Source: Methanofollis formosanus
GTDB lineage: Archaea > Halobacteriota > Methanomicrobia > Methanomicrobiales > Methanofollaceae
Assembly (NCBI RefSeq): GCF_019633745.1
Contig: NZ_CP037968.1
Span: 1,618,789-1,682,788, forward strand
Reading direction: 5' to 3'
Length of the DNA stretch: 64,000 nucleotides
Below, in pieces: positions 1 through 64,000 of the stretch. Under the pieces are notes generated by a model. The model saw nothing but the letters and a program-made list of their open reading frames with translations. It searched no databases and had not been told where the DNA came from. The translations under genes were made by a program, and so were the position numbers. How positions within the stretch are numbered: position 1 is the stretch's first letter; each line of letters begins with the position of its first letter.

Positions 1-311
1 ACCAGGTGCGGGAGAACGAAGAGAAGTTGCAGGCGGCGGCAGGGGCCTTTCTCGCCGCACTCCGGAGGGGAACGCGCTCAAAACCAGGGCTGCTCGACGT
101 GATGGCGTTCCATATCGGGAGGGCCCCTTGCGATGAACTGGGCGAACGGTCTCCTGCGGACCACGCCTACTGGACCGACCAGGGGTGGCTCCAGAAGGGA
201 CGGCGCTACTTTGTGGATGTGCCGGTCAACCCGGTCTACCATGCCCTGGGCACGCTCGCGGAATGGTACACGCGGCGGCAGATACGAAAGGACCTGAGGG
301 AGATCGGTTGA
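1..311 (+). CDS. C-terminal end of a protein cut by the window edge (possibly a flavodoxin-family protein)
   Basis: The frame is open from the first bases, so this is the tail of a longer gene. The GTG at 6 is probably internal. About 100 residues are visible. The tail has an aromatic/basic pattern (HAYWTDQGWL, then YFVDVPVNPVYHALG and a basic helix ending in RKDLREIG). I associate this with the C-termini of flavodoxin/NADPH-dependent FMN-reductase-like proteins of methanogens, but that is recollection of a pattern and no flavin-binding motif lies inside the window. It has the GC-rich codon use of most of the window, unlike the next gene. Confidence 0.45.
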   Translation, partial: QVRENEEKLQAAAGAFLAALRRGTRSKPGLLDVMAFHIGRAPCDELGERSPADHAYWTDQGWLQKGRRYFVDVPVNPVYHALGTLAEWYTRRQIRKDLREIG

Positions 312-485
312 ACCGGGGCAGATGCGGAAGATGAGAAGGACTTGCTATGATCACTACGGAATGAGGCGTGGTATGAGTCATGGAACTCCTCGAAAAGGCA
401 GGTGTTGCTCCGTCGCTGACTTCAAGTCTTAACGAGAATCAAATCGGCATGAAGACTAATTCAAAGAGCAAACACAAGAGGAGTT

Positions 486-1187
486 ATGGAAAAGAAATGC
501 TTTCAAATTCATGGGATTCCAGCAATTCTCTGGGGTTCCCGCTCAAATAAATTATATCTCTACATACACGGACAGGCCGGGCGTAAAGAAGAAGCGGAAG
601 CGTTTGCTCATATAGCCTGTCATTATGCGTGGCAAGTTTTGAGTATCGACTTGCCCGAACATGGAGAACGCAAAAGAGAAACAAATTCATTTGACCCGTG
701 GCACGTCGTGCCGGAACTCTTGTCTGTTATGGAATATATCAAAGGTCAGTGGACACACATTTCTCTATTTGCTAACAGTATCGGTGCATGGTTCGGGATG
801 TTGAGTTTTGAAAATGAACCGCTGGAAAAAAGCCTTTTTGTTTCCCCTATTCTTGATATGAAACAACTTATTTCCAATATGATGCTCTGGGCCAATGTAT
901 CGGAAACACAGCTTGAGCGCGAACGTATTATCCCCACTTCCTCTGGACAAACTCTTTCGTGGGAATATCTCCTCTATGCTCAAAATCATCCTATTACAAA
1001 ATGGAAGGTTCCAACGGCAATATTGTATGGCGAGCATGACGAACTTACCGATCGTACTGTTGTAGAAAAATTTGTGCAACGTTTTCATTGCAATCTAACG
1101 ATTATGAAAAACGGGGAACACTGGTTTCATACCTCAGAACAATTAGGGGTCTTAAATAATTGGATCAAAACGTGCCTTCGAGAATAA
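486..1187 (+). CDS. alpha/beta hydrolase
   Basis: The 233-residue protein has an alpha/beta-hydrolase layout. An HGQAG oxyanion-hole segment lies near residues 29-33. A nucleophile elbow FANSIG carries Ser98. An acid lies in YGEHDE (Asp185) and a C-terminal histidine in NGEHWFH (His212 or His215). There is no signal peptide, so it should be a soluble esterase/lipase/thioesterase-like enzyme; the substrate cannot be read from the sequence. The ATG at 486 follows a GAGGAG ribosome-binding site a few bases upstream. The gene is much richer in A and T than most neighbours, which suggests recent acquisition. It converges on the Imm5-like gene, with only a few bases between the stops. Confidence 0.8.
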   Translation: MEKKCFQIHGIPAILWGSRSNKLYLYIHGQAGRKEEAEAFAHIACHYAWQVLSIDLPEHGERKRETNSFDPWHVVPELLSVMEYIKGQWTHISLFANSIGAWFGMLSFENEPLEKSLFVSPILDMKQLISNMMLWANVSETQLERERIIPTSSGQTLSWEYLLYAQNHPITKWKVPTAILYGEHDELTDRTVVEKFVQRFHCNLTIMKNGEHWFHTSEQLGVLNNWIKTCLRE

Positions 1188-1191
1188 ACCA

Positions 1192-1683
1192 TCAAAACCC
1201 CTCCCCCTTCCTCAATTTGACAGAGATCCCCTGCACAACGATCCTGCCCATCATCTCCTCCCGCAACCGCTCAGGAAGACCCTGCGACTGCCACTCCCGT
1301 TCCCCAGCAACGTCACCCCCGACTGCCGCGACAACTTTCAAAGCATAGTACGCCGCCCCGAAAGCATGCTGCGGGACATGCGCAGTCGCCACCGCCTGAC
1401 CTGCGGCACGCGCCGCAAAACAGGCCGCGTCATGTTCTTTCGCTTCGCGGGCGGCGGCATGAGCGGCAAGAGAAGCGCCACGGATCTCGGCCATCCTGAA
1501 CTCGCCCGTACGGGCCCATCTCCGACACGTTTCGATGGCATTGCGCGGCCGGTCGTCCCCCGGATACGCCTCCTCAAAATATGGAAGCACCCGCTCGGCA
1601 CAGTCCGCAGCCCAGGTCGCTATTGAGATCTGATCTTCTCTGCGGTATTTTTTCACGAACAATTCTTGGGCTTTGGAAATCAT
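1192..1683 (-). CDS. Imm5-like putative immunity protein
   Basis: The 163-residue alanine-rich helical protein has the signature of the Imm5-like family. A DQISIATWAADCAERVLPYF segment (about residues 18-37) is followed by a DRPRNAIE..RRW motif and an AARAAGQAVATAHVPQHA stretch near residues 93-110. Family members are predicted immunity proteins of polymorphic-toxin systems, but many are orphans and no biochemical role is known to me. No toxin gene lies nearby. The frame stays open upstream to 1752, but the Met at 1683 puts the family motif near the N-terminus and avoids a low-complexity Ser/Arg extension. It converges on the alpha/beta hydrolase gene. Confidence 0.65.
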   Translation of the reverse strand: MISKAQELFVKKYRREDQISIATWAADCAERVLPYFEEAYPGDDRPRNAIETCRRWARTGEFRMAEIRGASLAAHAAAREAKEHDAACFAARAAGQAVATAHVPQHAFGAAYYALKVVAAVGGDVAGEREWQSQGLPERLREEMMGRIVVQGISVKLRKGEGF

Positions 1684-2050
1684 TTGATGGTTCTCTTCGA
1701 GGGGGGGGAAGACAGACGTCCGGATCGACGACGACGATCCCGACTCTTCCACCTTCGCGCCCGGTTTTCACCCCGCGGGTGGAAACGTGGCGGCCGAGAA
1801 AAAAAGCCGATCCTTACCTGGATCTGTGTACAGAGTACAGAGAGAGAAGTGTGTACAGGTACCCCTGATAATTTACACACGATCCGGAGAACACCCGGCA
1901 CCGGTGAGAGGGATGAGTTCCCGCTCGTGATCCGGGCGCGAGTGAAAACGACCGGGAGCACGCCAGATGCATGCTCCGATCATCGATCGACGGCTGCCGG
2001 AGAGATATCGCCGGGTGCAAACGAGGCGCGAAGAAGAAAAATGGATCTCG
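1684..2050. other. gene-free stretch upstream of the Imm5-like gene
   Basis: No convincing gene is seen. At about 1825-1862 there are two near-copies of a GTGTACAG-type word about 20 bases apart. They could be an operator or chance. The rest is unremarkable GC-rich sequence leading into the repeat element that starts near 2051. Confidence 0.3.
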
Positions 2051-2503
2051 GACCTGTAGAATCAGGCATGAACCTAACGCTCAAGCATACGCGATGAAGA
2101 TTTACCTGAGCAAAGTTTCAGAGTCTGGATTGATCCCTATCCTCGCGACAGGGCACCAGTGAGTGTCCCGTTTCATCGCCGCCCCATGCCGTCCCCCGCC
2201 CTATCCTCTCGCGAGGTTGTGGGAAAGATTCGGTGATAGAGGGACGGCATCATGTTCTGATCATCACGCCTTCCCACTCGCTTGCGTCGGGGCCCTGCCC
2301 CCGGATCCCCGGGATGAAGATAGGGCGGGGAAGGCAGAGAAGAGAATCATTCAGAAGGGATATTTTTCTCTGCGTATCGCCCTTGAGAGAGCCTGAAGAG
2401 ATCACGTCATCATCCAAACGTGGAGGGCCGATCATCGGGATCATTTTCATGGTAATTCGTCATGAACCCAAAGATCATGCCCAATTCTCCAGAGCCGAAT
2501 AAA
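2051..2503. repeat. dispersed element: arm, C-rich hairpin unit, inverted arm
   Basis: A left arm (2051-2100, with TGTAGAATCAGGCATGAACC and TCAAGCATACGCGATGAA) is matched by a shorter inverted right arm at 2476-2503. Between them lies a hairpin unit. GCCGTCCC near 2190 can pair with GGGACGGC near 2258, and CCGCCCTATC just inside the first arm can pair with GATAGGGCGG near 2320-2332. No gene is inside. The layout resembles a small non-autonomous mobile element. The right arm ends about 40 bases from the stop codon of the secreted-protein gene. Confidence 0.65.
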
Positions 2504-2544
2504 CCAGTTGGAGCCGGGATTCGTTCTCCCGGCCCCTTCCGCCC

Positions 2545-4017
2545 CTAACCCGTCGGATCGAACTTTATGGCCCGGTCGTACACCATCTCGTTGTAGGACG
2601 GCCCGGTACTCGTCGCACTCTCCAGGTAACTCCTCCAGATAATGTAGAGCGGCTGGTCAGGCTCGATGCCGTAACTTCCGATACCTGAGGGAACCTCGAA
2701 GCAGTGCGGGTCACCCTCGCAGTCCCTCGCGATCGTGTAAACATACAGGTACTTTGCGTTGGGATTGTCGGGGAGGTACTCCTCGGCAGTCCCGCTGAAG
2801 TCCGCGTCGGTGATCGATCCGACCCCGTTCCACACGTCCGCTCCATATAAGGAGAAGCTCGAGTACGTCGCCTTGCCCGTGGCTACGTGGTTGACCCCGT
2901 AGACGATGATGAACTCATTCGTATCGTTGCCGAGGGTGATCGGCGGGTTTCGCAGGAAGTCGTAGTACTGCGTGGTGTCGAAGAAGGGCGGCGTCGGCGA
3001 ATTGACGGTCTGGTTCGCGCTCCAGAGATACGCGGCATCGTTGCTGGGCCCCACACCGTCGATCCCCCGCTGGATAGCATCATTCCCCATCGGGAATCCG
3101 ATACTCGTCGGAAGCTCCGTGGCAGTCAAGTTGCCGTGTTTCTCAAGAATCGCGTTCCTAAGATCTTCGAGATCGTCGGTAAGGTCAAGCTCCGTCTGCC
3201 CGGTTCCCCTGACCCGCAGCTCCGGGTACCCGTACGGATCGAGTTCGGTCGTGTTTTTCGGCGTCACGCGGAGGACGGTCGCAGGGGTGTTGTTGATGTA
3301 CTCGGCGCCGGCCTCCTTGTCGGTGAAGAGGGCCGGGCGGATAAATAGGCCGAACGTATCGGAGTCGTTTTCGAGGCCCAGGTTCAGGACGGACGAGGGA
3401 AACACCTGGGTGTTCATCATGCCGTCCGAATATCCTGCCGTACGTGCGGCGGCACGGACGCGCTCGTCAATGCCCCTGTCGGCCGTGGCGACGATCATCG
3501 TCGTCCGGTTGAACGGATCTCCCGACCCTCCGTCCGTGTTGATGACCTGATTGTTCAGCGAATCGGCGATGTTGGAAAAGATCCACCTGGTCTCGGTTCC
3601 ATAGGTCCTGCTCATGAGATAATTATCGTACCCGAAGTACCTGCACTCAGGCGGCGTCTGTCCTACGAAGACAACAGCTTCGTCGGGACCGAGACTCCAG
3701 AAGGAAGATGTGTTCCCGCTCATCCCAAGCGTTTTCGCGATCTCCGCTATCCGTTCGTCGACCGGATAGCCGGGTGCCGGCGGAACGAAATATGCCAGAT
3801 ACTTTGTGGCCGGATTATTTCCATATGCGGAAGGCAGCACCCCCGAATCATAGAGCTTGATGAGATCGAAATAGCCGATCTCGCCTTCCTGCACGATGAA
3901 CCCGTCCTCTTCTAACGCTTTCTGGAACGCGTCCACGTCACCGGTTTCTTCAGTCTGTGCAAGCCCATGCCCTACCAGCATGGCCACGAGTACTGCAAAG
4001 AGGATGTACCGTCTCAA
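2545..4017 (-). CDS. secreted protein of unknown function, paralogue 1
   Basis: This 490-residue exported protein is of a family I do not recognise. A TTG start at 4017 follows a strong GGGGGGA ribosome-binding site and gives a clean signal peptide (RRY, a hydrophobic core, then GLAQ). The longer frame to 4173 has a non-signal-like extension. The mature chain has an FVGQTPPECRYFGY segment, three cysteines (one there, two in RDCEGDPHCFE) and many N-x-S/T sites. It has no catalytic motif known to me and no membrane anchor. The next gene upstream is a near-copy of the same length, and upstream sequence is shared too, so the duplication included the control region. Codon use matches the host. Confidence 0.75.
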   Translation of the reverse strand: MRRYILFAVLVAMLVGHGLAQTEETGDVDAFQKALEEDGFIVQEGEIGYFDLIKLYDSGVLPSAYGNNPATKYLAYFVPPAPGYPVDERIAEIAKTLGMSGNTSSFWSLGPDEAVVFVGQTPPECRYFGYDNYLMSRTYGTETRWIFSNIADSLNNQVINTDGGSGDPFNRTTMIVATADRGIDERVRAAARTAGYSDGMMNTQVFPSSVLNLGLENDSDTFGLFIRPALFTDKEAGAEYINNTPATVLRVTPKNTTELDPYGYPELRVRGTGQTELDLTDDLEDLRNAILEKHGNLTATELPTSIGFPMGNDAIQRGIDGVGPSNDAAYLWSANQTVNSPTPPFFDTTQYYDFLRNPPITLGNDTNEFIIVYGVNHVATGKATYSSFSLYGADVWNGVGSITDADFSGTAEEYLPDNPNAKYLYVYTIARDCEGDPHCFEVPSGIGSYGIEPDQPLYIIWRSYLESATSTGPSYNEMVYDRAIKFDPTG

Positions 4018-4189
4018 ACTTTTCCCCCCTCTGCGGGGGGAATACCATCCGGACGAGAAAAAGTTTTGGTTGTTTCCAGGCCTGACCGCTCCACTCGTGC
4101 ATTCTGTCATCCAGGCAAACAACCATTCTATCGTCCCCCGCCGCCTGTCACAAGGAGAAGGATCCGCCCACACGCTGGAGCGCTGCTCA

Positions 4190-4226
4190 GAAAATGTTCA
4201 TGCCGAATTCTCCAGAGCCTAATAAA
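4190..4226. repeat. solitary repeat arm between the two secreted paralogues
   Basis: The arm (ATGTTCATGCCGAATTC, then TCCAGAGCC) matches the right arm downstream of the other paralogue. It lies about 40 bases from the stop codon of paralogue 2, with an A/T-rich junction. It is probably a decayed element or a 3'-end signal copied with the gene. Confidence 0.55.
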
Positions 4227-4267
4227 GTGGTTGGAGCCGGGATCCGTTCTCCCGGCCCCTTCCAGTC

Positions 4268-5740
4268 CTAACCCGCCGGATCGAACTTAATCGCCCGGTC
4301 GTACACGATCTCATCGTAGGACGGCCCGGTGCTCGTCGCACTCTCCAGGTAGCCCCTCCAGGCAATGAAGATCGGCTGGTCCATCTCGATGCCGTAACTT
4401 CCTATACCGGAGGGAATCTCAAAGCAATTCGGCTCCCCCTCGCAATCCCTGGCGATCTTGTAGACATACAGGTATTTCGCGTTGGGATTGTCAGGGAGAT
4501 ACTCCTCGGCAGTACCGCTGAAATCCGCGTCGGTGACTGTTCCAACGCCGTTCCACACATCAGCTCCATATACGGCGAAGCTCGAGTACGTCGCCTTGCC
4601 CGTGGCGACGTGGTTGACCCCATAGACGATGATGAATTCGTTCGTATCGTTCCCGAGGGTGATCGGCGGGTTTCGCAGGAAGTCATAGTACTGCGTGGTG
4701 TCGAAGAAGGGCGGCGTCGGCGAATTGACAGCCTGGTTCGCGGTCCAGAGATACATTGCATCGTTGCTGGGCCCAACGGCATCGATCCCCCGCTGGATCG
4801 CGTCAATCCCTGTCGGGACTCCCTGGGCCGTCGGAAGCTCGGTGGCTTTCAGATCGCTGTACCTCTCAAGGATCGCATTTCGAAGTTCGTCGAGATCGTC
4901 CGTAAGGTCAAGCTCCGTCTCCCCGGTTCCCTTGACCCGCAGTTCTGGATAACCATACGGATCGAGTTCGGCCGTGGTGTTGGGCGTCAGGCGGAAGACA
5001 GTCGCCGGAGTGTTGTTGATGTAATCGTCGCCGGCCTCCTTGTCGGTGAAGAGCGCCGGGCGGATAAATACGGCGAACGTATCTGAGTCATTTTCGAAGC
5101 CCATGTTCAGGATGGATGAGGGAAACACCTGGGTGTTCATCATGCCGTCTGAATATCCTGCCGATCGGGCGGCGGCACGGACGCGCTCGTCAATGCCCCG
5201 GTCAGCCGTGGCGACGATCATCGTCGTCCGGTTGTACGGGTCTCCCGGGGTTCCGTTCGTGTTGATGACCTGGTTGTTGAGCGAGTCGGCGATGTTGGCA
5301 AAGAGCCACCGGGCCTCAGTTCCGTACGTCCTGCCCAGGAGGTAATTCTCGTAGCCGAAGTACCTGCACTCCGGCGGCGTTTGTCCTACGAAGACCACAG
5401 CTTCGTCGGGACCGAGATGCCAGAATGCAGATGTGTTCCCGCTCATTCCAAGTGTTTTCGTTATCTCTGCTATCCGTTCGTCGACCGTACCACCGAGTGC
5501 CGGCGGAACGAAGTATGCCAGATACTTTGTCGCCGGATTGTTTCCATATGCGGAAGGCAGCACCCCCGAATCATAGAGCTTGATGAGATCGAAATACCCG
5601 ATCTCGCCTTCCTGCACGATGAACCCGTCCTCTTCCAACGCTTTCTGGAACGCGTCCACGTCACCGGTTTCTCCAGTCTGTGCAAGGCCGTGCCCTACCA
5701 GCATGGCCACGAGTACTGCAAAGATGATGTACCGTCTCAA
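4268..5740 (-). CDS. secreted protein of unknown function, paralogue 2
   Basis: This 490-residue exported protein is colinear with the preceding paralogue and identical over long stretches. It has the same TTG start after a GGGGGAAGAG ribosome-binding site, the same signal peptide (RRYIIFAVLVAMLVGHGLAQ) and the same FVGQTPPECRYFGY segment and cysteine pattern. Most substitutions are scattered single residues. This suggests an old tandem duplication held under selection, or kept similar by gene conversion. The function is unknown. Its promoter region faces the cytosine deaminase gene, transcribed in the opposite direction. Confidence 0.75.
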   Translation of the reverse strand: MRRYIIFAVLVAMLVGHGLAQTGETGDVDAFQKALEEDGFIVQEGEIGYFDLIKLYDSGVLPSAYGNNPATKYLAYFVPPALGGTVDERIAEITKTLGMSGNTSAFWHLGPDEAVVFVGQTPPECRYFGYENYLLGRTYGTEARWLFANIADSLNNQVINTNGTPGDPYNRTTMIVATADRGIDERVRAAARSAGYSDGMMNTQVFPSSILNMGFENDSDTFAVFIRPALFTDKEAGDDYINNTPATVFRLTPNTTAELDPYGYPELRVKGTGETELDLTDDLDELRNAILERYSDLKATELPTAQGVPTGIDAIQRGIDAVGPSNDAMYLWTANQAVNSPTPPFFDTTQYYDFLRNPPITLGNDTNEFIIVYGVNHVATGKATYSSFAVYGADVWNGVGTVTDADFSGTAEEYLPDNPNAKYLYVYKIARDCEGEPNCFEIPSGIGSYGIEMDQPIFIAWRGYLESATSTGPSYDEIVYDRAIKFDPAG

Positions 5741-5885
5741 ACTCTTCCCCCCTCTGCGGGTGGAATACCATCCGGGCGAGAAAAAGTTTTGGTTGCTTCC
5801 CTGCCCGACCGCTCTACCCCCGCAATTTCGGCGACCGGAATGTTCATGAGCCGCCACGCACTCTCTCTATCCGGGTGTTGCTTTA

Positions 5886-6326
5886 ATGGATGAATTCATG
5901 CAGGCCGCCATCGAAGAGGCCAGAAAGGGACTGAACGAAGGCGGGATCCCCATCGGCTCGGTGCTGGTGATCGACGGTACGATCGTCGGTCGGGGACACA
6001 ACCGCAGGGTGCAGAAGGGCAGCGCCATTCTACACGCCGAGATGGACTGCCTGGAAAATGCGGGCCGGCTCAAGCCGGGGGATTACCGCCGGGCGGTGCT
6101 GTACTCGACGCTTTCCCCCTGCGACATGTGCAGCGGTGCAGTCCTCCTCTACAAAATCCCCCGCGTCGTGATCGGCGAAAACCGAACCTTCCAGGGACCT
6201 GAGGAGTATCTCCGAACCCGGGGCGTCGAAGTGGCCGTCCTGGACGACGAAGGGTGCAGGCGTCTGATGTCGGAGTTCATTGCCGCCAATCCCGAGGTGT
6301 GGGACGAGGATATCGGGGAGGAGTAG
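5886..6326 (+). CDS. cytosine deaminase of the yeast Fcy1 type
   Basis: The 146-residue zinc deaminase should convert cytosine to uracil plus ammonia for pyrimidine salvage in the cytoplasm. Catalytic residues are visible: His50 and Glu52 in LHAEMD, and Cys79 and Cys82 in PCDMC. Unlike generic nucleoside deaminases, it follows yeast cytosine deaminase along its length. Shared features are the GGIPIG start, RGHNRR, QKGSA, a TLSPCDMCSGA active-site stretch, GENRTF (Phe102) and a C-terminal lid with Trp139 and Asp142 in VWDEDIGEE, matching yeast Trp152/Asp155. Specificity for free cytosine is inferred from these residues. No strong ribosome-binding site precedes the ATG; Met5 is an alternative start. 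Confidence 0.88.
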   Translation: MDEFMQAAIEEARKGLNEGGIPIGSVLVIDGTIVGRGHNRRVQKGSAILHAEMDCLENAGRLKPGDYRRAVLYSTLSPCDMCSGAVLLYKIPRVVIGENRTFQGPEEYLRTRGVEVAVLDDEGCRRLMSEFIAANPEVWDEDIGEE

Positions 6327-6331
6327 AGGAG

Positions 6332-7294
6332 TCATATCTTCTCGGACGAGAGGGGCATATCCGCTCCCGCGGTCTCGTCCAGATAGACTCCCGCACCAAG
6401 CCACCAGGTCTCGTCGACATTCCGAACATAACTCATTTTGGGCTCAACGGACATATTGTCGACCGGATCAGGGTAGTGATAGTAGACGAACCCGCCCCCC
6501 TGTTGGGCCAGGAAGATCTCAATCCTGGTGTAGTTGACCCCATAAGGATCCTGGAGACCGGAGAGATCGGTTCCGATCAGATGGGGCTGATGGGGGAGCG
6601 CCAGGGTCGTCCCGTTATAATCGAAGGCATAGATGTAGAGGTTGCCGCGGACGAACGTGCCGTTCGGATCGTTGAACTCCGAGATCGCGGCATCCTTCCC
6701 ATGTTCCACAGAATACGCGATCGCCTCCGCGACAAAGGATTTGAGGCTCTCTCTCACCAGGGGATCGCCGCCCACGCTCACGATCGGATCGTCTTCCCCG
6801 GGATCGTAGATGCCTGAGCCGATGAACCAGTCCTGATCCACCGGCATGACATAGCTGAGTTTGGGTTTCACGGTGAAGTTGTCCGAGGGATCCACGTATT
6901 GATACCGGGCAAACCCTCCGTCAGCCTCTGCCGTCTCGATCATCTCCCGGATAAATGCGGTGCCGTTTGCATCGGTTGCATTCCGGCGGTTCTCCCCGAT
7001 GAGGTCAGGCTGGAAGGGGAGGGCCAGGGTGTTCCCCTCGAAGTCGTAGGCGAAGATATAGCGTTCACCTTCCACGAATCTCCCGCTCTGGTTGTTGAAC
7101 TCGCGGAGAGCGGCCTCCCGTCCGTTTACTTGTGCATACTCGTAGGCTTTCTCGACGAATGCCACCAGTTCCGCGGGAGAATCGGAACCCGGCGTCGGCG
7201 GATTACAGTCCAGCGAAGCGGTATCGGTGCACCCGGCAACCAGGAGGGGGGCAGAGATGAGTGCGAGAAGAATGAGGATCGTTTGCGGTCTCAT
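6332..7294 (-). CDS. lipoprotein with two Cache sensor domains
   Basis: The 320-residue protein starts at the Met encoded at 7294. A hydrophobic signal peptide ends in a lipobox (LLVAGC, Cys22), so the mature protein should be lipid-anchored outside the membrane. Two homologous single-Cache domains follow (about residues 38-165 and 185-310). Each has the hallmarks FN(N/D)..G.FV.G..YI.A.D, LALP.QP.LIG and PKxSYV..VD..W..G.G.Y. Cache domains of this kind bind small ligands such as organic acids or amino acids. With no kinase or methyl-accepting part attached, this is probably a substrate-binding or accessory sensor protein. A TATA box about 25 bases upstream of the start suggests a leaderless transcript. 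Confidence 0.8.
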   Translation of the reverse strand: MRPQTILILLALISAPLLVAGCTDTASLDCNPPTPGSDSPAELVAFVEKAYEYAQVNGREAALREFNNQSGRFVEGERYIFAYDFEGNTLALPFQPDLIGENRRNATDANGTAFIREMIETAEADGGFARYQYVDPSDNFTVKPKLSYVMPVDQDWFIGSGIYDPGEDDPIVSVGGDPLVRESLKSFVAEAIAYSVEHGKDAAISEFNDPNGTFVRGNLYIYAFDYNGTTLALPHQPHLIGTDLSGLQDPYGVNYTRIEIFLAQQGGGFVYYHYPDPVDNMSVEPKMSYVRNVDETWWLGAGVYLDETAGADMPLSSEKI

Positions 7295-7314
7295 GCAGAG
7301 GGATTGGCATATCA

Positions 7315-7322
7315 CATATAAA
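7315..7322 (-). promoter_or_regulatory. TATA box for the Cache lipoprotein gene
   Basis: TTTATATG on the minus strand is centred about 25 bases before the ATG at 7294. This is the spacing of an archaeal TATA box to the transcription start, which would then fall at the start codon. No ribosome-binding site lies between them, consistent with a leaderless mRNA. Confidence 0.5.
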
Positions 7323-7577
7323 ACGATAAGAATGATCTGCTCGCGTCTCCCGACTTCACCGGCTCCACACGGGAACCGCCGGTGCGGGCGGTCTACCATG
7401 CACGAACAGCATCATCATCTCCCTTTCCACACCCTTGTCGGTGCGACACTCCCGGCATTCTCCTGCCAGACGTACGTCTGCCCTGCCACATACACGAGGA
7501 TGCGTATCCGTTCCTCCATCTTGAAGAGTTCGCTTCATCCTGTTTCTCTCATGGTGTTTCCGATTCGTGAACGGAAT

Positions 7578-7594
7578 GTTTCCGTTTCGGAAAC
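7578..7594. repeat. perfect inverted repeat GTTTCCG-TTT-CGGAAAC
   Basis: A 7-bp perfect inverted repeat with a 3-base centre is preceded at 7556-7576 by a second, imperfect GTTTCCG...CGGAA pair. The cluster lies within 40 bases of the point where similarity to erythromycin esterase stops. It may be an operator, a recombination scar or part of a decayed element. Confidence 0.45.
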
Positions 7595-7610
7595 AAAAAG
7601 TTCTGATCAG

Positions 7611-7799
7611 GAAACCGTACACCTCCACCAGGTGCCAGAAGAGCCTGTTGCGGAGTATGAGAATCTCCTCGCCGCCGTGGAGTGCCTCTCCTAAACCAAG
7701 CAGTTCGATCGAGGGATCGAGCGAGGCGATGACTCTGTCGATGGAAACTTTGAAGGATTCGGGTGAATCGACGGAGAACGAAATCGCTTTGTCCCGGAT
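7611..7799 (-). pseudogene. remnant of an erythromycin-esterase-family gene (N-terminal part)
   Basis: Sixty-three codons on the minus strand read as the N-terminal region of the erythromycin esterase superfamily. DKAISF is followed by a spaced VIASLDPSIELLGLGEALHG segment, then RNRLFWHLVEVYGF. The usual family pattern is LGLGEATHG, then RHRLLRHLVEEHGF. A TAG immediately precedes the first codon and no start codon is usable. After VYGF the frame continues as unrelated Arg/Cys-rich sequence. Both ends are therefore lost and this is a gene fragment. The family includes hydrolases that open macrolide lactones, but most members are uncharacterised. Confidence 0.6.
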
Positions 7800-8525
7800 C
7801 TAGATGTCAAGTGCAACATGCATCATGACAGTAGGGGGGGGTTCACAGGCAACTTGGTTTCCATCCCCCGAATGCATGATCCCTATCATCGAGCGATGAG
7901 ATAAATGCTTGACTGCGATTGCTTCAGGCTGTACATGGCACTAAGAGCGGCCAGAAAAGGCAGCGACCCAAGGATAGTGGATGATTCTCACTCGGAGGTT
8001 CTTCTTTCAGCGCCCTGCGACATTCGCCATATCTTAGATCGGTTTCTTTTACCGACGGCCTTTGCATCGTCTTCACACAGCAGAGATCCTGAGTCAGATT
8101 TCAGCGAGCCAATCTTTCTTTTGTAATTTTTTGATAAATCAAAATTGGTTCCTGTTCTGATGCTCTTGATGAGCAGGCCTATAGATCAGCGACATGTTGG
8201 ATCAGATCTGTGCAGACACTCATGTACCATAAAAGAGGATAATATTCTCCTGCGCGTCATTTATATCTTCATTATTTTAGTTCCACCATTTTTGGTGGGC
8301 ATCTTCTCCGGTCCAAACAATTAGTCACCTGTTCATGCATCCGAAATCACGGGGGGATGGGGCGCACTCCAGACACTATATCATATCACAAAAAATGCGC
8401 TCCTTCGGGTATGGCAAGATCCCGATACTCCCATACATGGGACAAGACAGAAGAGTAGCATGAGAGTTAATTCGATGATATTATGTTAGCTGAAGAAAGA
8501 CATCGTTGCTTGAAGAGGATTTTCA
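7800..8525. other. gene-free, mixed-composition stretch before the AT-rich operon
   Basis: No gene is supported. Composition shifts from GC-rich to AT-rich across this stretch, with a T-tract near 8120-8135. It is the left boundary of the island and holds the promoter of the operon starting at 8526. I could not identify a confident TATA box or an attachment-site repeat. Confidence 0.4.
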
Positions 8526-10124
8526 GTGGATTATGCAATATGGAAGAGACATTCCGGATCTGAAGAACTCGTCTACGCCAAAGTTTTCGCAAATAACCCC
8601 TATCTGCCAAATAACGAGTTTTTATTTTGTCCTGCGTGTGGAGAACCCGTAATACTGGCAAATGGAGAGGAAAGAACCTATTTTAGACACTGTCCCAATA
8701 ATCCAAAAAACTACAGTTGCCCTAACTATTTAGATAGTGTATATGCAGTTCAATATCAGAGACAACAAGAGGAACGTAAATCAAGGCGACATTCAAAACG
8801 GATCTATATTTTGAAGAGAGGAGAAACCTTCGGACTTTTTCTCGGTTTTCCCAAATTAGAGGAGAAAACAGTTTTAGTTGCCAGAAATGAAAAACTCATA
8901 GTACGAATCATTAATCCAAACAACGCAGAACTCAAAGAGAACAGAATCCTCTTTAATCAGGTAATTCCAGGAGAAACTACTTACATCCAGTTAAAGTGGA
9001 TATATGACTATTATTCTCTCGAATACTACGAATCTTCAGTTAGCCAAGAGATTATTAAAAGCTGGGGAGAGGAGCAATCTGGACTTCCAGAAGAGGGAGC
9101 ACTGTTTAGATACAGTAAAAATTATGCTCGTTGTATATCCGGCAATGGAGAGATCACCACAGACAAATACTACTATTTTGCGACGGCCTTTGGAATATCA
9201 GACAACACTGGAGATTTTCTCGAATATGAGTATGTAGGGAAATTATGTGGGAAGACCATAGGATACGAATCAAAATGGATGGTCTACCGGGTGCAATTTA
9301 CCAAATTCACCAAAGAGGCCCTAGAATTTGCAGACAGTTTAGGGGTCACGCTTGTCGAGTGGCATCCCCCACTAATTCCCCTCTGGCCCCCCCATGTGCA
9401 GGTTGGAAATAGCCAAATCTACAGTAAACCAACAAATATCCTAAATCTGGCACAAACAGACACATCTTATTATCAGGAAACGGAAGGGCAATCTCGCAGA
9501 CTAATCCAAAAAATACCGAATAATGTAGGATGGTTGTTATGTCACCCTGTCAGGGCGCCTACGCACATCAAATCCTCTGATAGATCGTATGAGGCCTCCC
9601 TCACATGCGAATATCCCGAAGATATATCTCAGTACATCCACCCGGAAATAACCCTCGAGTACGCAAAAAAACCACTTGAAAATGGGGATTCCTTTTCACT
9701 CAAGGACAAGGCAAATTTGTTCTTCAAATCAGACTGTAGATGTGATATTTATCATTACTCAGAAAAACAACTGAAAAGTGTTTACTGGAATGAACAGGCC
9801 ATTCTTGGATTTCGAAACCTATCCGAGGGGGACAAGATTTGCGTACGCCATGGACTGGATACAGTCCATCAGGTAAGCATTCCAAAACGCATCCAGAAAA
9901 CGGTAAGATTCTCAGCAAAAAAAGACGAAGAAACGTATCAGGAACTCATTCTAATGGGAGGCACGTTTATATCGACCCCCGTGAAAGTGAAATATATTCT
10001 GAGCCATCTTGGAAAGTACCCTAAAGTCAGTAATTATCTCATCCAGACATTAAGATCTGGTAAAATTCCACAAAAAGCGTACGAGCATCTGATTTCTGAA
10101 TTCTATAAGGAGATTGAAAATTAA
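8526..10124 (+). CDS. CoiA-like zinc-finger protein, first gene of a putative defence operon
   Basis: The 532-residue protein opens with a probable zinc site: Cys35-Pro-Ala-Cys38 in FCPACGEP, then YFRHC (His55, Cys56) and Cys65. This arrangement, with a phenylalanine-arginine-histidine before the third ligand, resembles the N-terminal zinc module of CoiA-like competence proteins. I see no CoiA nuclease motif in the rest, which is mixed alpha/beta with many aromatics and unknown function. The start is GTG with GAAGAGG upstream. The stop codon overlaps the next start by one base (TAATG), so the two genes are coupled. AT-rich composition sets it apart from the host. I infer a nucleic-acid-binding or target-recognition role. 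Confidence 0.7.
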   Translation: MDYAIWKRHSGSEELVYAKVFANNPYLPNNEFLFCPACGEPVILANGEERTYFRHCPNNPKNYSCPNYLDSVYAVQYQRQQEERKSRRHSKRIYILKRGETFGLFLGFPKLEEKTVLVARNEKLIVRIINPNNAELKENRILFNQVIPGETTYIQLKWIYDYYSLEYYESSVSQEIIKSWGEEQSGLPEEGALFRYSKNYARCISGNGEITTDKYYYFATAFGISDNTGDFLEYEYVGKLCGKTIGYESKWMVYRVQFTKFTKEALEFADSLGVTLVEWHPPLIPLWPPHVQVGNSQIYSKPTNILNLAQTDTSYYQETEGQSRRLIQKIPNNVGWLLCHPVRAPTHIKSSDRSYEASLTCEYPEDISQYIHPEITLEYAKKPLENGDSFSLKDKANLFFKSDCRCDIYHYSEKQLKSVYWNEQAILGFRNLSEGDKICVRHGLDTVHQVSIPKRIQKTVRFSAKKDEETYQELILMGGTFISTPVKVKYILSHLGKYPKVSNYLIQTLRSGKIPQKAYEHLISEFYKEIEN

Positions 10125-12631
10125 TGGCAAATCCAAAAAAAGATTTCAATGTACGTTGCTGTATTGGGATTCCAATGAAGTTTGGCGACCATGACTTCAA
10201 AGTCTTGAGGATAGCAGATATTTCCACAAAAGAGTGGAGTAAAAAAGGTCGAGTAAATACTATAGGTACGATCTACACCAATCCAGACAACGGAAACATG
10301 CTCATTCCGATTAAATTAGAAGAAAACTCCGATCAATGGTGGCACGACAACTTAGGCATCTGGATGTGGAAAGAAAGTACCAATTCTGAGGCTTATGACG
10401 TAGCACCCTATTCGCATCATCCCAAACCCCCTTGCAAATATAATTATTACGAACTAATCTTTTTGCAGAATCCTGAAACTTCGCCAGAATCAATAGAAAA
10501 TATGAGAATAGTGAGGGATTCTGATGATGCACTCGCACAGATATTGGAAAAAGGTATCGTTGTCCCAGACACATTTTCAGAAAACCTCCTCGTAGTCTAT
10601 GATTGCGATGAAGATCATTACTTCTGTGTTGAGATAACAAAAGCAACATCTTGTCTACGATATAATGAATTACTTTTTGTAACCGATAGAAGATCATTGG
10701 ATCGATATAGAATCAAAAGAACAGACGTTATTGATTCATTTGATCCAGTATACAAAAATTCAATCCCAGATAACGGTTCAAACCTGACTCGAAGGTTCAT
10801 CTACAAAAAGATGAAATTCAGTCAACAGGATAAGTTAGAGACCCTGACCCTTCGTACTGATTCAACCCGCTTTGCAGGATATTTTTACCGCATTGCCTCT
10901 CGCCTGAATTACTCAGAGGATGAGAAGAAATTAGTGAACAGGATTGTCACCGAAGCCTTATCAAACCCAAAATTACAGCCTTCATTTATATTATCTCCAG
11001 AGATTAAGCAATGGCTTGAATTGCAAACTGACATAATAAATGCACATCTCAATACCGACGATAAAGTTGAGGGGTTTGTAAAAGGAGTTATTGAAAACGT
11101 CCCAAAGATCAACAAAAAATACATTAGTAAAATACAACATGTCGCAAACCAAGGATTATTCGAGCAAAAAGAATCTTTAGAGATAGAGATTGGCAATCTA
11201 AAGAATACAATCGATGAAATTAATGGTGAAATACTTGTAATTAATGCAGAGAAAACAGCTGAAACAGATGCATTAAAATCTCTCAAAAAAACTGTTGAAT
11301 CTGAAGGCGAGCGACTAAGATCTGACCAGGATAACCGCATAAAACAGGAACTCCAGAAGTACAAAGAAGATCAAAAAAAGATTGTTGATGAGGAAATTGC
11401 CTTATTAAAAAAAGAACAAATGCAGGTGATCACCAAAGAGGGTGAACAGTTTAGAGTTGATCAACAGAAATCCATCCAGAAAGATCTTGAGTCACTCCAT
11501 GAGGAAGCTCGCAAAATCCAGAAAGACATAGATTCATTAGAGATATCAAAGAAACAACTTGAGAAAGAGATTTCAGAGACTAAACACATTCAAGAAGAGT
11601 GCTCACGACTGGAACAAAAAAAACAAGATTTAGAAAAAATAAACGACCAATTAAAAACCTATTGTGAGCAGAAACTTAGGATTATACAGCATAATCCAGG
11701 GGACTTCCTTGGGGATCTAGCACTTTTTAAAGGAGTAATTCCATCTGGAGAGTGCGAGCAGACAAGTGTTGCTTCCTCGCCAAATTCAGGCCTGTTTGTT
11801 CAACCGGCAAAAGATTATGATAGATCAGATCTGCTTGAAAGTACTAATATCAAAGATCTGATTGATGATCTGAAGAACAATCTTCAGAACATTGGAGTTG
11901 ACGATGAATATGCTGAGAACCTAGCCAAACTCATTGCCGGGGCATATCTGACGAGAAAACCCCTACTCCTTACAGGATGTAAGGCAAATATCATGGCTAA
12001 TGCCATTTCAGTTACACTTCACTCACAAACACCAGAGGTTATTTCGGTTCCAACTGGCTACAACGACTATTCTTCACTGTTAAACGCTGTGAAAAACACC
12101 AGGGGTAATGTTGTTCTTCTTCAAAATGCCATCGGGTCCATTGACGAATACTGCTATACGCATCTCGCAAAGGACATTCTTAATGAGAAACCCGAAAAAT
12201 ACATCCTGTTCTCACTTGATTTCGCAGAAAATATGCGGATACTCCCCCCAAGTATACTAGGATACATGATCCTTCTCAATTCAGAAGACTTGATAACCTC
12301 CATTGCAACCGAGGCCTTGGATCCTGGGATTTGTACAGTAACTATTGAAAGAAATCCAAAGGAGGTCAAGGGCCTGTATCAAAGGGTGGTTAAGCTATCA
12401 AATGGACTTAATACAACAAATGGATACAATCTGACTAGAACTGCAATACTCTCTGTATTTATCGAAACGGATGAGGAAAAAGATGAAGAAAACGTGGAAG
12501 CGGTACTTCTTCTGGAGCTTGTCACCTATTGCAAATTATTAGGAGCCACAAATGAACTGAACCAGAGATTAGAACATCTTAGCAGAGAAAACCTCAAAAT
12601 AATCGTAAAGAAACTCCTTGGAGGAGAATAA
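10124..12631 (+). CDS. coiled-coil protein with a degenerate AAA-like ATPase region
   Basis: The 835-residue protein has three parts. An N-terminal region (about 1-340) of unknown fold is rich in Trp, Tyr and Asp. A long coiled coil covers about 340-525, dominated by Glu/Lys heptads. A C-terminal domain (about 590-760) resembles an AAA+ module. KPLLLTGCKANIMANAIS sits where a Walker A loop would be but lacks the Gly-Lys-Thr. VVLLQNAIGSIDEY resembles Walker B. FAENMRILPPSILGYMI resembles the sensor/pore region of McrB- or MoxR-like ATPases. It may bind but not hydrolyse ATP, or be a structural scaffold. It is coupled to both neighbours by overlapping or adjacent starts. Confidence 0.7.
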   Translation: MANPKKDFNVRCCIGIPMKFGDHDFKVLRIADISTKEWSKKGRVNTIGTIYTNPDNGNMLIPIKLEENSDQWWHDNLGIWMWKESTNSEAYDVAPYSHHPKPPCKYNYYELIFLQNPETSPESIENMRIVRDSDDALAQILEKGIVVPDTFSENLLVVYDCDEDHYFCVEITKATSCLRYNELLFVTDRRSLDRYRIKRTDVIDSFDPVYKNSIPDNGSNLTRRFIYKKMKFSQQDKLETLTLRTDSTRFAGYFYRIASRLNYSEDEKKLVNRIVTEALSNPKLQPSFILSPEIKQWLELQTDIINAHLNTDDKVEGFVKGVIENVPKINKKYISKIQHVANQGLFEQKESLEIEIGNLKNTIDEINGEILVINAEKTAETDALKSLKKTVESEGERLRSDQDNRIKQELQKYKEDQKKIVDEEIALLKKEQMQVITKEGEQFRVDQQKSIQKDLESLHEEARKIQKDIDSLEISKKQLEKEISETKHIQEECSRLEQKKQDLEKINDQLKTYCEQKLRIIQHNPGDFLGDLALFKGVIPSGECEQTSVASSPNSGLFVQPAKDYDRSDLLESTNIKDLIDDLKNNLQNIGVDDEYAENLAKLIAGAYLTRKPLLLTGCKANIMANAISVTLHSQTPEVISVPTGYNDYSSLLNAVKNTRGNVVLLQNAIGSIDEYCYTHLAKDILNEKPEKYILFSLDFAENMRILPPSILGYMILLNSEDLITSIATEALDPGICTVTIERNPKEVKGLYQRVVKLSNGLNTTNGYNLTRTAILSVFIETDEEKDEENVEAVLLLELVTYCKLLGATNELNQRLEHLSRENLKIIVKKLLGGE

Positions 12632-12635
12632 ATCC

Positions 12636-13676
12636 ATGGAACATTATCCCCATGAAATTATGGCGCAAGGACTGGGGATATACCACTTTTCCTGTGAAGA
12701 CAAAAATGCCTATATTGCCCGTGTTCTTTACTCCGCGATTTCAGAATGGATAAAAACAGCAGTTTTAGATCGGAATATTGAGGATAATAGTGCATGTCAA
12801 GATACAAGAGATACACTATACACAAAACATCATGTAACCAGAAAATGCAATATAATCCTTTCTGCCTATTTAGATCTCTATCCAGATGTCAGAAAATGGT
12901 TTTATCCAGAGGATAAACCAGATTTTCAGCCAGCTAAAAAAATCCAGGAAAGACTAGAATACTCTGGATTCCTTGTCCCCGGACCAGAAAACACTATTCA
13001 GTTACCCCCCGATAAATTCGCAAGAATTGCCGAGGATTTGTTTTTACTCCGTGGAACATCATTCGGAAAAGATGGAGAGATACATGGGTTAGGATGGTAC
13101 GTCAATAGGATTTCTGAAAAGGATGTGTACTCGCTAGAAGAACTTTTTTTGATACCAAAAATAGATGCAAAAGACACCGTTCTTGATTATAGTAGATATG
13201 CTGATGGGAAATATACACCAAACATTGTCATATCTGATGTTCGAAGATATTTCGACCCACTTTCAAAGCGAATCTTCTCTGATTCCTGGGAACAATCTCT
13301 GCACCATCGCTGGGAACTAACAGTGTATCGAAATAACCTTGCCGACTATGGGATTGCTAAAAACGAAAATGGAAAGATATATGCCCTCTCATTTCCGGAT
13401 AACGCTGTAAAAACACGTGAATTTCGCAGATTCATGTATGGTCTTCGACATTTAAATCATAATCCAGAACAGGCCACAATAACGACCTACAAAGACGCAA
13501 TCAAAATCAAATTACATTCAACTCTACCAGGGAGAGAGGAAATGTTACTCTACATGATAGCTTGGCCGGTTCGAAACATTCTCGACAGAACCGAATTTAT
13601 TACATCGCCTGTTTTCTTCCCAATCATTACAAAACTTCTGGAAAATCTGAACATTCGGGTGATACAAAATGGCTGA
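12636..13676 (+). CDS. protein of unknown function, third gene of the putative defence operon
   Basis: I do not recognise this 346-residue protein. The ATG at 12636 follows a perfect GGAGGAG ribosome-binding site inside the end of the preceding gene, so I chose it over an in-frame TTG at 12618. The protein is soluble, rich in aromatic and charged residues, with no membrane segment, cysteine cluster or nucleotide-binding motif. The segment KPDFQPAKKIQERLEYSGFL (about residues 95-114) could belong to a helical DNA- or protein-binding domain. Its last 8 bases overlap the start of the helicase gene. It probably forms a complex with the other three products. Confidence 0.6.
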   Translation: MEHYPHEIMAQGLGIYHFSCEDKNAYIARVLYSAISEWIKTAVLDRNIEDNSACQDTRDTLYTKHHVTRKCNIILSAYLDLYPDVRKWFYPEDKPDFQPAKKIQERLEYSGFLVPGPENTIQLPPDKFARIAEDLFLLRGTSFGKDGEIHGLGWYVNRISEKDVYSLEELFLIPKIDAKDTVLDYSRYADGKYTPNIVISDVRRYFDPLSKRIFSDSWEQSLHHRWELTVYRNNLADYGIAKNENGKIYALSFPDNAVKTREFRRFMYGLRHLNHNPEQATITTYKDAIKIKLHSTLPGREEMLLYMIAWPVRNILDRTEFITSPVFFPIITKLLENLNIRVIQNG

Positions 13677-16600
13677 ATATAGTGTTCAACATATACACCA
13701 TGAACTTGTTGGAAAATTGAAGGACTACATTCAAGCACAATACTTTGGTGAGAACGATCTTCTTTTGAGCGCATCAACAGACCTTTTAGATGAAAAAGAC
13801 TCAATCTACAAAGATCCCTACATCGAATCGAACCAGACATATGAGATATCAAAAGAAGGGTTAATTAATGCCGATATTCCCCAAAATATCAAAGACTTCT
13901 TTTCTCAAATGAGCACCAAACATTTAGGGGTTTTCAAAGATCCCTATAGTCACCAAGTTAAAGCACTTGAAGAGTTTTACCAAGGGAATGACATTTTGGT
14001 GACGACAGGCACAGGTTCTGGAAAAACAGAGTGTTTCATGTGGCCCCTTGTCGCAAATCTTGCAACTGAAGCAAAAACACATCCTGAGTCATGGAACAAA
14101 AGGGGCATTAGGGCGTTGCTACTCTACCCCATGAATGCATTGGTCGCAGATCAGATCGGCCGTTTGCGGAAAATGATCGGGGACTACGATGGAGAGTTTC
14201 ATACACTTTTTACAGAGTATACTGGTTTCACAAATACACGCACCCCCCAATTTGGAATGTACACGGGTAGGACACCATATCCCGGCGAACCCATAAAAAG
14301 AAAGAATATAGAACTGGCAAAAACGCTGGAACGCGATCTGATCGACCGTAGCCCCGAGTTGATCGCGGAACTCAAATCAATGGGGAAGTACCCCTCAAAA
14401 TATGATCTAAAAACCTATACTGAAAATCTAAAAAAAGGGATTCATCAACCTGCTCTACGGGATGCAGAATTAATCACCCGTAAGGAGATGCAGGATTATT
14501 GTCCTGACATTCTCGTCACAAATTACTCAATGCTCCAATACATGCTGATTCGGCATATCGAACAGCCATTCTGGACAAACACAAAGGATTGGTTAAACGA
14601 ATCTCCAGAGAACAAGCTCCTGATAGTCATCGATGAAGCACATATGTATCGGGGATCCGCAGGGGGAGAGGTAGCTCTCCTCATCCGTCGGCTATTGTAC
14701 AAGTTAGGAATAACACGCGACAAAGTACGGTTTATCCTCACCAGCGCCAGTATTCCAGTTGAAAACGAGGTAAAGAAAATCAAACTAAAACAATATCTTC
14801 GAGAGATCACTTCATCCGAGAAGGACACGTTCTCAATAATTATTGGAACCAATAAAAAGATTGATCTCCCAAATCCCGTTGAATTCTCCGCAAACAAGAT
14901 AAGTAATTTCCCCTTAGATGATTTCCAGCTTGATGATACAAGAAAAACACTAGCAGTCCACAGATTCTTCCAAGAACTTGACGGGACAAGACCACCATAT
15001 AATAGTATCAAGGAATTGGAAGCATGGTTATTTGAAACATTGCCTAAATACAGTCCAGTACAGCGGATAATAAACCAAACCGCTGGAAACGCCACCCGAA
15101 TCACTGAAATTGCAAGGATTGTTTTCCCAGATGACGATCCCAAAACTGCACTTTCTGCAACACAGGTTCTTCTATCGCTACTACCACTTGCCAAAAAAGA
15201 CAGGCAGGTCCTCTTCCCTGCAAGACTTCACATGTTTTTCCGTGGCCTACAAGGACTTTACGCATGTACAAATCCAAAATGTCCGAAAAAACACACCGGA
15301 GACGGTATAACTCTCGGTGAGATATACTCAGACAGTGGACTGGACACCTGTCCTCATTGTCATGGGAAAATCTATGAGTTGATCAATGATAGAAGATGTG
15401 GAGCCCTATTCATCAAAGGATATTTCCTTAATGCGGGGGATTTCGAGGGAAAGAATTATCTCTGGCGCACTCATGGAGAGATATTTGGAAACGAATTGAA
15501 GGAAGTACATCTCTACATCGTCCCACAGAATAATCATAGAAAAAATGAACAAATACGATATGGATGGCTCGATGCAAAGACCGGTTTCATCCATTTCAAC
15601 AACATTCATGACAGAGAGGATGGATTCTTAGAAGTCTGTTACTCTCTTAAGCCAGTAAAAGGAAAGCCAGAGCAGTTAACATTTAGCCAATGTCCAAAAT
15701 GTGGAAAACCGCTGAGTTACTACTCTTTTTCTGATTTCTCAACAAAGGGAAACGAGCCATTTTACAATATTGTTTCATCACAATTGTCTGTCCAACCACC
15801 TGCAATATTTGACGAAGAAAAACTTAAGCAACAGCCAAATGCCGGAAGGAAAGTCCTTGTATTCTCAGACAGCAGACAAAGAGCCGCGGTACTTGCCAAA
15901 GATATGACCCGGACAGCAGACGATCAGGCTGCAAGAGCGGTTTTAGTTCTGGCGGCCAACCATTTACAGCAATGGGCTGAAACCACAGGGAGTGCTGTAA
16001 CGCTTGATATGCTCTATCCTGCATTTTTGGAGATTGCAGACCAAAATCACTTACGTCTATTCTATGGAGGGGATAAGACCCTCTTTAATGAAGATCTGGG
16101 AAAAATCAAACGTACTATTGAAAAAGCAAAAAGACGGGAGATATCAGTAAGATATGATAGAATCATTAGCGATTACAAGAACAAACCCGGACTATTTTCT
16201 GAACAACTCCTGAAAAATCTCTGCTCGCCTTTCAGGTCTTTGACAGACCTCGGGCTTGGTTGGATTGAACCCTGTGATAAATATGATATCGTAGAGTGTC
16301 TTGAATCATTTGGGGAACATGATATCAAGATGCTTGAAGAAGAGTTTATTCCCCTCTTCGCTGCTTGGGCATATTATCATTGTACAAACTCATTTGCTAT
16401 TGGAAATCAGATTTCGAATCAAATACGGTTCAATATCGCTCTTCGTAAATACGATAGGTTTGGTGTAGAAGAGAAAGACTTACAGAAAATACCATCCAAA
16501 TTCAAAAAAATTCTAGAGCAGAAATATACTCAGGAACAGATTGATTGGATTGTTTTCATACTTTCTGAAACATTCCTGGGTCGCGGAAGTGGCGAGGAAG

Positions 16601-18996
16601 GGAACAGGTATTACCTAATTCTAGATAAAATAGCATTAAAATTCAAGGAGAAACATAGGTGGTATCGTTGCAGAACGTGTTCCAATATTTTCCCATATAC
16701 TCTGCTCGGGAAATGTGCACATTGTGGTTCATCTGATGTCTATGAAATGAGTGATGGGGATCTAGAACGGTACAAATTCTGGAGAGATCCCGTTCTCGAT
16801 GCAATCAAGAGAGATTCTGAAAATCCGATACATACCATCAATACAGAAGAACATACAGCACAACTATCCTACAAAGATCAGCGAGACGACATATGGTCCA
16901 CGACAGAAAATTACGAGATGCGGTTCCAGAACCTTGTCTTGGACGATGAACTCCCAATTGATGTGTTGAGTTGTACAACAACGATGGAGGTAGGTATTGA
17001 TATCGGTTCTCTGACAGCCATCAGCCTTCGGAATGTTCCACCAATGCGAGAGAACTACCAACAGAGAGCAGGACGTGCCGGAAGACGCGGAACATCAATA
17101 TCAACAATCGTAACCTATGCCCAGAACGGCCCCCATGATGGTTGGTACTTCAATCACCCTGAGAAAATTATTTCAGGGGATGCCAGCAGCCCATGGATTG
17201 ATGTAGACAATATCAAACTCATTCAGCGTCATGTGAATATGCTCGTCTTAAGTGAGTATTTGAGTGAAAAAGGGACGGATTTATATGAATGCCCACTATT
17301 ATCATTCTTCGATAACTATTATAACGAGTTTGTAGAGTTTCTGAAAACATTTCGGTTCAAACCAGAACTCGAAGTAACAATTCTTTCTGCTAAAAAAACA
17401 GATGAAAATTCTCATCAAAAATTATTACTGAGGCTCAAAAATAAATTAGAGGAAATCCGGGAGGACGTGTTCAAAAACCGCGACCTGTATGATGGCAGGG
17501 CTGAAAAAGAACAAACAAACAGTCTTCTGGATCACTTGAGTTTTGAAGGGATCTTACCAACCTACTCATTCCCACAAAATGTTGTAGGTTTCTACATTGA
17601 AGAACGATCGGGAAATAAGATTATCCAAAGACCAGACCGTTCACTTGATATCGCTATTAGTGAATATGCCCCAGGAAAAGTAATTGTTGTAAACAAAGAA
17701 ACCTACAAAGTCGGTGGGATCTACAGTTTCCATTCGAAGTTCAGAAGAGGCAATCAGCCTGAAAATCAGGCACGACCATACTTTGATGATCCTAATTATC
17801 TGTCCGATTTATATCTCTGTCCAAACCCAGAATGTGGCTGGACTGATACAAGATATCCACTGGGAGGGAGGTGCCCCTTCTGTGGAGAACCTATTTCTGA
17901 GGATAGGAAAAAGAAGATGCTCCGACCATGGGGTTTTGCTCCTGTAGATGGAAAGCCGATCCCTGAAGCACATGCAGAGATTGAACAGTCATATGCAGAG
18001 GAACCATGCTATTTTGCAACGCCTGACCGCAATGACATGAAGGATATTGGATGCAAGCATATTATGGCCGCGGTCCGTTCTGATAAGATCAGGATCATCA
18101 ACAAGGGCGTTAAGGGACATGGATTTAATGTATGTCAGAAGTGCGGTGCTGCAGAAGTTGCAGAACAAACTACTGATGATGAATCCAAAGATAAACCTTT
18201 GAGAGATATCGGCCGACCATACTCTTTCCGTGGTGTGAATTCAAAGTGTACTCATGACCCGGTAAATGTGTATCTCGGTCACACATTTGCAACAGATATG
18301 ATTGTTTTTGAGTTTGAGTTGGACAAATCCAAAATAAACACTGAATTCCCCGGGATGTGGATTTCAAGCGCCGCGACAACACTCACTGAGGCGTTCTTAC
18401 TTGCTGCAAGCCGTACTCTGGACGTTGATTTCAATGACATTAAAGGGGGTCACAGAATTCACGGAACAGAAGATACAACATTTGTTGATATTTACATCTA
18501 TGATAGTCTGTCAAGCGGAGCGGGATATGCCACTGGCCTTTGGAACATGATTGGTCCGCTACTCCAGAGTGTTCAGGATGTCCTAAAATGTGGGAACAAA
18601 GAATGTGAAACAGCATGTCACTCATGCCTCAAACATTATTGGAACCAGAGAGTGCATGAGAAATTGGATCGTCTTGCAGCCCTTGATCTCCTGAACTGGG
18701 GCAGATATGCTGACCTTCCTACACCCTTGAGCATCGATAGACAATATCAGATTATCGCCCCACTCAAACATTTGCTTGCTGATGCTCATCCAGAGATTAA
18801 ATTACCCACCGATCAAGGGAACATGTCAGTGATTTTACCGAAAAAATCAATCAAATTCGTGGTGTATCCTGCGATGCGGGTTCTATCGGAGATGGAGGAT
18901 AGCACCATATATTTGTCAGATAAGTTGGTAAAAAATGCACTTCCAAAAGCCTTTGAGGAGGCCAATAAGTTCATAAAACATTTCCTGAAAGACTAG
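13669..18996 (+). CDS. giant DEAH-box superfamily 2 helicase with zinc clusters and a DUF1998-like C-terminus
   Basis: The 1775-residue ATP-dependent helicase/translocase has TGTGSGKTE (Walker A, about 113-121), VIDEAH (about 320), LTSAS (motif III), and a second RecA domain with VFSDSRQRA, TTTMEVGIDIG (about 1106-1116) and QRAGRAGRRG (about 1131-1141). Extra CxxC pairs (CPHC, CPKC, CRTC with CAHC, CPFC, CQKC) suggest several zinc ribbons inserted in the chain. The end (about 1640-1670) has the four-cysteine CxxxxCxxxCxxC pattern of the DUF1998/MZB region seen in MrfA, DISARM DrmA and Druantia DruE. In those systems the helicase is the core antiviral motor. It is AT-rich and ends the operon. 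A T-rich stretch just after the stop may terminate transcription. Confidence 0.85.
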   Translation: MAEYSVQHIHHELVGKLKDYIQAQYFGENDLLLSASTDLLDEKDSIYKDPYIESNQTYEISKEGLINADIPQNIKDFFSQMSTKHLGVFKDPYSHQVKALEEFYQGNDILVTTGTGSGKTECFMWPLVANLATEAKTHPESWNKRGIRALLLYPMNALVADQIGRLRKMIGDYDGEFHTLFTEYTGFTNTRTPQFGMYTGRTPYPGEPIKRKNIELAKTLERDLIDRSPELIAELKSMGKYPSKYDLKTYTENLKKGIHQPALRDAELITRKEMQDYCPDILVTNYSMLQYMLIRHIEQPFWTNTKDWLNESPENKLLIVIDEAHMYRGSAGGEVALLIRRLLYKLGITRDKVRFILTSASIPVENEVKKIKLKQYLREITSSEKDTFSIIIGTNKKIDLPNPVEFSANKISNFPLDDFQLDDTRKTLAVHRFFQELDGTRPPYNSIKELEAWLFETLPKYSPVQRIINQTAGNATRITEIARIVFPDDDPKTALSATQVLLSLLPLAKKDRQVLFPARLHMFFRGLQGLYACTNPKCPKKHTGDGITLGEIYSDSGLDTCPHCHGKIYELINDRRCGALFIKGYFLNAGDFEGKNYLWRTHGEIFGNELKEVHLYIVPQNNHRKNEQIRYGWLDAKTGFIHFNNIHDREDGFLEVCYSLKPVKGKPEQLTFSQCPKCGKPLSYYSFSDFSTKGNEPFYNIVSSQLSVQPPAIFDEEKLKQQPNAGRKVLVFSDSRQRAAVLAKDMTRTADDQAARAVLVLAANHLQQWAETTGSAVTLDMLYPAFLEIADQNHLRLFYGGDKTLFNEDLGKIKRTIEKAKRREISVRYDRIISDYKNKPGLFSEQLLKNLCSPFRSLTDLGLGWIEPCDKYDIVECLESFGEHDIKMLEEEFIPLFAAWAYYHCTNSFAIGNQISNQIRFNIALRKYDRFGVEEKDLQKIPSKFKKILEQKYTQEQIDWIVFILSETFLGRGSGEEGNRYYLILDKIALKFKEKHRWYRCRTCSNIFPYTLLGKCAHCGSSDVYEMSDGDLERYKFWRDPVLDAIKRDSENPIHTINTEEHTAQLSYKDQRDDIWSTTENYEMRFQNLVLDDELPIDVLSCTTTMEVGIDIGSLTAISLRNVPPMRENYQQRAGRAGRRGTSISTIVTYAQNGPHDGWYFNHPEKIISGDASSPWIDVDNIKLIQRHVNMLVLSEYLSEKGTDLYECPLLSFFDNYYNEFVEFLKTFRFKPELEVTILSAKKTDENSHQKLLLRLKNKLEEIREDVFKNRDLYDGRAEKEQTNSLLDHLSFEGILPTYSFPQNVVGFYIEERSGNKIIQRPDRSLDIAISEYAPGKVIVVNKETYKVGGIYSFHSKFRRGNQPENQARPYFDDPNYLSDLYLCPNPECGWTDTRYPLGGRCPFCGEPISEDRKKKMLRPWGFAPVDGKPIPEAHAEIEQSYAEEPCYFATPDRNDMKDIGCKHIMAAVRSDKIRIINKGVKGHGFNVCQKCGAAEVAEQTTDDESKDKPLRDIGRPYSFRGVNSKCTHDPVNVYLGHTFATDMIVFEFELDKSKINTEFPGMWISSAATTLTEAFLLAASRTLDVDFNDIKGGHRIHGTEDTTFVDIYIYDSLSSGAGYATGLWNMIGPLLQSVQDVLKCGNKECETACHSCLKHYWNQRVHEKLDRLAALDLLNWGRYADLPTPLSIDRQYQIIAPLKHLLADAHPEIKLPTDQGNMSVILPKKSIKFVVYPAMRVLSEMEDSTIYLSDKLVKNALPKAFEEANKFIKHFLKD

Positions 18997-19332
18997 AGGC
19001 ATCAAAAAATTATTATTTTTCCAGTTCTGCAAAAACTATCCTCACATTTTTGCATAGTGTGTCACTCCCAGTTAGGATCCTATCCAAGGAGTTCAAGAAA
19101 GTTAATGCCTTGAGGTAGTCCCCCAGCAGACGATACAGGGAGGACAGGAGATCCGCGATCCCTTCATTGGATCAGGAAGATTAGCCTCTCCAGTTCTCAT
19201 GCCTCCACCATGCAGAAGCGACGACAATGCACATCGCACACACTGCTCAACACAAACAATCCATTCACGAAGAAAAAGAGAAACCCCACCCACCCCGAAA
19301 AAAAATAGTATCGGGAAGATTATCCTGAGACC
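18997..19332. other. gene-free right boundary of the AT-rich island
   Basis: A T-rich stretch at about 19005-19022 could end the operon transcript. An A-tract near 19300-19310 gives T-residues on the other strand for the convergent glutamine synthetase gene. I see no integrase, tRNA or obvious direct repeat. Confidence 0.4.
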
Positions 19333-20838
19333 TTACGCGACGTGCATGAAGCGGTCGACCAGTTCCGCGATCGCTTCCTTGTCGCCGTAGAGTTTCTCGC
19401 TGAGACCCTTGTCCTCATAGGCCTTGAGCGACGCCACCCTGCTGTCGATCATGCCGGCAGGGAAGATCGCATTCTCCTCGAAGATCGCACGCTTGGCATC
19501 GAGAGCCTCGGCCGACTCCCAGCAGGAGGCCGGGAGCTGTTCGAGCTGGTCCAGGCGGTCGCGGTACTCCGGCTTGAAGATGTTCACATCGACATAGAGC
19601 TTCTTCGCCAGTTCGAGAGCGTCGGGCATGTTGATACCGCGCAGCGAGGTGACGATGAGACCGGCGATCATCAGGTACGGATCGGCCGAGCCGTCGGGCA
19701 CCCTGAACTCGATCGTCTGCTTGGACGGGCGCTCAGCCTTTAGGCCGCGGTCGTACGGGTTGGCGTCCTGCGTCATGTGCTGGGCGCCGACCCAGCCTAG
19801 GGGCACGCGGACCACGACGGAGCGGTTGCGGTCGCCCCAGCAGATGTTGGTGGGCGCCTCCTGGTGCGGCACGAGCCTGAGGTACGAGGTCGGGATGGTG
19901 TCGCCGAAAGCGGTCAGGGCGTCGGCGGCATCGAGGATACCGGCGATCATCTTCCTGGCGAGCGGGCTCAACTTCCCCTCCTCGACCATCAGGTTCTGGC
20001 CGTCCTTCTCGACGAGCATGTGGAAGTGCATCCCGCTCCCTGCCTTGCCGACGGTGATCTTCGGGGCAAAGCTGATCTCGACGCCGTACTGGTACCCGAG
20101 CATCCGGAGGATCCACTTCGCGATGATCAGCTGCTCCGCGGCCTCCTCGACCGGCATGGGCAGGAACTCGATCTCGTGCTGCTCGAAGTACTGGTCCTCG
20201 GTGCTGAAGCACCCGACCTCGGAGTGGCCGTACTTGATCTTACCGCCGGCCTTGGCGATCAACCGCAGCGCCTCGGTCCGCAGGTCTTCGAACTTGGCGA
20301 AGGGTGCGGCGGTGTGGTAGCCCTTCTGGTCGAGACCGGGGTAGAGCTCCTCACGCTCGCTGATCACATAGTACTCCAGTTCGCCGAGGGTCTTGAAGAC
20401 GCCGCCGGTCTGCCTGGTGAACTCCTCGTTCGCCTTGCGCAGGACATACCCCGGAGCGCTCTCCAGCGGCTTGCCCTCGTAGTCATAGTACGAACAGAGG
20501 ATCTCGAGCGTCGGCACCTCGGTAAACGGATTGACGAAGGCGGTGCGGTAGCGCGGGATCACGTACAGGTCGCTGCTCCCCGCTTCGATGAACGAGAAGA
20601 TGTTGCTCCCGTCGACCCGCTCGCCGTCGGAGAGGATGGCGTCGAGATGCTCCTTCGAAGAGATGATAAAGTTGAGCGTCTTGAGCTTGCCGTCCTCCGC
20701 GGCATAGCGGAAATTCACCATCTCGATACCGTTTTCATAGCAAAAACGAATAATATCGTCTTTGGTAAATTCTGACGACGGCTTCTTGAGGAAGCGGACG
20801 AGGTCGTTTGGATTCATCAAGATCTCAGAGTCTTTCAT
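19333..20838 (-). CDS. glnA: glutamine synthetase
   Basis: This 501-residue protein should make glutamine from glutamate, ammonia and ATP in the cytoplasm. Recognisable parts are an N-terminal beta-grasp with NFRYAAEDG, the GELEYYV metal-site strand, GSGMHFHMLV (metal and substrate site), the NRSVVVRVP ATP-binding segment and EFRVPDGSADPYLMIAGL near the C-terminus. It is about 50 residues longer than a typical archaeal GSI-alpha. I cannot see the GSI-beta adenylylation tyrosine context, and a relative with another amine acceptor is possible. Promoter sequence lies in the long AT-richer spacer upstream. Confidence 0.88.
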   Translation of the reverse strand: MKDSEILMNPNDLVRFLKKPSSEFTKDDIIRFCYENGIEMVNFRYAAEDGKLKTLNFIISSKEHLDAILSDGERVDGSNIFSFIEAGSSDLYVIPRYRTAFVNPFTEVPTLEILCSYYDYEGKPLESAPGYVLRKANEEFTRQTGGVFKTLGELEYYVISEREELYPGLDQKGYHTAAPFAKFEDLRTEALRLIAKAGGKIKYGHSEVGCFSTEDQYFEQHEIEFLPMPVEEAAEQLIIAKWILRMLGYQYGVEISFAPKITVGKAGSGMHFHMLVEKDGQNLMVEEGKLSPLARKMIAGILDAADALTAFGDTIPTSYLRLVPHQEAPTNICWGDRNRSVVVRVPLGWVGAQHMTQDANPYDRGLKAERPSKQTIEFRVPDGSADPYLMIAGLIVTSLRGINMPDALELAKKLYVDVNIFKPEYRDRLDQLEQLPASCWESAEALDAKRAIFEENAIFPAGMIDSRVASLKAYEDKGLSEKLYGDKEAIAELVDRFMHVA

Positions 20839-21339
20839 GAGGTTCGGGGTACGTTACGACCGTATGGTTAATCATCTTTTCCTGCACGCTATGTCATGAT
20901 CGAAGGGCGCCCCTCCCCTCAAACAATTGCATCGCAGGATTTTAATAAAAATATACTCGTTCAGATATGCCTGTTCCGGAAGATCCCGGAAATCCCGGAC
21001 AATTTTCCACACCGTTGATCTGTCCCCAACACGTATCCGCCACCTCGCGGTGAAAAGGCATTCAAAGACCCGAATGGCCGTTAAAATCATATAAATGGCT
21101 TTAAACGCCCCAATGTGATCGCCCGGCATCTACGGCGGACATTCTGATCCCCATATACGAAAAAAGCGTTTTCTAAACTCTCTTCAGGATCTTCTCCTTT
21201 GCCTTCCCCGCTCAATCGCAATCCCGGGAGTCCGGGGGTCGCAAACCCAGGCAAGAAGATGAAGGAAGGCAGGTCGATCAGACGATGTTTCTGTCCTCTT
21301 CATATCAGTAGGAGGCTCGATGGGATCAAATCCTCATTC
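20839..21339. other. gene-free, AT-richer spacer upstream of glutamine synthetase
   Basis: No gene is supported; an 85-codon minus-strand frame has no family features. TATA-like words occur (AAAAATATAC near 20945; ATATAAATGG near 21092), so the stretch may hold a long regulated leader for the glutamine synthetase gene. Confidence 0.35.
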
Positions 21340-21356
21340 AAGCTTTTGGGATATGC

Positions 21357-21416
21357 TCGCAGTATGCAGAGGCATACTCCTGACGCACGCCCGATTCTCG
21401 AGAGCCAAAAAAAAGA
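21357..21416. repeat. repeat arm remnant beside the hsp20 gene
   Basis: An arm ends in CGCCCGATTCTCGAGAGCC followed by an A-tract, i.e. a T-tract and then the arm when read from the hsp20 gene. It abuts the hsp20 stop codon at 21419. Only one arm is present and it has diverged from the consensus (CTCGAG for CTACAG). Confidence 0.5.
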
Positions 21417-21418
21417 TT

Positions 21419-21892
21419 TTATTCCCAGCGGCCGGTCGGACCTTCATCGTCCTGAACCGGACCGAAGGCAACCTCAAGGACACCGTTCCGGTAGGTCATC
21501 CACTCCACCTGGAGGGCGGAGGGGGGAAGTTCGACCTGCTTGCGGTATGCTTGCTCGCCGTTCGCGGCGTCGATGTGGAGGACGGACCCCTCCTGCCAGA
21601 CCCTGATCTCCTCCTCCCGCATCCCGGGAATCTCGGCGGCCACCAGAAACTGTTCCTCGGCCTCCTGCACCTCGACCCAGGGCTCGTCCCGGCCCTCGTC
21701 ATCTTCGGCCATACCCCGCTTGCCCATCGGCGACCAGACCGGCGGCAGGACATGACACCGTCCCTCCTCGATCATCAGGTCGACCCTGAACGCGATCGAC
21801 CGGCCATCCCCTTCCGCCATCGCCCGGCAGACCATCCGTCTGATATATTCGCTGAGCTGCTGAAAATCTTCGTCTGGAATCTCAGAGTACAT
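21419..21892 (-). CDS. Hsp20/alpha-crystallin-family small heat shock protein
   Basis: The 157-residue protein has an N-terminal acidic/helical arm and an alpha-crystallin-type beta domain from about residue 72. That domain contains VQEAEEQFLVAAEIPGM, EEEIRVWQEGSVLHIDA and a final GVLEVAF strand, the family's typical G-x-L-x-(I/V/L) hallmark. Such proteins hold unfolding proteins in large oligomers. The usual C-terminal I-x-I anchor is not obvious, so oligomerisation may be weak. The start at 21892 follows GGGGGA. It lies downstream of rlmH on the same strand, about 100 bases away. Confidence 0.75.
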   Translation of the reverse strand: MYSEIPDEDFQQLSEYIRRMVCRAMAEGDGRSIAFRVDLMIEEGRCHVLPPVWSPMGKRGMAEDDEGRDEPWVEVQEAEEQFLVAAEIPGMREEEIRVWQEGSVLHIDAANGEQAYRKQVELPPSALQVEWMTYRNGVLEVAFGPVQDDEGPTGRWE

Positions 21893-21993
21893 GCTGATTG
21901 TGTCCCCCTTGTGGGTCCGTCGCCCGCAGGCTCGTCCACACAAATATACTGACCGCGGGATAATATGAGTTTTGATGACGGCACCCGCGGCCG

Positions 21994-22473
21994 TTATTTG
22001 TGGTACGGTTCTCCCCGCAGGATCCTGAACGCACGATAAATTTGCTCGAGGAGGATGACTCTGACCAGCGTATGGAGGAAGGTCATCTTCGAAAGCGAGA
22101 GGCGGAGATCGGAACGGGCATACACCGCATCGGAAAGTCCCAGAGGCCCTCCGATTAGAAACGAAACATCCCGCACCCCCTCGATCTCCCACCGGCCGAC
22201 GTGCTCGGCGAGTTCTTCGCTCGACCATGCCACCCCCGCCGGGTCGAGCGCGACGACCAGGGCACCGTCGGGGACCGCGGCAAGCAACCGTTCCCCCTCC
22301 CGCTCCTTGACCTGCACCTCCTCGGCAGGGGAGGCGTTCTTCGGGATCCGCTCGTCCCGCACCTCGACGACCTTCGCCCCCCCGTACGGCCCCAGGCGCT
22401 TCTCATACTCTGCGATCCCCTCGGCGATGTAGCGCTCCTTCGCCTTCCCGACAGCGACGACACTGACCCGCAT
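21994..22473 (-). CDS. rlmH: 23S rRNA (pseudouridine-1915-N3) methyltransferase
   Basis: The 159-residue SPOUT methyltransferase modifies a pseudouridine in the 23S rRNA helix-69 loop on the assembled ribosome. Family features are the VVAVGKAK start, the VALDPAG strand, the FLIGGPLGLS knot loop that binds S-adenosylmethionine, and LSLSKMTFLHTLVRVILLEQ leading to the conserved end RGEPYHK. Length is standard. Confidence 0.95.
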   Translation of the reverse strand: MRVSVVAVGKAKERYIAEGIAEYEKRLGPYGGAKVVEVRDERIPKNASPAEEVQVKEREGERLLAAVPDGALVVALDPAGVAWSSEELAEHVGRWEIEGVRDVSFLIGGPLGLSDAVYARSDLRLSLSKMTFLHTLVRVILLEQIYRAFRILRGEPYHK

Positions 22474-22632
22474 ACCTTTCCCTCCTCTATTCCTCTGTCT
22501 GGAGGATATTTACCCCCTCACTCCGGCACCCCGACAGGTCGAGGTCGACCGACCCGTCACGCTCAAACCCTACCCGCATGTCATCAAATATACAATCTCC
22601 GTATCACACCGGCGCTCCAGATAGAAAAATCT

Positions 22633-22640
22633 CTAAATAA
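22633..22640 (+). promoter_or_regulatory. candidate TATA box for the PEGA-protein gene
   Basis: CTAAATAA lies about 25 bases upstream of the region of the two candidate start codons (22654 and 22669). It is the only AT-rich block in the short spacer. Confidence 0.35.
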
Positions 22641-22653
22641 TGAAGATAACCGG

Positions 22654-23592
22654 ATGAGTGGTGATAGCATGGAGAGAAAATACACCATCTTCCTTGTCGT
22701 CATGCTCTTCGCTGGCATGGTCACCTTTGCCAGCGCAGCAACCGGCGACACCGGTCTGATCGGCGGGGACAAAGGCTACTTCGCCGTCCACTGCAACGTG
22801 GACGGGGCGAAGGTCTACTTCGACGACGACCTGAAAGGTGAGATCAAGGACGGCCGCCTGCTTGTGGAGGTCTACACCACCGCAACGCCGTACAAGACGA
22901 TCAGCGTCGAGGCCGACGGTTACCAGACGCACACCGCACCCATCCTCGAGTACCCGGGAAAGGGTGAGACCGTGGACCTGACGGTGACCCTGCAGCCCGC
23001 ACTCATCGGCGGGGATAAAGGGGCGTACCTGGTGAAGTGCAATGTCGACGGGGCAAAGGTCTACTTCGACAGCGACTTCAAGGGCGAGGTCAAAGACGGA
23101 GAACTCCTCGTCGAGGTCTACACCACCGGCACCCCGTACAAGATGATCAGCGTCGAGGCGGACGGCTATGAGACCTACACCGCGCCGATCGAGACCTACC
23201 CGGCAAAGGGCGAGACCGTCGAACTCGACGTCACCCTCGAGCAGGCACCCATCGGCGGGGACATGGGCGCGTTCCTGGTGAAGTGCAATGTCGACGGCGC
23301 AGCGGTCTTCTTCGATGAAGACCTGAAGGGCGAGATCAAGAACGGAGAACTGCTGGTGAGGGTCTACACCACGGCAACGCCGTACAAGACCATCACCGTC
23401 GAGGCACCCGGCTACCAGGCCGCGATCGTGCAGATCCAGCAGCGCCCGGCACAGGGCGAGACCGTCGAGGTCGCCGTCGCCCTCACGCCCGTACCGACGC
23501 CGACGCAGACCCAGACGCCCCTCTCCCTCTTCCCCGTACTCGGGGCGCTCGGACTCTGCAGTGCGCTCTTCCTGCTCAACAGGAAAAACTAA
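22654..23592 (+). CDS. surface protein with three PEGA repeats and a C-terminal membrane anchor
   Basis: The 312-residue protein starts at the ATG at 22654; a second ATG at 22669, preceded by GGTGAT, is equally possible. A signal peptide ends near FASA. Three near-identical repeats of about 80 residues follow, each with NVDGAKVYFD, a KGE.K.G.L.V.VYTT.TPYK core and VEA.GY. This is the PEGA-domain pattern, usually a beta-rich surface module that may bind polymers or proteins. A Pro/Thr/Gln linker and a hydrophobic segment ending in LLNRKN form a C-terminal anchor. No PGF motif is present, so archaeosortase processing is doubtful. Its stop codon overlaps that of the convergent gene. Confidence 0.85.
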   Translation: MSGDSMERKYTIFLVVMLFAGMVTFASAATGDTGLIGGDKGYFAVHCNVDGAKVYFDDDLKGEIKDGRLLVEVYTTATPYKTISVEADGYQTHTAPILEYPGKGETVDLTVTLQPALIGGDKGAYLVKCNVDGAKVYFDSDFKGEVKDGELLVEVYTTGTPYKMISVEADGYETYTAPIETYPAKGETVELDVTLEQAPIGGDMGAFLVKCNVDGAAVFFDEDLKGEIKNGELLVRVYTTATPYKTITVEAPGYQAAIVQIQQRPAQGETVEVAVALTPVPTPTQTQTPLSLFPVLGALGLCSALFLLNRKN

Positions 23593-24113
23593 CTCTTTTT
23601 TCCAGCGAGGCGCTCGAAGAAGGGGCGTTTCAGTTGACCAATCTCGAAGTCGAAGTAGTCCACCCACTCGGCGATGAGCGAGGTCTTCTTCTCTCCGGCG
23701 GCGAGACGTTCCTCCAGCGCCGCGATCTCACCGGTGAGTTCCCGCCGCTGCCGCTCCAGTTCGGCCCTGAGCGCCTCGATCTCCAGCGCCTGCCTCGCCA
23801 CCTGGCCCTTGAGGTCGCGGGCCTCCAGATAGGCGAGGGTGACCGGGGAGGGTTCGAGTTCCTCCGCCGCCGCCGCTTCGCCTGCAGGTTTCACCGTTGC
23901 CGCAACCGGCCGCTGTTCCTCTCCGCCAGCGGCCTCCTCGGCCAGACGTTTCACCGTCTCGACGGAGGCAGGGGCGTACAGACGGACCGGCCCGATGCTC
24001 CGGCCGCGGAAGAGGTCGGGATGGGCATGGAGGTACTCCCGCACCTCGTCCTCCGGGAGACCGGCAAGGTCGGCGATCTCGGCGGGCTTCAGATAGACCA
24101 TTCCTGTCTTCAT
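23589..24113 (-). CDS. MerR-like helix-turn-helix protein with a coiled coil
   Basis: Taking the Met at 24113, the 174-residue protein begins with VYLKPAEIADLAGLPEDEVR, a MerR/excisionase-style winged helix-turn-helix, and continues through YAPASVETVKRLAEE. An Ala/Glu-rich linker and a coiled coil (about residues 95-145, Leu/Glu/Arg heptads) follow, then an aromatic tail WVDYFDFEIGQLKRPFFERL. It is probably a DNA-binding regulator that dimerises through the coiled coil; the ligand or target is unknown. The frame is open to 24230, but the extra N-terminal part is GC-rich and shows no domain. It converges on the PEGA gene with overlapping stops. Confidence 0.65.
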   Translation of the reverse strand: MKTGMVYLKPAEIADLAGLPEDEVREYLHAHPDLFRGRSIGPVRLYAPASVETVKRLAEEAAGGEEQRPVAATVKPAGEAAAAEELEPSPVTLAYLEARDLKGQVARQALEIEALRAELERQRRELTGEIAALEERLAAGEKKTSLIAEWVDYFDFEIGQLKRPFFERLAGKKS

Positions 24114-24239
24114 GGCTGAGCAGATCATCCCCCCGGCACCGGAAAAAGTCTCCCATTTCGCACGACGTGCGGCCGACCTTCCCCGGAGCGCACCCGGAGC
24201 ATCCAAGAGATTATATAATGTGTCGGCCATCTCCCGGCC

Positions 24240-24479
24240 ATGACCCTGTATGCGGAAGTACTGGACAAAATCGCGGCACTGCTCACCGCCGCCTTCGGAC
24301 TGGTCGCCGCACTGGCATGGAACGGGGCGATCCAGGAACTCTTCAAGGAACTTTTTGGGACGGCGGAGAACCTGACCGCACAGACCATCTATGCCGTCGT
24401 CGTGACCATCGTTGCCGTGCTGGTCACCATCATGATCGCACGGGCGGCTGCAAAAGCAAAAGGAGAGACGAAAACGTGA
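24240..24479 (+). CDS. DUF5654-family small membrane protein
   Basis: The 79-residue protein has two hydrophobic helices (about 12-30 and 48-69) joined by an amphipathic loop, with the LAWNGAIQELF and AVVVTIVAVLVTI features I associate with DUF5654. Such proteins are common in euryarchaea and have no known function. It ends in a hairpin shared with the convergent secreted-protein gene. Confidence 0.7.
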   Translation: MTLYAEVLDKIAALLTAAFGLVAALAWNGAIQELFKELFGTAENLTAQTIYAVVVTIVAVLVTIMIARAAAKAKGETKT

Positions 24480-24496
24480 AGGGGATGCCCTTCACG
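24475..24496. terminator. bidirectional hairpin between convergent genes
   Basis: CGTGAAGGG and CCCTTCACG form a perfect 9-bp stem with a 4-base loop. It covers the stop codon on the plus strand and lies at the stop of the minus-strand gene. There is no T-tract, so it may stall polymerase or protect both 3' ends and not act as a classical terminator. Confidence 0.55.
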
Positions 24497-25316
24497 GGAT
24501 AAGCCATCCGAAGAGGCCCTGGTCGTCAGTCTCGTTCTGCACGAGTGCGGAGAGCCTGGCCTGCTCCTCTTCCATCACGGTAAGCTGCTCCATCAGGAGC
24601 GTCCGGGTCTGGTTGTCGCAGGTGCAGTTCTCGACGAGCCGCTGCATCTCACGGATCTGATCGGAGGTCCGGTTGAGGTTCTGGCAGAGGGCCGCCACCG
24701 CCTCCTGATCGCCGCCGAAGAGGAGACGGGTCAATCCCTGCCGCTCCTGGATCTGCTGCTCGGCCATCATCCTGGTCTGGACCGAGGTGTTGAACTCTCT
24801 GGCGATCGCCGAGATGTTCTCCCCGATCCCGCCGTCCATCTCGCCCGCCGCAAGGAGGGTGTGAACTGCTGTACTGACCTGGTTCCGGTTCTTCCAGGTC
24901 GAAGGCGGCCAGGTGAAATTCTCGGAGAGGTCGACGGTACCGTTCGTCTCGTTCACCGCGGAGGGGATACGCTTCGCAAGTCCCGGAGGGAGAGGCTTCG
25001 CATTCTCATCCTGGGGCAGGCGCTTTGCAATACCGGGCGGGATCCTCTTGGTCGGTTTGATCACAGGTTCCTGATCGGTTTCGTTCTCGGCGATCTCAGG
25101 GACGTCCTCGGTCTCGTTCTCGGCGATGTCCGGAATGTCCCCGGTTTCGTTCTCAGCAAGCGTTGCGATCGGCGTTATCACTTCGTCCTGGGAAGAGACG
25201 GACTTTTTTGCCCATCCCTTCTCATGGACGTTGCCCTTCTCTCCGGGAACCGCCAGGGCCGGAGCGGCAAGAAGGAGGAGGAGGGCGATCATCAGTACGG
25301 CTGTGCGGGATCTCAT
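24492..25316 (-). CDS. secreted acidic protein with short repeats and a coiled coil
   Basis: With the Met at 25316, the 274-residue protein has a signal peptide (hydrophobic core ending in APALA). A low-complexity region follows with tandem AENET(E/D/G)D.P repeats, then two PPG(I/L)AKR(L/I)P motifs and a C-terminal helical part (about residues 175-265) rich in Gln/Glu with several N-x-T/S sites and three cysteines. There is no membrane anchor or enzyme motif. It may be a periplasmic-like or surface-layer-associated structural protein. I do not recognise a named family. Confidence 0.6.
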   Translation of the reverse strand: MRSRTAVLMIALLLLLAAPALAVPGEKGNVHEKGWAKKSVSSQDEVITPIATLAENETGDIPDIAENETEDVPEIAENETDQEPVIKPTKRIPPGIAKRLPQDENAKPLPPGLAKRIPSAVNETNGTVDLSENFTWPPSTWKNRNQVSTAVHTLLAAGEMDGGIGENISAIAREFNTSVQTRMMAEQQIQERQGLTRLLFGGDQEAVAALCQNLNRTSDQIREMQRLVENCTCDNQTRTLLMEQLTVMEEEQARLSALVQNETDDQGLFGWLIP

Positions 25317-25395
25317 AGGAATCACCGACACGATCTCTGCCGACCTCTCTATATGAGAATTCTGAACTCCGGAGTTGGATAAAAGAGGAGGAAGT

Positions 25396-26076
25396 TCAGA
25401 CCGCCGGGGCGTACCGTTTCCAGAGGAGGACGAGCCCGCCGATCATGGCAACGACCGCGAGAAGGGCCCCGCACCCCAGGAAGACACTCTCCCTGAAGAG
25501 GGAGAGAAGGGCGGTGGTCCCGAGGGCGATCCCGAAACTGCTGATGATGCTCCCGGTCAGTACGCATCCCACCACGACCGCGGGGGTCAGCCCCATCAGT
25601 CGTCCGAGGATGGTGGCATTCATGCCGCCGGAACCCTGGAAGGGAACGATCACAAAGATGGTCAGGCCGACGGTGGAGAGGCGCCCCAGCCAGGGGTGGG
25701 ACTCGATGTACGACTGACACCCTTCCATCACCCGTCCGATCCACGGGCCGACGTACGGGATCTTCAGGGTCAGGTCGAGGTTGAGGGCGACGAAGAGCGA
25801 GGTGCTCAGGTCGATGACGACGATGATCATCGCAAGGAGCCACCAGGGCTCGCCAAGTCCGATCCCGACCGGGATTACCGACTCCTTCCCGGCCGGCGGG
25901 ACGATGTACGCCGCGAGCAGCCCCGCGAGGGTCAGGTAGTTCTCGTGGGGCGTGGTCAGGTAGAGGGAAATAAGGAGAGCCGCGACAAGTCCGAATGGGA
26001 GGGCCAGTTTGACCGCCCGATCGACCACCAGGTTGGGGTGGAATGAGACTCCGTTGGTGAGCAGCATCCCTGTCAT
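25396..26076 (-). CDS. small multi-drug export family membrane protein (COG2426)
   Basis: The 226-residue integral membrane protein has about six hydrophobic helices and the family motifs AAYIVPPAGKESVIPVGI, an intramembrane GLGEPWW, LNLDLTLKIPYVGPW and PFQGSGGMNATILGR. The family is annotated as small multi-drug export, but a transport substrate has not been shown as far as I know. Its start overlaps the stop of the upstream paralogue (ATGA), so the pair is translated together and may form a heteromeric complex. Confidence 0.8.
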   Translation of the reverse strand: MTGMLLTNGVSFHPNLVVDRAVKLALPFGLVAALLISLYLTTPHENYLTLAGLLAAYIVPPAGKESVIPVGIGLGEPWWLLAMIIVVIDLSTSLFVALNLDLTLKIPYVGPWIGRVMEGCQSYIESHPWLGRLSTVGLTIFVIVPFQGSGGMNATILGRLMGLTPAVVVGCVLTGSIISSFGIALGTTALLSLFRESVFLGCGALLAVVAMIGGLVLLWKRYAPAV

Positions 26077-26756
26077 CTCTCCCTGTAGGTTGGTGCCGGC
26101 CCCTTATCAAAGAGCGCCACGCGGCGAAGTATACAGCCCGCGGCGACGAGAACGACGAGAAGAACGATCCCGATAATAAGCCCTCCGCCGGCAAGAGAGA
26201 GGGCGGCCTCGGCACCAAGGGCGAGAAGCGCCGAACCGGCGGCCGCCCCGAGGCCGACACAGCAGATCACCCCGCGTTCGCCCAGGCCCAGCAGCCGGCC
26301 CACCACCGCACCGCCGACACCCCCCGAGCCCTCCATCGGCAGGGAGGTGAAGAGGACAAGCCCCGCGCACGAGAGGCCCCGCAACCATGCCCTGCGCTCG
26401 AGAACCGCCCTGCCCGTCTCGACCAGAGCGGCCAGCCGCGGCCCGACATAGGGAAGGGAGAGGACGAGGTCGAAGTTGAGGGCGACGACGAGGCAGCCGA
26501 CGACGTCCACATAGGTGCAGGTGAGCGCGGTCAGCCACCATGGCTGGCCGAGGGCGGCGGCGAGCGGGATGAGCGCCTCACGCCCGACCGGCGGGACGAC
26601 ATAGGCCGCCATCAGGCCGGTATAGAATACTGCTTCATCGGGGAAGACGAGAAAGAGAAAGAGGGCGTACAGGGGGTAGAGGAGAAGGGGGAGGACCACT
26701 CTCCCGAGACGCCCGCGCCGGTCTGCCCGTGATAGGATCCGCCCTTCTCCGGCCAT
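26073..26756 (-). CDS. small multi-drug export family membrane protein, paralogue
   Basis: The 227-residue membrane protein is homologous to its downstream partner. Shared features are AAYVVPPVGREALIPLAAAL, GQPWW, LNFDLVLSLPYVGPR and PMEGSGGVGGAVVGR. The start at 26756 follows a GGTGA ribosome-binding site and is preferred to the upstream Met at 26783. It is GC-rich and more diverged in the hydrophobic parts than in the motifs. Two adjacent paralogues with conserved loop motifs suggest a two-subunit carrier, as in paired small transporters; that is inference. Confidence 0.78.
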   Translation of the reverse strand: MAGEGRILSRADRRGRLGRVVLPLLLYPLYALFLFLVFPDEAVFYTGLMAAYVVPPVGREALIPLAAALGQPWWLTALTCTYVDVVGCLVVALNFDLVLSLPYVGPRLAALVETGRAVLERRAWLRGLSCAGLVLFTSLPMEGSGGVGGAVVGRLLGLGERGVICCVGLGAAAGSALLALGAEAALSLAGGGLIIGIVLLVVLVAAGCILRRVALFDKGPAPTYRER

Positions 26757-26810
26757 GTCACCACGATCTCTCCGGCCCCACATAAAATGGTGGCGACCAG
26801 GCAGGAGTAT

Positions 26811-26850
26811 GGGGCATGAATCCGCGGTTCAAGCACATGCGCTTGAACAG
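26811..26850. repeat. divergent repeat arm at the left of hairpin array A
   Basis: A GGGGCATGAATCC word followed by GGTTCAAGCACATGCGCTTG matches the arm seen elsewhere. Here the second half is close to a perfect inverted repeat (GTTCAAGC...GCTTGAAC), which shows the arm itself can form a hairpin. Confidence 0.5.
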
Positions 26851-26884
26851 ATCCCCGCTCCTTGCGAGGGGGGGATGAGCGGGG

Positions 26885-27840
26885 GCGGCATGGCCGAACA
26901 TCACGCCGCTCCATCGTCATGACCCCGGAGAGAGTTCAGCGGGATCACGATCCCCGTGCCGTCTCCCATCCTATCCTCTCGCGAGACGATGGAAAAGATT
27001 CGATGACGGGGGAGCAGCACATCTGATCATCACGCCGTTCCGTTTTCATGACCCCGAAGATAGACCCGGGACGAGAAAGAGTGGATCGCTTTTCAGCAGG
27101 ATCACATCACTCCATGCCGCTCCCCGCCCAATCCTCTCGCGAGAGAGCAGAAAAGATTCGGTGATAGGGGAGCGGCACATTCTGATCAACACGCCGTCCT
27201 GTTTTCATGACCCCGAAGATAGAACTGAGACGGGAGAGGGCCGATCACTTTTCAGAGGAGCACACCAACCCGTGCCGTCCCCGCCCTATCTTCTCGCGAG
27301 ATGGCAGAACAGATTCATAGATCAGGGACGGCACGTTCTGATCATCACGCCTTCCCGTTTTCATGACCCCGAAGATAGAACCGCAAAGGCCACATCGGAG
27401 AGCCTGACTCCTCAAATCACGACGAAACAACAGAAACGAACTCAAGCCATTGCCGTTCCCAGCCCAATCCTCTCGCGAGAGGGCAGAAAAGATTCGGTGA
27501 TAGGGGAGCGGCACATTCTGATCAGTACGCTATCCTGTCAGCATGACCCCGAAGATAGAACCCGGATCAGAGAGGGTTGATCTTTTTTCCGAGGAATCAC
27601 ACGACGTGCCGTCCCCCGTCCTATCTTCTCGCGAGACGGCGGAACAGATCGGGTGATGAGGGGACGGCATGCCCGATCACCACACTCTCCCCGTTTTCAT
27701 GACCCCGAAGATAGGACCGCCCCACCGCTTTCATCACAACAGAACAGTAGACACGAACATCACCTCTCGCCGTCCCCCACCCTTACGCCGGGGGCCCGGG
27801 CGATTGTTCAAGCCCTCGATACTGCCGAAAAGTCCTCAGG
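26885..27840. repeat. hairpin array A: about six tandem C-rich hairpin units
   Basis: Units start near 26958, 27115, 27274, 27452, 27608 and 27769, spaced 156-178 bases, with a partial unit on the left. A unit reads: arm GCCGTCCCC, CCTATCTTC, the palindrome TCTCGCGAGA, arm GGGGACGGC, then CTGATCATCACGCC and GTTTTCATGACCCCGAAGAT followed by a final AG. Arms co-vary (GCCGCTCCCC with GGGGAGCGGC in the 27115 unit). The GAAGATAG can pair with CTATCTTC upstream. No coding potential is supported. The array separates the membrane-protein pair from ribL. Confidence 0.75.
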
Positions 27841-27869
27841 TACGAAAAAAGTATCAGAGACCGGAGCGT

Positions 27870-28292
27870 TCAGCGGGCGGCCCGCTCTTCAAGGATCCGC
27901 CCGACGATCTGGGACGAACTGGCAAGCGGCCCTTCGTATCGTCCGATCCGCGCCACCTCGGCCCGCAGCCCCCGCTCCTTCAGGGCCGCCCTCAGGTCGT
28001 CCTCTTTGAAGAACTGGTTGAAGCCGAGGGTGATCACGTCGGGGTCGATCTCGCGGATCGGGTCGAAGATGTCGCCCTCCACCCCGAGCCGCGCGTGGTC
28101 GACCGGTTTGAGGGCCCTGACCATCGCAAGCCGCTGCTCCTGCGGGATGATCGGCCGCGGTTTGTGGCGGACGTTGACATCGCGGGCGACGATCACCCAG
28201 AGCTCGTCGCCGAGTTTCTTCGACTCCTCCAGATAGAAGAGGTGCCCGGGATGGAGAAGGTCGAAGGTGCCGGTGGCGACGACCCGCCTCAC
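27870..28292 (-). CDS. ribL: FAD synthase (archaeal cytidylyltransferase-like)
   Basis: The 140-residue nucleotidyltransferase transfers AMP from ATP to FMN to make FAD. The hallmark TGTFDLLHPGH (HxGH) lies near the N-terminus and the SSSQIVGRI segment near the end matches the (I/S)SSxxI/VR-type motif. Archaeal RibL is a stand-alone enzyme of this length, with a conserved cysteine context in some species; I see no cysteine here. The GTG start overlaps the stop of the upstream JAMM gene (GTGA), so the two are coupled. Confidence 0.9.
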   Translation of the reverse strand: MRRVVATGTFDLLHPGHLFYLEESKKLGDELWVIVARDVNVRHKPRPIIPQEQRLAMVRALKPVDHARLGVEGDIFDPIREIDPDVITLGFNQFFKEDDLRAALKERGLRAEVARIGRYEGPLASSSQIVGRILEERAAR

Positions 28293-28660
28293 CGGATCAC
28301 CTCCAGGTCGTACGGCTGGCCGCTGGCCGTGAAGCAGCGCCAGTCGTCAGGGCCGTACGGCCACCCGATGATGAGATGGTAGCGCCCGGTCCTGGGGAAG
28401 AACCCGAGGTCGGCGTCGGAAGGACGGATGACCCCGTTCGGGTGGGAGTGGGCGCTCCCGGCGGTGTGGGTGTCGAGGGGGAGCATGTCCAGAAAGACGC
28501 TGGCGCTCTCCTCGTTGCTCGTCGTGCCGGGGACGAGGTTGAGTTCGGTGATGACGCCGTCGGTCTCCCTGAGTATCGCGGCAAACTCGTTTGGATGGTT
28601 TTCCGCGCCGAGCCTGAGGAGGAGGTCAAGAAGGTCGGCAGAGATGCCTCTGATCTTCAT
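28289..28660 (-). CDS. JAMM/MPN metalloprotease-like protein
   Basis: Starting at the Met at 28660, the 123-residue protein carries a full JAMM zinc site. Glu in ENHPNEFAAIL, then HSHPNGVIRPSDADL (HxHPx7SxxD) supply the two histidines, serine and aspartate. Archaeal relatives cleave ubiquitin-like SAMP conjugates or act on C-terminal amide bonds. Substrate here is unknown. Linkage to ribL by a 4-base overlap is odd for a SAMP protease and may reflect a flavin- or cofactor-related amidase role. Confidence 0.82.
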   Translation of the reverse strand: MKIRGISADLLDLLLRLGAENHPNEFAAILRETDGVITELNLVPGTTSNEESASVFLDMLPLDTHTAGSAHSHPNGVIRPSDADLGFFPRTGRYHLIIGWPYGPDDWRCFTASGQPYDLEVIR

Positions 28661-28714
28661 AGGTCTATGGATGTTGGGTGCCATGCCCAATGAATGATTG
28701 GATCCGGGGCCGGT

Positions 28715-30124
28715 TCAGAACGGCCCGTCCTGGACATAACTCCTGCCCAGGGCGAGAGCCAGTTCGGCCCGTGCCAGTTCCCGGCCTAGATAGGCGGCAT
28801 GGTCGAGGCGGGTGACGCAGCCCGCGTTGATGAGGGCGGCCGTCAGGTCGGCGGCGGTCTGGCCGCGGTAGACCGTGCCTTTCTGCGCGGCGAGGATCAT
28901 ACCGCCGTCAACGGCGATCCTGATGTTCCCGGCCGGGTCGGGGACGAACTTCTCCGGCGCGGGAGGCACGTCGACGACCTCTCCTTCGGGAAGAGGTTCG
29001 CACCGACGGCGCTTCTCCTTGAGGACGAGGAGGTCGATCCCGAGGTCCTTGGGGTACGGGTGCTCGCCGAGAGCGGCCATCATCTCGGTCGCCCGACGCA
29101 TCTCGGCCACCGACCCTCGCGTCTTATCCGAGTGCTCGCTCGTGAAGATCACCGCGGCCCCGACCTCGTGGGCGCACGCCGCAAGGAGGGCGTTGATCCC
29201 GAGCGAGTCGGCGTCGATGAGTTCGGCGACGTTCCCGGCACCGAAGAAGATGGGACAATCGATATCCGTAAAGTTCCGGAGCGACTCCACCAGCCCCGAG
29301 CCCGCAGGCTGGAGGAGGGGGTCGGCGACGAGGGCACCGATCCCGGCTGACCGGGCCGCGGCAAGATTTGCCTCAAGTCCGGCCTCACCGGGCACGACGA
29401 CCGCCGCAACCCCGGCCGCGGCCACCGCCGCGCCCACGGCCGGGATGTTCCCTTCATGGAGGGAGAGGACCAGGTCGGCCCGCGGGAGCGCCGCCAGGAT
29501 CAGGGCCGGGTCCTGGGTGTCGGCGGCGAGAGGACCGTCGATCCCTTCCAGGCTTGCGAAGCATCGTCCGACATCGGCCGGCGTCGCGTCGAACCCGAAA
29601 CCCAGGTCGACGATGTCGGCGCCCCGCGCGAAGAAGTCCTCCACCGCCGCACGGAGGTCGGGACGGCGGTGGGCGTCCATGATCTCGGCGAGCACCTTCA
29701 TCCGCGATCCGCCCCCGATCGTGAGTCCTCTGATCACGACCTCTGCTTCGGCCGACGCCTCGGCTGCGGCGATCCGCCGGTACGCCGCCTCCCGCCGTTC
29801 GGCCGCAAAGAGTTCGTCGGCCGGGACCGTCCGGGAGAGGGCCACCGTGCCAAGACGCGAGAGGACCATCGCGAGGTCGGCCGCATGGCGTGGCCCCAGA
29901 TAGATCGGCACACCCGTTGCCTCCTCGACCTCCGCAAAGGAGGCCGTCGACATCCCGGAGACCAGGACCAGGTCGTACTCGCCCTCGTCGATGATCGCCC
30001 GCAAACGGGCCGGAGTGAGAAACGCGGCGATCTCGCCGGTGACCACTACCTCAGCGTCAAAACCGGTGGCCGCCTTCCGAACAACCCCGGCAGTCGCCTC
30101 GCCGGTAGGGAGCAGGATCCGCAT
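28715..30124 (-). CDS. dihydropteroate synthase-like protein
   Basis: The 469-residue archaeal protein has a C-terminal two-thirds resembling the pterin-binding TIM barrel of dihydropteroate synthase: DIVDLGFGFDATPADV, LAADTQDPALI and a DCPIFFGAGNVAELIDADS loop. An N-terminal unique domain (about 1-150) follows MRILLPTGEATAGVVRKAA. The family (dihydropteroate synthase-related, first noted in methanogens) is thought to work with one-carbon/pterin chemistry, possibly tetrahydromethanopterin synthesis, but its reaction is not settled as far as I know. Start 30124 follows AAGGAA. It is divergently transcribed from the PHP gene with a spacer of about 40 bases. Confidence 0.85.
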   Translation of the reverse strand: MRILLPTGEATAGVVRKAATGFDAEVVVTGEIAAFLTPARLRAIIDEGEYDLVLVSGMSTASFAEVEEATGVPIYLGPRHAADLAMVLSRLGTVALSRTVPADELFAAERREAAYRRIAAAEASAEAEVVIRGLTIGGGSRMKVLAEIMDAHRRPDLRAAVEDFFARGADIVDLGFGFDATPADVGRCFASLEGIDGPLAADTQDPALILAALPRADLVLSLHEGNIPAVGAAVAAAGVAAVVVPGEAGLEANLAAARSAGIGALVADPLLQPAGSGLVESLRNFTDIDCPIFFGAGNVAELIDADSLGINALLAACAHEVGAAVIFTSEHSDKTRGSVAEMRRATEMMAALGEHPYPKDLGIDLLVLKEKRRRCEPLPEGEVVDVPPAPEKFVPDPAGNIRIAVDGGMILAAQKGTVYRGQTAADLTAALINAGCVTRLDHAAYLGRELARAELALALGRSYVQDGPF

Positions 30125-30166
30125 ACCATTCCTTAATAGCCGTGAGGCGAAAAATGGTATGATCTT

Positions 30167-30832
30167 ATGCTGAGATGCGACCTGCACGTCCACTCACGCT
30201 ATTCGCGCGACGGTGAGAGCAGTATCGAGGAGATCCTCAGACAGGCCGAGGCCGCCGGGCTCGACGCCGTGGCGATCACCGACCACGACACCGTCGAGGG
30301 CGCGCTCGCCGCGCTCTCGTACGATAGCCCGATCATCGTCATCCCCGGGACCGAGATCTCGACAAAACAGGGACACCTCCTGGCCCTCGGCGTCACCGAA
30401 GCCTTCCCGAAAGGCATGGACTTTTTTGAAGCCGTCCACCGCGCCCGGGAGGCAGGGGCAGTGCTTATCCTCCCCCACCCGTACCATATGTGGCGCCACG
30501 GTGTCGGCCAGAAACTGAAGGCCGGACCGTCCCTGGTGGACGCCATCGAAGTCTTCAACAGCCGCTACATCACAGGGACCGCAAACCGGAAGGCGGCCAT
30601 GGTCGCGCGGTCCCTGGGCAAACCCTGCGTCGGCGGGAGCGACGCCCACCAGGCGAGGTTCGTCGGCTACGGCTACACCCTCGTCGACGCCGAACCAGAT
30701 CTGGCCTCCATCCTCGAGGCGATCCGGGCCGGACGGACCGCGGCCGGCGGACGGATGACCCCCCTCAAGTCGTACACCCGGCAGTCCCTGAAGAGCTCGT
30801 GGAAGAAGATCAAGGCCAGGATCCCCACATGA
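30167..30832 (+). CDS. PHP-domain metal-dependent phosphoesterase
   Basis: The 221-residue protein has the four PHP motifs: CDLHVHSRYSRDG, ITDHDT, GTEIST and the late GSDAH. It also has LPHPYH for the third metal site. Members hydrolyse phosphomonoesters or nucleotide phosphates using two or three metals; the substrate is unknown. Its stop overlaps the truA start (ATGA), so it is the first gene of a two-gene unit. Confidence 0.88.
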   Translation: MLRCDLHVHSRYSRDGESSIEEILRQAEAAGLDAVAITDHDTVEGALAALSYDSPIIVIPGTEISTKQGHLLALGVTEAFPKGMDFFEAVHRAREAGAVLILPHPYHMWRHGVGQKLKAGPSLVDAIEVFNSRYITGTANRKAAMVARSLGKPCVGGSDAHQARFVGYGYTLVDAEPDLASILEAIRAGRTAAGGRMTPLKSYTRQSLKSSWKKIKARIPT

Positions 30833-31671
30833 GACTGGCCTTCAGGATAGGCTACTGGGGTGACGGGTTCTATGGCTCCCAGGTCCAGCCCGAGGTCAGG
30901 ACCGTTGAGGGCGACGTGGCCGCGGTCTGCACGAAACTCGGACTCTTCGACGACCCCCGGGAAGCGCGCTTCGCCTTTTCCGGCAGGACCGACCGCGGCG
31001 TCCATGCCGCCGGGCAGGTCTGCGCCTTCACGACCGCCGAACCGGAACGGGCGGTCGCCGCCCTGCCGTACGAACTCCCGGCAGACATCTGGACCACCGG
31101 ATGGGCCGAGGTCCATGACCGGTTCAGCCCGAGAAAGGAGGCGACCGCCCGGACCTATCGCTATTTTTTCGAGGAGCACCCGGGCGATACCGCCCTGATG
31201 GATCGGGCGGCGCAGGCTTTTCTCGGCGAGCACGACTTCACCCTCCTCTCCAGGCGGAGCGAGCGCAACCCGGTGCGCCGGGTGCATGCCGCCCGCGTCT
31301 TTGATGACGGCGACTTCTGTGTCTTCGAGGTGACCGCGGAGAGTTTTCTCTGGAACATGGTGCGGTGCATGGCCTCGGCCCTCGCCATGGTCGGGCGAGG
31401 AGACGAGGAACCCGGATGGATCGGGGAGATCCTCAGGGGAGAGGGGGAGCGGCATCTCCCTGCCGCGCCTCCCGGCGGGTTGATCCTCCTGGACATCGCC
31501 TATCCCTTCCCCTTCACTCCCCTCCCTCCATCACCGAAGGCAGAACAGGCCCTTATCAGACGAGAAAGGGACTTCAGGTTGAAAAAAAGGGTGAGTGCAG
31601 CCCTACATGGGCTGAGCCTGGATCTCCTTGGGGAGGAGCAGGTTGATGACGAACTGCGGGATCTGCCGTGA
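30829..31671 (+). CDS. truA: tRNA pseudouridine synthase A
   Basis: The 280-residue enzyme isomerises uridines in the tRNA anticodon stem to pseudouridine. The catalytic aspartate is in FSGRTDRGVHAAGQV. Other motifs are ARTYRYFF, GEHDFT and the SFLWNMVRCM strand. The expected family end is near LLDIAYPF, but this frame continues for about 55 residues of basic, low-complexity sequence and overlaps the convergent gene by 69 bases. The extension may be a read-through or lost-stop tail. Confidence 0.9.
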   Translation: MRLAFRIGYWGDGFYGSQVQPEVRTVEGDVAAVCTKLGLFDDPREARFAFSGRTDRGVHAAGQVCAFTTAEPERAVAALPYELPADIWTTGWAEVHDRFSPRKEATARTYRYFFEEHPGDTALMDRAAQAFLGEHDFTLLSRRSERNPVRRVHAARVFDDGDFCVFEVTAESFLWNMVRCMASALAMVGRGDEEPGWIGEILRGEGERHLPAAPPGGLILLDIAYPFPFTPLPPSPKAEQALIRRERDFRLKKRVSAALHGLSLDLLGEEQVDDELRDLP

Positions 31672-32202
31672 GGTCTTGACCGTGAGGGAGAAATTCGCTT
31701 TTCCTTCGACAAGCCCCCTGTACTTCATGAACATCTTGAAGTCGGTGGAGAGAAGGGTGACGCCAAAGATCTTCATGCTGGCATGATGCTCTGCCACTTC
31801 CATCTCCTGCCCGAGAACGATTTTTTCTCTGTTGCCATTGACGTCAAGAATGAGTTCATCGCCATAACTGAGGGCCATCATCTTGACGTTCCCGACGGTG
31901 ACCGGTTCGCCGTCAGGGAACCAGACATTGTAGGTCACCGTGTACGGGTAGGTGGAACCAGGTATCGGATCCCCGAACTCAACATCAAGGGTAAAGGCGG
32001 CCGCAACGGCGAGAAGCAGGAGCAGTCCGAAGACTCCGAGAACGGCCTTCTTCTTTCCGCTCATTTTTTTCGGTTCTGGCGCCGGAGGTGACGGAGGAGA
32101 TACTGTGGACTGCTCAACCGGCCCTGGCCGGTTCGGCTGGACAGAGTCAGCCGGGGGGACGGTGCCGTCCGCCGCATCATTGGGTACATGTTCTTCGGTC
32201 AT
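31603..32202 (-). CDS. single-pass membrane protein with an extracytoplasmic domain
   Basis: The 199-residue protein starts at the Met at 32202. A cytoplasmic Pro/Thr/Glu-rich segment of about 45 residues precedes a KKK-flanked transmembrane helix (VLGVFGLLLLLAVAAAFTL). Outside lies a beta-rich domain of about 120 residues with YPYTVTYNVWFPDGEPVTVG. I do not recognise the family. It is probably exposed on the outer face of the membrane. Its 3' end overlaps truA on the opposite strand. Confidence 0.62.
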   Translation of the reverse strand: MTEEHVPNDAADGTVPPADSVQPNRPGPVEQSTVSPPSPPAPEPKKMSGKKKAVLGVFGLLLLLAVAAAFTLDVEFGDPIPGSTYPYTVTYNVWFPDGEPVTVGNVKMMALSYGDELILDVNGNREKIVLGQEMEVAEHHASMKIFGVTLLSTDFKMFMKYRGLVEGKANFSLTVKTSRQIPQFVINLLLPKEIQAQPM

Positions 32203-32387
32203 GGTGTTTCGCGGGAGAGGTAAGTCCCTGCACCATTTATGCATGCTGAAATCTGCCGGGCAGGAGAGAGGTTCGGACCAACAAACCCAAGTCAGCACAC
32301 ACCTAACCTATGGGTATCCATAGCAATCTACAAGAACACACCGACAAATGTAATGATCAATAATGAGCATCTGTCTCTGGTGAGGAG

Positions 32388-33278
32388 TTGAGTACGATTT
32401 CTGAGATACCAAAGGAGGAGTACCTCACGACCTGCACCGCGGCCTGTGCCGGATGCAGTTCGTCGCTATCCCTCCGCTATGTCCTGAAGGCGGCCGGACC
32501 CGACACGGTCCTGGTCGTCCCGGCATGTTGCACCAGCGTCATCCAGGGGATGTATCCGAACACCTCCTTCAATGTGCCGGTGTACAACATCGCCTTTGCA
32601 GCGGCTGCAGCCTGCGCCTCCGGCATGAGCAAGGCGTTCAGGAGTGCAGGGAAGAAGACCAACGTCATCGTCTATGCCGGGGACGGCGGGACGGTCGACA
32701 TCGGGATCCAGGCGCTTTCGGGCGCGTTCGAGCGCGGCACCGACTTCCTGTACATCTGCTACGACAACGAGGCCTACGGGAACACCGGGATGCAGCGTTC
32801 CGGGGCGACGCCGCTCGGCGCCCTGACCACCACCACCCCGGCCGGGAAGACCGAGACCAAGAAAGACCTCGACCAGATCGTGGCCGCCCACAATCCCCCG
32901 TACATGGCGACCGCCTGTAGCGCCTATCCCCTCGACCTGTACAAGAAGGTCAAGAAGGCGCTCTCCATCGAGGGACCGAAGTTCATCCACATCCTGGCGC
33001 CCTGTCCGCCGGGGTGGCGGTACAACTCCGACAAGACGATCGAGATCGGCAAACTCGCGGTCAAGACCGGGTCGTGGGTGCTGTACGAGCGCGAGTACGG
33101 CAAACTCACCGTCTCGGGTCCGTCCAGGATGGCACTGAAAAAGCCGCACCCGATCGAGGAATATGTGCGTGCCCAGGGTCGGTTCAAGAAGGCTACCCCT
33201 GAAATCATCGCCGAACTCCAGCAGAGCATCGAGAAGAATCTTGCACGGATCAAGAAGGAGGAGGAAGGCATATGCTGA
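32388..33278 (+). CDS. porB: pyruvate:ferredoxin oxidoreductase beta subunit (PorB)
   Basis: The 296-residue thiamin-diphosphate subunit has four cysteines for the proximal [4Fe-4S] cluster in CTAACAGC and PACC. The thiamin-diphosphate motif is AGDGGTVDIG followed by a YDNEAYGNTG stretch. With the other subunits it interconverts pyruvate, CoA and ferredoxin with acetyl-CoA and CO2, the anabolic entry into pyruvate in methanogens. A 2-oxoisovalerate specificity is not fully excluded. TTG start follows GGTGAGGAG. It overlaps the alpha gene by 7 bases. Confidence 0.85.
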   Translation: MSTISEIPKEEYLTTCTAACAGCSSSLSLRYVLKAAGPDTVLVVPACCTSVIQGMYPNTSFNVPVYNIAFAAAAACASGMSKAFRSAGKKTNVIVYAGDGGTVDIGIQALSGAFERGTDFLYICYDNEAYGNTGMQRSGATPLGALTTTTPAGKTETKKDLDQIVAAHNPPYMATACSAYPLDLYKKVKKALSIEGPKFIHILAPCPPGWRYNSDKTIEIGKLAVKTGSWVLYEREYGKLTVSGPSRMALKKPHPIEEYVRAQGRFKKATPEIIAELQQSIEKNLARIKKEEEGIC

Positions 33279-34378
33279 TGATCTCAACCGGCAACAAGGC
33301 CATCGCCGCGGCGGTCAAGCAGGCCCGTCCGTCGGTCGTCGCCGCATACCCGATCACCCCGCAGACCGAGATCATCGAGCAGATCGCCGCCTACGTCGCC
33401 GCAGGCGAGATCGAGACCGAGTATATCCCGGTCGAGAGCGAGCACTCGGCGATGGCGGCATGCATCGGGGCCGCGGCCACGGGCGTGCGGACCTTCACCG
33501 CGACGAGTTCGCACGGGCTGCTGTACATGCACGAGATGCTCCACTGGGCCACGGGCGCACGCCTGCCCATCGTGATGGCGAACGTGAACCGTGCCGTGGG
33601 GCCGGGGTGGAACACCTGGGCCGAGCACACCGACGCCTTCTCCCAGCGCGACACCGGGTGGCTCCAGGTCTTCGTGGGCACGGTTCAGGAGGCCTACGAC
33701 GCCACGCTCATGGCCTTCCGCATCGCGGAGGACGAGCGGGTGCTCCTGCCGGTGATGGTCAACCTCGACGGGTTCACCCTCTCGCACATCATGCAGTCCC
33801 TGGAGACCGTCGACCTCGGCGACTTCATCCCGCCGAACAGGCTTCCGTACGCCATTGACGTGAAGAACCCGATGGGCTACGGGCCGATGACCGGGCCTGA
33901 CGACTATTTCAGGTTCAGGTGGGATATCGAGCGCTCGATGCGGGACGCCCGCGAGGTGATCCGCGAGACCGAGGAGGAGTTCGCCAGGCGGTTCGGCAGG
34001 AAGTACGGTCCGGCCGAGGAATACCTGTGCGAGGACGCCGAGGTCGTCGTCGTCTCGATGGGCACCCTCGGCAAGGAGGCCGAAGTGGCCGTCGACCTTC
34101 TCCGCAAGGAAGGGATCAAAGCCGGGTCGATGCGCCTGCGCTGGTTCAGACCGTTCCCCGACCTCGACCTGAAGGGCCGGGAGGTCGTGGTCATCGACCG
34201 CGACTACTCGTTCGGGTTCGGCGGGGTCGTGGCGGCCTCGCTCAAGGCAAAGACCGGCATCGACTGCTACAACGTGATCGCCGGCCTCGGCGGGCAGGAG
34301 GTCACGTACGACGATATCGCCGACTTCGTGCGGAACCGTCGGATCGGTGAAGAGATGTGGTTCGGGGTGAGCGAGTAA
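33272..34378 (+). CDS. porA: pyruvate:ferredoxin oxidoreductase alpha subunit (PorA)
   Basis: This 368-residue subunit has AAYPITPQTEIIE, the pyrimidine-domain YIPVESEHSAM segment and TATSSHGLLYMHEMLHW. The stretch around AEHTDAFSQRDTGWLQVF, then LPVMVNLDGFTLSH, is typical of PorA and not of 2-oxoisovalerate subunits, which supports pyruvate as substrate. A C-terminal domain with VVVSMGTLGKEAEVAVDLLR follows. The start sits in a GGAGGAGGAAGG ribosome-binding region inside porB. Confidence 0.87.
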   Translation: MLMISTGNKAIAAAVKQARPSVVAAYPITPQTEIIEQIAAYVAAGEIETEYIPVESEHSAMAACIGAAATGVRTFTATSSHGLLYMHEMLHWATGARLPIVMANVNRAVGPGWNTWAEHTDAFSQRDTGWLQVFVGTVQEAYDATLMAFRIAEDERVLLPVMVNLDGFTLSHIMQSLETVDLGDFIPPNRLPYAIDVKNPMGYGPMTGPDDYFRFRWDIERSMRDAREVIRETEEEFARRFGRKYGPAEEYLCEDAEVVVVSMGTLGKEAEVAVDLLRKEGIKAGSMRLRWFRPFPDLDLKGREVVVIDRDYSFGFGGVVAASLKAKTGIDCYNVIAGLGGQEVTYDDIADFVRNRRIGEEMWFGVSE

Positions 34379-34905
34379 TGTATGAGATTCGTATCCACTC
34401 CCGCGGCGGACAGGGCGGGGTGACGGCGGCCCGTCTCCTTGCCCTTGCGGCCTTCAGGGACGGGAAACACGCGACCGCCTGCCCCTTCTACGGCGCCGAG
34501 CGCCGGGGCGCACCGGTCGTCTCCTTCGTGCGGATCGACGATGCGCCGATCAAGATCTACTCGCAGATCAGGAACCCCGACATGGTGGTCGTCCTGGACG
34601 CCTCGGTCATGGAGACCGTGGACGTCCTCCACGGCCTCAAGGAGGGCGGCAAGGTGCTGATCAACAGCGAGCACCCCCAGGAGTTCCCGGGCTTCACCTC
34701 CTATCATGTCGACCTGACCGGGATCGCCCTGGCCCAGGACCTCGCCATCGCAGGGACGCCCATCATCAACACCCCCTTCCTGGGTGCGGCGGCAAAACTC
34801 GGGATCGTCTCCGTCAAGTCGGTCAGGCAGGCGATCAGGGAGATGTTCACGGACGAACGGAACGTGAAGGTGGCCGAGGCCGCCTACGAGGAGCTGGTCA
34901 TATGA
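34378..34905 (+). CDS. porG: pyruvate:ferredoxin oxidoreductase gamma subunit (PorG)
   Basis: The 175-residue gamma subunit has YEIRIHSRGGQGGVTAARLL at the N-terminus and the FYGAERRGAPV segment, both diagnostic of this family. The ATG overlaps the porA stop by one base (TAATG). The gene order beta-alpha-gamma-delta differs from the common gamma-delta-alpha-beta arrangement. Confidence 0.88.
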   Translation: MYEIRIHSRGGQGGVTAARLLALAAFRDGKHATACPFYGAERRGAPVVSFVRIDDAPIKIYSQIRNPDMVVVLDASVMETVDVLHGLKEGGKVLINSEHPQEFPGFTSYHVDLTGIALAQDLAIAGTPIINTPFLGAAAKLGIVSVKSVRQAIREMFTDERNVKVAEAAYEELVI

Positions 34906-35147
34906 GAGAACGGCTTGCACTGAGCAAACCAAAGAAGGGCGCATGCGGGCTTACCGGGTCGTGGCGGGTCTTCCGTCCGGTCGTGGACAGGGAGAAATGC
35001 AACCAGTGCGGCATCTGCGAGATCCACTGCCCCGACGCGGTCATCGATGAGGAGCTGAAGATCGACCTGAACTTCTGTAAGGGCTGCGGGATCTGCGCGG
35101 ACGTCTGCCCGAAGAAGGCCATCACGATGGTCAGGGAAGAGAAGTAA
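34902..35147 (+). CDS. porD: pyruvate:ferredoxin oxidoreductase delta subunit, 2x[4Fe-4S] ferredoxin (PorD)
   Basis: The 81-residue ferredoxin-like subunit has two complete CxxCxxCxxxCP clusters, CNQCGICEIHCPD and CKGCGICADVCPK, separated by about 20 residues. It passes electrons from the catalytic subunits to ferredoxin. The start overlaps the porG stop by 4 bases (ATGA). A hairpin terminator lies just after its stop. Confidence 0.92.
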   Translation: MRERLALSKPKKGACGLTGSWRVFRPVVDREKCNQCGICEIHCPDAVIDEELKIDLNFCKGCGICADVCPKKAITMVREEK

Positions 35148-35155
35148 GGTTTTTT

Positions 35156-35181
35156 GGGGCGTTCGTGCCCCTTCTTTTTTC
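35156..35181 (+). terminator. hairpin and T-tract after porD
   Basis: GGGGC and GCCCC flank a 6-base loop and are followed by TTCTTTTTT. This looks like an intrinsic terminator ending the porBAGD transcript. Confidence 0.65.
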
Positions 35182-35241
35182 GGATCATTCGAAAAGATTC
35201 TTTTTCTTCCAACAGAACGGCAGAGGAGGACGCCACTCCGT

Positions 35242-35935
35242 GCCGTCCCCAGTCCTATCTTCTCGCAAAATGACGAGAAAGATCCCGTGATGGGGGACGG
35301 CATGATCTGATCATCACACCGTCTCGTTTTCATGATCACCGGAGATGGACGACGGACGGGAGTGGGCCGATCATTGCTCAGATGAGCACACCACCCCGTG
35401 CCGTCCCCAGCCCTATCTTCTCGCGAGATGGCAGAACAAACCCGGTGAAGGGGAACGGCATGATCTGAGCATGACGCCGCCCTGTCGTCGCGACCCCAAA
35501 GATAGAACCAGGACAGGAGCAGGCCGATCATTATTCAGAGGAGCACACCACTCTGTGCCGTCCCCGTCCCATCTTCTCGCGAGATGAAAGAACATATTCG
35601 ATGATGAGGGGACGGCATGATCCGATCATCACACCGTCTCGTTTTCATGATCACCGGAGATGGACGACGGACGGGAGTGGGCCGATCATTGCTCAGATGA
35701 GCACACCACCCCGTGCCGTCCCCAGCCCTATCTTCTCGCGAGATGGCAGAACAAACCCGGTGAAGGGGAACGGCATGATCTGAGCATGACGCTGTCCCGT
35801 TTTCATGACCCCGAAGATAGAGCCCGGACAGGGGATGAGCACGCCGCTCCTCGCTGTCCCCTGTCTCTCTTCTCTCGAAACGGCGGGAAAAATTCTGCGA
35901 GGGGGACGGCACGTCTGGATCATCACGTCGTCCCA
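35242..35935. repeat. hairpin array B: five tandem C-rich hairpin units
   Basis: Units begin near 35242, 35400, 35557, 35715 and 35853 (spacing 158, 157, 158, 138). Each has GCCGTCCCC pairing with GGGGACGGC about 45 bases later (in the 35853 unit GCTGTCCCC, a G-U wobble). A TCTCGCGAGA palindrome is present in most units, followed by a GATCATCACACC-type word. Two 169-base blocks, 35309-35477 and 35624-35792, are identical by my reading, 315 bases apart. No gene is supported. It resembles array A, eight kilobases away. Confidence 0.78.
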
Positions 35936-36015
35936 CACGCCCACCCTGGCGACGCTGCTCGTGTGTCCATTCATGCATACCCTTTTGACTCAGGCAGAGA
36001 GACCAGAGAGATACG

Positions 36016-37206
36016 ATGATCCGGGCAAACACCACGCGACAAGAGGTCGCCCTCGTTCACTGCCGCCGATATGACGACGAGGAGGTCTTTCGGTCCGTCG
36101 AGAGGGCCGTCGATCTGATCGGCGGGATCGGGAGATATGTCAGACCAGGAAGCCGGGTGCTCCTCAAGCCCAATCTTCTGATGGGAGCAGGGCCCGAGCG
36201 GGCGGTCACCACCCACCCGGCGGTGGTCTGCGCCGTCGCCCGTCTCCTCTCCGCACACGGGTGCGAGGTGGTCATCGCCGATTCGCCGGGGGCCGGGACG
36301 CGCTATACGAGACGCAACCTGGAGCATGCCTACGAGAAGGCCGGGTTCACCGCGGCCGCGGCATACCCGCGGGTGAGGTTGAGCACCGACACCTCGTCGC
36401 GTGAAGTCCCCTGCCCGGACGGGACGGTGATGAAACGTTTCTCGATCATCAACGAAGCGCTCAACGCCGACGCCATCGTCGTCGTCTCCAAAGCGAAGAC
36501 CCATCTCTTCACCACCTACTCGGGCGCCGTCAAGAACCTCTTTGGGGTCGTCCCCGGCCTTGAGAAACCGGTCTTTCACGCACGGTTCAGGCAGCCGGAA
36601 CGGTTCGCCGAGATGCTCCTCGATCTCAACACCTGCGTCGTCCCGGTCCTCCATGTGATGGACGCCGTCGTCGGGATGGAGGGCGACGGCCCGATGTCGG
36701 GATCGCCCAGACCGATCGGGGCCGTCCTCGCGGCCGCCGACCCCACGGCCGTCGACATCGTCACGGCACGGTTGATGGGAATGGACCCCGCCACCCTCCC
36801 GACGATCAACGCAGCAGTCGGCCGGGGATGGGTGAGCCCGGACTTCCATGAGATCGAGGTGGTCGGCGACGACGCGGCGGCGGTCACCGTCCCCGACTTC
36901 AGGCACCCCTCCACCCACCCGGCAAGACCCGCCGTCTCCTTCCTCAACAGGCAGGTGCTCAGGTTCATGCAGGGGCGCGGCACCCTCACCAGGCCCCTGC
37001 CTCTTCCCGACCCCGGACGCTGCACCGGGTGCGGGCGGTGCGTCCTCACCTGCCCGGTGAATGCCATCGCCCTCGAGAAGGGAAAGGCCGTGGTGGAGGG
37101 AGAGAGATGTATCCGGTGCTATTGTTGCCACGAGATGTGCGAGGAAGGAGCGATCGATCTGAAACAGGGCCCACTCTCCAGGTTCGTCTCACGGCTCCTG
37201 CCGTGA
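36016..37206 (+). CDS. DUF362-domain protein with a C-terminal ferredoxin domain
   Basis: The 396-residue protein has an N-terminal DUF362 domain with VLLKPNLLMGAGPE, a VIADSPGAGTRYTR loop and KTHLFTTYSGAVKNLFGVVP. The last 70 residues hold two iron-sulfur motifs, CTGCGRCVLTCP and CIRCYCCHEMCEEGA. DUF362 proteins are suspected redox or maturation factors, and some act as ferredoxin-linked partners of larger enzymes. It stands alone between the repeat array and the chemoreceptor, so context gives no partner. The preceding spacer is repetitive and its promoter is not clear. Confidence 0.82.
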   Translation: MIRANTTRQEVALVHCRRYDDEEVFRSVERAVDLIGGIGRYVRPGSRVLLKPNLLMGAGPERAVTTHPAVVCAVARLLSAHGCEVVIADSPGAGTRYTRRNLEHAYEKAGFTAAAAYPRVRLSTDTSSREVPCPDGTVMKRFSIINEALNADAIVVVSKAKTHLFTTYSGAVKNLFGVVPGLEKPVFHARFRQPERFAEMLLDLNTCVVPVLHVMDAVVGMEGDGPMSGSPRPIGAVLAAADPTAVDIVTARLMGMDPATLPTINAAVGRGWVSPDFHEIEVVGDDAAAVTVPDFRHPSTHPARPAVSFLNRQVLRFMQGRGTLTRPLPLPDPGRCTGCGRCVLTCPVNAIALEKGKAVVEGERCIRCYCCHEMCEEGAIDLKQGPLSRFVSRLLP

Positions 37207-37576
37207 TTCTCAATCTCTACGGAAATACCAACAACATTTATTTTTAATCCGAAAATAGGGCTATAATTCTGAAATAAATTTTTTTAAATTCTCTTTTATC
37301 ATACAGGATCCCAGGAAGCCACCAATTCGCGCCGAGCCAGGGGAAAAGAAATATTATTCATTTGAAATGATCCCATTAGCTTGTAATGCCTGTAGAAAAA
37401 ATAGAACTCATTAAATAGCATTACATGGAGATGGTAATTCACCCGGGACCTGCACCCAGGCACAGAGGGAGAACCTCTGACCCATGGTCTCCACACCCAG
37501 GGGTGGCAGTCCGTGGGACCCGACAGAGAGCGACCGGCCGCACTCCCCGCACCCATACACCAGACAGGAGACGACC
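37207..37576. other. AT-rich leader upstream of the chemoreceptor gene
   Basis: No gene is seen. Several TATA-like blocks occur (TTTATTTTTAAT near 37235, TAAATAGC near 37412). If the latter is used, the chemoreceptor mRNA has a leader of roughly 140 bases, which is long for an archaeon and may carry control. Confidence 0.4.
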
Positions 37577-39709
37577 ATGCCAGACTACGAAGACATCACT
37601 GAAAGGTCTCAGGACGAGGCCACCCGAACCGGGGTGATCCTGAAAGGAATAGACCTTGCCCCCGCCCCCCTCCAGATCATCGACCCCGAGTATCGCATTC
37701 TCTACCTCAACCAGGCCGCAGCGGACCTGATCGGAGTACGAGCCGAAGACTGCATCGGAAAACCCTGCCACTCCGTTTTCAGGAACAGCCTCTGTAATTC
37801 TGAAGCATGCCCCTGCAGAAAAGCCATGAAGAGCGGGCAGACCGAGACTGCGAGAACCGAACTCGCCGGCGGATGCTGGATCGACTGCAGTGGAACGCCA
37901 CTGAAAGACGAATCCGGCCTTGTCATCGGTGCCGTCGAGTCTATTCAGGACGTCACCCCCCAGGTCAGGGCCGCCAGAGACCTCCTTGAAGTCGGCGAAG
38001 AGGCGCAACAGGGTAACCTATCAGTCAGAGCGAGCCTCGACGCCGAAGGCGACTTCCTTGAGATCGCGGAGAACGTCAACTCCCTCCTCGACGCCATCAC
38101 AGAACCCTTCCAGATCGCCGCAACCGCCATCGAACAGATCGGAAGGGGCCAGATCCCCGAAAAAGTCACCGGCGAATACGAAGGCGACTTCAAGGTTCTC
38201 GTCGACGACATCAACCGTTGCATCGACGAGCTTGCAGCCCTTTCCAGTGCCAATGCCGTGCTGAAGCGGATGACCGTGAACGACTATACCCTGCGGATCG
38301 AGGACGACTTCAACGGGATCTACGCCGAGATCGCCGCAGAGATCAACACGGTCATCGACCGCCTCCTCGTCATACAGAATGTCAGCACCAATATCGCCGC
38401 CGGTGACCTCTCAGACCTTGAAAATCTCAAGAAGGTCGGCAGACGGTCGGAGAACGACCGGATGCTCCCGGCACTCATCACCATGGAGGAGAGCCTCACC
38501 GCTCTCGTCGAGGACACCGAGCGGCTCGCAGAAGCAGGAGCAGCAGGAAACCTCTCGGTCAGGGCCGACGTCACTCGCCACAAGGGCTCCTTTGCCGAAG
38601 CTATGAATGGGGTCAACCGTCTCTTCGACGTCGTCGTCCAGCCCCTTGAGGAGGGGATGAAGGTCGCCGCCTCCCTTGCAGAGGGAGACTACACCAGGCC
38701 GTTCTCAGAGGAGATCCAGGTTTCAGGCGACTTCAAACGCTTCAAAGATTCGCTCAACGAGATCATCGTCAAAGGGAACGCCGTCTTCAGGAAAGTCCAG
38801 GACGCGGCTGAACAGGTCCAGTACGGCACCCTCGAGGCGAGCAAGGGCGGCGACCAGATCGCCAAGGCCGCCGAACAGGTGGCAAACACCAGCCAGCAGT
38901 GCGCCGACCTGAACAAAACGACCCTCACCAAAATGGAGGAGATCAGCCGACGTATCAGTGACCTCTCCGCGTCCAATGAGGAAGTCGCGAGCACCTCTCA
39001 GGAGATCCTCAGTCGCGCCGAACTGGTGGCCCAGAAAGGCCGCGATACCCAGGGGCTCGGGAGGGAGGCCAACGAGAAGATCACGGTCGTCGAAAAGATC
39101 GCCCATGAGAGTGTGGAGGACATCACCCAGCTCAACGACGAGATGCACGAGATCAACAAGATCGTCAAGCTGATCACCGACATCTCCAACCAGACCAACC
39201 TGCTCGCGCTCAACGCCGCGATCGAGGCGGCTCGGGCGGGCGAGCACGGCCGGGGCTTTGCCGTCGTCGCAGGGGAAGTGAGAAACCTCGCCGGTGAGTC
39301 GAAGAAAGCCACCAACGACATCGAGAACCTCATCTCATCCATCCAGGGGAAGAGCGAGAAGACCGCCACGGCGATCAGTTCGGCGAACAACGAGATCACC
39401 GCAAGTGTTCAGAGCGTGAACAACGCCATCCTCGCCCTCAACGAGATCGTGGAAGGCGCCGTCGCCGTGACGCACGACATGGGAGAGATCGCCCGGGCCA
39501 TCGAGGACCAGGCAAACACCACCAACACCGTCGTCCAGATCGTCGAGGACGGGACGATGATGACACGGGAAAGCCTCAACCAGGTCGAAGACCTCGCTGC
39601 CCTCGCCGAAGAGACGAGCGCCTCCACCGAGGAGATCGGGAGCGCGGTCCACGAACTCAACCGGCTGGCAAGTGACCTGGCCGACGAGATGAAGAAGTTC
39701 AGGGTCTGA
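37577..39709 (+). CDS. soluble methyl-accepting chemotaxis protein with PAS and HAMP-like repeats
   Basis: The 710-residue receptor has no membrane segment. The ATG at 37577 follows AGGAG and is preferred to a start at 37484. A PAS domain (about 25-135, with Cys-rich [11 protein letters not shown]) could bind a cofactor or metal cluster. Several HAMP-like helical repeats follow (GNLSVRA appears twice). The signalling tip has [20 protein letters not shown] and [15 protein letters not shown] (about 538-575). It should sense an internal signal and control CheA with the CheW encoded next, 17 bases downstream. No cheA is in the window. Confidence 0.88.
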
Positions 39710-39726
39710 CGAAGGAGGTGAAAGGC

Positions 39727-40194
39727 ATGGGAGAGACCATCGATGTCGTGGCATTTGAACTCGGGGGCACACGATATGCCCTTGATATCCTCCTTGCCCG
39801 CGAAATCGTCGAGATGATGCCGGTCACGCCGGTGCCGCGGGCACCCCCCCACGTCTCCGGGGTGATCAACCTCAGGGGCGAGGTCACCAATATCATCGAC
39901 CTCGGCACCCTGCTCCAGACCCCCGAAGACCAGACCGTGCAGAACAAAAAGATCATCGTCCTCGTCCCCGACGTCGCCGGCGGGTCCAACATCGGGATGA
40001 TCGTCGACGACGTCCACTCGGTGATGCAGGTCGCCGAGAAAGACATCGAGGAGATGGATTCCACGCTCTGCCGCGAGGCCTATGTGAAGGGGATCATCAG
40101 GGCCGGCACGACGACGGACGAAGAGGGGATCGGAGGCGACCTCATCATCTGGATCGATATCAAGAAGGCTCTTGAAGACCTCGGATGCCTCTGA
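39727..40194 (+). CDS. cheW: CheW-like coupling protein
   Basis: The 155-residue protein has the CheW fold pattern: VVAFELGGTRYALDI, the VSGVINLRGEVTNIIDL loop, and IGMIVDDVHSV. It links receptors to the CheA kinase. The start at 39727 follows a near-perfect GGAGGTGA site; a GTG three codons earlier overlaps that site and is unlikely. It is in an operon with the chemoreceptor. Confidence 0.92.
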   Translation: MGETIDVVAFELGGTRYALDILLAREIVEMMPVTPVPRAPPHVSGVINLRGEVTNIIDLGTLLQTPEDQTVQNKKIIVLVPDVAGGSNIGMIVDDVHSVMQVAEKDIEEMDSTLCREAYVKGIIRAGTTTDEEGIGGDLIIWIDIKKALEDLGCL

Positions 40195-40439
40195 ACGACC
40201 AGCACCAGCACGCACCACAATCTCATATCAGCGGGTTCCTGAAACGCCGGGCCTGTCAGGATACCCATACTTTTTTGGAATGGTCCACCACGCGATCGAG
40301 AGGGACACTGAGGGGAGAACGCACCAGAGCCGAAAAACCGACTCTTTTGAATCGCTCATGAAGCGAGAACACGCCCCTGATATACGTGATGGTAATTTCT
40401 CGTCGTTTGATCGCTTTTTTTCAAGACCGAAGAATCGGC

Positions 40440-40650
40440 GGGGATCGAGTTCCATCGCCGCCCCCCGCCTATCCTCGTCGTGGGGGGCCCGGGGGGTGCA
40501 ACCCCCCGGTGCGAGACGGCAGTGAAGTGTCTGCGATGAGGGCGGCACATCCGATCATCACGCCGTCCCACACGCTTACGCCGGGGGCCCGGCCCCTCAA
40601 AACCCCGGGATGGCGATGGGGACCGGAAGGCGGAGAGGGGAACGATTCTA
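40440..40650. repeat. dispersed C-rich hairpin element without clear arms
   Basis: GCCGCCC near 40456 can pair with GGGCGGC near 40542. Inside lies the 9-bp hairpin CCGGGGGGT-GCA-ACCCCCCGG (about 40488-40508). The GATCATCACGCC word and a second CCGGGGGCCCGG block follow. It occupies most of the space between cheW and the DUF2769 gene. The rest (40195-40440) shows no feature. Confidence 0.6.
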
Positions 40651-40749
40651 AGATTGGTGGCGTCTTCTGCCTATCAGGTCCACGCGGGGGGAGGAGGGTT
40701 CATCACTGGATTTACACCACTGAAGAAGTTTTCAGCGGGGTCGAAAAAC

Positions 40750-40757
40750 CATATATA
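40750..40757 (+). promoter_or_regulatory. TATA box for the DUF2769 gene
   Basis: CATATATA lies 33-40 bases before the ATG at 40790, in an otherwise GC-rich spacer. The expected transcription start falls just upstream of the start codon, near a GGGGGAG ribosome-binding site. Confidence 0.5.
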
Positions 40758-40789
40758 CCGTATCGACACTCTTCCAACGGGGGAGACAT

Positions 40790-41107
40790 ATGGACACCTT
40801 TGAGGAGAAAGTCCAGGCGATGAAGAATATGACCCCTGACGAGGTTCAGGCGGTAGTTGAGAGATTGAAATCGATGTGCATCTGCCAGGGATGTCCGTCG
40901 TACAACCGGTGTGCAAAGGAGGGGAACGAGATGCTCTTCTGCGCCTCCGGCAAGAGTTTCATGTGCATCAGCGATGAGAAAAGTTGTATCTGTCCCACCT
41001 GTCCGGTTCCAAAGGAGATGGGGCTGAAGTACACCTTTTTCTGCACCCGGGGCGCCGAGAAGGCGCAACGGTACGAGCACACCGTTTGGGGCACCAAGAT
41101 GGTCTGA
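40790..41107 (+). CDS. DUF2769-family cysteine-rich protein
   Basis: The 105-residue protein has nine cysteines: MCICQGCPSY...C near residues 30-41, FCASG, MCISD, CICPTCP, and FCTRG near the end. The pattern and the helical N-terminus match DUF2769, a family common in methanogens. The clustered cysteines suggest a zinc or iron-sulfur site. Its function is unknown. The start has a GGGGGAG ribosome-binding site, and the gene is a single transcription unit with its own TATA box. A repeat arm starts about 20 bases past its stop, after a T-tract. Confidence 0.82.
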   Translation: MDTFEEKVQAMKNMTPDEVQAVVERLKSMCICQGCPSYNRCAKEGNEMLFCASGKSFMCISDEKSCICPTCPVPKEMGLKYTFFCTRGAEKAQRYEHTVWGTKMV

Positions 41108-41121
41108 AAAGACCATTTTCG

Positions 41122-41410
41122 ATTTTTTCGGCTCTGTAGAATCGGGCATGAACCCCAGGTTCAAACATACGCGATGAACATTCCTGGTGATCTCTGGTGA
41201 GTGGATCCTTGCTCCCTCTTCGGATCAGGACACCACATAGGGCGACCACTTCATTGCCGCCCCCACCTATCTTCGTCGTGGGGGGTCCGGGGGGTTAAGC
41301 CCCCCGGCGTGAGACGGCGGTGAAGAGTCTGCGATTCGGGGCGGCACATCGGATCATCACGCCTTCCCAAACATCGGTGCCGGGGGCTCTGCCCCCGGAC
41401 CCCCGCAGAG
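41122..41410. repeat. dispersed element: T-tract, arm, C-rich hairpin
   Basis: A T-tract (41122-41129) is followed by the arm GGCTCTGTAGAATCGGGCAT and its second half TTCAAACATACGCGATGAAC. GCCGCCCC (41256-41263) pairs exactly with GGGGCGGC (41338-41345). The internal hairpin CCGGGGGG-TTAAG-CCCCCCGG lies at 41288-41308. No right arm is visible before the ATPase gene. It lies just after the DUF2769 stop. Confidence 0.7.
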
Positions 41411-41476
41411 AGATTTATCCAGGGCATTTTTACGAAGCTGTTTTTTAAGAAATCCTGCCTCTCCAATGAACGGCTT

Positions 41477-44137
41477 TCACCATCTCCTCACGTACTTGTA
41501 CCCTTCCATCACCAGCACGAGAGATACGGCGACGGCGAGCAGAGAGAGCCAGATGGAGAGGGAGACCGGGGCAACCCCGAGGACGGTCTGCATGACAGGC
41601 ATCTGCATCGCGAGGAGGTGCACCCCCTGCGCCGCAACCACGCCGACGACCAGGAAGGGATTGGCAGAGAGCGGCACCCTGAAGATCGACCGGCGTTCAG
41701 AACGGCAGTTGAAGGCATGGGCGTTCTCCATGAAGACCATAAAGAGGAGGAGGACGTTTCGTGCGGCATCGTCCGCCCACCCCGTCGAGAGCAGCCAGGC
41801 CCAGAGGAGAAAGGCGGTCACCCCGATATATCCTCCCGAGACCAGGGTCTGTTCCACCATCTGGCGGTTGAAGATCCCCTCTTCAGGCGGCCTGGGCCGC
41901 CGTCCCATCACATCCGGTTCGCCCGCCTCGAAGGCAAGGGCGACGTCCTGGATCCCGTTGGTCACCAGGTTGAGCCAGAGGAGTTGCACCGCCAGCAGCG
42001 GGATGGAGAGGCCGGCAAGAAGCGCGAGGGTAAAGAGGAGCACCTCGGCGGCGCCGGTCGAGATCAGAAGATAGGTGACCTTTCTGATATTGTCGTACGT
42101 GCCTCTGCCCCCCTCGATCCCGGTCACGATCGAGGAGAAGGCATCGTCGGTGATGATGATCGAGGCGGTGTCCTTCGCGAGGTCGGTGCCCGACCCCATC
42201 GCCACCCCGATGTTCGCACGCCTCAGGGCCGGGGCATCGTTCGCACCGTCGCCGGTCACCGCGACGAAGTGCCCGACGCCCTGGAGCGCGGCCACGATCT
42301 CGGACTTCTGGAGTGGGGCGACTCGCGAGAAGACCTGCCCTCTCCTGACCAGGTCACGGAAGTAATCGCCGTCAGGTGCCCCGGCCTCCTCGAGGTCTTC
42401 ACCGGTGACGAGGGCCGATTCTGAAGAGGCGATGCCGAGATCGCGGGCGATCGCCAGGGCCGTCGCCGGATGGTCTCCGGTGACCATGACCACCCGGATC
42501 CCGGCCTCCCTCGAGGTCTCCACCGCCGCCGCAGCGTCGTGCCTGAGCGGGTCGATGAAACAGGCCAGGCCGAGAAAGGTGAGAGACGGGATGTCCTCCT
42601 CGTCGAAAGGTGTATCCACGCCCCCCCTGATCTCACCGCTCGCCACGCCGATGACGCGGTATCCTGCTGCGGCCAGGTGGGCCGCCACCTCCGCGGCACC
42701 CGCCGGGGCCCACGGGCACCGCGGGATCACCACCTCGGGCGCACCCTTGAAGGCCACCCTGACCGACCCGCCTACACGATAGAAGGCCGCCGCATACCGG
42801 CGCTCGGGCTCGAAGGGGATCTCGGCGAGAAGCGCCACCTCGCCCCGCACCGTCTCGGGAGAGAGCCCTAACTTGTAGCCACAGGCAAGGAATGCGACGT
42901 CGATGGAGTCCCCATAGTGCGCCCAGTCCGCGTCCTTTCGCTCCAGCACCGCCTCGTTGCAGAGTGTTGCGGCCCTGACCATCTCCTGAAGACGCACAAA
43001 TTCCTCTTCCTCCGGCGGGAGGCCGGCGGCGTCGGTCACCCGCCCCTCCCCCCGGTACCCCTCGCCGAGGACCGTGTAATGCCCGCCGTCAGGGAGCACG
43101 ATGAGCGTGAGAGTCTGTTCGTTGACGGTAAGCGTCCCAGTCTTGTCGCTTGCGATGCAGGTGCAACTCCCGAGTCCCTCGACCGCAGCGAGGTTCCTGA
43201 CCACGACATTCCGCCTGGCGATCCTGCTGACCCCGAGAGAGAGCGCGACGGTGATCGCCACCGGCAGGCCCTCCGGGATCGCCGAGACGGCGAGGGCGAC
43301 GGCCATGAAGAAGACCTCCACCGCCGGTATACCTCGGAGAAGGGCGGCCACCGCGAGGAGTGCACTCGCCCCGACGACGAGCACCCCCACCCATCTGGAG
43401 AACTGCTCCATCCTGATGAGGAGGGGCGGCTTCGTCACCTCCATCGCCGAGATGCTTGTTGCGATCTTCCCGACCTCGGTCTGTCTGCCGGTGGCGACCA
43501 CCATCCCGCACCCCCGCCCGGAGATGACGGTGGACCCGGCATAGGCCATGTTCTTCCGGCCCATCAGGGGCGTGTCGGCATCGACCGCCCCGGCGACCTT
43601 CCCCGCCGGGACCGACTCCCCGCTGAGAAGAGACTCGTCAATCGAGAGAACATTCTCCCGGAAGATCCTGAGGTCGGCAGGGACGCGGCTTCCCGGTTCC
43701 AGGAGGACGATGTCACCGGGCACCACTTCCTCGGCCGGCACCTCCGTCTCCGTCCCGTCCCGGCGGACCCGGGCGGCGATCCTGAGGAGGGCCCTGAGTG
43801 CCGCCGCACTCTGCTCTGCCTTCCACTCCTGGACCATCCCGAGGAGGGCGTTGAGCAGGATGACCGCGAAGATGAAGAGGGCGTCGGTCGACTCCCCGAT
43901 CAGCAGGGAGATGACCCCGGCCACGATCAGGATGAAGATGAGCGGACTCTTGAACTGGCGGAGAAAGACCTGGAAGATCGACGGAGGTTCTCGCGTGGGA
44001 AGGGCGTTTCTTCCATAGACTTCGAGGCGAGCCGCGGCCTCGGCGGCGGTGAGACCAGAAGGTGACGATCCGATCGCAGCAAGCACCTCCTCGTCCGGCA
44101 GGGCGTGCCAGAGAGGTTCGGTCCGATCGCCGGGCAT
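41477..44137 (-). CDS. P-type (IIA, calcium-type) cation-transporting ATPase
   Basis: The 886-residue membrane pump has the P-type hallmarks: LLSGESVP, the intramembrane IPEGLP cation site, the phosphorylated aspartate in SDKTGTLT (about 330), and GDGANDAPALRRANIGVAMG (about 630). The N-terminal actuator segment and the C-terminal membrane helices are complete. PEGLP and the overall order fit the calcium/SERCA-like group, though sodium or manganese transport is possible. The ATG at 44137 follows GGTGG; the GTG at 44140 is next to it. The gene is flanked on both sides by inverted copies of the dispersed repeat. Confidence 0.9.
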   Translation of the reverse strand: MPGDRTEPLWHALPDEEVLAAIGSSPSGLTAAEAAARLEVYGRNALPTREPPSIFQVFLRQFKSPLIFILIVAGVISLLIGESTDALFIFAVILLNALLGMVQEWKAEQSAAALRALLRIAARVRRDGTETEVPAEEVVPGDIVLLEPGSRVPADLRIFRENVLSIDESLLSGESVPAGKVAGAVDADTPLMGRKNMAYAGSTVISGRGCGMVVATGRQTEVGKIATSISAMEVTKPPLLIRMEQFSRWVGVLVVGASALLAVAALLRGIPAVEVFFMAVALAVSAIPEGLPVAITVALSLGVSRIARRNVVVRNLAAVEGLGSCTCIASDKTGTLTVNEQTLTLIVLPDGGHYTVLGEGYRGEGRVTDAAGLPPEEEEFVRLQEMVRAATLCNEAVLERKDADWAHYGDSIDVAFLACGYKLGLSPETVRGEVALLAEIPFEPERRYAAAFYRVGGSVRVAFKGAPEVVIPRCPWAPAGAAEVAAHLAAAGYRVIGVASGEIRGGVDTPFDEEDIPSLTFLGLACFIDPLRHDAAAAVETSREAGIRVVMVTGDHPATALAIARDLGIASSESALVTGEDLEEAGAPDGDYFRDLVRRGQVFSRVAPLQKSEIVAALQGVGHFVAVTGDGANDAPALRRANIGVAMGSGTDLAKDTASIIITDDAFSSIVTGIEGGRGTYDNIRKVTYLLISTGAAEVLLFTLALLAGLSIPLLAVQLLWLNLVTNGIQDVALAFEAGEPDVMGRRPRPPEEGIFNRQMVEQTLVSGGYIGVTAFLLWAWLLSTGWADDAARNVLLLFMVFMENAHAFNCRSERRSIFRVPLSANPFLVVGVVAAQGVHLLAMQMPVMQTVLGVAPVSLSIWLSLLAVAVSLVLVMEGYKYVRRW

Positions 44138-44169
44138 CACCGTCCACCCCTGCCGGGTATCGGTCGGTC

Positions 44170-44475
44170 AGCTATATCGCCCTTGTGGGAATGCAGAGGC
44201 ATTCGGCAGATCCGGATAGCAGATCCCGATGATCAGACGTGCCGCCCTCAATTGCAGAATCTTTACCGCCGTCTCGCGCCGGGGGGCAAGTGCCCCCGGA
44301 CCCCCCACGACGAAGATAGCCAGGGGGCGGCAGGTCAAGAGATATCTGGCCTTCCCCCTCTCACGAGGAGAAAGATCAAGGATCATCTCACACCCCGGAA
44401 ACCTGCAATATGATATTTTCATCCCGTATGCTTGAGGCGGGCGCTCGCCTCATGAAAAATTCTACAAAGCCAAAA
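44170..44475. repeat. dispersed element in the opposite orientation, downstream of argB
   Basis: On the minus strand the order is T-tract, arm (44412-44473, TTTGTAGAATTTTTCATGAG type), then the hairpin. GCCGCCC (near 44330) pairs with GGGCGGC (near 44250), and an inner CCGGGGGCA/TGCCCCCGG hairpin lies near 44280-44300. The arm lies about 25 bases from the argB stop. It faces the 41122 element across the ATPase gene. Confidence 0.65.
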
Positions 44476-44496
44476 AAAGGAGGAAAGTTTCGCCAG

Positions 44497-45366
44497 TTAT
44501 TCGGTGATCATCGTCCCGACGCCCGCGTCGGTGAAGAGTTCGAGGAGGATGCTGTGCGTCTTGTTGCCGTTGACCACATGGGCGTACGGCACCCCGCCCT
44601 TCACCGCCCGCACGCAGGAATCGATCTTGGGGATCATCCCCCCCGAGATGGTCCCGTCGGCCATCAGTTCCTCGGTCTCCACGGCCCGCAGACGGCGGAA
44701 GACCTGGGTCCGCTCCCTATCCATCACGCCGTCGACATCGGTGAGGTTGACGAGTTTGAAGGCGCCGAGCGCGACGGCGATCTCCCCGGCCGCCGTGTCG
44801 GCGTTGATGTTGAGGTTGCGGCCGGCCCGGTCGATCGCGATCGGGGCCATGACCGTGATGTACCCGGTCTCCAGGAGCGTAGTGAGCAGCGCCGGGTTGA
44901 TCCCCTCGATCTCTCCCACATACCCGAGGTCGACCTCGCGCTCCTCATCGCCGACCCGCACCATCTGGGCGCTGATCTTTCTGGCAAGAATGATGTTGCC
45001 GTCATTGCCCGAGATCCCGACGGCCCGGTCCCCCTCGCGGGCGATGAGCGAGACGATCCCCTTGTTGATCTTGCCGACCAGGACCATCTGAGCGATCTCC
45101 ATGGTCTCGGCATCGGTGATCCGCAGGCCCCCGACAAACTCCGGTTCTTTGCCCATCGCCCGCATCTTCTCGGTGATCTCGGGGCCGCCGCCATGCACGA
45201 CGACGACCTTCATCCCCACATAGTGGAGGAGGACGATGTCGCGGATCGCGTTCTCCAGGGTCTCGGGATCGACCATGGCGTGCCCGCCGAGTTTGATCAC
45301 GATCGTCTTGCCGTGGAACTGCTGGATGTAGGGCAGGGCCTCCATCAGGACTTCTTCACGCCTCAT
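44497..45366 (-). CDS. argB: acetylglutamate kinase
   Basis: The 289-residue amino-acid kinase phosphorylates N-acetylglutamate in arginine synthesis. It has [10 protein letters not shown], the [12 protein letters not shown] loop, [12 protein letters not shown] and a [11 protein letters not shown] motif. It is the last gene of the arg operon; its start overlaps the argJ stop by 4 bases (ATGA). Confidence 0.96.
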
Positions 45367-46514
45367 GTTGTATACTTCCCATTGATCTCGACATATTTCT
45401 CGGTCAGGTCGCACCCCCACGCGACGGCCGCACCCTCGCCGGCCGCAAGGTCGAGGGAGAAGACGACTCTCTTGCCCTGCATCGCCGTTTTCGCCCGCAC
45501 CAGGTCGGAGACGATCGTCCCGTCCCTGACCAGTTCGGTCAGCGTCGGCCCCTCGCCGATGGTGAGTGAGACGGCGTCGGGGTCGAACCTGACCCCGGCC
45601 CGCCCGGCCGCCGCAACGACCCGGCCCCAGTTCGGGTCCTCGCCGTACACCGCCGTCTTGACAAGCGGCGAGGCCACGACCGTCCTGGCCACCGCCTCTG
45701 CCGCCGCCTCGTCGGGAGCGCCGACGACCTGCACCTCCAGGAGTTTGGTCGCGCCCTCCCCGTCCGCGGCAATCTGTTTCGCGAGGGAGATGCAGCACGC
45801 TTCGAGCGCCGCGTCGAACGCTGCCCGCGGCACCGGCCCGGCCTCGCCGGTGGCCGTGCAGAAGGCCGAGTCATTGGTGCTCTCGTCCCCGTCGACGACG
45901 ACGCGGTTGAAACTCCGGCGCACCGCCGAGCGCAGCGACGCCCGGAGATCGTCGGCCCCGATCTCGGCGTCGGTGTAGATGAAGGCCAGCATCGTCCCCA
46001 TGTTCGGGGCTATCATCCCGCTGCCCTTGCAGATCCCGGCGACCGTAAACCCGTCGGCCTCCACGAGGGCATGCTTCTCGACGAGGTCGGTGGTCATGAT
46101 CGCCCTCGCCGCGGCGGTCTCGGCCTCCTCTGAATGGGCGAGGTGCGGGACGACCTCCGCACATTGCCGACCGATCAGGTCGAGGTCGAGGTAGCGTCCG
46201 ATCACCCCGGTGCTCGCCACCCCGACCTGCTCAGGTTCCAGGCCCAGGGCCGCGGCGGCGACCCGGCGCATCTCGGTGGCGTCGGCACGCCCGCGCTCGC
46301 CGGTATAGGCATTCGCACACCCGGAATTGATCACGATGGCGTCGAGACGCCCGGCCTCCATCGCCTCCTGCATCTCCAGGACCGGGGCAGCGGCGACCAG
46401 GTTGGAGGTGAAGGTCGCCGCGGCCGTGCCGCTCGCCCTGATCACCGCGAGCCCATACTTCCCCTCTTTCATCCCGGCGGCTTCGACGCCCCGGACTGCA
46501 CAGATACTCCTCAC
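45363..46514 (-). CDS. argJ: glutamate N-acetyltransferase/acetyltransferase
   Basis: The 383-residue self-cleaving enzyme moves the acetyl group from N-acetylornithine to glutamate. The cleavage site is within [14 protein letters not shown], where Thr becomes the new N-terminal nucleophile. [16 protein letters not shown] and [14 protein letters not shown] are other family motifs. The GTG start overlaps the upstream CBS-protein stop (GTGA). Whether it also accepts acetyl-CoA cannot be told. Confidence 0.95.
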
Positions 46515-46999
46515 GACTCTTCACTCTCCTCGTACGAGGCGCCAAGCCCCTGGACGATGTCCCGGCGGGCGACGATCCCGATCAGCCGCCCCTCCTCGAC
46601 AACCGGCAGACGGGCGATCCCTTCGCGCAGCATCAGGCCGGCCGCTTCCTCAATCCCGGCCTCAGGCCCGATGGTGACCGCTGGCATCGACATCACCCGG
46701 CGCACCGGCGTCTCTCCGATGTTTGAAAGGGCCGCCCGGGTCTTCTCCCAGTTGATCAGTTCCCTGATCGGGATCTCGATGAACTCAAGCGGCGAAGGAA
46801 GCCAGAGGTCTTCCGAGAGGGCGCCGGTCTTGAGGAGCGAGAGGACGTCGGCCTCGGTGATCACCCCGACCAGGTCCTCTCCGTCCATCACCGGCAGGCC
46901 CCCGACATCGTGTTTGCGCAGGAGAGCCGCGGCCTCCCTGACCGTCACGTCGACCTGGACGGTCACCGGTTCTCCTGTCATGATCTCCCTGACATTCAT
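46511..46999 (-). CDS. tandem CBS-domain protein inside the arg operon
   Basis: The 162-residue protein has two CBS domains: NVREIMTGEPVTVQVDVTVR with DVGGLPVMDGEDLVGVITEA, then RRVMSMPAVTIGPEAGI with GIARLPVVEEGRLIGIVARR. CBS pairs bind adenine nucleotides or S-adenosylmethionine. The Met at 46999 is preferred to 47008 because it gives better spacing from GGAGGAG. It sits between argC and argJ with a 4-base overlap, so it may tie arginine synthesis to energy or methylation state. Confidence 0.82.
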   Translation of the reverse strand: MNVREIMTGEPVTVQVDVTVREAAALLRKHDVGGLPVMDGEDLVGVITEADVLSLLKTGALSEDLWLPSPLEFIEIPIRELINWEKTRAALSNIGETPVRRVMSMPAVTIGPEAGIEEAAGLMLREGIARLPVVEEGRLIGIVARRDIVQGLGASYEESEES

Positions 47000-47018
47000 G
47001 GTATCCATCTCCTCCTCA

Positions 47019-48005
47019 TTATGGCATGCAGGGCGGAGTCATAAGCCCGTCGTTCTCCGCGAACCCGCAGATGATATTCATATTCTGGATCGCCTGCCCG
47101 GCGGCGCCCTTGACGAGGTTGTCGATCGCCGAGACGACGACGACCCGCTCGTCCCGCGCCTCGAACCAGATGTCGCAGAAGTTGCTCCCGCGCACCGCAC
47201 CGAGGGAGGGTTTCTGGAGACGGACGAAGAACTCGTCTTTGTAAAAGTCGCGGTACCGCGCCTCGACCTCTTCCTGGGTCATGGGTTCGTCCAGAATGAT
47301 ATGGGCGGTGGTGAGGATTCCGCGGTTCACCGGGACGAGGTGCGGGGTGAAGAAGCAGCGCGCCTTCGAGCCGAGGCGGCCGAGTTCCTGTTCCATCTCG
47401 GCGAGGTGACGGTGACCGGTCAACTTGTACGGCATCACCCCGTCGGCCACGTTCGGGTAGTGGGTGGTGGGGGACGGGTTGACGCCCGAGCCCGAGACGC
47501 CGGTCTTGGAGTCATAGATGACATAGCGTGCACCGGACGCAAGCGGCGCCGCCGCAAGCGTGGCCCCGGTCGGGAAACATCCGGGGTTCGAGACAAACTG
47601 CTTCCCCTTCACCTCTTCGCGGTGGAGTTCGGGGAGGCCGTACGGCGCCTCAAAGTAGTCGGTATGAGTGACCCCGTAGACCGTCTCATAGACCCCCCGC
47701 GGCAGACGATAGTCGGCGGAGAGGTCGACGACCTTCATGCCCTGCTCAAGGAGTCTGCCGGCATAGTTCATTGCCGCGGTGTGCGGCACCGCAAGAAAGG
47801 CGACATCGGCATCGATATCCTCGACTGCCGGGTTGGTGAAGGTGAGGTCGGTGTATCCTTTGAGATGGGGGTGGACCGTGGCGACCGGGCGGCCCTCCTC
47901 TTTCCTGGAGGTGGCGGCGACCACCTCGGCCGAGGAGTGGCCCTGGAGGAGGCGGAACAGTTCTCCCCCGGTATAGCCAGACGCCCCGACGATAGCAACA
48001 TCCAT
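47019..48005 (-). CDS. argC: N-acetyl-gamma-glutamyl-phosphate reductase
   Basis: The 328-residue enzyme reduces the phosphate ester to the semialdehyde. It has the NADP-binding [14 protein letters not shown] start, the catalytic cysteine in NPGCFPTGA and a [10 protein letters not shown] loop. It precedes the CBS gene by about 20 bases. Confidence 0.96.
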
Positions 48006-48031
48006 ACAGGAGAATATACCGGAGGGAAAAT

Positions 48032-48934
48032 TTAATCCTTTGGAGTAGCCAGGAGGAGTTCTCCGGCCAGTCGCCCGATCTCTTCCCGGTTTTCGAGTCC
48101 TTCCAGGAGATCGAGAGGAAGCGCACCCTCGCCGTACCTCGCCCCCGCATAAGCACCGCAGATGAAGGCGATGGTGTCGGTGTTCCCGCCGACATTGGCC
48201 GCGACATAGAGGAGGTTTTCAGGGTCTTTGTATCGGCTCATCAGGAAGAAGGCGATCGGGACGGTCTGATAGATCGAGACGTCGTTGCCGATGACCGGAA
48301 GGGTGCCTTCGAGACTGATCCCTTCGCGCTCGAGTTCGACCGCTCGCATGAGCCGCACCCCGAGTTCGGGGTCCTCGGACGAGGCGGCCCGGAGAGCGAT
48401 GGCGAAGGGATCCCCCGTCGATCGGAGGACGGCCGAGATGAAGAGTCCCACGGTCACGGTCCCGGCCAGAGCCGCGGGGTGGGTGTGAGTGACCGAACAG
48501 GCCTTTGCAAGTCGGCCGGAGAGTTCGACCGGGTCCGCATATTTGAGGGCAAAGGGGACCGCCAGGGGGATACAGCCGGCGGTGTCCGAGTTCACGCCGC
48601 TCCGGTCCGGCCCGACAGTGACCAGGCGCTCGCAGGCCGCCATCAGCGAACCGTCCGGGAACCTGAGGTCTCCGGAGAGGCAGAGGCGCGAGAGTTCGGC
48701 GGCGTACCGTTCCTCTGAATAGGTGCCCGATGCAAGAAGGGCCGCTACCAGGAGCATGATCTGGGTGTCCTCCGTGTACTGTCCGGGCTCAAGGCCGGCG
48801 TTCGGGTGCCACTTCCACGCCCGCCGGTAGCCGCGGTACATATGCGAGAGATTCATCGAAGCACTCTCCCCCGGCATCCCCAGGGCGTCGCCGACGGCCG
48901 CCCCGAGCATGCACCCCCTGAAACGGTCCAGCAT
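48032..48934 (-). CDS. ADP-ribosylglycohydrolase family protein
   Basis: The 300-residue protein has [20 protein letters not shown] at the N-terminus, the metal site in YTEDTQIML, and the C-terminal [17 protein letters not shown] motif. These are the two-metal hallmarks of enzymes that remove ADP-ribose from proteins or small molecules. The Met at 48934 follows GGAGA and is preferred to 48991. It lies 26 bases upstream of argC and may be co-transcribed, but a functional link to arginine synthesis is not evident. ADP-ribosylated arginine as a target is a speculation. Confidence 0.85.
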
Positions 48935-49017
48935 CAGATCGCTATTCTCCGGGAGTATGATAAGGTCTTCGTCATGACATTCGGAATACACAGGCCGGCC
49001 AATATACTAAAAGAATA

Positions 49018-49570
49018 ATGGGCTCTGTAGAATCGGGCATGAACCTCTGGCTCAAGCATACGGGATGAACATTTTCTGAGGTGCGCTTCGGCGTGGGGGC
49101 AGGACCCCAACCCTCGTGACAGGACATCTGGAAGATCCGGTTTCATCGCCTCCCCCCCGGCGCGAGATGGTGGTGAAGATGCTGCGATAGGAGCAGCCGA
49201 TCTGATCGACGTGCCTTCCCGCAACACCGCGCCGGGGGCGCTGCCCCCGAACCCCCGGGATGAAGATAGAGCGGGGAAGGCGCCATCAATGACCGTGGAG
49301 AGAGTATTATCGTCCGCCACCGATCGCTCGCGCGGGGGACCGGGAGCAACCCCCCGCAGAGATAGCCATTCTGAACATTTTTACAAAGTCGAGAAGACGG
49401 TTCTCGCGATCATTTACCCGCGGCGGTTCAAGCATACGCGATTGAACATTATCGTGGGGTCCCAGGGCGAGCAAGGATCCGTGCACATCCCAGAAGCCCA
49501 CAGGAATTTTCTTCCGGCATGGTTGAGGCGGGTGCTCGGCTCACGCCCGATTCTACAGAGCCGAATAATG
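49018..49570. repeat. dispersed element with arms at both ends, between ADP-ribosylglycohydrolase and kinase genes
   Basis: The left arm at 49020-49080 (GGCTCTGTAGAATCGGGCAT) and the inverted right arm at 49508-49570 (ending GATTCTACAGAGCC) bracket about 430 bases. Inside are a decayed hairpin part (49148-49280) and a second arm-half at 49420-49450, where GTTCAA...TTGAAC forms a perfect hairpin. This may be two nested or abutting elements. No gene is supported. Confidence 0.65.
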
Positions 49571-49626
49571 ACTCTTGGAAATCGAACCGGGCAAAATAAG
49601 ATTTCCTTGCAAGAGATCAAAACATC

Positions 49627-52600
49627 TCAGACCCCTCGCATGGAGAGTACACGTCTGACCTCGGCAAAGAGTTCGTCGATGGGGTACGGCTTCCTGACCA
49701 CGCCGGCAAAACCGTATTCCCGGTACGATCCCATCACCGGATCGGTCGAATACCCACTTGAGACGATCGCTTTCACCGAAGGATCGGTCTTTCGGAGTTT
49801 ATCAATCGCCTCGACACCCCCCATGCCACCGGGAACAGTCAGGTCCATGATGACGAGGTCGAATGGACGGCCCGATTCATAGGCTGCGGTATATTGTCTT
49901 ATCGCCTCACCGCCTTCGGACGCTGCAGTGACGCAATAGCCCTCACTTTCCAGGAGAGGGACGATCGATGAGAGCACACCTTCGTCGTCGTCCATGAAGA
50001 GTATATGTGCATCACTCTCGACGGAATAGCCTTCCGTTTCCACGCCCCCCGACATCTCCCCCATCCCTTCTGAAGCCGCAGGGAGGTAGACGGTGAGGAC
50101 CGAACCATGCTGATCCGATACAGCGGTGACACTCCCCCCATGATTCTTGACGATCGAACGGACGGTGGCAAGCCCGAGGCCCCGCCCTTCTCCCTTGGTG
50201 GTAAAATACGGGTCAAAGATCCTGGAGAGATGATCCGCCGGGATACCCATGCCCGTATCGGCGACGGAGAAGACAACATAACTGCCGGCCGGCACCGTGC
50301 CGTCTTCAATAAACATTCTATTCCTGGCTTCAATCCGGATCGTTCCCCCGCACGGCATCGCCTGGTCGGCGTTGAACATCAGGTTCTGGATGACCTGAGA
50401 GAACTGTGCCGGGTCGATGCTCACCTGCCAGAGGTCGGGATCAAAGGTGGCTTTAAAAGAGGATTTTATTCCTCTACGGACAAATTCTGCAGTCTCAAGA
50501 ACCATGGAAGAAAAATTCGGCTGTTCAACGGTTTCAAGGACAGGGGCACCACCACGCGAGAAGGTGAGGAGTTGTTGGGTGATGGCCTGTGCCTTTTTCA
50601 CCGCCCTCTCCGCCTCTCTCAGATTATGATCCAGAGAGCGTCCGTCCTCGATCTTCATCCTGGAGAGCGTGATGTTCCCGAGAACCGAAGTGAGAATATT
50701 GTTGAAATCGTGGGCGATCCCACCGGCAAGGAGTCCGATCGATTCGAGTTTCTCATTTCTGAGGTACTCCTCCTCCATAGTCTTCTCCATGGTCACATCC
50801 CTGATCGACTCAATGCTCCCCACGACCTTGCCGTCCCGGTCAATGATCGGCGAGGCGGTTGCAGAGAGATGAAGAGGGCGCCCTTCACCGACCTGTAGAT
50901 TCGATCTCACACAGGAAAGGATCGGTCCGTCCATACGCCGGACTTCAGGATACAGTGCCCGCACTTCGTCGGCCCCGGCCTCGACAAGGTCGATGAGCAT
51001 GGGCCTACGCCCCCCATAGAAAGGAACGGCATAGGCGTGGCCCCCCTCTCCCAGGATCTCGTCCTTTCGAACACCAGTCAGTTCCTCCATCGCACGGTTC
51101 CAGGACACCACACGCCCCTGACGGTCAATGACCAGGATCGCATCGGGCAGGTGTTCGATGGTGTCGTTGAGGTGACGGTTCGCGATCATCAATGCCTCCT
51201 CCGCCCGTCGGGCATCGGTGACATCTCTAATAAAGACCGCAAACCTTGTCACTTCATAATCAGGACCGGTGAACGGAGATACTTTGACTAAAAAGACCTG
51301 TTCATCCCCTTTCGTCTCTAACTGGACGGACTTTCCTGATATCCTCGCAGAACCAAAGGCCTCGTGCAGATGATAAGCAAATTCCGCACCAAGAATCATC
51401 TCTACCTTCTGGCAGGTAAGGCACCTGTCTTCCCCGAAGGCCACTCTGGCAGGTTCGTTATACGAGAGGATCCCCCCCTCATGGTCGGTCAGAAAGGCGA
51501 GGTCCGGCGTTGCGTCCAGAAGCGCCCTTGCTGTCTTCTCACTCTCCCGGAGGGCCTCCGCCACATAATGACGCTGGATGGCAACGGCGGCCTGGTTCAT
51601 GAAAGCCTCGATGATATCGGCGTTTTCAAGCCTGGCACTTTCCTTAACCAATATAATTGCACATCCGAATATGCGGTCCCTTCTGACAAAGGGAATCACA
51701 TATATCGCCTTAATCCCGAGCTCAGACTCCAAAAACGTGCAGATATCACAGGGAACCGTTCTGGTTAGCACCTTATACAGGCCAGAGGCCCGACTGATCC
51801 CTCGTTCGGCGCTGAAGAGCACCTCTTCCTGGTCGGTGATCGGAAATCTGGAGCCAACAACATCACACCCCACTGCAGCAACATAGGCGGCGCGCTCCTC
51901 TTCTTCAGCAAAAACAGCCCGCGTACAGAAGGACCGGTCCTCCGGGTCATATGAATTCACGGTGACAATACTGTTCCCGGCCAGCGACCGGATCTGTCTC
52001 CCGATGAAGTCGTAGATCTCGGGGCCACCATCCATCTCGACAAAGGCCATCGCCGTACCCGAGAGAAGACCGATGTTCCGGGCGTATCGCATCTGTCGAC
52101 ACTCTGCTTCCCACTCTTCGGCGAGGCCTCTGATGACGACGACCGCTCCCTCCGAGAAGGGGGACGCCGGCATCCCGGGGCCGGGAATGACCGACAATTC
52201 TACAGGAAACCGTGTACCATCCTTTTTGAGACATATCCCTTGCCGATACCCATGACCACTGATGAAACCACCGATCCAGGATTGAGAGTGCTGAACCGCC
52301 CTGACAAGCCTGCGGTGGAACGGCCGTCCGGTCTCCGGGACGACAAGATCGATGAAATCGGCACCGAGCGCCTCCATCTCCGAGTAGCCAAAGGTCTTAA
52401 TAGCGACCTCGTCCCATCCGGTCACCTTTCCCTCCATGGAGATAGGGACGACCGCATACCGGGAGCTGAAGACAGGCAGAGAACGCTCCTGATCCGCAAT
52501 TACAGCCCCTACCGAGAGGTACTCGACGATCTCTCCATCCGATCCCCTGAGCCCGGTTGAGAACCATAAAATACGCACTTGTGTGCTGTTTTTCCTGATC

Positions 52601-53223
52601 ACCTCAATCTCACACTGAGAACCATTTCCCGGGCCTTTAGAAACATTTTCAACAAGACGGAGGAGTTTTCGGGCGCTCGATTCATGCTCGGGCAATAGGG
52701 TTCCGATTAGAGGTTTTCCCAGGAGCTCTTCAGGGGTATATCCCAGATAATCGGCACTGGACCTCTCGATATACGTGATCTGGAATGCGGGGGTCCATTT
52801 AAGAATGATACTTCCTATATGCCTGACCTGAAAAGACGGATCAAATGATCCCTCCCATGCAAGGAGACCCTGTTCTTCAAAGGTATCGAGGATATACTCC
52901 GTTCCCTGAGAGACGAAACGCTGACTCTTCCAGGAAAAAAATCTCTCCCCGCCAGAGAGAAAACGGCATAAAGTGCCATCCGGTGCACCACCCGGCACTC
53001 CCAATCCTCCTCCAGGCAGAACGACATGCTGAAAAAAATGCGAGGCATCGGACCCAACAAAATCGCAATATCGTCTCTCTACGATCCCGGCCATGGCCGG
53101 ACTGACATAGACGATCCTCAGATCCTCAGGCCGCGTTACCAGAGAAACGAATGGAAGGGCATCCAGAAGCGGCCGCCATGGCCCTTCGTCCGCTGATCCA
53201 CAATCCTCTCCGTCAGGGGGCAT
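49627..53223 (-). CDS. multi-PAS/GAF hybrid histidine kinase with receiver domain
   Basis: The 1198-residue cytoplasmic sensor starts at the Met at 53223; the longer frame to 53643 has no domain. It has three PAS domains, then a GAF domain (about 378-548), then two more PAS domains. The kinase core has GGIAHDFNN (phosphorylated His near 836), NLMFNADQAMP (near 951) and DTGMGIPADHL with GRGLGLATV. A C-terminal receiver domain has the acceptor aspartate in VIMDLTVPGG (about 1124). No transmembrane segment is seen, so it should sense internal signals. It is likely the last gene of a unit beginning with the flippase. Confidence 0.88.
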   Translation of the reverse strand: MPPDGEDCGSADEGPWRPLLDALPFVSLVTRPEDLRIVYVSPAMAGIVERRYCDFVGSDASHFFQHVVLPGGGLGVPGGAPDGTLCRFLSGGERFFSWKSQRFVSQGTEYILDTFEEQGLLAWEGSFDPSFQVRHIGSIILKWTPAFQITYIERSSADYLGYTPEELLGKPLIGTLLPEHESSARKLLRLVENVSKGPGNGSQCEIEVIRKNSTQVRILWFSTGLRGSDGEIVEYLSVGAVIADQERSLPVFSSRYAVVPISMEGKVTGWDEVAIKTFGYSEMEALGADFIDLVVPETGRPFHRRLVRAVQHSQSWIGGFISGHGYRQGICLKKDGTRFPVELSVIPGPGMPASPFSEGAVVVIRGLAEEWEAECRQMRYARNIGLLSGTAMAFVEMDGGPEIYDFIGRQIRSLAGNSIVTVNSYDPEDRSFCTRAVFAEEEERAAYVAAVGCDVVGSRFPITDQEEVLFSAERGISRASGLYKVLTRTVPCDICTFLESELGIKAIYVIPFVRRDRIFGCAIILVKESARLENADIIEAFMNQAAVAIQRHYVAEALRESEKTARALLDATPDLAFLTDHEGGILSYNEPARVAFGEDRCLTCQKVEMILGAEFAYHLHEAFGSARISGKSVQLETKGDEQVFLVKVSPFTGPDYEVTRFAVFIRDVTDARRAEEALMIANRHLNDTIEHLPDAILVIDRQGRVVSWNRAMEELTGVRKDEILGEGGHAYAVPFYGGRRPMLIDLVEAGADEVRALYPEVRRMDGPILSCVRSNLQVGEGRPLHLSATASPIIDRDGKVVGSIESIRDVTMEKTMEEEYLRNEKLESIGLLAGGIAHDFNNILTSVLGNITLSRMKIEDGRSLDHNLREAERAVKKAQAITQQLLTFSRGGAPVLETVEQPNFSSMVLETAEFVRRGIKSSFKATFDPDLWQVSIDPAQFSQVIQNLMFNADQAMPCGGTIRIEARNRMFIEDGTVPAGSYVVFSVADTGMGIPADHLSRIFDPYFTTKGEGRGLGLATVRSIVKNHGGSVTAVSDQHGSVLTVYLPAASEGMGEMSGGVETEGYSVESDAHILFMDDDEGVLSSIVPLLESEGYCVTAASEGGEAIRQYTAAYESGRPFDLVIMDLTVPGGMGGVEAIDKLRKTDPSVKAIVSSGYSTDPVMGSYREYGFAGVVRKPYPIDELFAEVRRVLSMRGV

Positions 53224-53333
53224 ATGGATGATGGTGATGGAGCAGTGATACAAATATCTATCGAAACGAAACCTATTGCTGAAAATAGCAATCGACGCAT
53301 TGAATGTGGCCAGATTTATAAAAGCGAACTCAT

Positions 53334-54938
53334 CTAATATTTTTCCAGTGGAGATGATCCTTCTCCTCCGGTTGAGGGCAGCAAAAATTTTCTGATCTGA
53401 GCGGGCAAGAGAGAACCGAAGATCGTCCTTTCTTCCTCGGTGAAGAGGCAGCACCAGACGAACAGAAGGTATAAGATTCCGATCGCCCCCGAAATAACCC
53501 CCAATTCTAACCAACTCTCGATAGGCACCAGGCCACCGAGCAGGAAGGATATCAGGGCGATAACCAGAGTGGCAGATGCTCCCGTCACAAGGGGCTTGAA
53601 GAACACTCTCACCGGAAGGGAGAGCACCTTCGCGCTGTACCACGGCATGAATACGCTACTCTTGACAGTGAAAAATATCGCCCCGGCCGTAGCAACACCG
53701 AAAACACCCCATCCAGCACCCACAACAAGCCAGAGTGCAAGGATGACGTTCGCAGCACCGAGCGCGATCGTTGCAAGTCCCGGGATCTTCACCCTGGAAT
53801 ATGAGATCATGACATGATTGAGCGGGAGCACCGCGAGGTTCACTCCGAGGTGAATAACCAGCAGGGCAAGGAGTGGGGCAAGACCCGCATGCTCTGCCCC
53901 TACCCAGAGTGTCAGGAGTTCGGACCCAAAGCCGCAAAGAAGCCCGACAGGGAGAGCAAGGGCCAGACCCATGCACTTCACCGAAGAGAGTGCCATCCGC
54001 TTGATCTCGGCGAACATCTCCTTGGCATAATAGATGAAGATCATCGGGGCGAGAACGCCAGCAAGGACGCCACCCATCGTCCGCAGAAGAATGCTCCAGG
54101 TAAGAGCGACGGCATATTCCCCACCGGCAAACGGACCAAGAAAGATATTGACGATGATCAGGTCGACCTGGAGGAAGAGCAGAGAACCGATCTCGTTGAC
54201 GAGCATCCAGCTCCCGAAGACCGACATCTCTTTCAGAGTTCCTCGATGAAATGAACGGAGTCTGACCGAGAGTTGGGGTGTGAGCACCCGCCAGGCACCG
54301 ATCATGAGAACGAGAAGGATGATAGAGGTCACAAGATAGGCAACACCGACATAACCGAGGCGGGGTGCGAACCAGAGGAAGAAGGCGACGATCAGTCCTA
54401 CCTCAAGGATGCGGCCGAAGGCCTCCACAATATTATAGAGATCCAACCGGTTGTTCGCGAAGAAAGAGACACTGAACGTGCTTCCTACCGTTCTGATGAG
54501 AAATGCGACGTGAATCCCGAGAAATAGGTAGATCACATCGGTCAATTCACCCAGAGGGACATTGAATACAGCATCGACGTTGAAAGCGAGGAGGAAGACG
54601 ACCGGAAAGACCAGGAAGATGGTCAGCCCCACGATCCCGAAGAAGGCCGTGTTGAAGGTAAGATTGGCGCTGGCGTATTCCTGACGTTGCAGGTCGACAG
54701 TGAGGTATCGTGCGACGGTGAAATTGAGAGATCGCGTAGCAAGGCCGAGATAGGTCGTAATGGTGACAGCAAGAGGTATGAGCCCATAGGCAGCGATCCC
54801 GAGAGTCGAGATGAAAAATGGTGTCAACCAGAAACCGGTAACGACATTCACCACAAACAGAAGGATATTGGAGATCAGATTGAGGGGAAACTGCCCCACA
54901 AAACTTCTGTTCACCTCGGCACGATCTCGATCTTCCAT
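53334..54938 (-). CDS. polysaccharide flippase (Wzx/MATE-like)
   Basis: The 534-residue protein has about 12-14 hydrophobic helices, beginning NLISNILLFVVNVVTGFWLT and ending in a short charged tail. This is the layout of lipid-linked oligosaccharide flippases in the MATE-like superfamily. It would move glycan intermediates across the membrane for surface-layer or N-linked glycans. The Met at 54938 follows a GGGGGGA site. It is divergently transcribed from the glycosyltransferase gene, which may work in the same pathway. Confidence 0.82.
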   Translation of the reverse strand: MEDRDRAEVNRSFVGQFPLNLISNILLFVVNVVTGFWLTPFFISTLGIAAYGLIPLAVTITTYLGLATRSLNFTVARYLTVDLQRQEYASANLTFNTAFFGIVGLTIFLVFPVVFLLAFNVDAVFNVPLGELTDVIYLFLGIHVAFLIRTVGSTFSVSFFANNRLDLYNIVEAFGRILEVGLIVAFFLWFAPRLGYVGVAYLVTSIILLVLMIGAWRVLTPQLSVRLRSFHRGTLKEMSVFGSWMLVNEIGSLLFLQVDLIIVNIFLGPFAGGEYAVALTWSILLRTMGGVLAGVLAPMIFIYYAKEMFAEIKRMALSSVKCMGLALALPVGLLCGFGSELLTLWVGAEHAGLAPLLALLVIHLGVNLAVLPLNHVMISYSRVKIPGLATIALGAANVILALWLVVGAGWGVFGVATAGAIFFTVKSSVFMPWYSAKVLSLPVRVFFKPLVTGASATLVIALISFLLGGLVPIESWLELGVISGAIGILYLLFVWCCLFTEEERTIFGSLLPAQIRKFLLPSTGGEGSSPLEKY

Positions 54939-55109
54939 ATTCCCCCCACTGGACAAAACGACGCTCTCAGAAGGGGGATGAAAAAGACCTTTCTGTCACC
55001 CCCCGGTGAAGAGATGCGGATGTTAAATAAATAGATTTCTGTCCCCCGGCAAAGGGTGCGGGAGGGAAAATTAGATATATTTGAAAGATGGCCAAACACT
55101 ATCGATGAC

Positions 55110-56084
55110 ATGACTCCGGAAGGAAGGGCGCCCGCGGTCTCGGTGGTTGTCCCCCTCTATAACAAGGCTCCGTATATCAAGCGGGCACTTCAATCAGTCC
55201 TATCTCAGACATTCCAGGACTTTGAGGTGATCGTGGTGGACGACGGTTCCACCGACGGAGGGAACCTTCTGGTCGGAGAGGGCCATGACCCCAGAGTTAG
55301 GGTCGTCGGTCAGGAGAACAAGGGTGCTTCTGCGGCACGAAACCTCGGGATCCGCGAGGCACAGGCAAAGTGGATCGCCTTCCTTGACGCCGATGACGAA
55401 TGGATGCCCACATTTCTTGCAACCGTCATGAGACTCCGGGACCGCTTCCCTGGAGCCGGCGCCTATGCCACCGCATGGATGAAGATCGAAGAAGAAGGGG
55501 GAGAAAGACGGCAGCCGAACTATCGGAGGGTGCCTACGCCTCCCTGGGAAGGGTACCTTCCCAGTTACTTTCTTGCCGCCGCAAATGCCGACCAGCCGGT
55601 GATCTCGTCGGCGGTGATGGTACCGAAAGAAGCCCTCCTGGAGGTCGGCGGATTTCCTGAGGGGACCCCGGTGGGAGAAGATGTGATCACCTGGTTCAGG
55701 ATCGCCCTCACCAGAGAGATCGTCTTCACATGGGAGGCCGGAGCGGTCTATCATATGGAGGCGACGAACAGAAGCGCCGATGAAGCACGAAACCCATATT
55801 GGACACATAAAATTATAGATGAAGCAAATTCCGCACTTATAGGATGTCTGGTCCCGAAGAGAAAAATACCCGAGGTGCGAGAGTTCATTGCGGGCAAACA
55901 ACTCTATCTTGCCTCATCCATGCTCAGGCAGGGAATGCGGGTGGAGGCGCGGGCCTATCTTGAAGCGTGCGTGACCGAACGTTTTTCCGCCGAAAAGATG
56001 CGCCTCTCCTTCCTGGCCGCCCTGCCCAGCTGGGCCTATCTAGTCCTCTCGGGAGCACACCAGCGGACCCGCGGGCTGGAGTGA
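55110..56084 (+). CDS. family 2 glycosyltransferase
   Basis: The 324-residue GT-A enzyme has SVVVPLYNKAPYIKRALQSV, VDDGSTDGG and FLDADDEW (DxD metal and nucleotide-sugar site), plus ENKGASAARN. The C-terminal part has no transmembrane segment. It should add one sugar to a surface or lipid-linked glycan. The ATG at 55110 lies about 35 bases after a TATA-like AGATATATT; a GTG at 55056 is less likely. A T-rich stretch and repeat arm follow its stop. Confidence 0.86.
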   Translation: MTPEGRAPAVSVVVPLYNKAPYIKRALQSVLSQTFQDFEVIVVDDGSTDGGNLLVGEGHDPRVRVVGQENKGASAARNLGIREAQAKWIAFLDADDEWMPTFLATVMRLRDRFPGAGAYATAWMKIEEEGGERRQPNYRRVPTPPWEGYLPSYFLAAANADQPVISSAVMVPKEALLEVGGFPEGTPVGEDVITWFRIALTREIVFTWEAGAVYHMEATNRSADEARNPYWTHKIIDEANSALIGCLVPKRKIPEVREFIAGKQLYLASSMLRQGMRVEARAYLEACVTERFSAEKMRLSFLAALPSWAYLVLSGAHQRTRGLE

Positions 56085-56094
56085 AAGTCAGTCC

Positions 56095-56520
56095 TCTTCA
56101 TGAGTATTCGGCATGAACCCCGAACTCAAGCATACGCTATTGGATATTGTTCCAGACAGCACTTCAGAGTTTTGGGGGATCCTCCCCCTCAAAACAGGGC
56201 AAAAGAGAGTATCATGTTTCATCGCCGCCCCTCGGCAATCTTCGTCCGTGGGAGGTCTGGAGGGCAGAGCCCCCGGCATGAAGATGTGAGAAGGTGTGAT
56301 GATCAGGCGTGCCGCCCAGATTGTAGAATCTTCATCCCCATCTCGCACCCTCCGGACCCCCACGACGAAGATAGTCAGGGAGCGGCAATGAAGTGGCGGT
56401 CCCATCTGGTGTCCCCCTCTGAAGAGGGAACAAGGATCCACTCACCAGAGACCTCCAAGAATTTTCATCGCGTATGCTTGAGCCTGGAGTTCATACCCAA
56501 TTCTACAGAGCCCAAAAATG
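56095..56520. repeat. dispersed element with both arms, between the glycosyltransferase and the giant PKD/CBM gene
   Basis: The left arm at 56101-56150 and the inverted right arm at 56457-56520 bracket two hairpin halves facing each other (GCCGCCCC near 56224; GGAGCGGC near 56381). The right arm carries the T-tract on the minus strand and overlaps the last codons and stop of the giant gene. Confidence 0.65.
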
Positions 56521-59500
56521 AGAAGAAGGTGAAGGGGCTGTTCCCCCCATCTTCCACGGTCTGGATTCTCATTTTCGACGCCCTTCCCTGACTCACCGGA
56601 TATGCAACCCTCCCGTCGCTTTTCTCTTCTACCGGGAGGACGCTGATCTCGCCCTCCACTTTAGAGGCGCCACCAGAGCCGACGACCGTGAAGGTCACGG
56701 TGTAGTTCCCGGTTTCATCGTACCGGTGAACCGGTGCGGGTTCAAGCGAGGACGTTCCGTCCCCGAAGTCCCAGGCCTGTGCTCTGACATCGCCTTCGGT
56801 GACGTCGGTGAACTGTATTGTCAGGGGAGCCTCGCCCGAGGTGACGTTCGTCTCGAAGGCGGCGTCTAAAAGTGCAGTTTCGTTGCTCTCACCCATCGAA
56901 GTTACTTCGATGAACCGGATCTCTATGGGAGTGTCGCCTGATGTGGTATTTGCACTCATGCTGGCCTTCACCATATTTGGATCGCCTTTCAAGAATGTTT
57001 TCGCGACCGTGTCGCTCCCTGCGCTATTCGTGACGGTGAGTTTCACCGTATAGTACCCGTAAGGCAGGTCGTAGTAACTGTGGGACGGGTTCGGATCGGT
57101 CGAGGTCTCGCCGTCGCCGAAGTCCCAGAAGTACGAACGCGGGAATGTACCGGTACAGTTGTTGGAGAACTGGGTACCGGGCAGATAATCCATCAGATAC
57201 AATGCACTGAAATCGGCGGTGGGGAGCTCGGCTTCCCCTCTGGTGATCTCGAAGGCGTCGATACGCCCGCCACCACCAGGGAAGGTGAGCCTGAGCACAT
57301 GCCGACCGGCAGGGAGATCGACCATCGTGTCGGCCGTCCTGAAACCTCCATAGATCTTTGGCATCCTCACCTCACCGACTTCAATGCCATCCACCGAGAG
57401 GAGAACAGGTTTTTCTTCGCTCACAGAATCGTGCCCCAGCATGAAGGCCGCACGATACCGGCCGGTCTCCGGGATATCGACGGTGTACTCCACCCAGTCC
57501 CCTGCACAGATGCCATAGATGAAGATGACGCCGTCACGCTCCAGAAGGTCGACCCCCTCGTCTCTGTACGCCCGGCCCCAGTTCTCGCCGGGAGAACTGT
57601 CATGGTAGGCGACGTCCGCACCGCCAAGGTCGAAGTCCTCGGCCTCGATGCGGCAGGGGACGTTGTGGTTTGTGTACGGCTCCTGAACAGGGTCGGGTGA
57701 GACGACGACGATCTCCTTGCTGATGGAGGAGGAGAATAACGAATGGCTGGTGACCGTGAGCGTCACGGTGTGGACACCGGCGTCGGTGAAGATATGAGTC
57801 GGGTTCTCCTCATCTGAACTCCCGCCGTCACCGAAGTCCCAGGCGTACGAGAACGGCCCCGTGCCGGTGGTCTGACCGGTGAACCCGACTGTGAGCGGCA
57901 GATCGCCGGAAGTCACATTCATCTCGAATTCAGCGTACGGAGCCTTCACATCCCCCTTCAATACCGTGATCGCATCGATGAACATCTCGCCTTCATCAAA
58001 TGAGAGATCCAGAACCTGTTCGCCGGGAGAATCGATCCGGAACTGGTCCGAGAAGGTCTGGAAGATCATACCATCTGATCTTCGATACACAGAGACGCTC
58101 GCATCCTCCGAACCAGGAGAATGGAGGGTGCACCTTGCCCCGTGATCGAGAGCATGGGCGTGGAAGACCGCCGTATAGACCCCCGCCTCAGGGACATCGA
58201 CGATGTACCTCACCCACTCGCCGGGCTCGGTGTGGCCGATGGCGGTGGCACCATCGATCTCGACGAGATCCACATCGTCGGAGCGATAGGTCGAGTTGCC
58301 CTGATTCCCTTCGTTTTTATCGTGGTACGCAACCTCTTCACCACCCCAATCATAGTCTTCGGCCTCGATACGGCATGGAAGAGCATGGGTACGATAGGGT
58401 TTCTGATCAGGTTCGACGACGGTGATGACGGTGCAGGCCTTCGAGGCACTCCCGTCACTGCCGTCGACCGTGAGCCAGACATCGTACACCCCGGACGTGC
58501 CGAAGAGATGGAATGGGTGCTGTTCATCAGATGCCCCTCCATCCCCAAAGTCCCATGACCAGCCGTTCGCGTTGAGCGAGGTGTCGGCGAACTGCACCGC
58601 AAGCGGAGACTCGCCGGAGGTGACGTTCGCCGAGAAATCGGCCACCGGCGCTGCTGTCCCACCCTTCGTGAAAATGACAGCGTCGGCGTTCACCCACCCC
58701 TGCAGGAAGGTGAGCCTGAGCACATGCGTCCCGGCCGGAAGGTCGACCGTGGTCTCGACTGTCTCATAATTACCCCACCCGCCGGTGTTCGGTGCGGTCA
58801 CCTGCCCGACCCCGGTGCCGTCCACCGAGAGAACGCACTCCCTGCCGGTCTGGGGAGTGGCGAGGAGGAGGGCGGCGGTGTACCTCCCGGCCTCCTCGAC
58901 CTCGACGGTGTACTCGAGCCACTCACCGGGGTACGCGTACGAGGTGGTGACCGCACCGTTCCAGCTTTCAAGGTCGACGTCGTCGGAGCGGTAGTCGGAG
59001 TTCCCCTGGTTGCCGGTCTCGGTGTCGTGGTATGCGACGCCCTCCCCACCGAGGTCATAGTCCTCGGCCTCGACACGGCACGGGAGTGCATGGTTCTTGA
59101 AAGGCATCTGCCCTCCCTCGCCGGTGACGGTGATCTCATGGCTGGATGATCTCGATCCATATGGACTGTCGACGATCAGGACCACATGGTACGTCCCTGC
59201 CCTGTTAAACTCATGGAGCGGGTTCTCTTCATTTGAAGTCGTGCCATCGTCGAAATCCCAGGAGTACGAGAACGGCTGAGTTCCGGTAACCCTGCTCGTG
59301 AACTGCACTGCAAGGGGCGCCTCGCCTGACGTGACATTCGCCGATGTCTCTACAGATGGGAGTGACGGGTCTCCTACATACCAGGGAATATGTATGCTGT
59401 CGAGGTTCGCTCCGCCCTGCGGGAACGTGACCCGCAACACATGTTTGCCCTCCGGGAGATCGACAAAGACCTCGACCGGTTCGAAGGTACTCCAGTCCCC

Positions 59501-62500
59501 GGTGTTCAGGGCGGTCACGCGTCCTACCTCGGTGTCGTCCACCGAGAGGACGCATTCCTTGCCGCTCTGGGGTGTAGCCACTTCGAGGGTTATCTTGTAG
59601 TTTTTGGATTTCTCGATGTCAAGCGTATATTCGACCCACTCTCCAGGTTCGGTGTGCGAGATGGCCGTGACCTTGCCCCAGATCGTGAGGTCCACACCTT
59701 CTTCTCTGTATGCACCACCCTGATTCACCTCAGGGTCGGCGTCATGGTAGGCGACACCCTCGCCGCCGAGGTCATAGTCCTCGGCCTCGATATGGGAGAG
59801 GGAGGACCGGGCCTTGAAGGGCGCCTGCCCCTCCGGCGTGGTGACCGTGATCACCTGGCTGGTTGAATTTTTATACCCATAGTTGCCTTCGGCTTCAAAC
59901 GTCACCGTGTAGATCCCATCCTCGGTGAAGAGATGTTCCATCTCATTCTGGTCCTCGACCTCCGGGCTTCCATCGCCGAAATCCCAGGAGGTACTGACGG
60001 TACCTTCCGGGGGAACCCCGGTGAACCTGACCGCCAGCGGGGCCTTGCCCGAGGTGACGTTGGCCTCGAAACTGATTGCACCGAGATCGCGGTCATCGTA
60101 GAGATATATTTCATGGAGATTTTTTGTTACCTCAGAACTACCGGCACTGTTCGTGACGGTGAGCGAAATCTTCGGTCTTGAATAATAGTCAAACCTATGG
60201 CTCGGGTTTTCCTCGGTCGATGTCGATCCGTCGTCGAATTCCCAGAAGTACGTCATGGGATGGGTGCCGGTGGATGTACTCACCAGACGGTATGGGGCTA
60301 TCCCGGGAGTGTGCCTAAACTCATAAAGCCGTTTCATTTCAAAGTCCGCGACCGGCGGTTCCACCGCGGCCCCTCTGGTAAAAGTGACGGCATCGAGATT
60401 CACTCCTCCCTCAGGGAAGGCGAACCTGAGGACATGCCGACCTTCAGGGAGAGTGACCACCGCATCGACGCTCCTGAAGGTCTCTCCAGCGCCTGTCAGC
60501 ATGGCAGGCACCTTCACCACCTCTGCGCCGTCTACCGAGAGGAGGCAGTGTTTTACGAGACCATATTCTTCCGGATTGTCAGGGGCCATGTGGAAGGTCA
60601 CCATATACTCGCTGGCTTCAGTGATGTTCACGGTGTACTCCACCCACTCAAGCGGGGCGGTATCCACGATCGCAAGAGTTCCGTCTATCTCACCAAGGTC
60701 CACATCGTCGGAGCGGTATTCTGAGTTGCCCTGGTTTCCGGGTTCGACATCATAATATGCGATGTACTCATCACCCAGGTCATAGTCCTCGGCCTCGATG
60801 CGGCATGGAAGAGTATGGTTCTTGAACGGATACCGGACCTGACCCGAGGGGGTGACGGTGATCTCCTTGAGGGCGATTTCATCAAACATACCACATTTTG
60901 CCTCAAGTTTCACTACGTAGACCCCCGGGTTCTCAAAGACATGGACCGGATGCTGCTCGGTCGAAGTCCCGCCGTCTCCGAAGTACCACCGCCAGGCTGT
61001 TGCATGGGGAGAGTGATCGGTGAACTGTACCGCAAGCGGTGCCTCGCCAGAGGTGATATTACGCGTGAAATTCGCGATAGTCCTGGGATTGCCGACACGG
61101 ACACAATTTTCGCGGATGATGGTGTTCTCACCGGCCGCGTTCTGGACGGTGAGTCTCACCGAGTAGTGCCCCTCGTCGACATACCTATGCCGTGGGTTTT
61201 CTTCGTCGGAAGTGCTCCCATCGCCGAAGTCCCAGGTATGGGTGAGCGGCGGCGTGCCGGTGGAATGGCTCATGAAGCAGACGGTATGCGGTACATGGCC
61301 TGAGATGAATGTTGCCGAGAAGTTCGCGACCGGCGCCTCCAGATCCTCCTTCGTGAAGGTGACGGCATCGGCATTCACCCAACCCTGCGGGAAGGTGAGT
61401 CGAAGCACATGCGTCCCGGCCGGCAGGTCGACCTCGGTCTCGACCGTCCTGTAGGTGCCCCACCCGCCGGTGTTCGGCGAGGTCACTCTCCTGACGGCGG
61501 TACCGTCCACCGAGAGGACGCACTCTTTGCCGGCCTGCGGCGTCGCGAGGCTGAAACCGGCCGTGTACCTTCCGGCCTCATCGATATCGACGGTGTACTC
61601 CAGCCACTCGCCCGGATAGGCGTACGAAGTGGCAACCGCACCATTCCAGCCTTCAAGGTCGACGTCGTCGCTACGGTAGTCCGAATTGCCCTGGTTGCCG
61701 ACCTCGGTGTCGTGATACGCCACCCCTTCGCCGCCAAGGTCATAGTCTTCGGCCTCGATGCGGCCCGGGAGAGTGTGGTCCTTGAAGGGCGTCTGAACGC
61801 CCTCGCCGGTGACGATGATCTCGTCCTCCGCAGAATCGGTGCCCCCCGGACCGGTGACCGTCAGGGTGACGGTGTAGGTGCCGGCGTCCTCGTAGACATG
61901 CACCGGATGATCTTCATCTGAGGTCTCACCATCACCGAATGTCCAGGCATACTCGGTCGCGTGGAGCGAGGTGTCGGTGAACTGCACAGAAAGCGGTGCT
62001 TCGCCGGAGGTGGGGTCCGCGGTGAAACTCGCGACCGGTTGCTGGTACCCGACCACGATCAGGTCTTCACGCACGAGCATATCCTCGCCAGCCCCGTTGC
62101 TGACCGTGAGTGTCACCGAATACGTACCCTCCCCGGCATAGAGATGCGTCGGATTCGGATCGGTTGAAGTCCCACCGTCACCGAACTCCCAGGAGTACGT
62201 GAGCGGCGGGGTGCCGGTGCACTGGCTCGTGAACTGCACCGCAAGCGACGGTTCCCCTGAAGTGACGTTCGCCGAGAAGTCCGCGACCGGTGCCGCCGGA
62301 CCCTCCTTCGTGAAGGTGACGGCGTCGGTGTTCACCCAACCCTGCGGGAAGATGAGGCGGAGCACATGCACCCCGGCCGGGAGATCGACCTCGGTCTCGA
62401 CCATCCGGTAGATGCCCCAGCCGCCGGTATTCGGCGAGGTCACGCGTCCGATTTCGGTGCCGTCCACCGAGAGGACACACTCCTTCCCGACCTGCGGCGT

Positions 62501-64000
62501 CGCAAGACTGAAGCCGGCCGTGTATCTCCCGGCTTCTTCAATGTCGACGGTGTACTCCAGCCACTCACCCGGATAGGCGTACGAGGTGGTGACCGCACCG
62601 TTCCAGCCTTCAAGGTCGACGTCGTCGGAGCGGTAGTCGGAGTTTCCCTGGTTGCCGACCTCGGTGTCGTGGTACGCGATCCCCTCGCCGCCGAGGTCGT
62701 AGTCCTCGGCCTCGATGCGGCCGGGGAGTGCGTGGTTTTTGAAGGGCGTCTGCCCGCCCGCACCGGTGACGATGATCTCGTCCTCCGCAGAGGCGGTGCC
62801 GCCCGCACCGGTGACCGTCAGGGTGACCGTGTAGGTGCCCGGGCTCTCGTAGACATGCACCGGATTTACTTCAGTCGAAGTCTCACCATCGCCGAACGTC
62901 CAGGCACATTCGGTCGCGTGGAGCGAGGTGTCGGTGAACTGCACACTTAGAGGTGCCTCACCTGAGGAGGGGTCCGCGGTGAAACTCGCGACCGGTTGCT
63001 GGTACCCGACCGCGATGAGATCCTCGCGGACGAGTGTGTCCTCACCAGCCTCGTTGCTGACCGTGAGCGTCACCGGGTGCGTCCCCTCGATAGCATAGAG
63101 ATGCACCGGATTCCCATCGGTTGAAGTCTCGCCGTCACCGAACTCCCAGGCGTAGATGAGCGGTGGAGTGCCGGTGCACTGGCTCGTGAACTGCACCGCC
63201 AGGGGGGGTTCCCCTGAGGTGACATTCGCCGAGAAGTCCGCGACCGGTGCCGCCGGACCCTCCTTCGTGAAGGTGACGGCATCGGTGTTCACCCAGCCCT
63301 GCGGGAAGGTGAGTCGAAGGATGTGTAAACCGGCCGGCAGATCGACCTCGGTCTCGACCGTCTCGTAGGCACCCCACCCGCCGGTGTTCGGCGAGGTCAC
63401 GCGTCCGACCTCGGCGCCGTCCACCGAGAGGACGCACTCCTTCCCGGCCTGCGGCGTCGCGAGAACGAAAGCGGCCGCGTATGTGCCGGCATCAGGGATG
63501 TCGACGGTGTACTCGAGCCACTCGCCGGGATAGGCGTACGAAGTCGTGATCGCACCGTTCCATCCTTCAAGATCGACGTCGTCGGAGCGGTAGTCCGAGT
63601 TGCCCTGATTCCCGGCCTCGGTGTCGTGGTACGCGACCCCCTCACCACCGAGATCATAGTCCTCGGCCTCGATACGGCACGGGAGTGCATGGTTCTTGAA
63701 GGGCGTCTGGTCGCCACCCGGTGCGAGGGCCGTGATCTCATGCTGCGCAGAGGCGGTGCCGCCAGGACCGGTGACCGTGAGCTTCACCGTGTAGATCCCG
63801 GGTTCGTCATAGGTGTGGGCCGGATCCTGCAGGGTCGACGTGCCGCCGTCGCCGAAGTTCCACTGCCAGGCGGTCGCATGACGGGAGGTGTCGGTGAACT
63901 GCACACTCAGAGGCGCCTCCCCGGAGGTGACGTCCGCCGTAAATCCGGCCTGGGGTGCGGGGTACCCGACCTCGATCAGATCCTCGCGGACGGCGGTGTC
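56465..64000 (-). CDS. giant secreted protein of PKD and CBM6 repeats, 5' end outside the window
   Basis: At least 2,500 residues are visible and the frame stays open to the right edge, so the N-terminus is missing. The chain contains about fourteen PKD-type domains (each with a W-x-FGDG core and T(V/I).LTV strand) and eight CBM6-like modules (each with IEAEDYD.GG..VAYHD, a YRSDDVDL core and D(A/S)VTF). Most modules are copies of one another. It is probably a huge surface or secreted adhesin or polysaccharide-binding protein. No C-terminal anchor is present. The last roughly 15 codons read through a T-tract and the inverted repeat arm, ending in GMNSRLKHTR; the true C-terminus may have been lost. 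Confidence 0.85.
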   Translation of the reverse strand, partial: DTAVREDLIEVGYPAPQAGFTADVTSGEAPLSVQFTDTSRHATAWQWNFGDGGTSTLQDPAHTYDEPGIYTVKLTVTGPGGTASAQHEITALAPGGDQTPFKNHALPCRIEAEDYDLGGEGVAYHDTEAGNQGNSDYRSDDVDLEGWNGAITTSYAYPGEWLEYTVDIPDAGTYAAAFVLATPQAGKECVLSVDGAEVGRVTSPNTGGWGAYETVETEVDLPAGLHILRLTFPQGWVNTDAVTFTKEGPAAPVADFSANVTSGEPPLAVQFTSQCTGTPPLIYAWEFGDGETSTDGNPVHLYAIEGTHPVTLTVSNEAGEDTLVREDLIAVGYQQPVASFTADPSSGEAPLSVQFTDTSLHATECAWTFGDGETSTEVNPVHVYESPGTYTVTLTVTGAGGTASAEDEIIVTGAGGQTPFKNHALPGRIEAEDYDLGGEGIAYHDTEVGNQGNSDYRSDDVDLEGWNGAVTTSYAYPGEWLEYTVDIEEAGRYTAGFSLATPQVGKECVLSVDGTEIGRVTSPNTGGWGIYRMVETEVDLPAGVHVLRLIFPQGWVNTDAVTFTKEGPAAPVADFSANVTSGEPSLAVQFTSQCTGTPPLTYSWEFGDGGTSTDPNPTHLYAGEGTYSVTLTVSNGAGEDMLVREDLIVVGYQQPVASFTADPTSGEAPLSVQFTDTSLHATEYAWTFGDGETSDEDHPVHVYEDAGTYTVTLTVTGPGGTDSAEDEIIVTGEGVQTPFKDHTLPGRIEAEDYDLGGEGVAYHDTEVGNQGNSDYRSDDVDLEGWNGAVATSYAYPGEWLEYTVDIDEAGRYTAGFSLATPQAGKECVLSVDGTAVRRVTSPNTGGWGTYRTVETEVDLPAGTHVLRLTFPQGWVNADAVTFTKEDLEAPVANFSATFISGHVPHTVCFMSHSTGTPPLTHTWDFGDGSTSDEENPRHRYVDEGHYSVRLTVQNAAGENTIIRENCVRVGNPRTIANFTRNITSGEAPLAVQFTDHSPHATAWRWYFGDGGTSTEQHPVHVFENPGVYVVKLEAKCGMFDEIALKEITVTPSGQVRYPFKNHTLPCRIEAEDYDLGDEYIAYYDVEPGNQGNSEYRSDDVDLGEIDGTLAIVDTAPLEWVEYTVNITEASEYMVTFHMAPDNPEEYGLVKHCLLSVDGAEVVKVPAMLTGAGETFRSVDAVVTLPEGRHVLRFAFPEGGVNLDAVTFTRGAAVEPPVADFEMKRLYEFRHTPGIAPYRLVSTSTGTHPMTYFWEFDDGSTSTEENPSHRFDYYSRPKISLTVTNSAGSSEVTKNLHEIYLYDDRDLGAISFEANVTSGKAPLAVRFTGVPPEGTVSTSWDFGDGSPEVEDQNEMEHLFTEDGIYTVTFEAEGNYGYKNSTSQVITVTTPEGQAPFKARSSLSHIEAEDYDLGGEGVAYHDADPEVNQGGAYREEGVDLTIWGKVTAISHTEPGEWVEYTLDIEKSKNYKITLEVATPQSGKECVLSVDDTEVGRVTALNTGDWSTFEPVEVFVDLPEGKHVLRVTFPQGGANLDSIHIPWYVGDPSLPSVETSANVTSGEAPLAVQFTSRVTGTQPFSYSWDFDDGTTSNEENPLHEFNRAGTYHVVLIVDSPYGSRSSSHEITVTGEGGQMPFKNHALPCRVEAEDYDLGGEGVAYHDTETGNQGNSDYRSDDVDLESWNGAVTTSYAYPGEWLEYTVEVEEAGRYTAALLLATPQTGRECVLSVDGTGVGQVTAPNTGGWGNYETVETTVDLPAGTHVLRLTFLQGWVNADAVIFTKGGTAAPVADFSANVTSGESPLAVQFADTSLNANGWSWDFGDGGASDEQHPFHLFGTSGVYDVWLTVDGSDGSASKACTVITVVEPDQKPYRTHALPCRIEAEDYDWGGEEVAYHDKNEGNQGNSTYRSDDVDLVEIDGATAIGHTEPGEWVRYIVDVPEAGVYTAVFHAHALDHGARCTLHSPGSEDASVSVYRRSDGMIFQTFSDQFRIDSPGEQVLDLSFDEGEMFIDAITVLKGDVKAPYAEFEMNVTSGDLPLTVGFTGQTTGTGPFSYAWDFGDGGSSDEENPTHIFTDAGVHTVTLTVTSHSLFSSSISKEIVVVSPDPVQEPYTNHNVPCRIEAEDFDLGGADVAYHDSSPGENWGRAYRDEGVDLLERDGVIFIYGICAGDWVEYTVDIPETGRYRAAFMLGHDSVSEEKPVLLSVDGIEVGEVRMPKIYGGFRTADTMVDLPAGRHVLRLTFPGGGGRIDAFEITRGEAELPTADFSALYLMDYLPGTQFSNNCTGTFPRSYFWDFGDGETSTDPNPSHSYYDLPYGYYTVKLTVTNSAGSDTVAKTFLKGDPNMVKASMSANTTSGDTPIEIRFIEVTSMGESNETALLDAAFETNVTSGEAPLTIQFTDVTEGDVRAQAWDFGDGTSSLEPAPVHRYDETGNYTVTFTVVGSGGASKVEGEISVLPVEEKSDGRVAYPVSQGRASKMRIQTVEDGGNSPFTFFSFLGSVELGMNSRLKHTR

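Follow-up and report, generated by a model that had tools for sequence, protein, structure and literature searches.

The four genes at positions 8526 to 18996 of the window, the 64,000-nucleotide stretch of the Methanofollis formosanus genome (a single contig of 2.97 Mb) that we analysed, are best read as a horizontally acquired druBCDE operon of the Druantia type I kind that lacks druA and serves in defence, a reading to which we assign a probability of about 0.8 from sequence comparisons. The operon is real, conserved, mobile and very probably defensive; it is an archaeal representative of a DruA-less branch of Druantia I that is widespread and has been little described. The definition of type I Druantia comprises five genes, and because DruA, one of the published components, was searched for and is absent, we do not file the window operon as type I proper. 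The operon comprises the following genes:

8526-10124, + strand, druB homologue, 532 aa, GTG start
10124-12631, + strand, druC homologue, 835 aa
12636-13676, + strand, druD homologue, 346 aa from the ATG at 12636 (352 aa if from the TTG at 12618)
13669-18996, + strand, druE, 1775 aa, YprA-family SF2 helicase

A sequence-only reading of this DNA had described four co-directional, linked and AT-rich genes, and each part of that description holds. The druB and druC frames overlap by 1 base and the druD and druE frames by 8 bases, and a GGAGG ribosome-binding site at about 12620 precedes the ATG at 12636, which is more likely to be the druD start than the listed TTG at 12618; initiation at this ATG yields a protein close in length to the E. 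coli DruD (347 aa). The GC content of the four genes is 0.38-0.42, and GC3 values of 0.34-0.40 stand against 0.71-0.88 in the adjacent genes.

The last gene was correctly recognised as encoding a DruE-like DEAH helicase with a DUF1998/MZB module. DEAD, Helicase_C and MZB domains were found in a single chain that also carries extra zinc ribbons and the four-cysteine MZB/DUF1998 cluster, and the protein matches the PADLOC model DruE1 with 1950.6 bits over residues 2-1770 of 1775, as opposed to at most 649 bits for DruE2-4, 79 for DpdJ and 41 for DrmA. It shares 32% identity with the annotated E. coli DruE, and solved structures related to it (9tu7 and 9wae) score about 260 bits. The helicase motifs are invariant in an alignment of ten archaeal homologues, and no intact or conserved nuclease motif is seen in the C-terminal alignment of these archaeal proteins. 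For types I and II, an inactivated nuclease is predicted in DruE (PMC12458937), and the type III DruE is a helicase with a preference for 3'-tailed DNA that engages intermediates containing single-stranded DNA (PMC13192584). A search of viral contigs with the E. coli DruE yielded no relative. Positions 7301-10843 of MT836687.1 encode a DruE-like stretch with 41% identity to the window DruE; this 11.8 kb scaffold from human faeces is labelled 'Bacteriophage sp.' and carries no annotation, and it could be either bacterial DNA under a wrong label or a phage with Druantia genes.

Weak matches to DrmA, DpdJ and BrxHI, which arise through shared helicase domains, might suggest that the operon belongs to DISARM, ARMADA or Dpd. 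The gap between the DruE1 score and those of DpdJ and DrmA, together with a gene content in which helicase and MZB share one chain and a second helicase is missing, rules this identity out and leaves it with a negligible probability. The separate DrmA and DrmB, methylase and PLD nuclease that characterise DISARM are not found among the four products; that neither a methylase nor a phospholipase D is present had been noted from the sequence.

The partners of the helicase had been thought not to fit Druantia, and the operon had on these grounds been proposed as a new antiviral system akin to Druantia by its helicase alone. We built profiles of DruB, DruC and DruD from 59-63 homologues and compared them with the proteins of the annotated druABCDE operon of E. 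coli strain 165. DruD is recognised directly over its full length by the PADLOC model DruD1 (E=2.8e-33), and its profile matches the E. coli DruD with E=6.6e-8 over 288 columns, most of the length of the protein. A PDB sequence search with the same profile returned chance-level matches only and no recognised relative.

DruC consists of a long coiled coil (about 290-535) followed by a C-terminal AAA+ fold without Walker A, which bears out the earlier description of a coiled-coil protein with a degenerate AAA domain. It matches PADLOC DruC1 with E=1.3e-8, and the profile of 59 homologues matches the E. coli DruC with E=2e-7 over 100 columns. In the AlphaFold2 model (mean pLDDT 73), the coiled coil is long and the C-terminal domain is predicted well; the best match of this domain is the MoxR-type ATPase 2r44 (Z 12.3, rmsd 4.3, 233 residues), followed by RavA (3nbx, Z 11.8) and then MCM proteins; McrB itself is not among the fold matches listed. 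The Walker A motif (GK[ST]) is missing in all 59 homologues and in the E. coli DruC. Druantia types I and II are predicted to encode an inactivated McrB-like GTPase (PMC12458937).

DruB is composed of a CoiA-like zinc finger, a middle domain, an Ig-like beta-sandwich region (about 279-459) and C-terminal helices. The finger, which had been regarded as foreign to Druantia, is real: its residues C35, C38, H55 and C65 are the same in all 62 homologues, although the window protein itself matches the Pfam family only with E=6.5e-4, under the Pfam cut-off. The E. coli DruB matches CoiA_N with E=1.9e-8, and the finger is therefore a feature of Druantia and not the mark of a different system. As a single sequence, the window DruB matches PADLOC DruB1 below significance (E=0.052), and the profile of the 62 homologues matches the E. 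coli DruB with E=2.6e-8 over residues 29-292; the case for homology is confined to the N-terminal half and to profile comparison. In the AlphaFold2 model (pLDDT 82), residues 279-459 resemble Ig/FN3-like folds with best Z values of about 6-7, and since these values are middling we take the likeness as one of fold class and not of kinship. Nuclease folds do not appear among the fold matches listed for DruB, which are Ig/FN3-like sandwiches only, although the protein may still contain one; PDB sequence searches with the DruB profile gave chance-level matches only. The best single PADLOC model detects 11 of the 62 DruB homologues and 17 of the 59 DruC homologues.

These matches leave the claim of a new system with a very slight probability. 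In its favour are the non-significant PADLOC score of the window DruB and the fact that none of the four products resembles DruA; against it, DruC, DruD and DruE match described Druantia components directly, DruB does so by profile, and the partners correspond to the E. coli DruB, DruC and DruD in the same order. The sequence-only reading had named a confident match of all four proteins to a described system as what would overturn its claim of novelty, and such matches were obtained directly for three of them and for DruB by profile only. Its remark that no DruA-D-like product is in view survives for DruA and fails for the three partners.

The four genes travel together. DruD was found in 10 of 393 genomes of the phylum, the window's own counted, and in all 10 of them B, C, D and E are adjacent and in the same order. 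A scan of GTDB species genomes with a DruE alignment yielded 80 named loci, mostly from Bacillota, which together with the nine other archaeal loci make 89 (L018 and L024, two of these, seem to come from the same genome). In 78 of the 89 loci, all four genes were recovered by profile searches, with the order BCDE on one strand in 76 loci and a rearranged order in two (L082 and L087), and the remaining 11 start too near a contig end to hold four genes. Every locus with enough sequence, in other words, has the complete set, and because all incomplete loci are cut by contig ends, none contradicts the four-gene unit or provides a helicase devoid of the other three genes. The earlier proposal of a functional unit is supported, and the arrangement is more than chance, since its order is kept in the nine other archaeal genomes and in 76 of 78 complete loci. 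A search of plasmids with DruD found nothing.

DruA (DUF4338, PF14236) is missing throughout this branch. It was found in none of the 10 whole archaeal carrier genomes, in a search whose positive control, a P. putida plasmid, scored 5.8e-82, and in none of the 89 loci, for which the E. coli and P. putida DruA proteins served as queries and recovered their own loci as controls. Genes of about 400 aa upstream of druB in Bacillota were considered as DruA candidates and rejected, as they encode C5 cytosine methyltransferases. Type I loci with DruA are those of E. coli, P. putida, Nitrosococcus and haloarchaeal plasmids; in the latter, a DruE operon is accompanied by a divergently transcribed DruA (L108, 3377-14418, and L109, 3376-14418), and its partners are annotated merely as hypothetical. 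In a FastTree of 92 DruE proteins, five DruA-bearing and 87 DruA-less sequences lie on opposite sides of a starred branch, a split that is provisional given a quick, unrooted tree with long branches and a DruA-plus set of five. The Methanomicrobiales form one group adjoining a Bacillota group, and the named carriers nearest to the window DruE are Methanogenium and Methanofollis.

This distribution bears on whether the window holds a decayed, inactive type I operon from which druA was lost. The published type I set of five genes does include druA, which is missing here, but all four frames are intact and conserved, DruA is lacking from every one of the 89 related loci, and the DruA-bearing DruE proteins form a separate clade, so that we consider decay highly improbable. 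The uniform absence of DruA means instead that its absence is old and that the set has been kept without it.

Comparison with congeners delimits the block that carries the operon and the genes on either side of it:

8179-19161, no strand assigned, cassette, a block of about 11 kb that holds the four genes and short flanks only
5886-6326, + strand, left flank, deaminase gene (Pfam dCMP_cyt_deam_1), orthologue close to glnA both in carriers and in genomes with an empty site
19333-20838, - strand, right flank, glutamine-synthetase-like gene (glnA), orthologues at the same site in congeners, named from inspection of the sequence

In blastn comparisons with the window, the loci L015, L016 and L136 each give one 11.0 kb match of 86-87%, and the same 11.0 kb block lies between the deaminase and glnA genes in the congeners G387, G291 and G394. 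Three other congeners have no cassette in this gap, which measures 998 bases in G154, 468 in G393 and 1169 in G396; G154 is a close relative, with 95 and 98% protein identity in the flanking genes. Within the genus, the interval between deaminase and glnA is a hotspot of insertion, with the cassette in four genomes and without it in three. Base composition, empty sites in close relatives and the DruE tree all speak for the horizontal acquisition that had been suggested from AT-richness. No repeats of at least 10 bases were found in common between the cassette ends, and the cassette holds no integrase; movement by recombination between the flanks is possible.

The scan of ten flanking frames recognised no known defence gene. 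The surroundings include an Imm5-like putative immunity protein (1195-1752; 4.4e-43), tandem paralogues of 542 and 529 aa that belong to no Pfam family (2548-4173 and 4271-5857) and, between the deaminase gene and the cassette, a Cache-type sensor-domain protein (6335-7399) that is missing at the same place in the congeners compared. A very long frame of 2479 aa spans 56465-63904.

In Bacillota, a further element is found ahead of the operon. More than 2.5 kb of sequence precedes druB in 68 loci. In 13 of these, a C5 cytosine methyltransferase gene lies upstream on the same strand within 1 kb, and 12 of the 13 also carry a type II endonuclease gene, the end of which is 16-51 bases ahead of druB; only the endonuclease is seen in another two loci, which are truncated at contig ends (the slot is seen in L030-L036, L039-L043 and L083, and also in L037 and L045). 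The endonucleases belong to two unrelated families, seven being EcoO109I-like and seven Eco47II-like. Each of the two main slot-bearing DruE subclades contains both families, a pattern suggestive of exchange at a single site and not of one inherited pair. Elsewhere in these loci, a methyltransferase matching the same model occurs only once, downstream in L101. The archaeal loci have no such slot, and a C5 methylase was found nowhere in the genome in 6 of 11 archaeal carriers searched, so that C5 methylation is no general requirement. Methyltransferase and endonuclease may form a restriction-modification module of the Druantia operon. The slot with its two unrelated endonucleases ties the system in Bacillota to DNA methylation (see also the 2026 review PMC12904381, citing Ojima et al.).

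The association with restriction-modification genes also weighs on the reading of the operon as a DNA repair or processing unit built around an MrfA/YprA-type helicase. Such a role could be drawn from the YprA family, which includes repair helicases as well (PMC12458937), and from flanks devoid of recognised defence genes. By its family scores, however, the window DruE lies nearer to the DruE types than to MrfA, and patchy presence, foreign composition and empty sites likewise point away from repair, which we regard as improbable.

An antiviral role is likely by homology, and the window operon very probably works like type I, although a set without DruA, part of the published type I definition, may not act as type I does. 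Our literature search found no described mechanism for type I Druantia. Protein homology, gene order, the lack of DruA, the motif states and the mobility of the cassette are shown by our data, and we infer antiviral activity, complex formation and the order of events in what follows. By homology with type III DruE, the YprA-family SF2 protein DruE would be the motor, a helicase or translocase, and DruB, DruC and DruD would make up the sensing and loading part that steers it to invading or replicating viral DNA. DruC has an ATPase fold without the ATPase motif and is hence probably a scaffold or sensor that uses its coiled coil, and DruB and DruD would provide nucleic-acid recognition and assembly. 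DruE would then unwind or track along viral DNA at the expense of ATP, blocking replication or exposing the DNA to host nucleases. Since DruC lacks a P-loop and no intact nuclease motif is seen in the C-terminus of DruE or in the other operon proteins, unwinding is likelier than cleavage by the operon itself. A mechanism entirely free of nucleases is a tentative proposal, to which we give somewhat less than even odds; a nuclease function might be hidden in DruB or DruD, the folds of which are assigned in part.

A large natural branch in which B, C, D and E are always retained and A is always missing places DruA outside the indispensable core and offers four-gene systems in which this core can be studied alone. 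It is nearly an even chance, in our estimate, that druBCDE constitutes a subtype complete in itself and independent of DruA, with most of its members in Bacillota and Methanomicrobiales, and that an exchangeable restriction-modification pair ahead of druB supplies self/non-self discrimination or target cleavage in some lineages while the archaeal version works with the four proteins alone.

Several known systems share parts of this design. With DISARM and ARMADA, the operon has in common a YprA-family helicase with a DUF1998 module and, in some of its Bacillota relatives, a linked DNA methyltransferase; it differs in lacking a PglX-like methylase, the BrxHII helicase and DrmC, and in that helicase and DUF1998 are unsplit. 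The DruE core helicase is shared with Druantia type III (DruH-DruE), whereas DruH is absent from the window operon; according to PMC12458937, the end of the type III DruE forms an active PLD-like nuclease, while the type I DruE is nuclease-dead. The name type IV CoCoNuT comes from the literature, where Bell et al. (2025; PMC12458937) gave it to Druantia with an inactivated McrB-like CnuB; the window operon resembles it in a long coiled coil and a Walker A-less AAA+ fold beside a DruE-type helicase, but the fold comparison of the window DruC supports an AAA+ of the MoxR/RavA/MCM kind, with McrB itself absent from the matches listed. The closest counterpart is Druantia type I (druABCDE; E. coli strain 165, NZ_CP020509), with which the operon shares DruE, DruD, the order B-C-D-E, a DruC with coiled coil and P-loop-less AAA-like region and a DruB with CoiA-like zinc finger, and from which it differs in that its branch has no DruA, forms a separate DruE clade and has DruB and DruC proteins diverged enough that PADLOC detects them poorly. 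The operon is best classed as a DruA-less sister variant of Druantia I and not as a new system.
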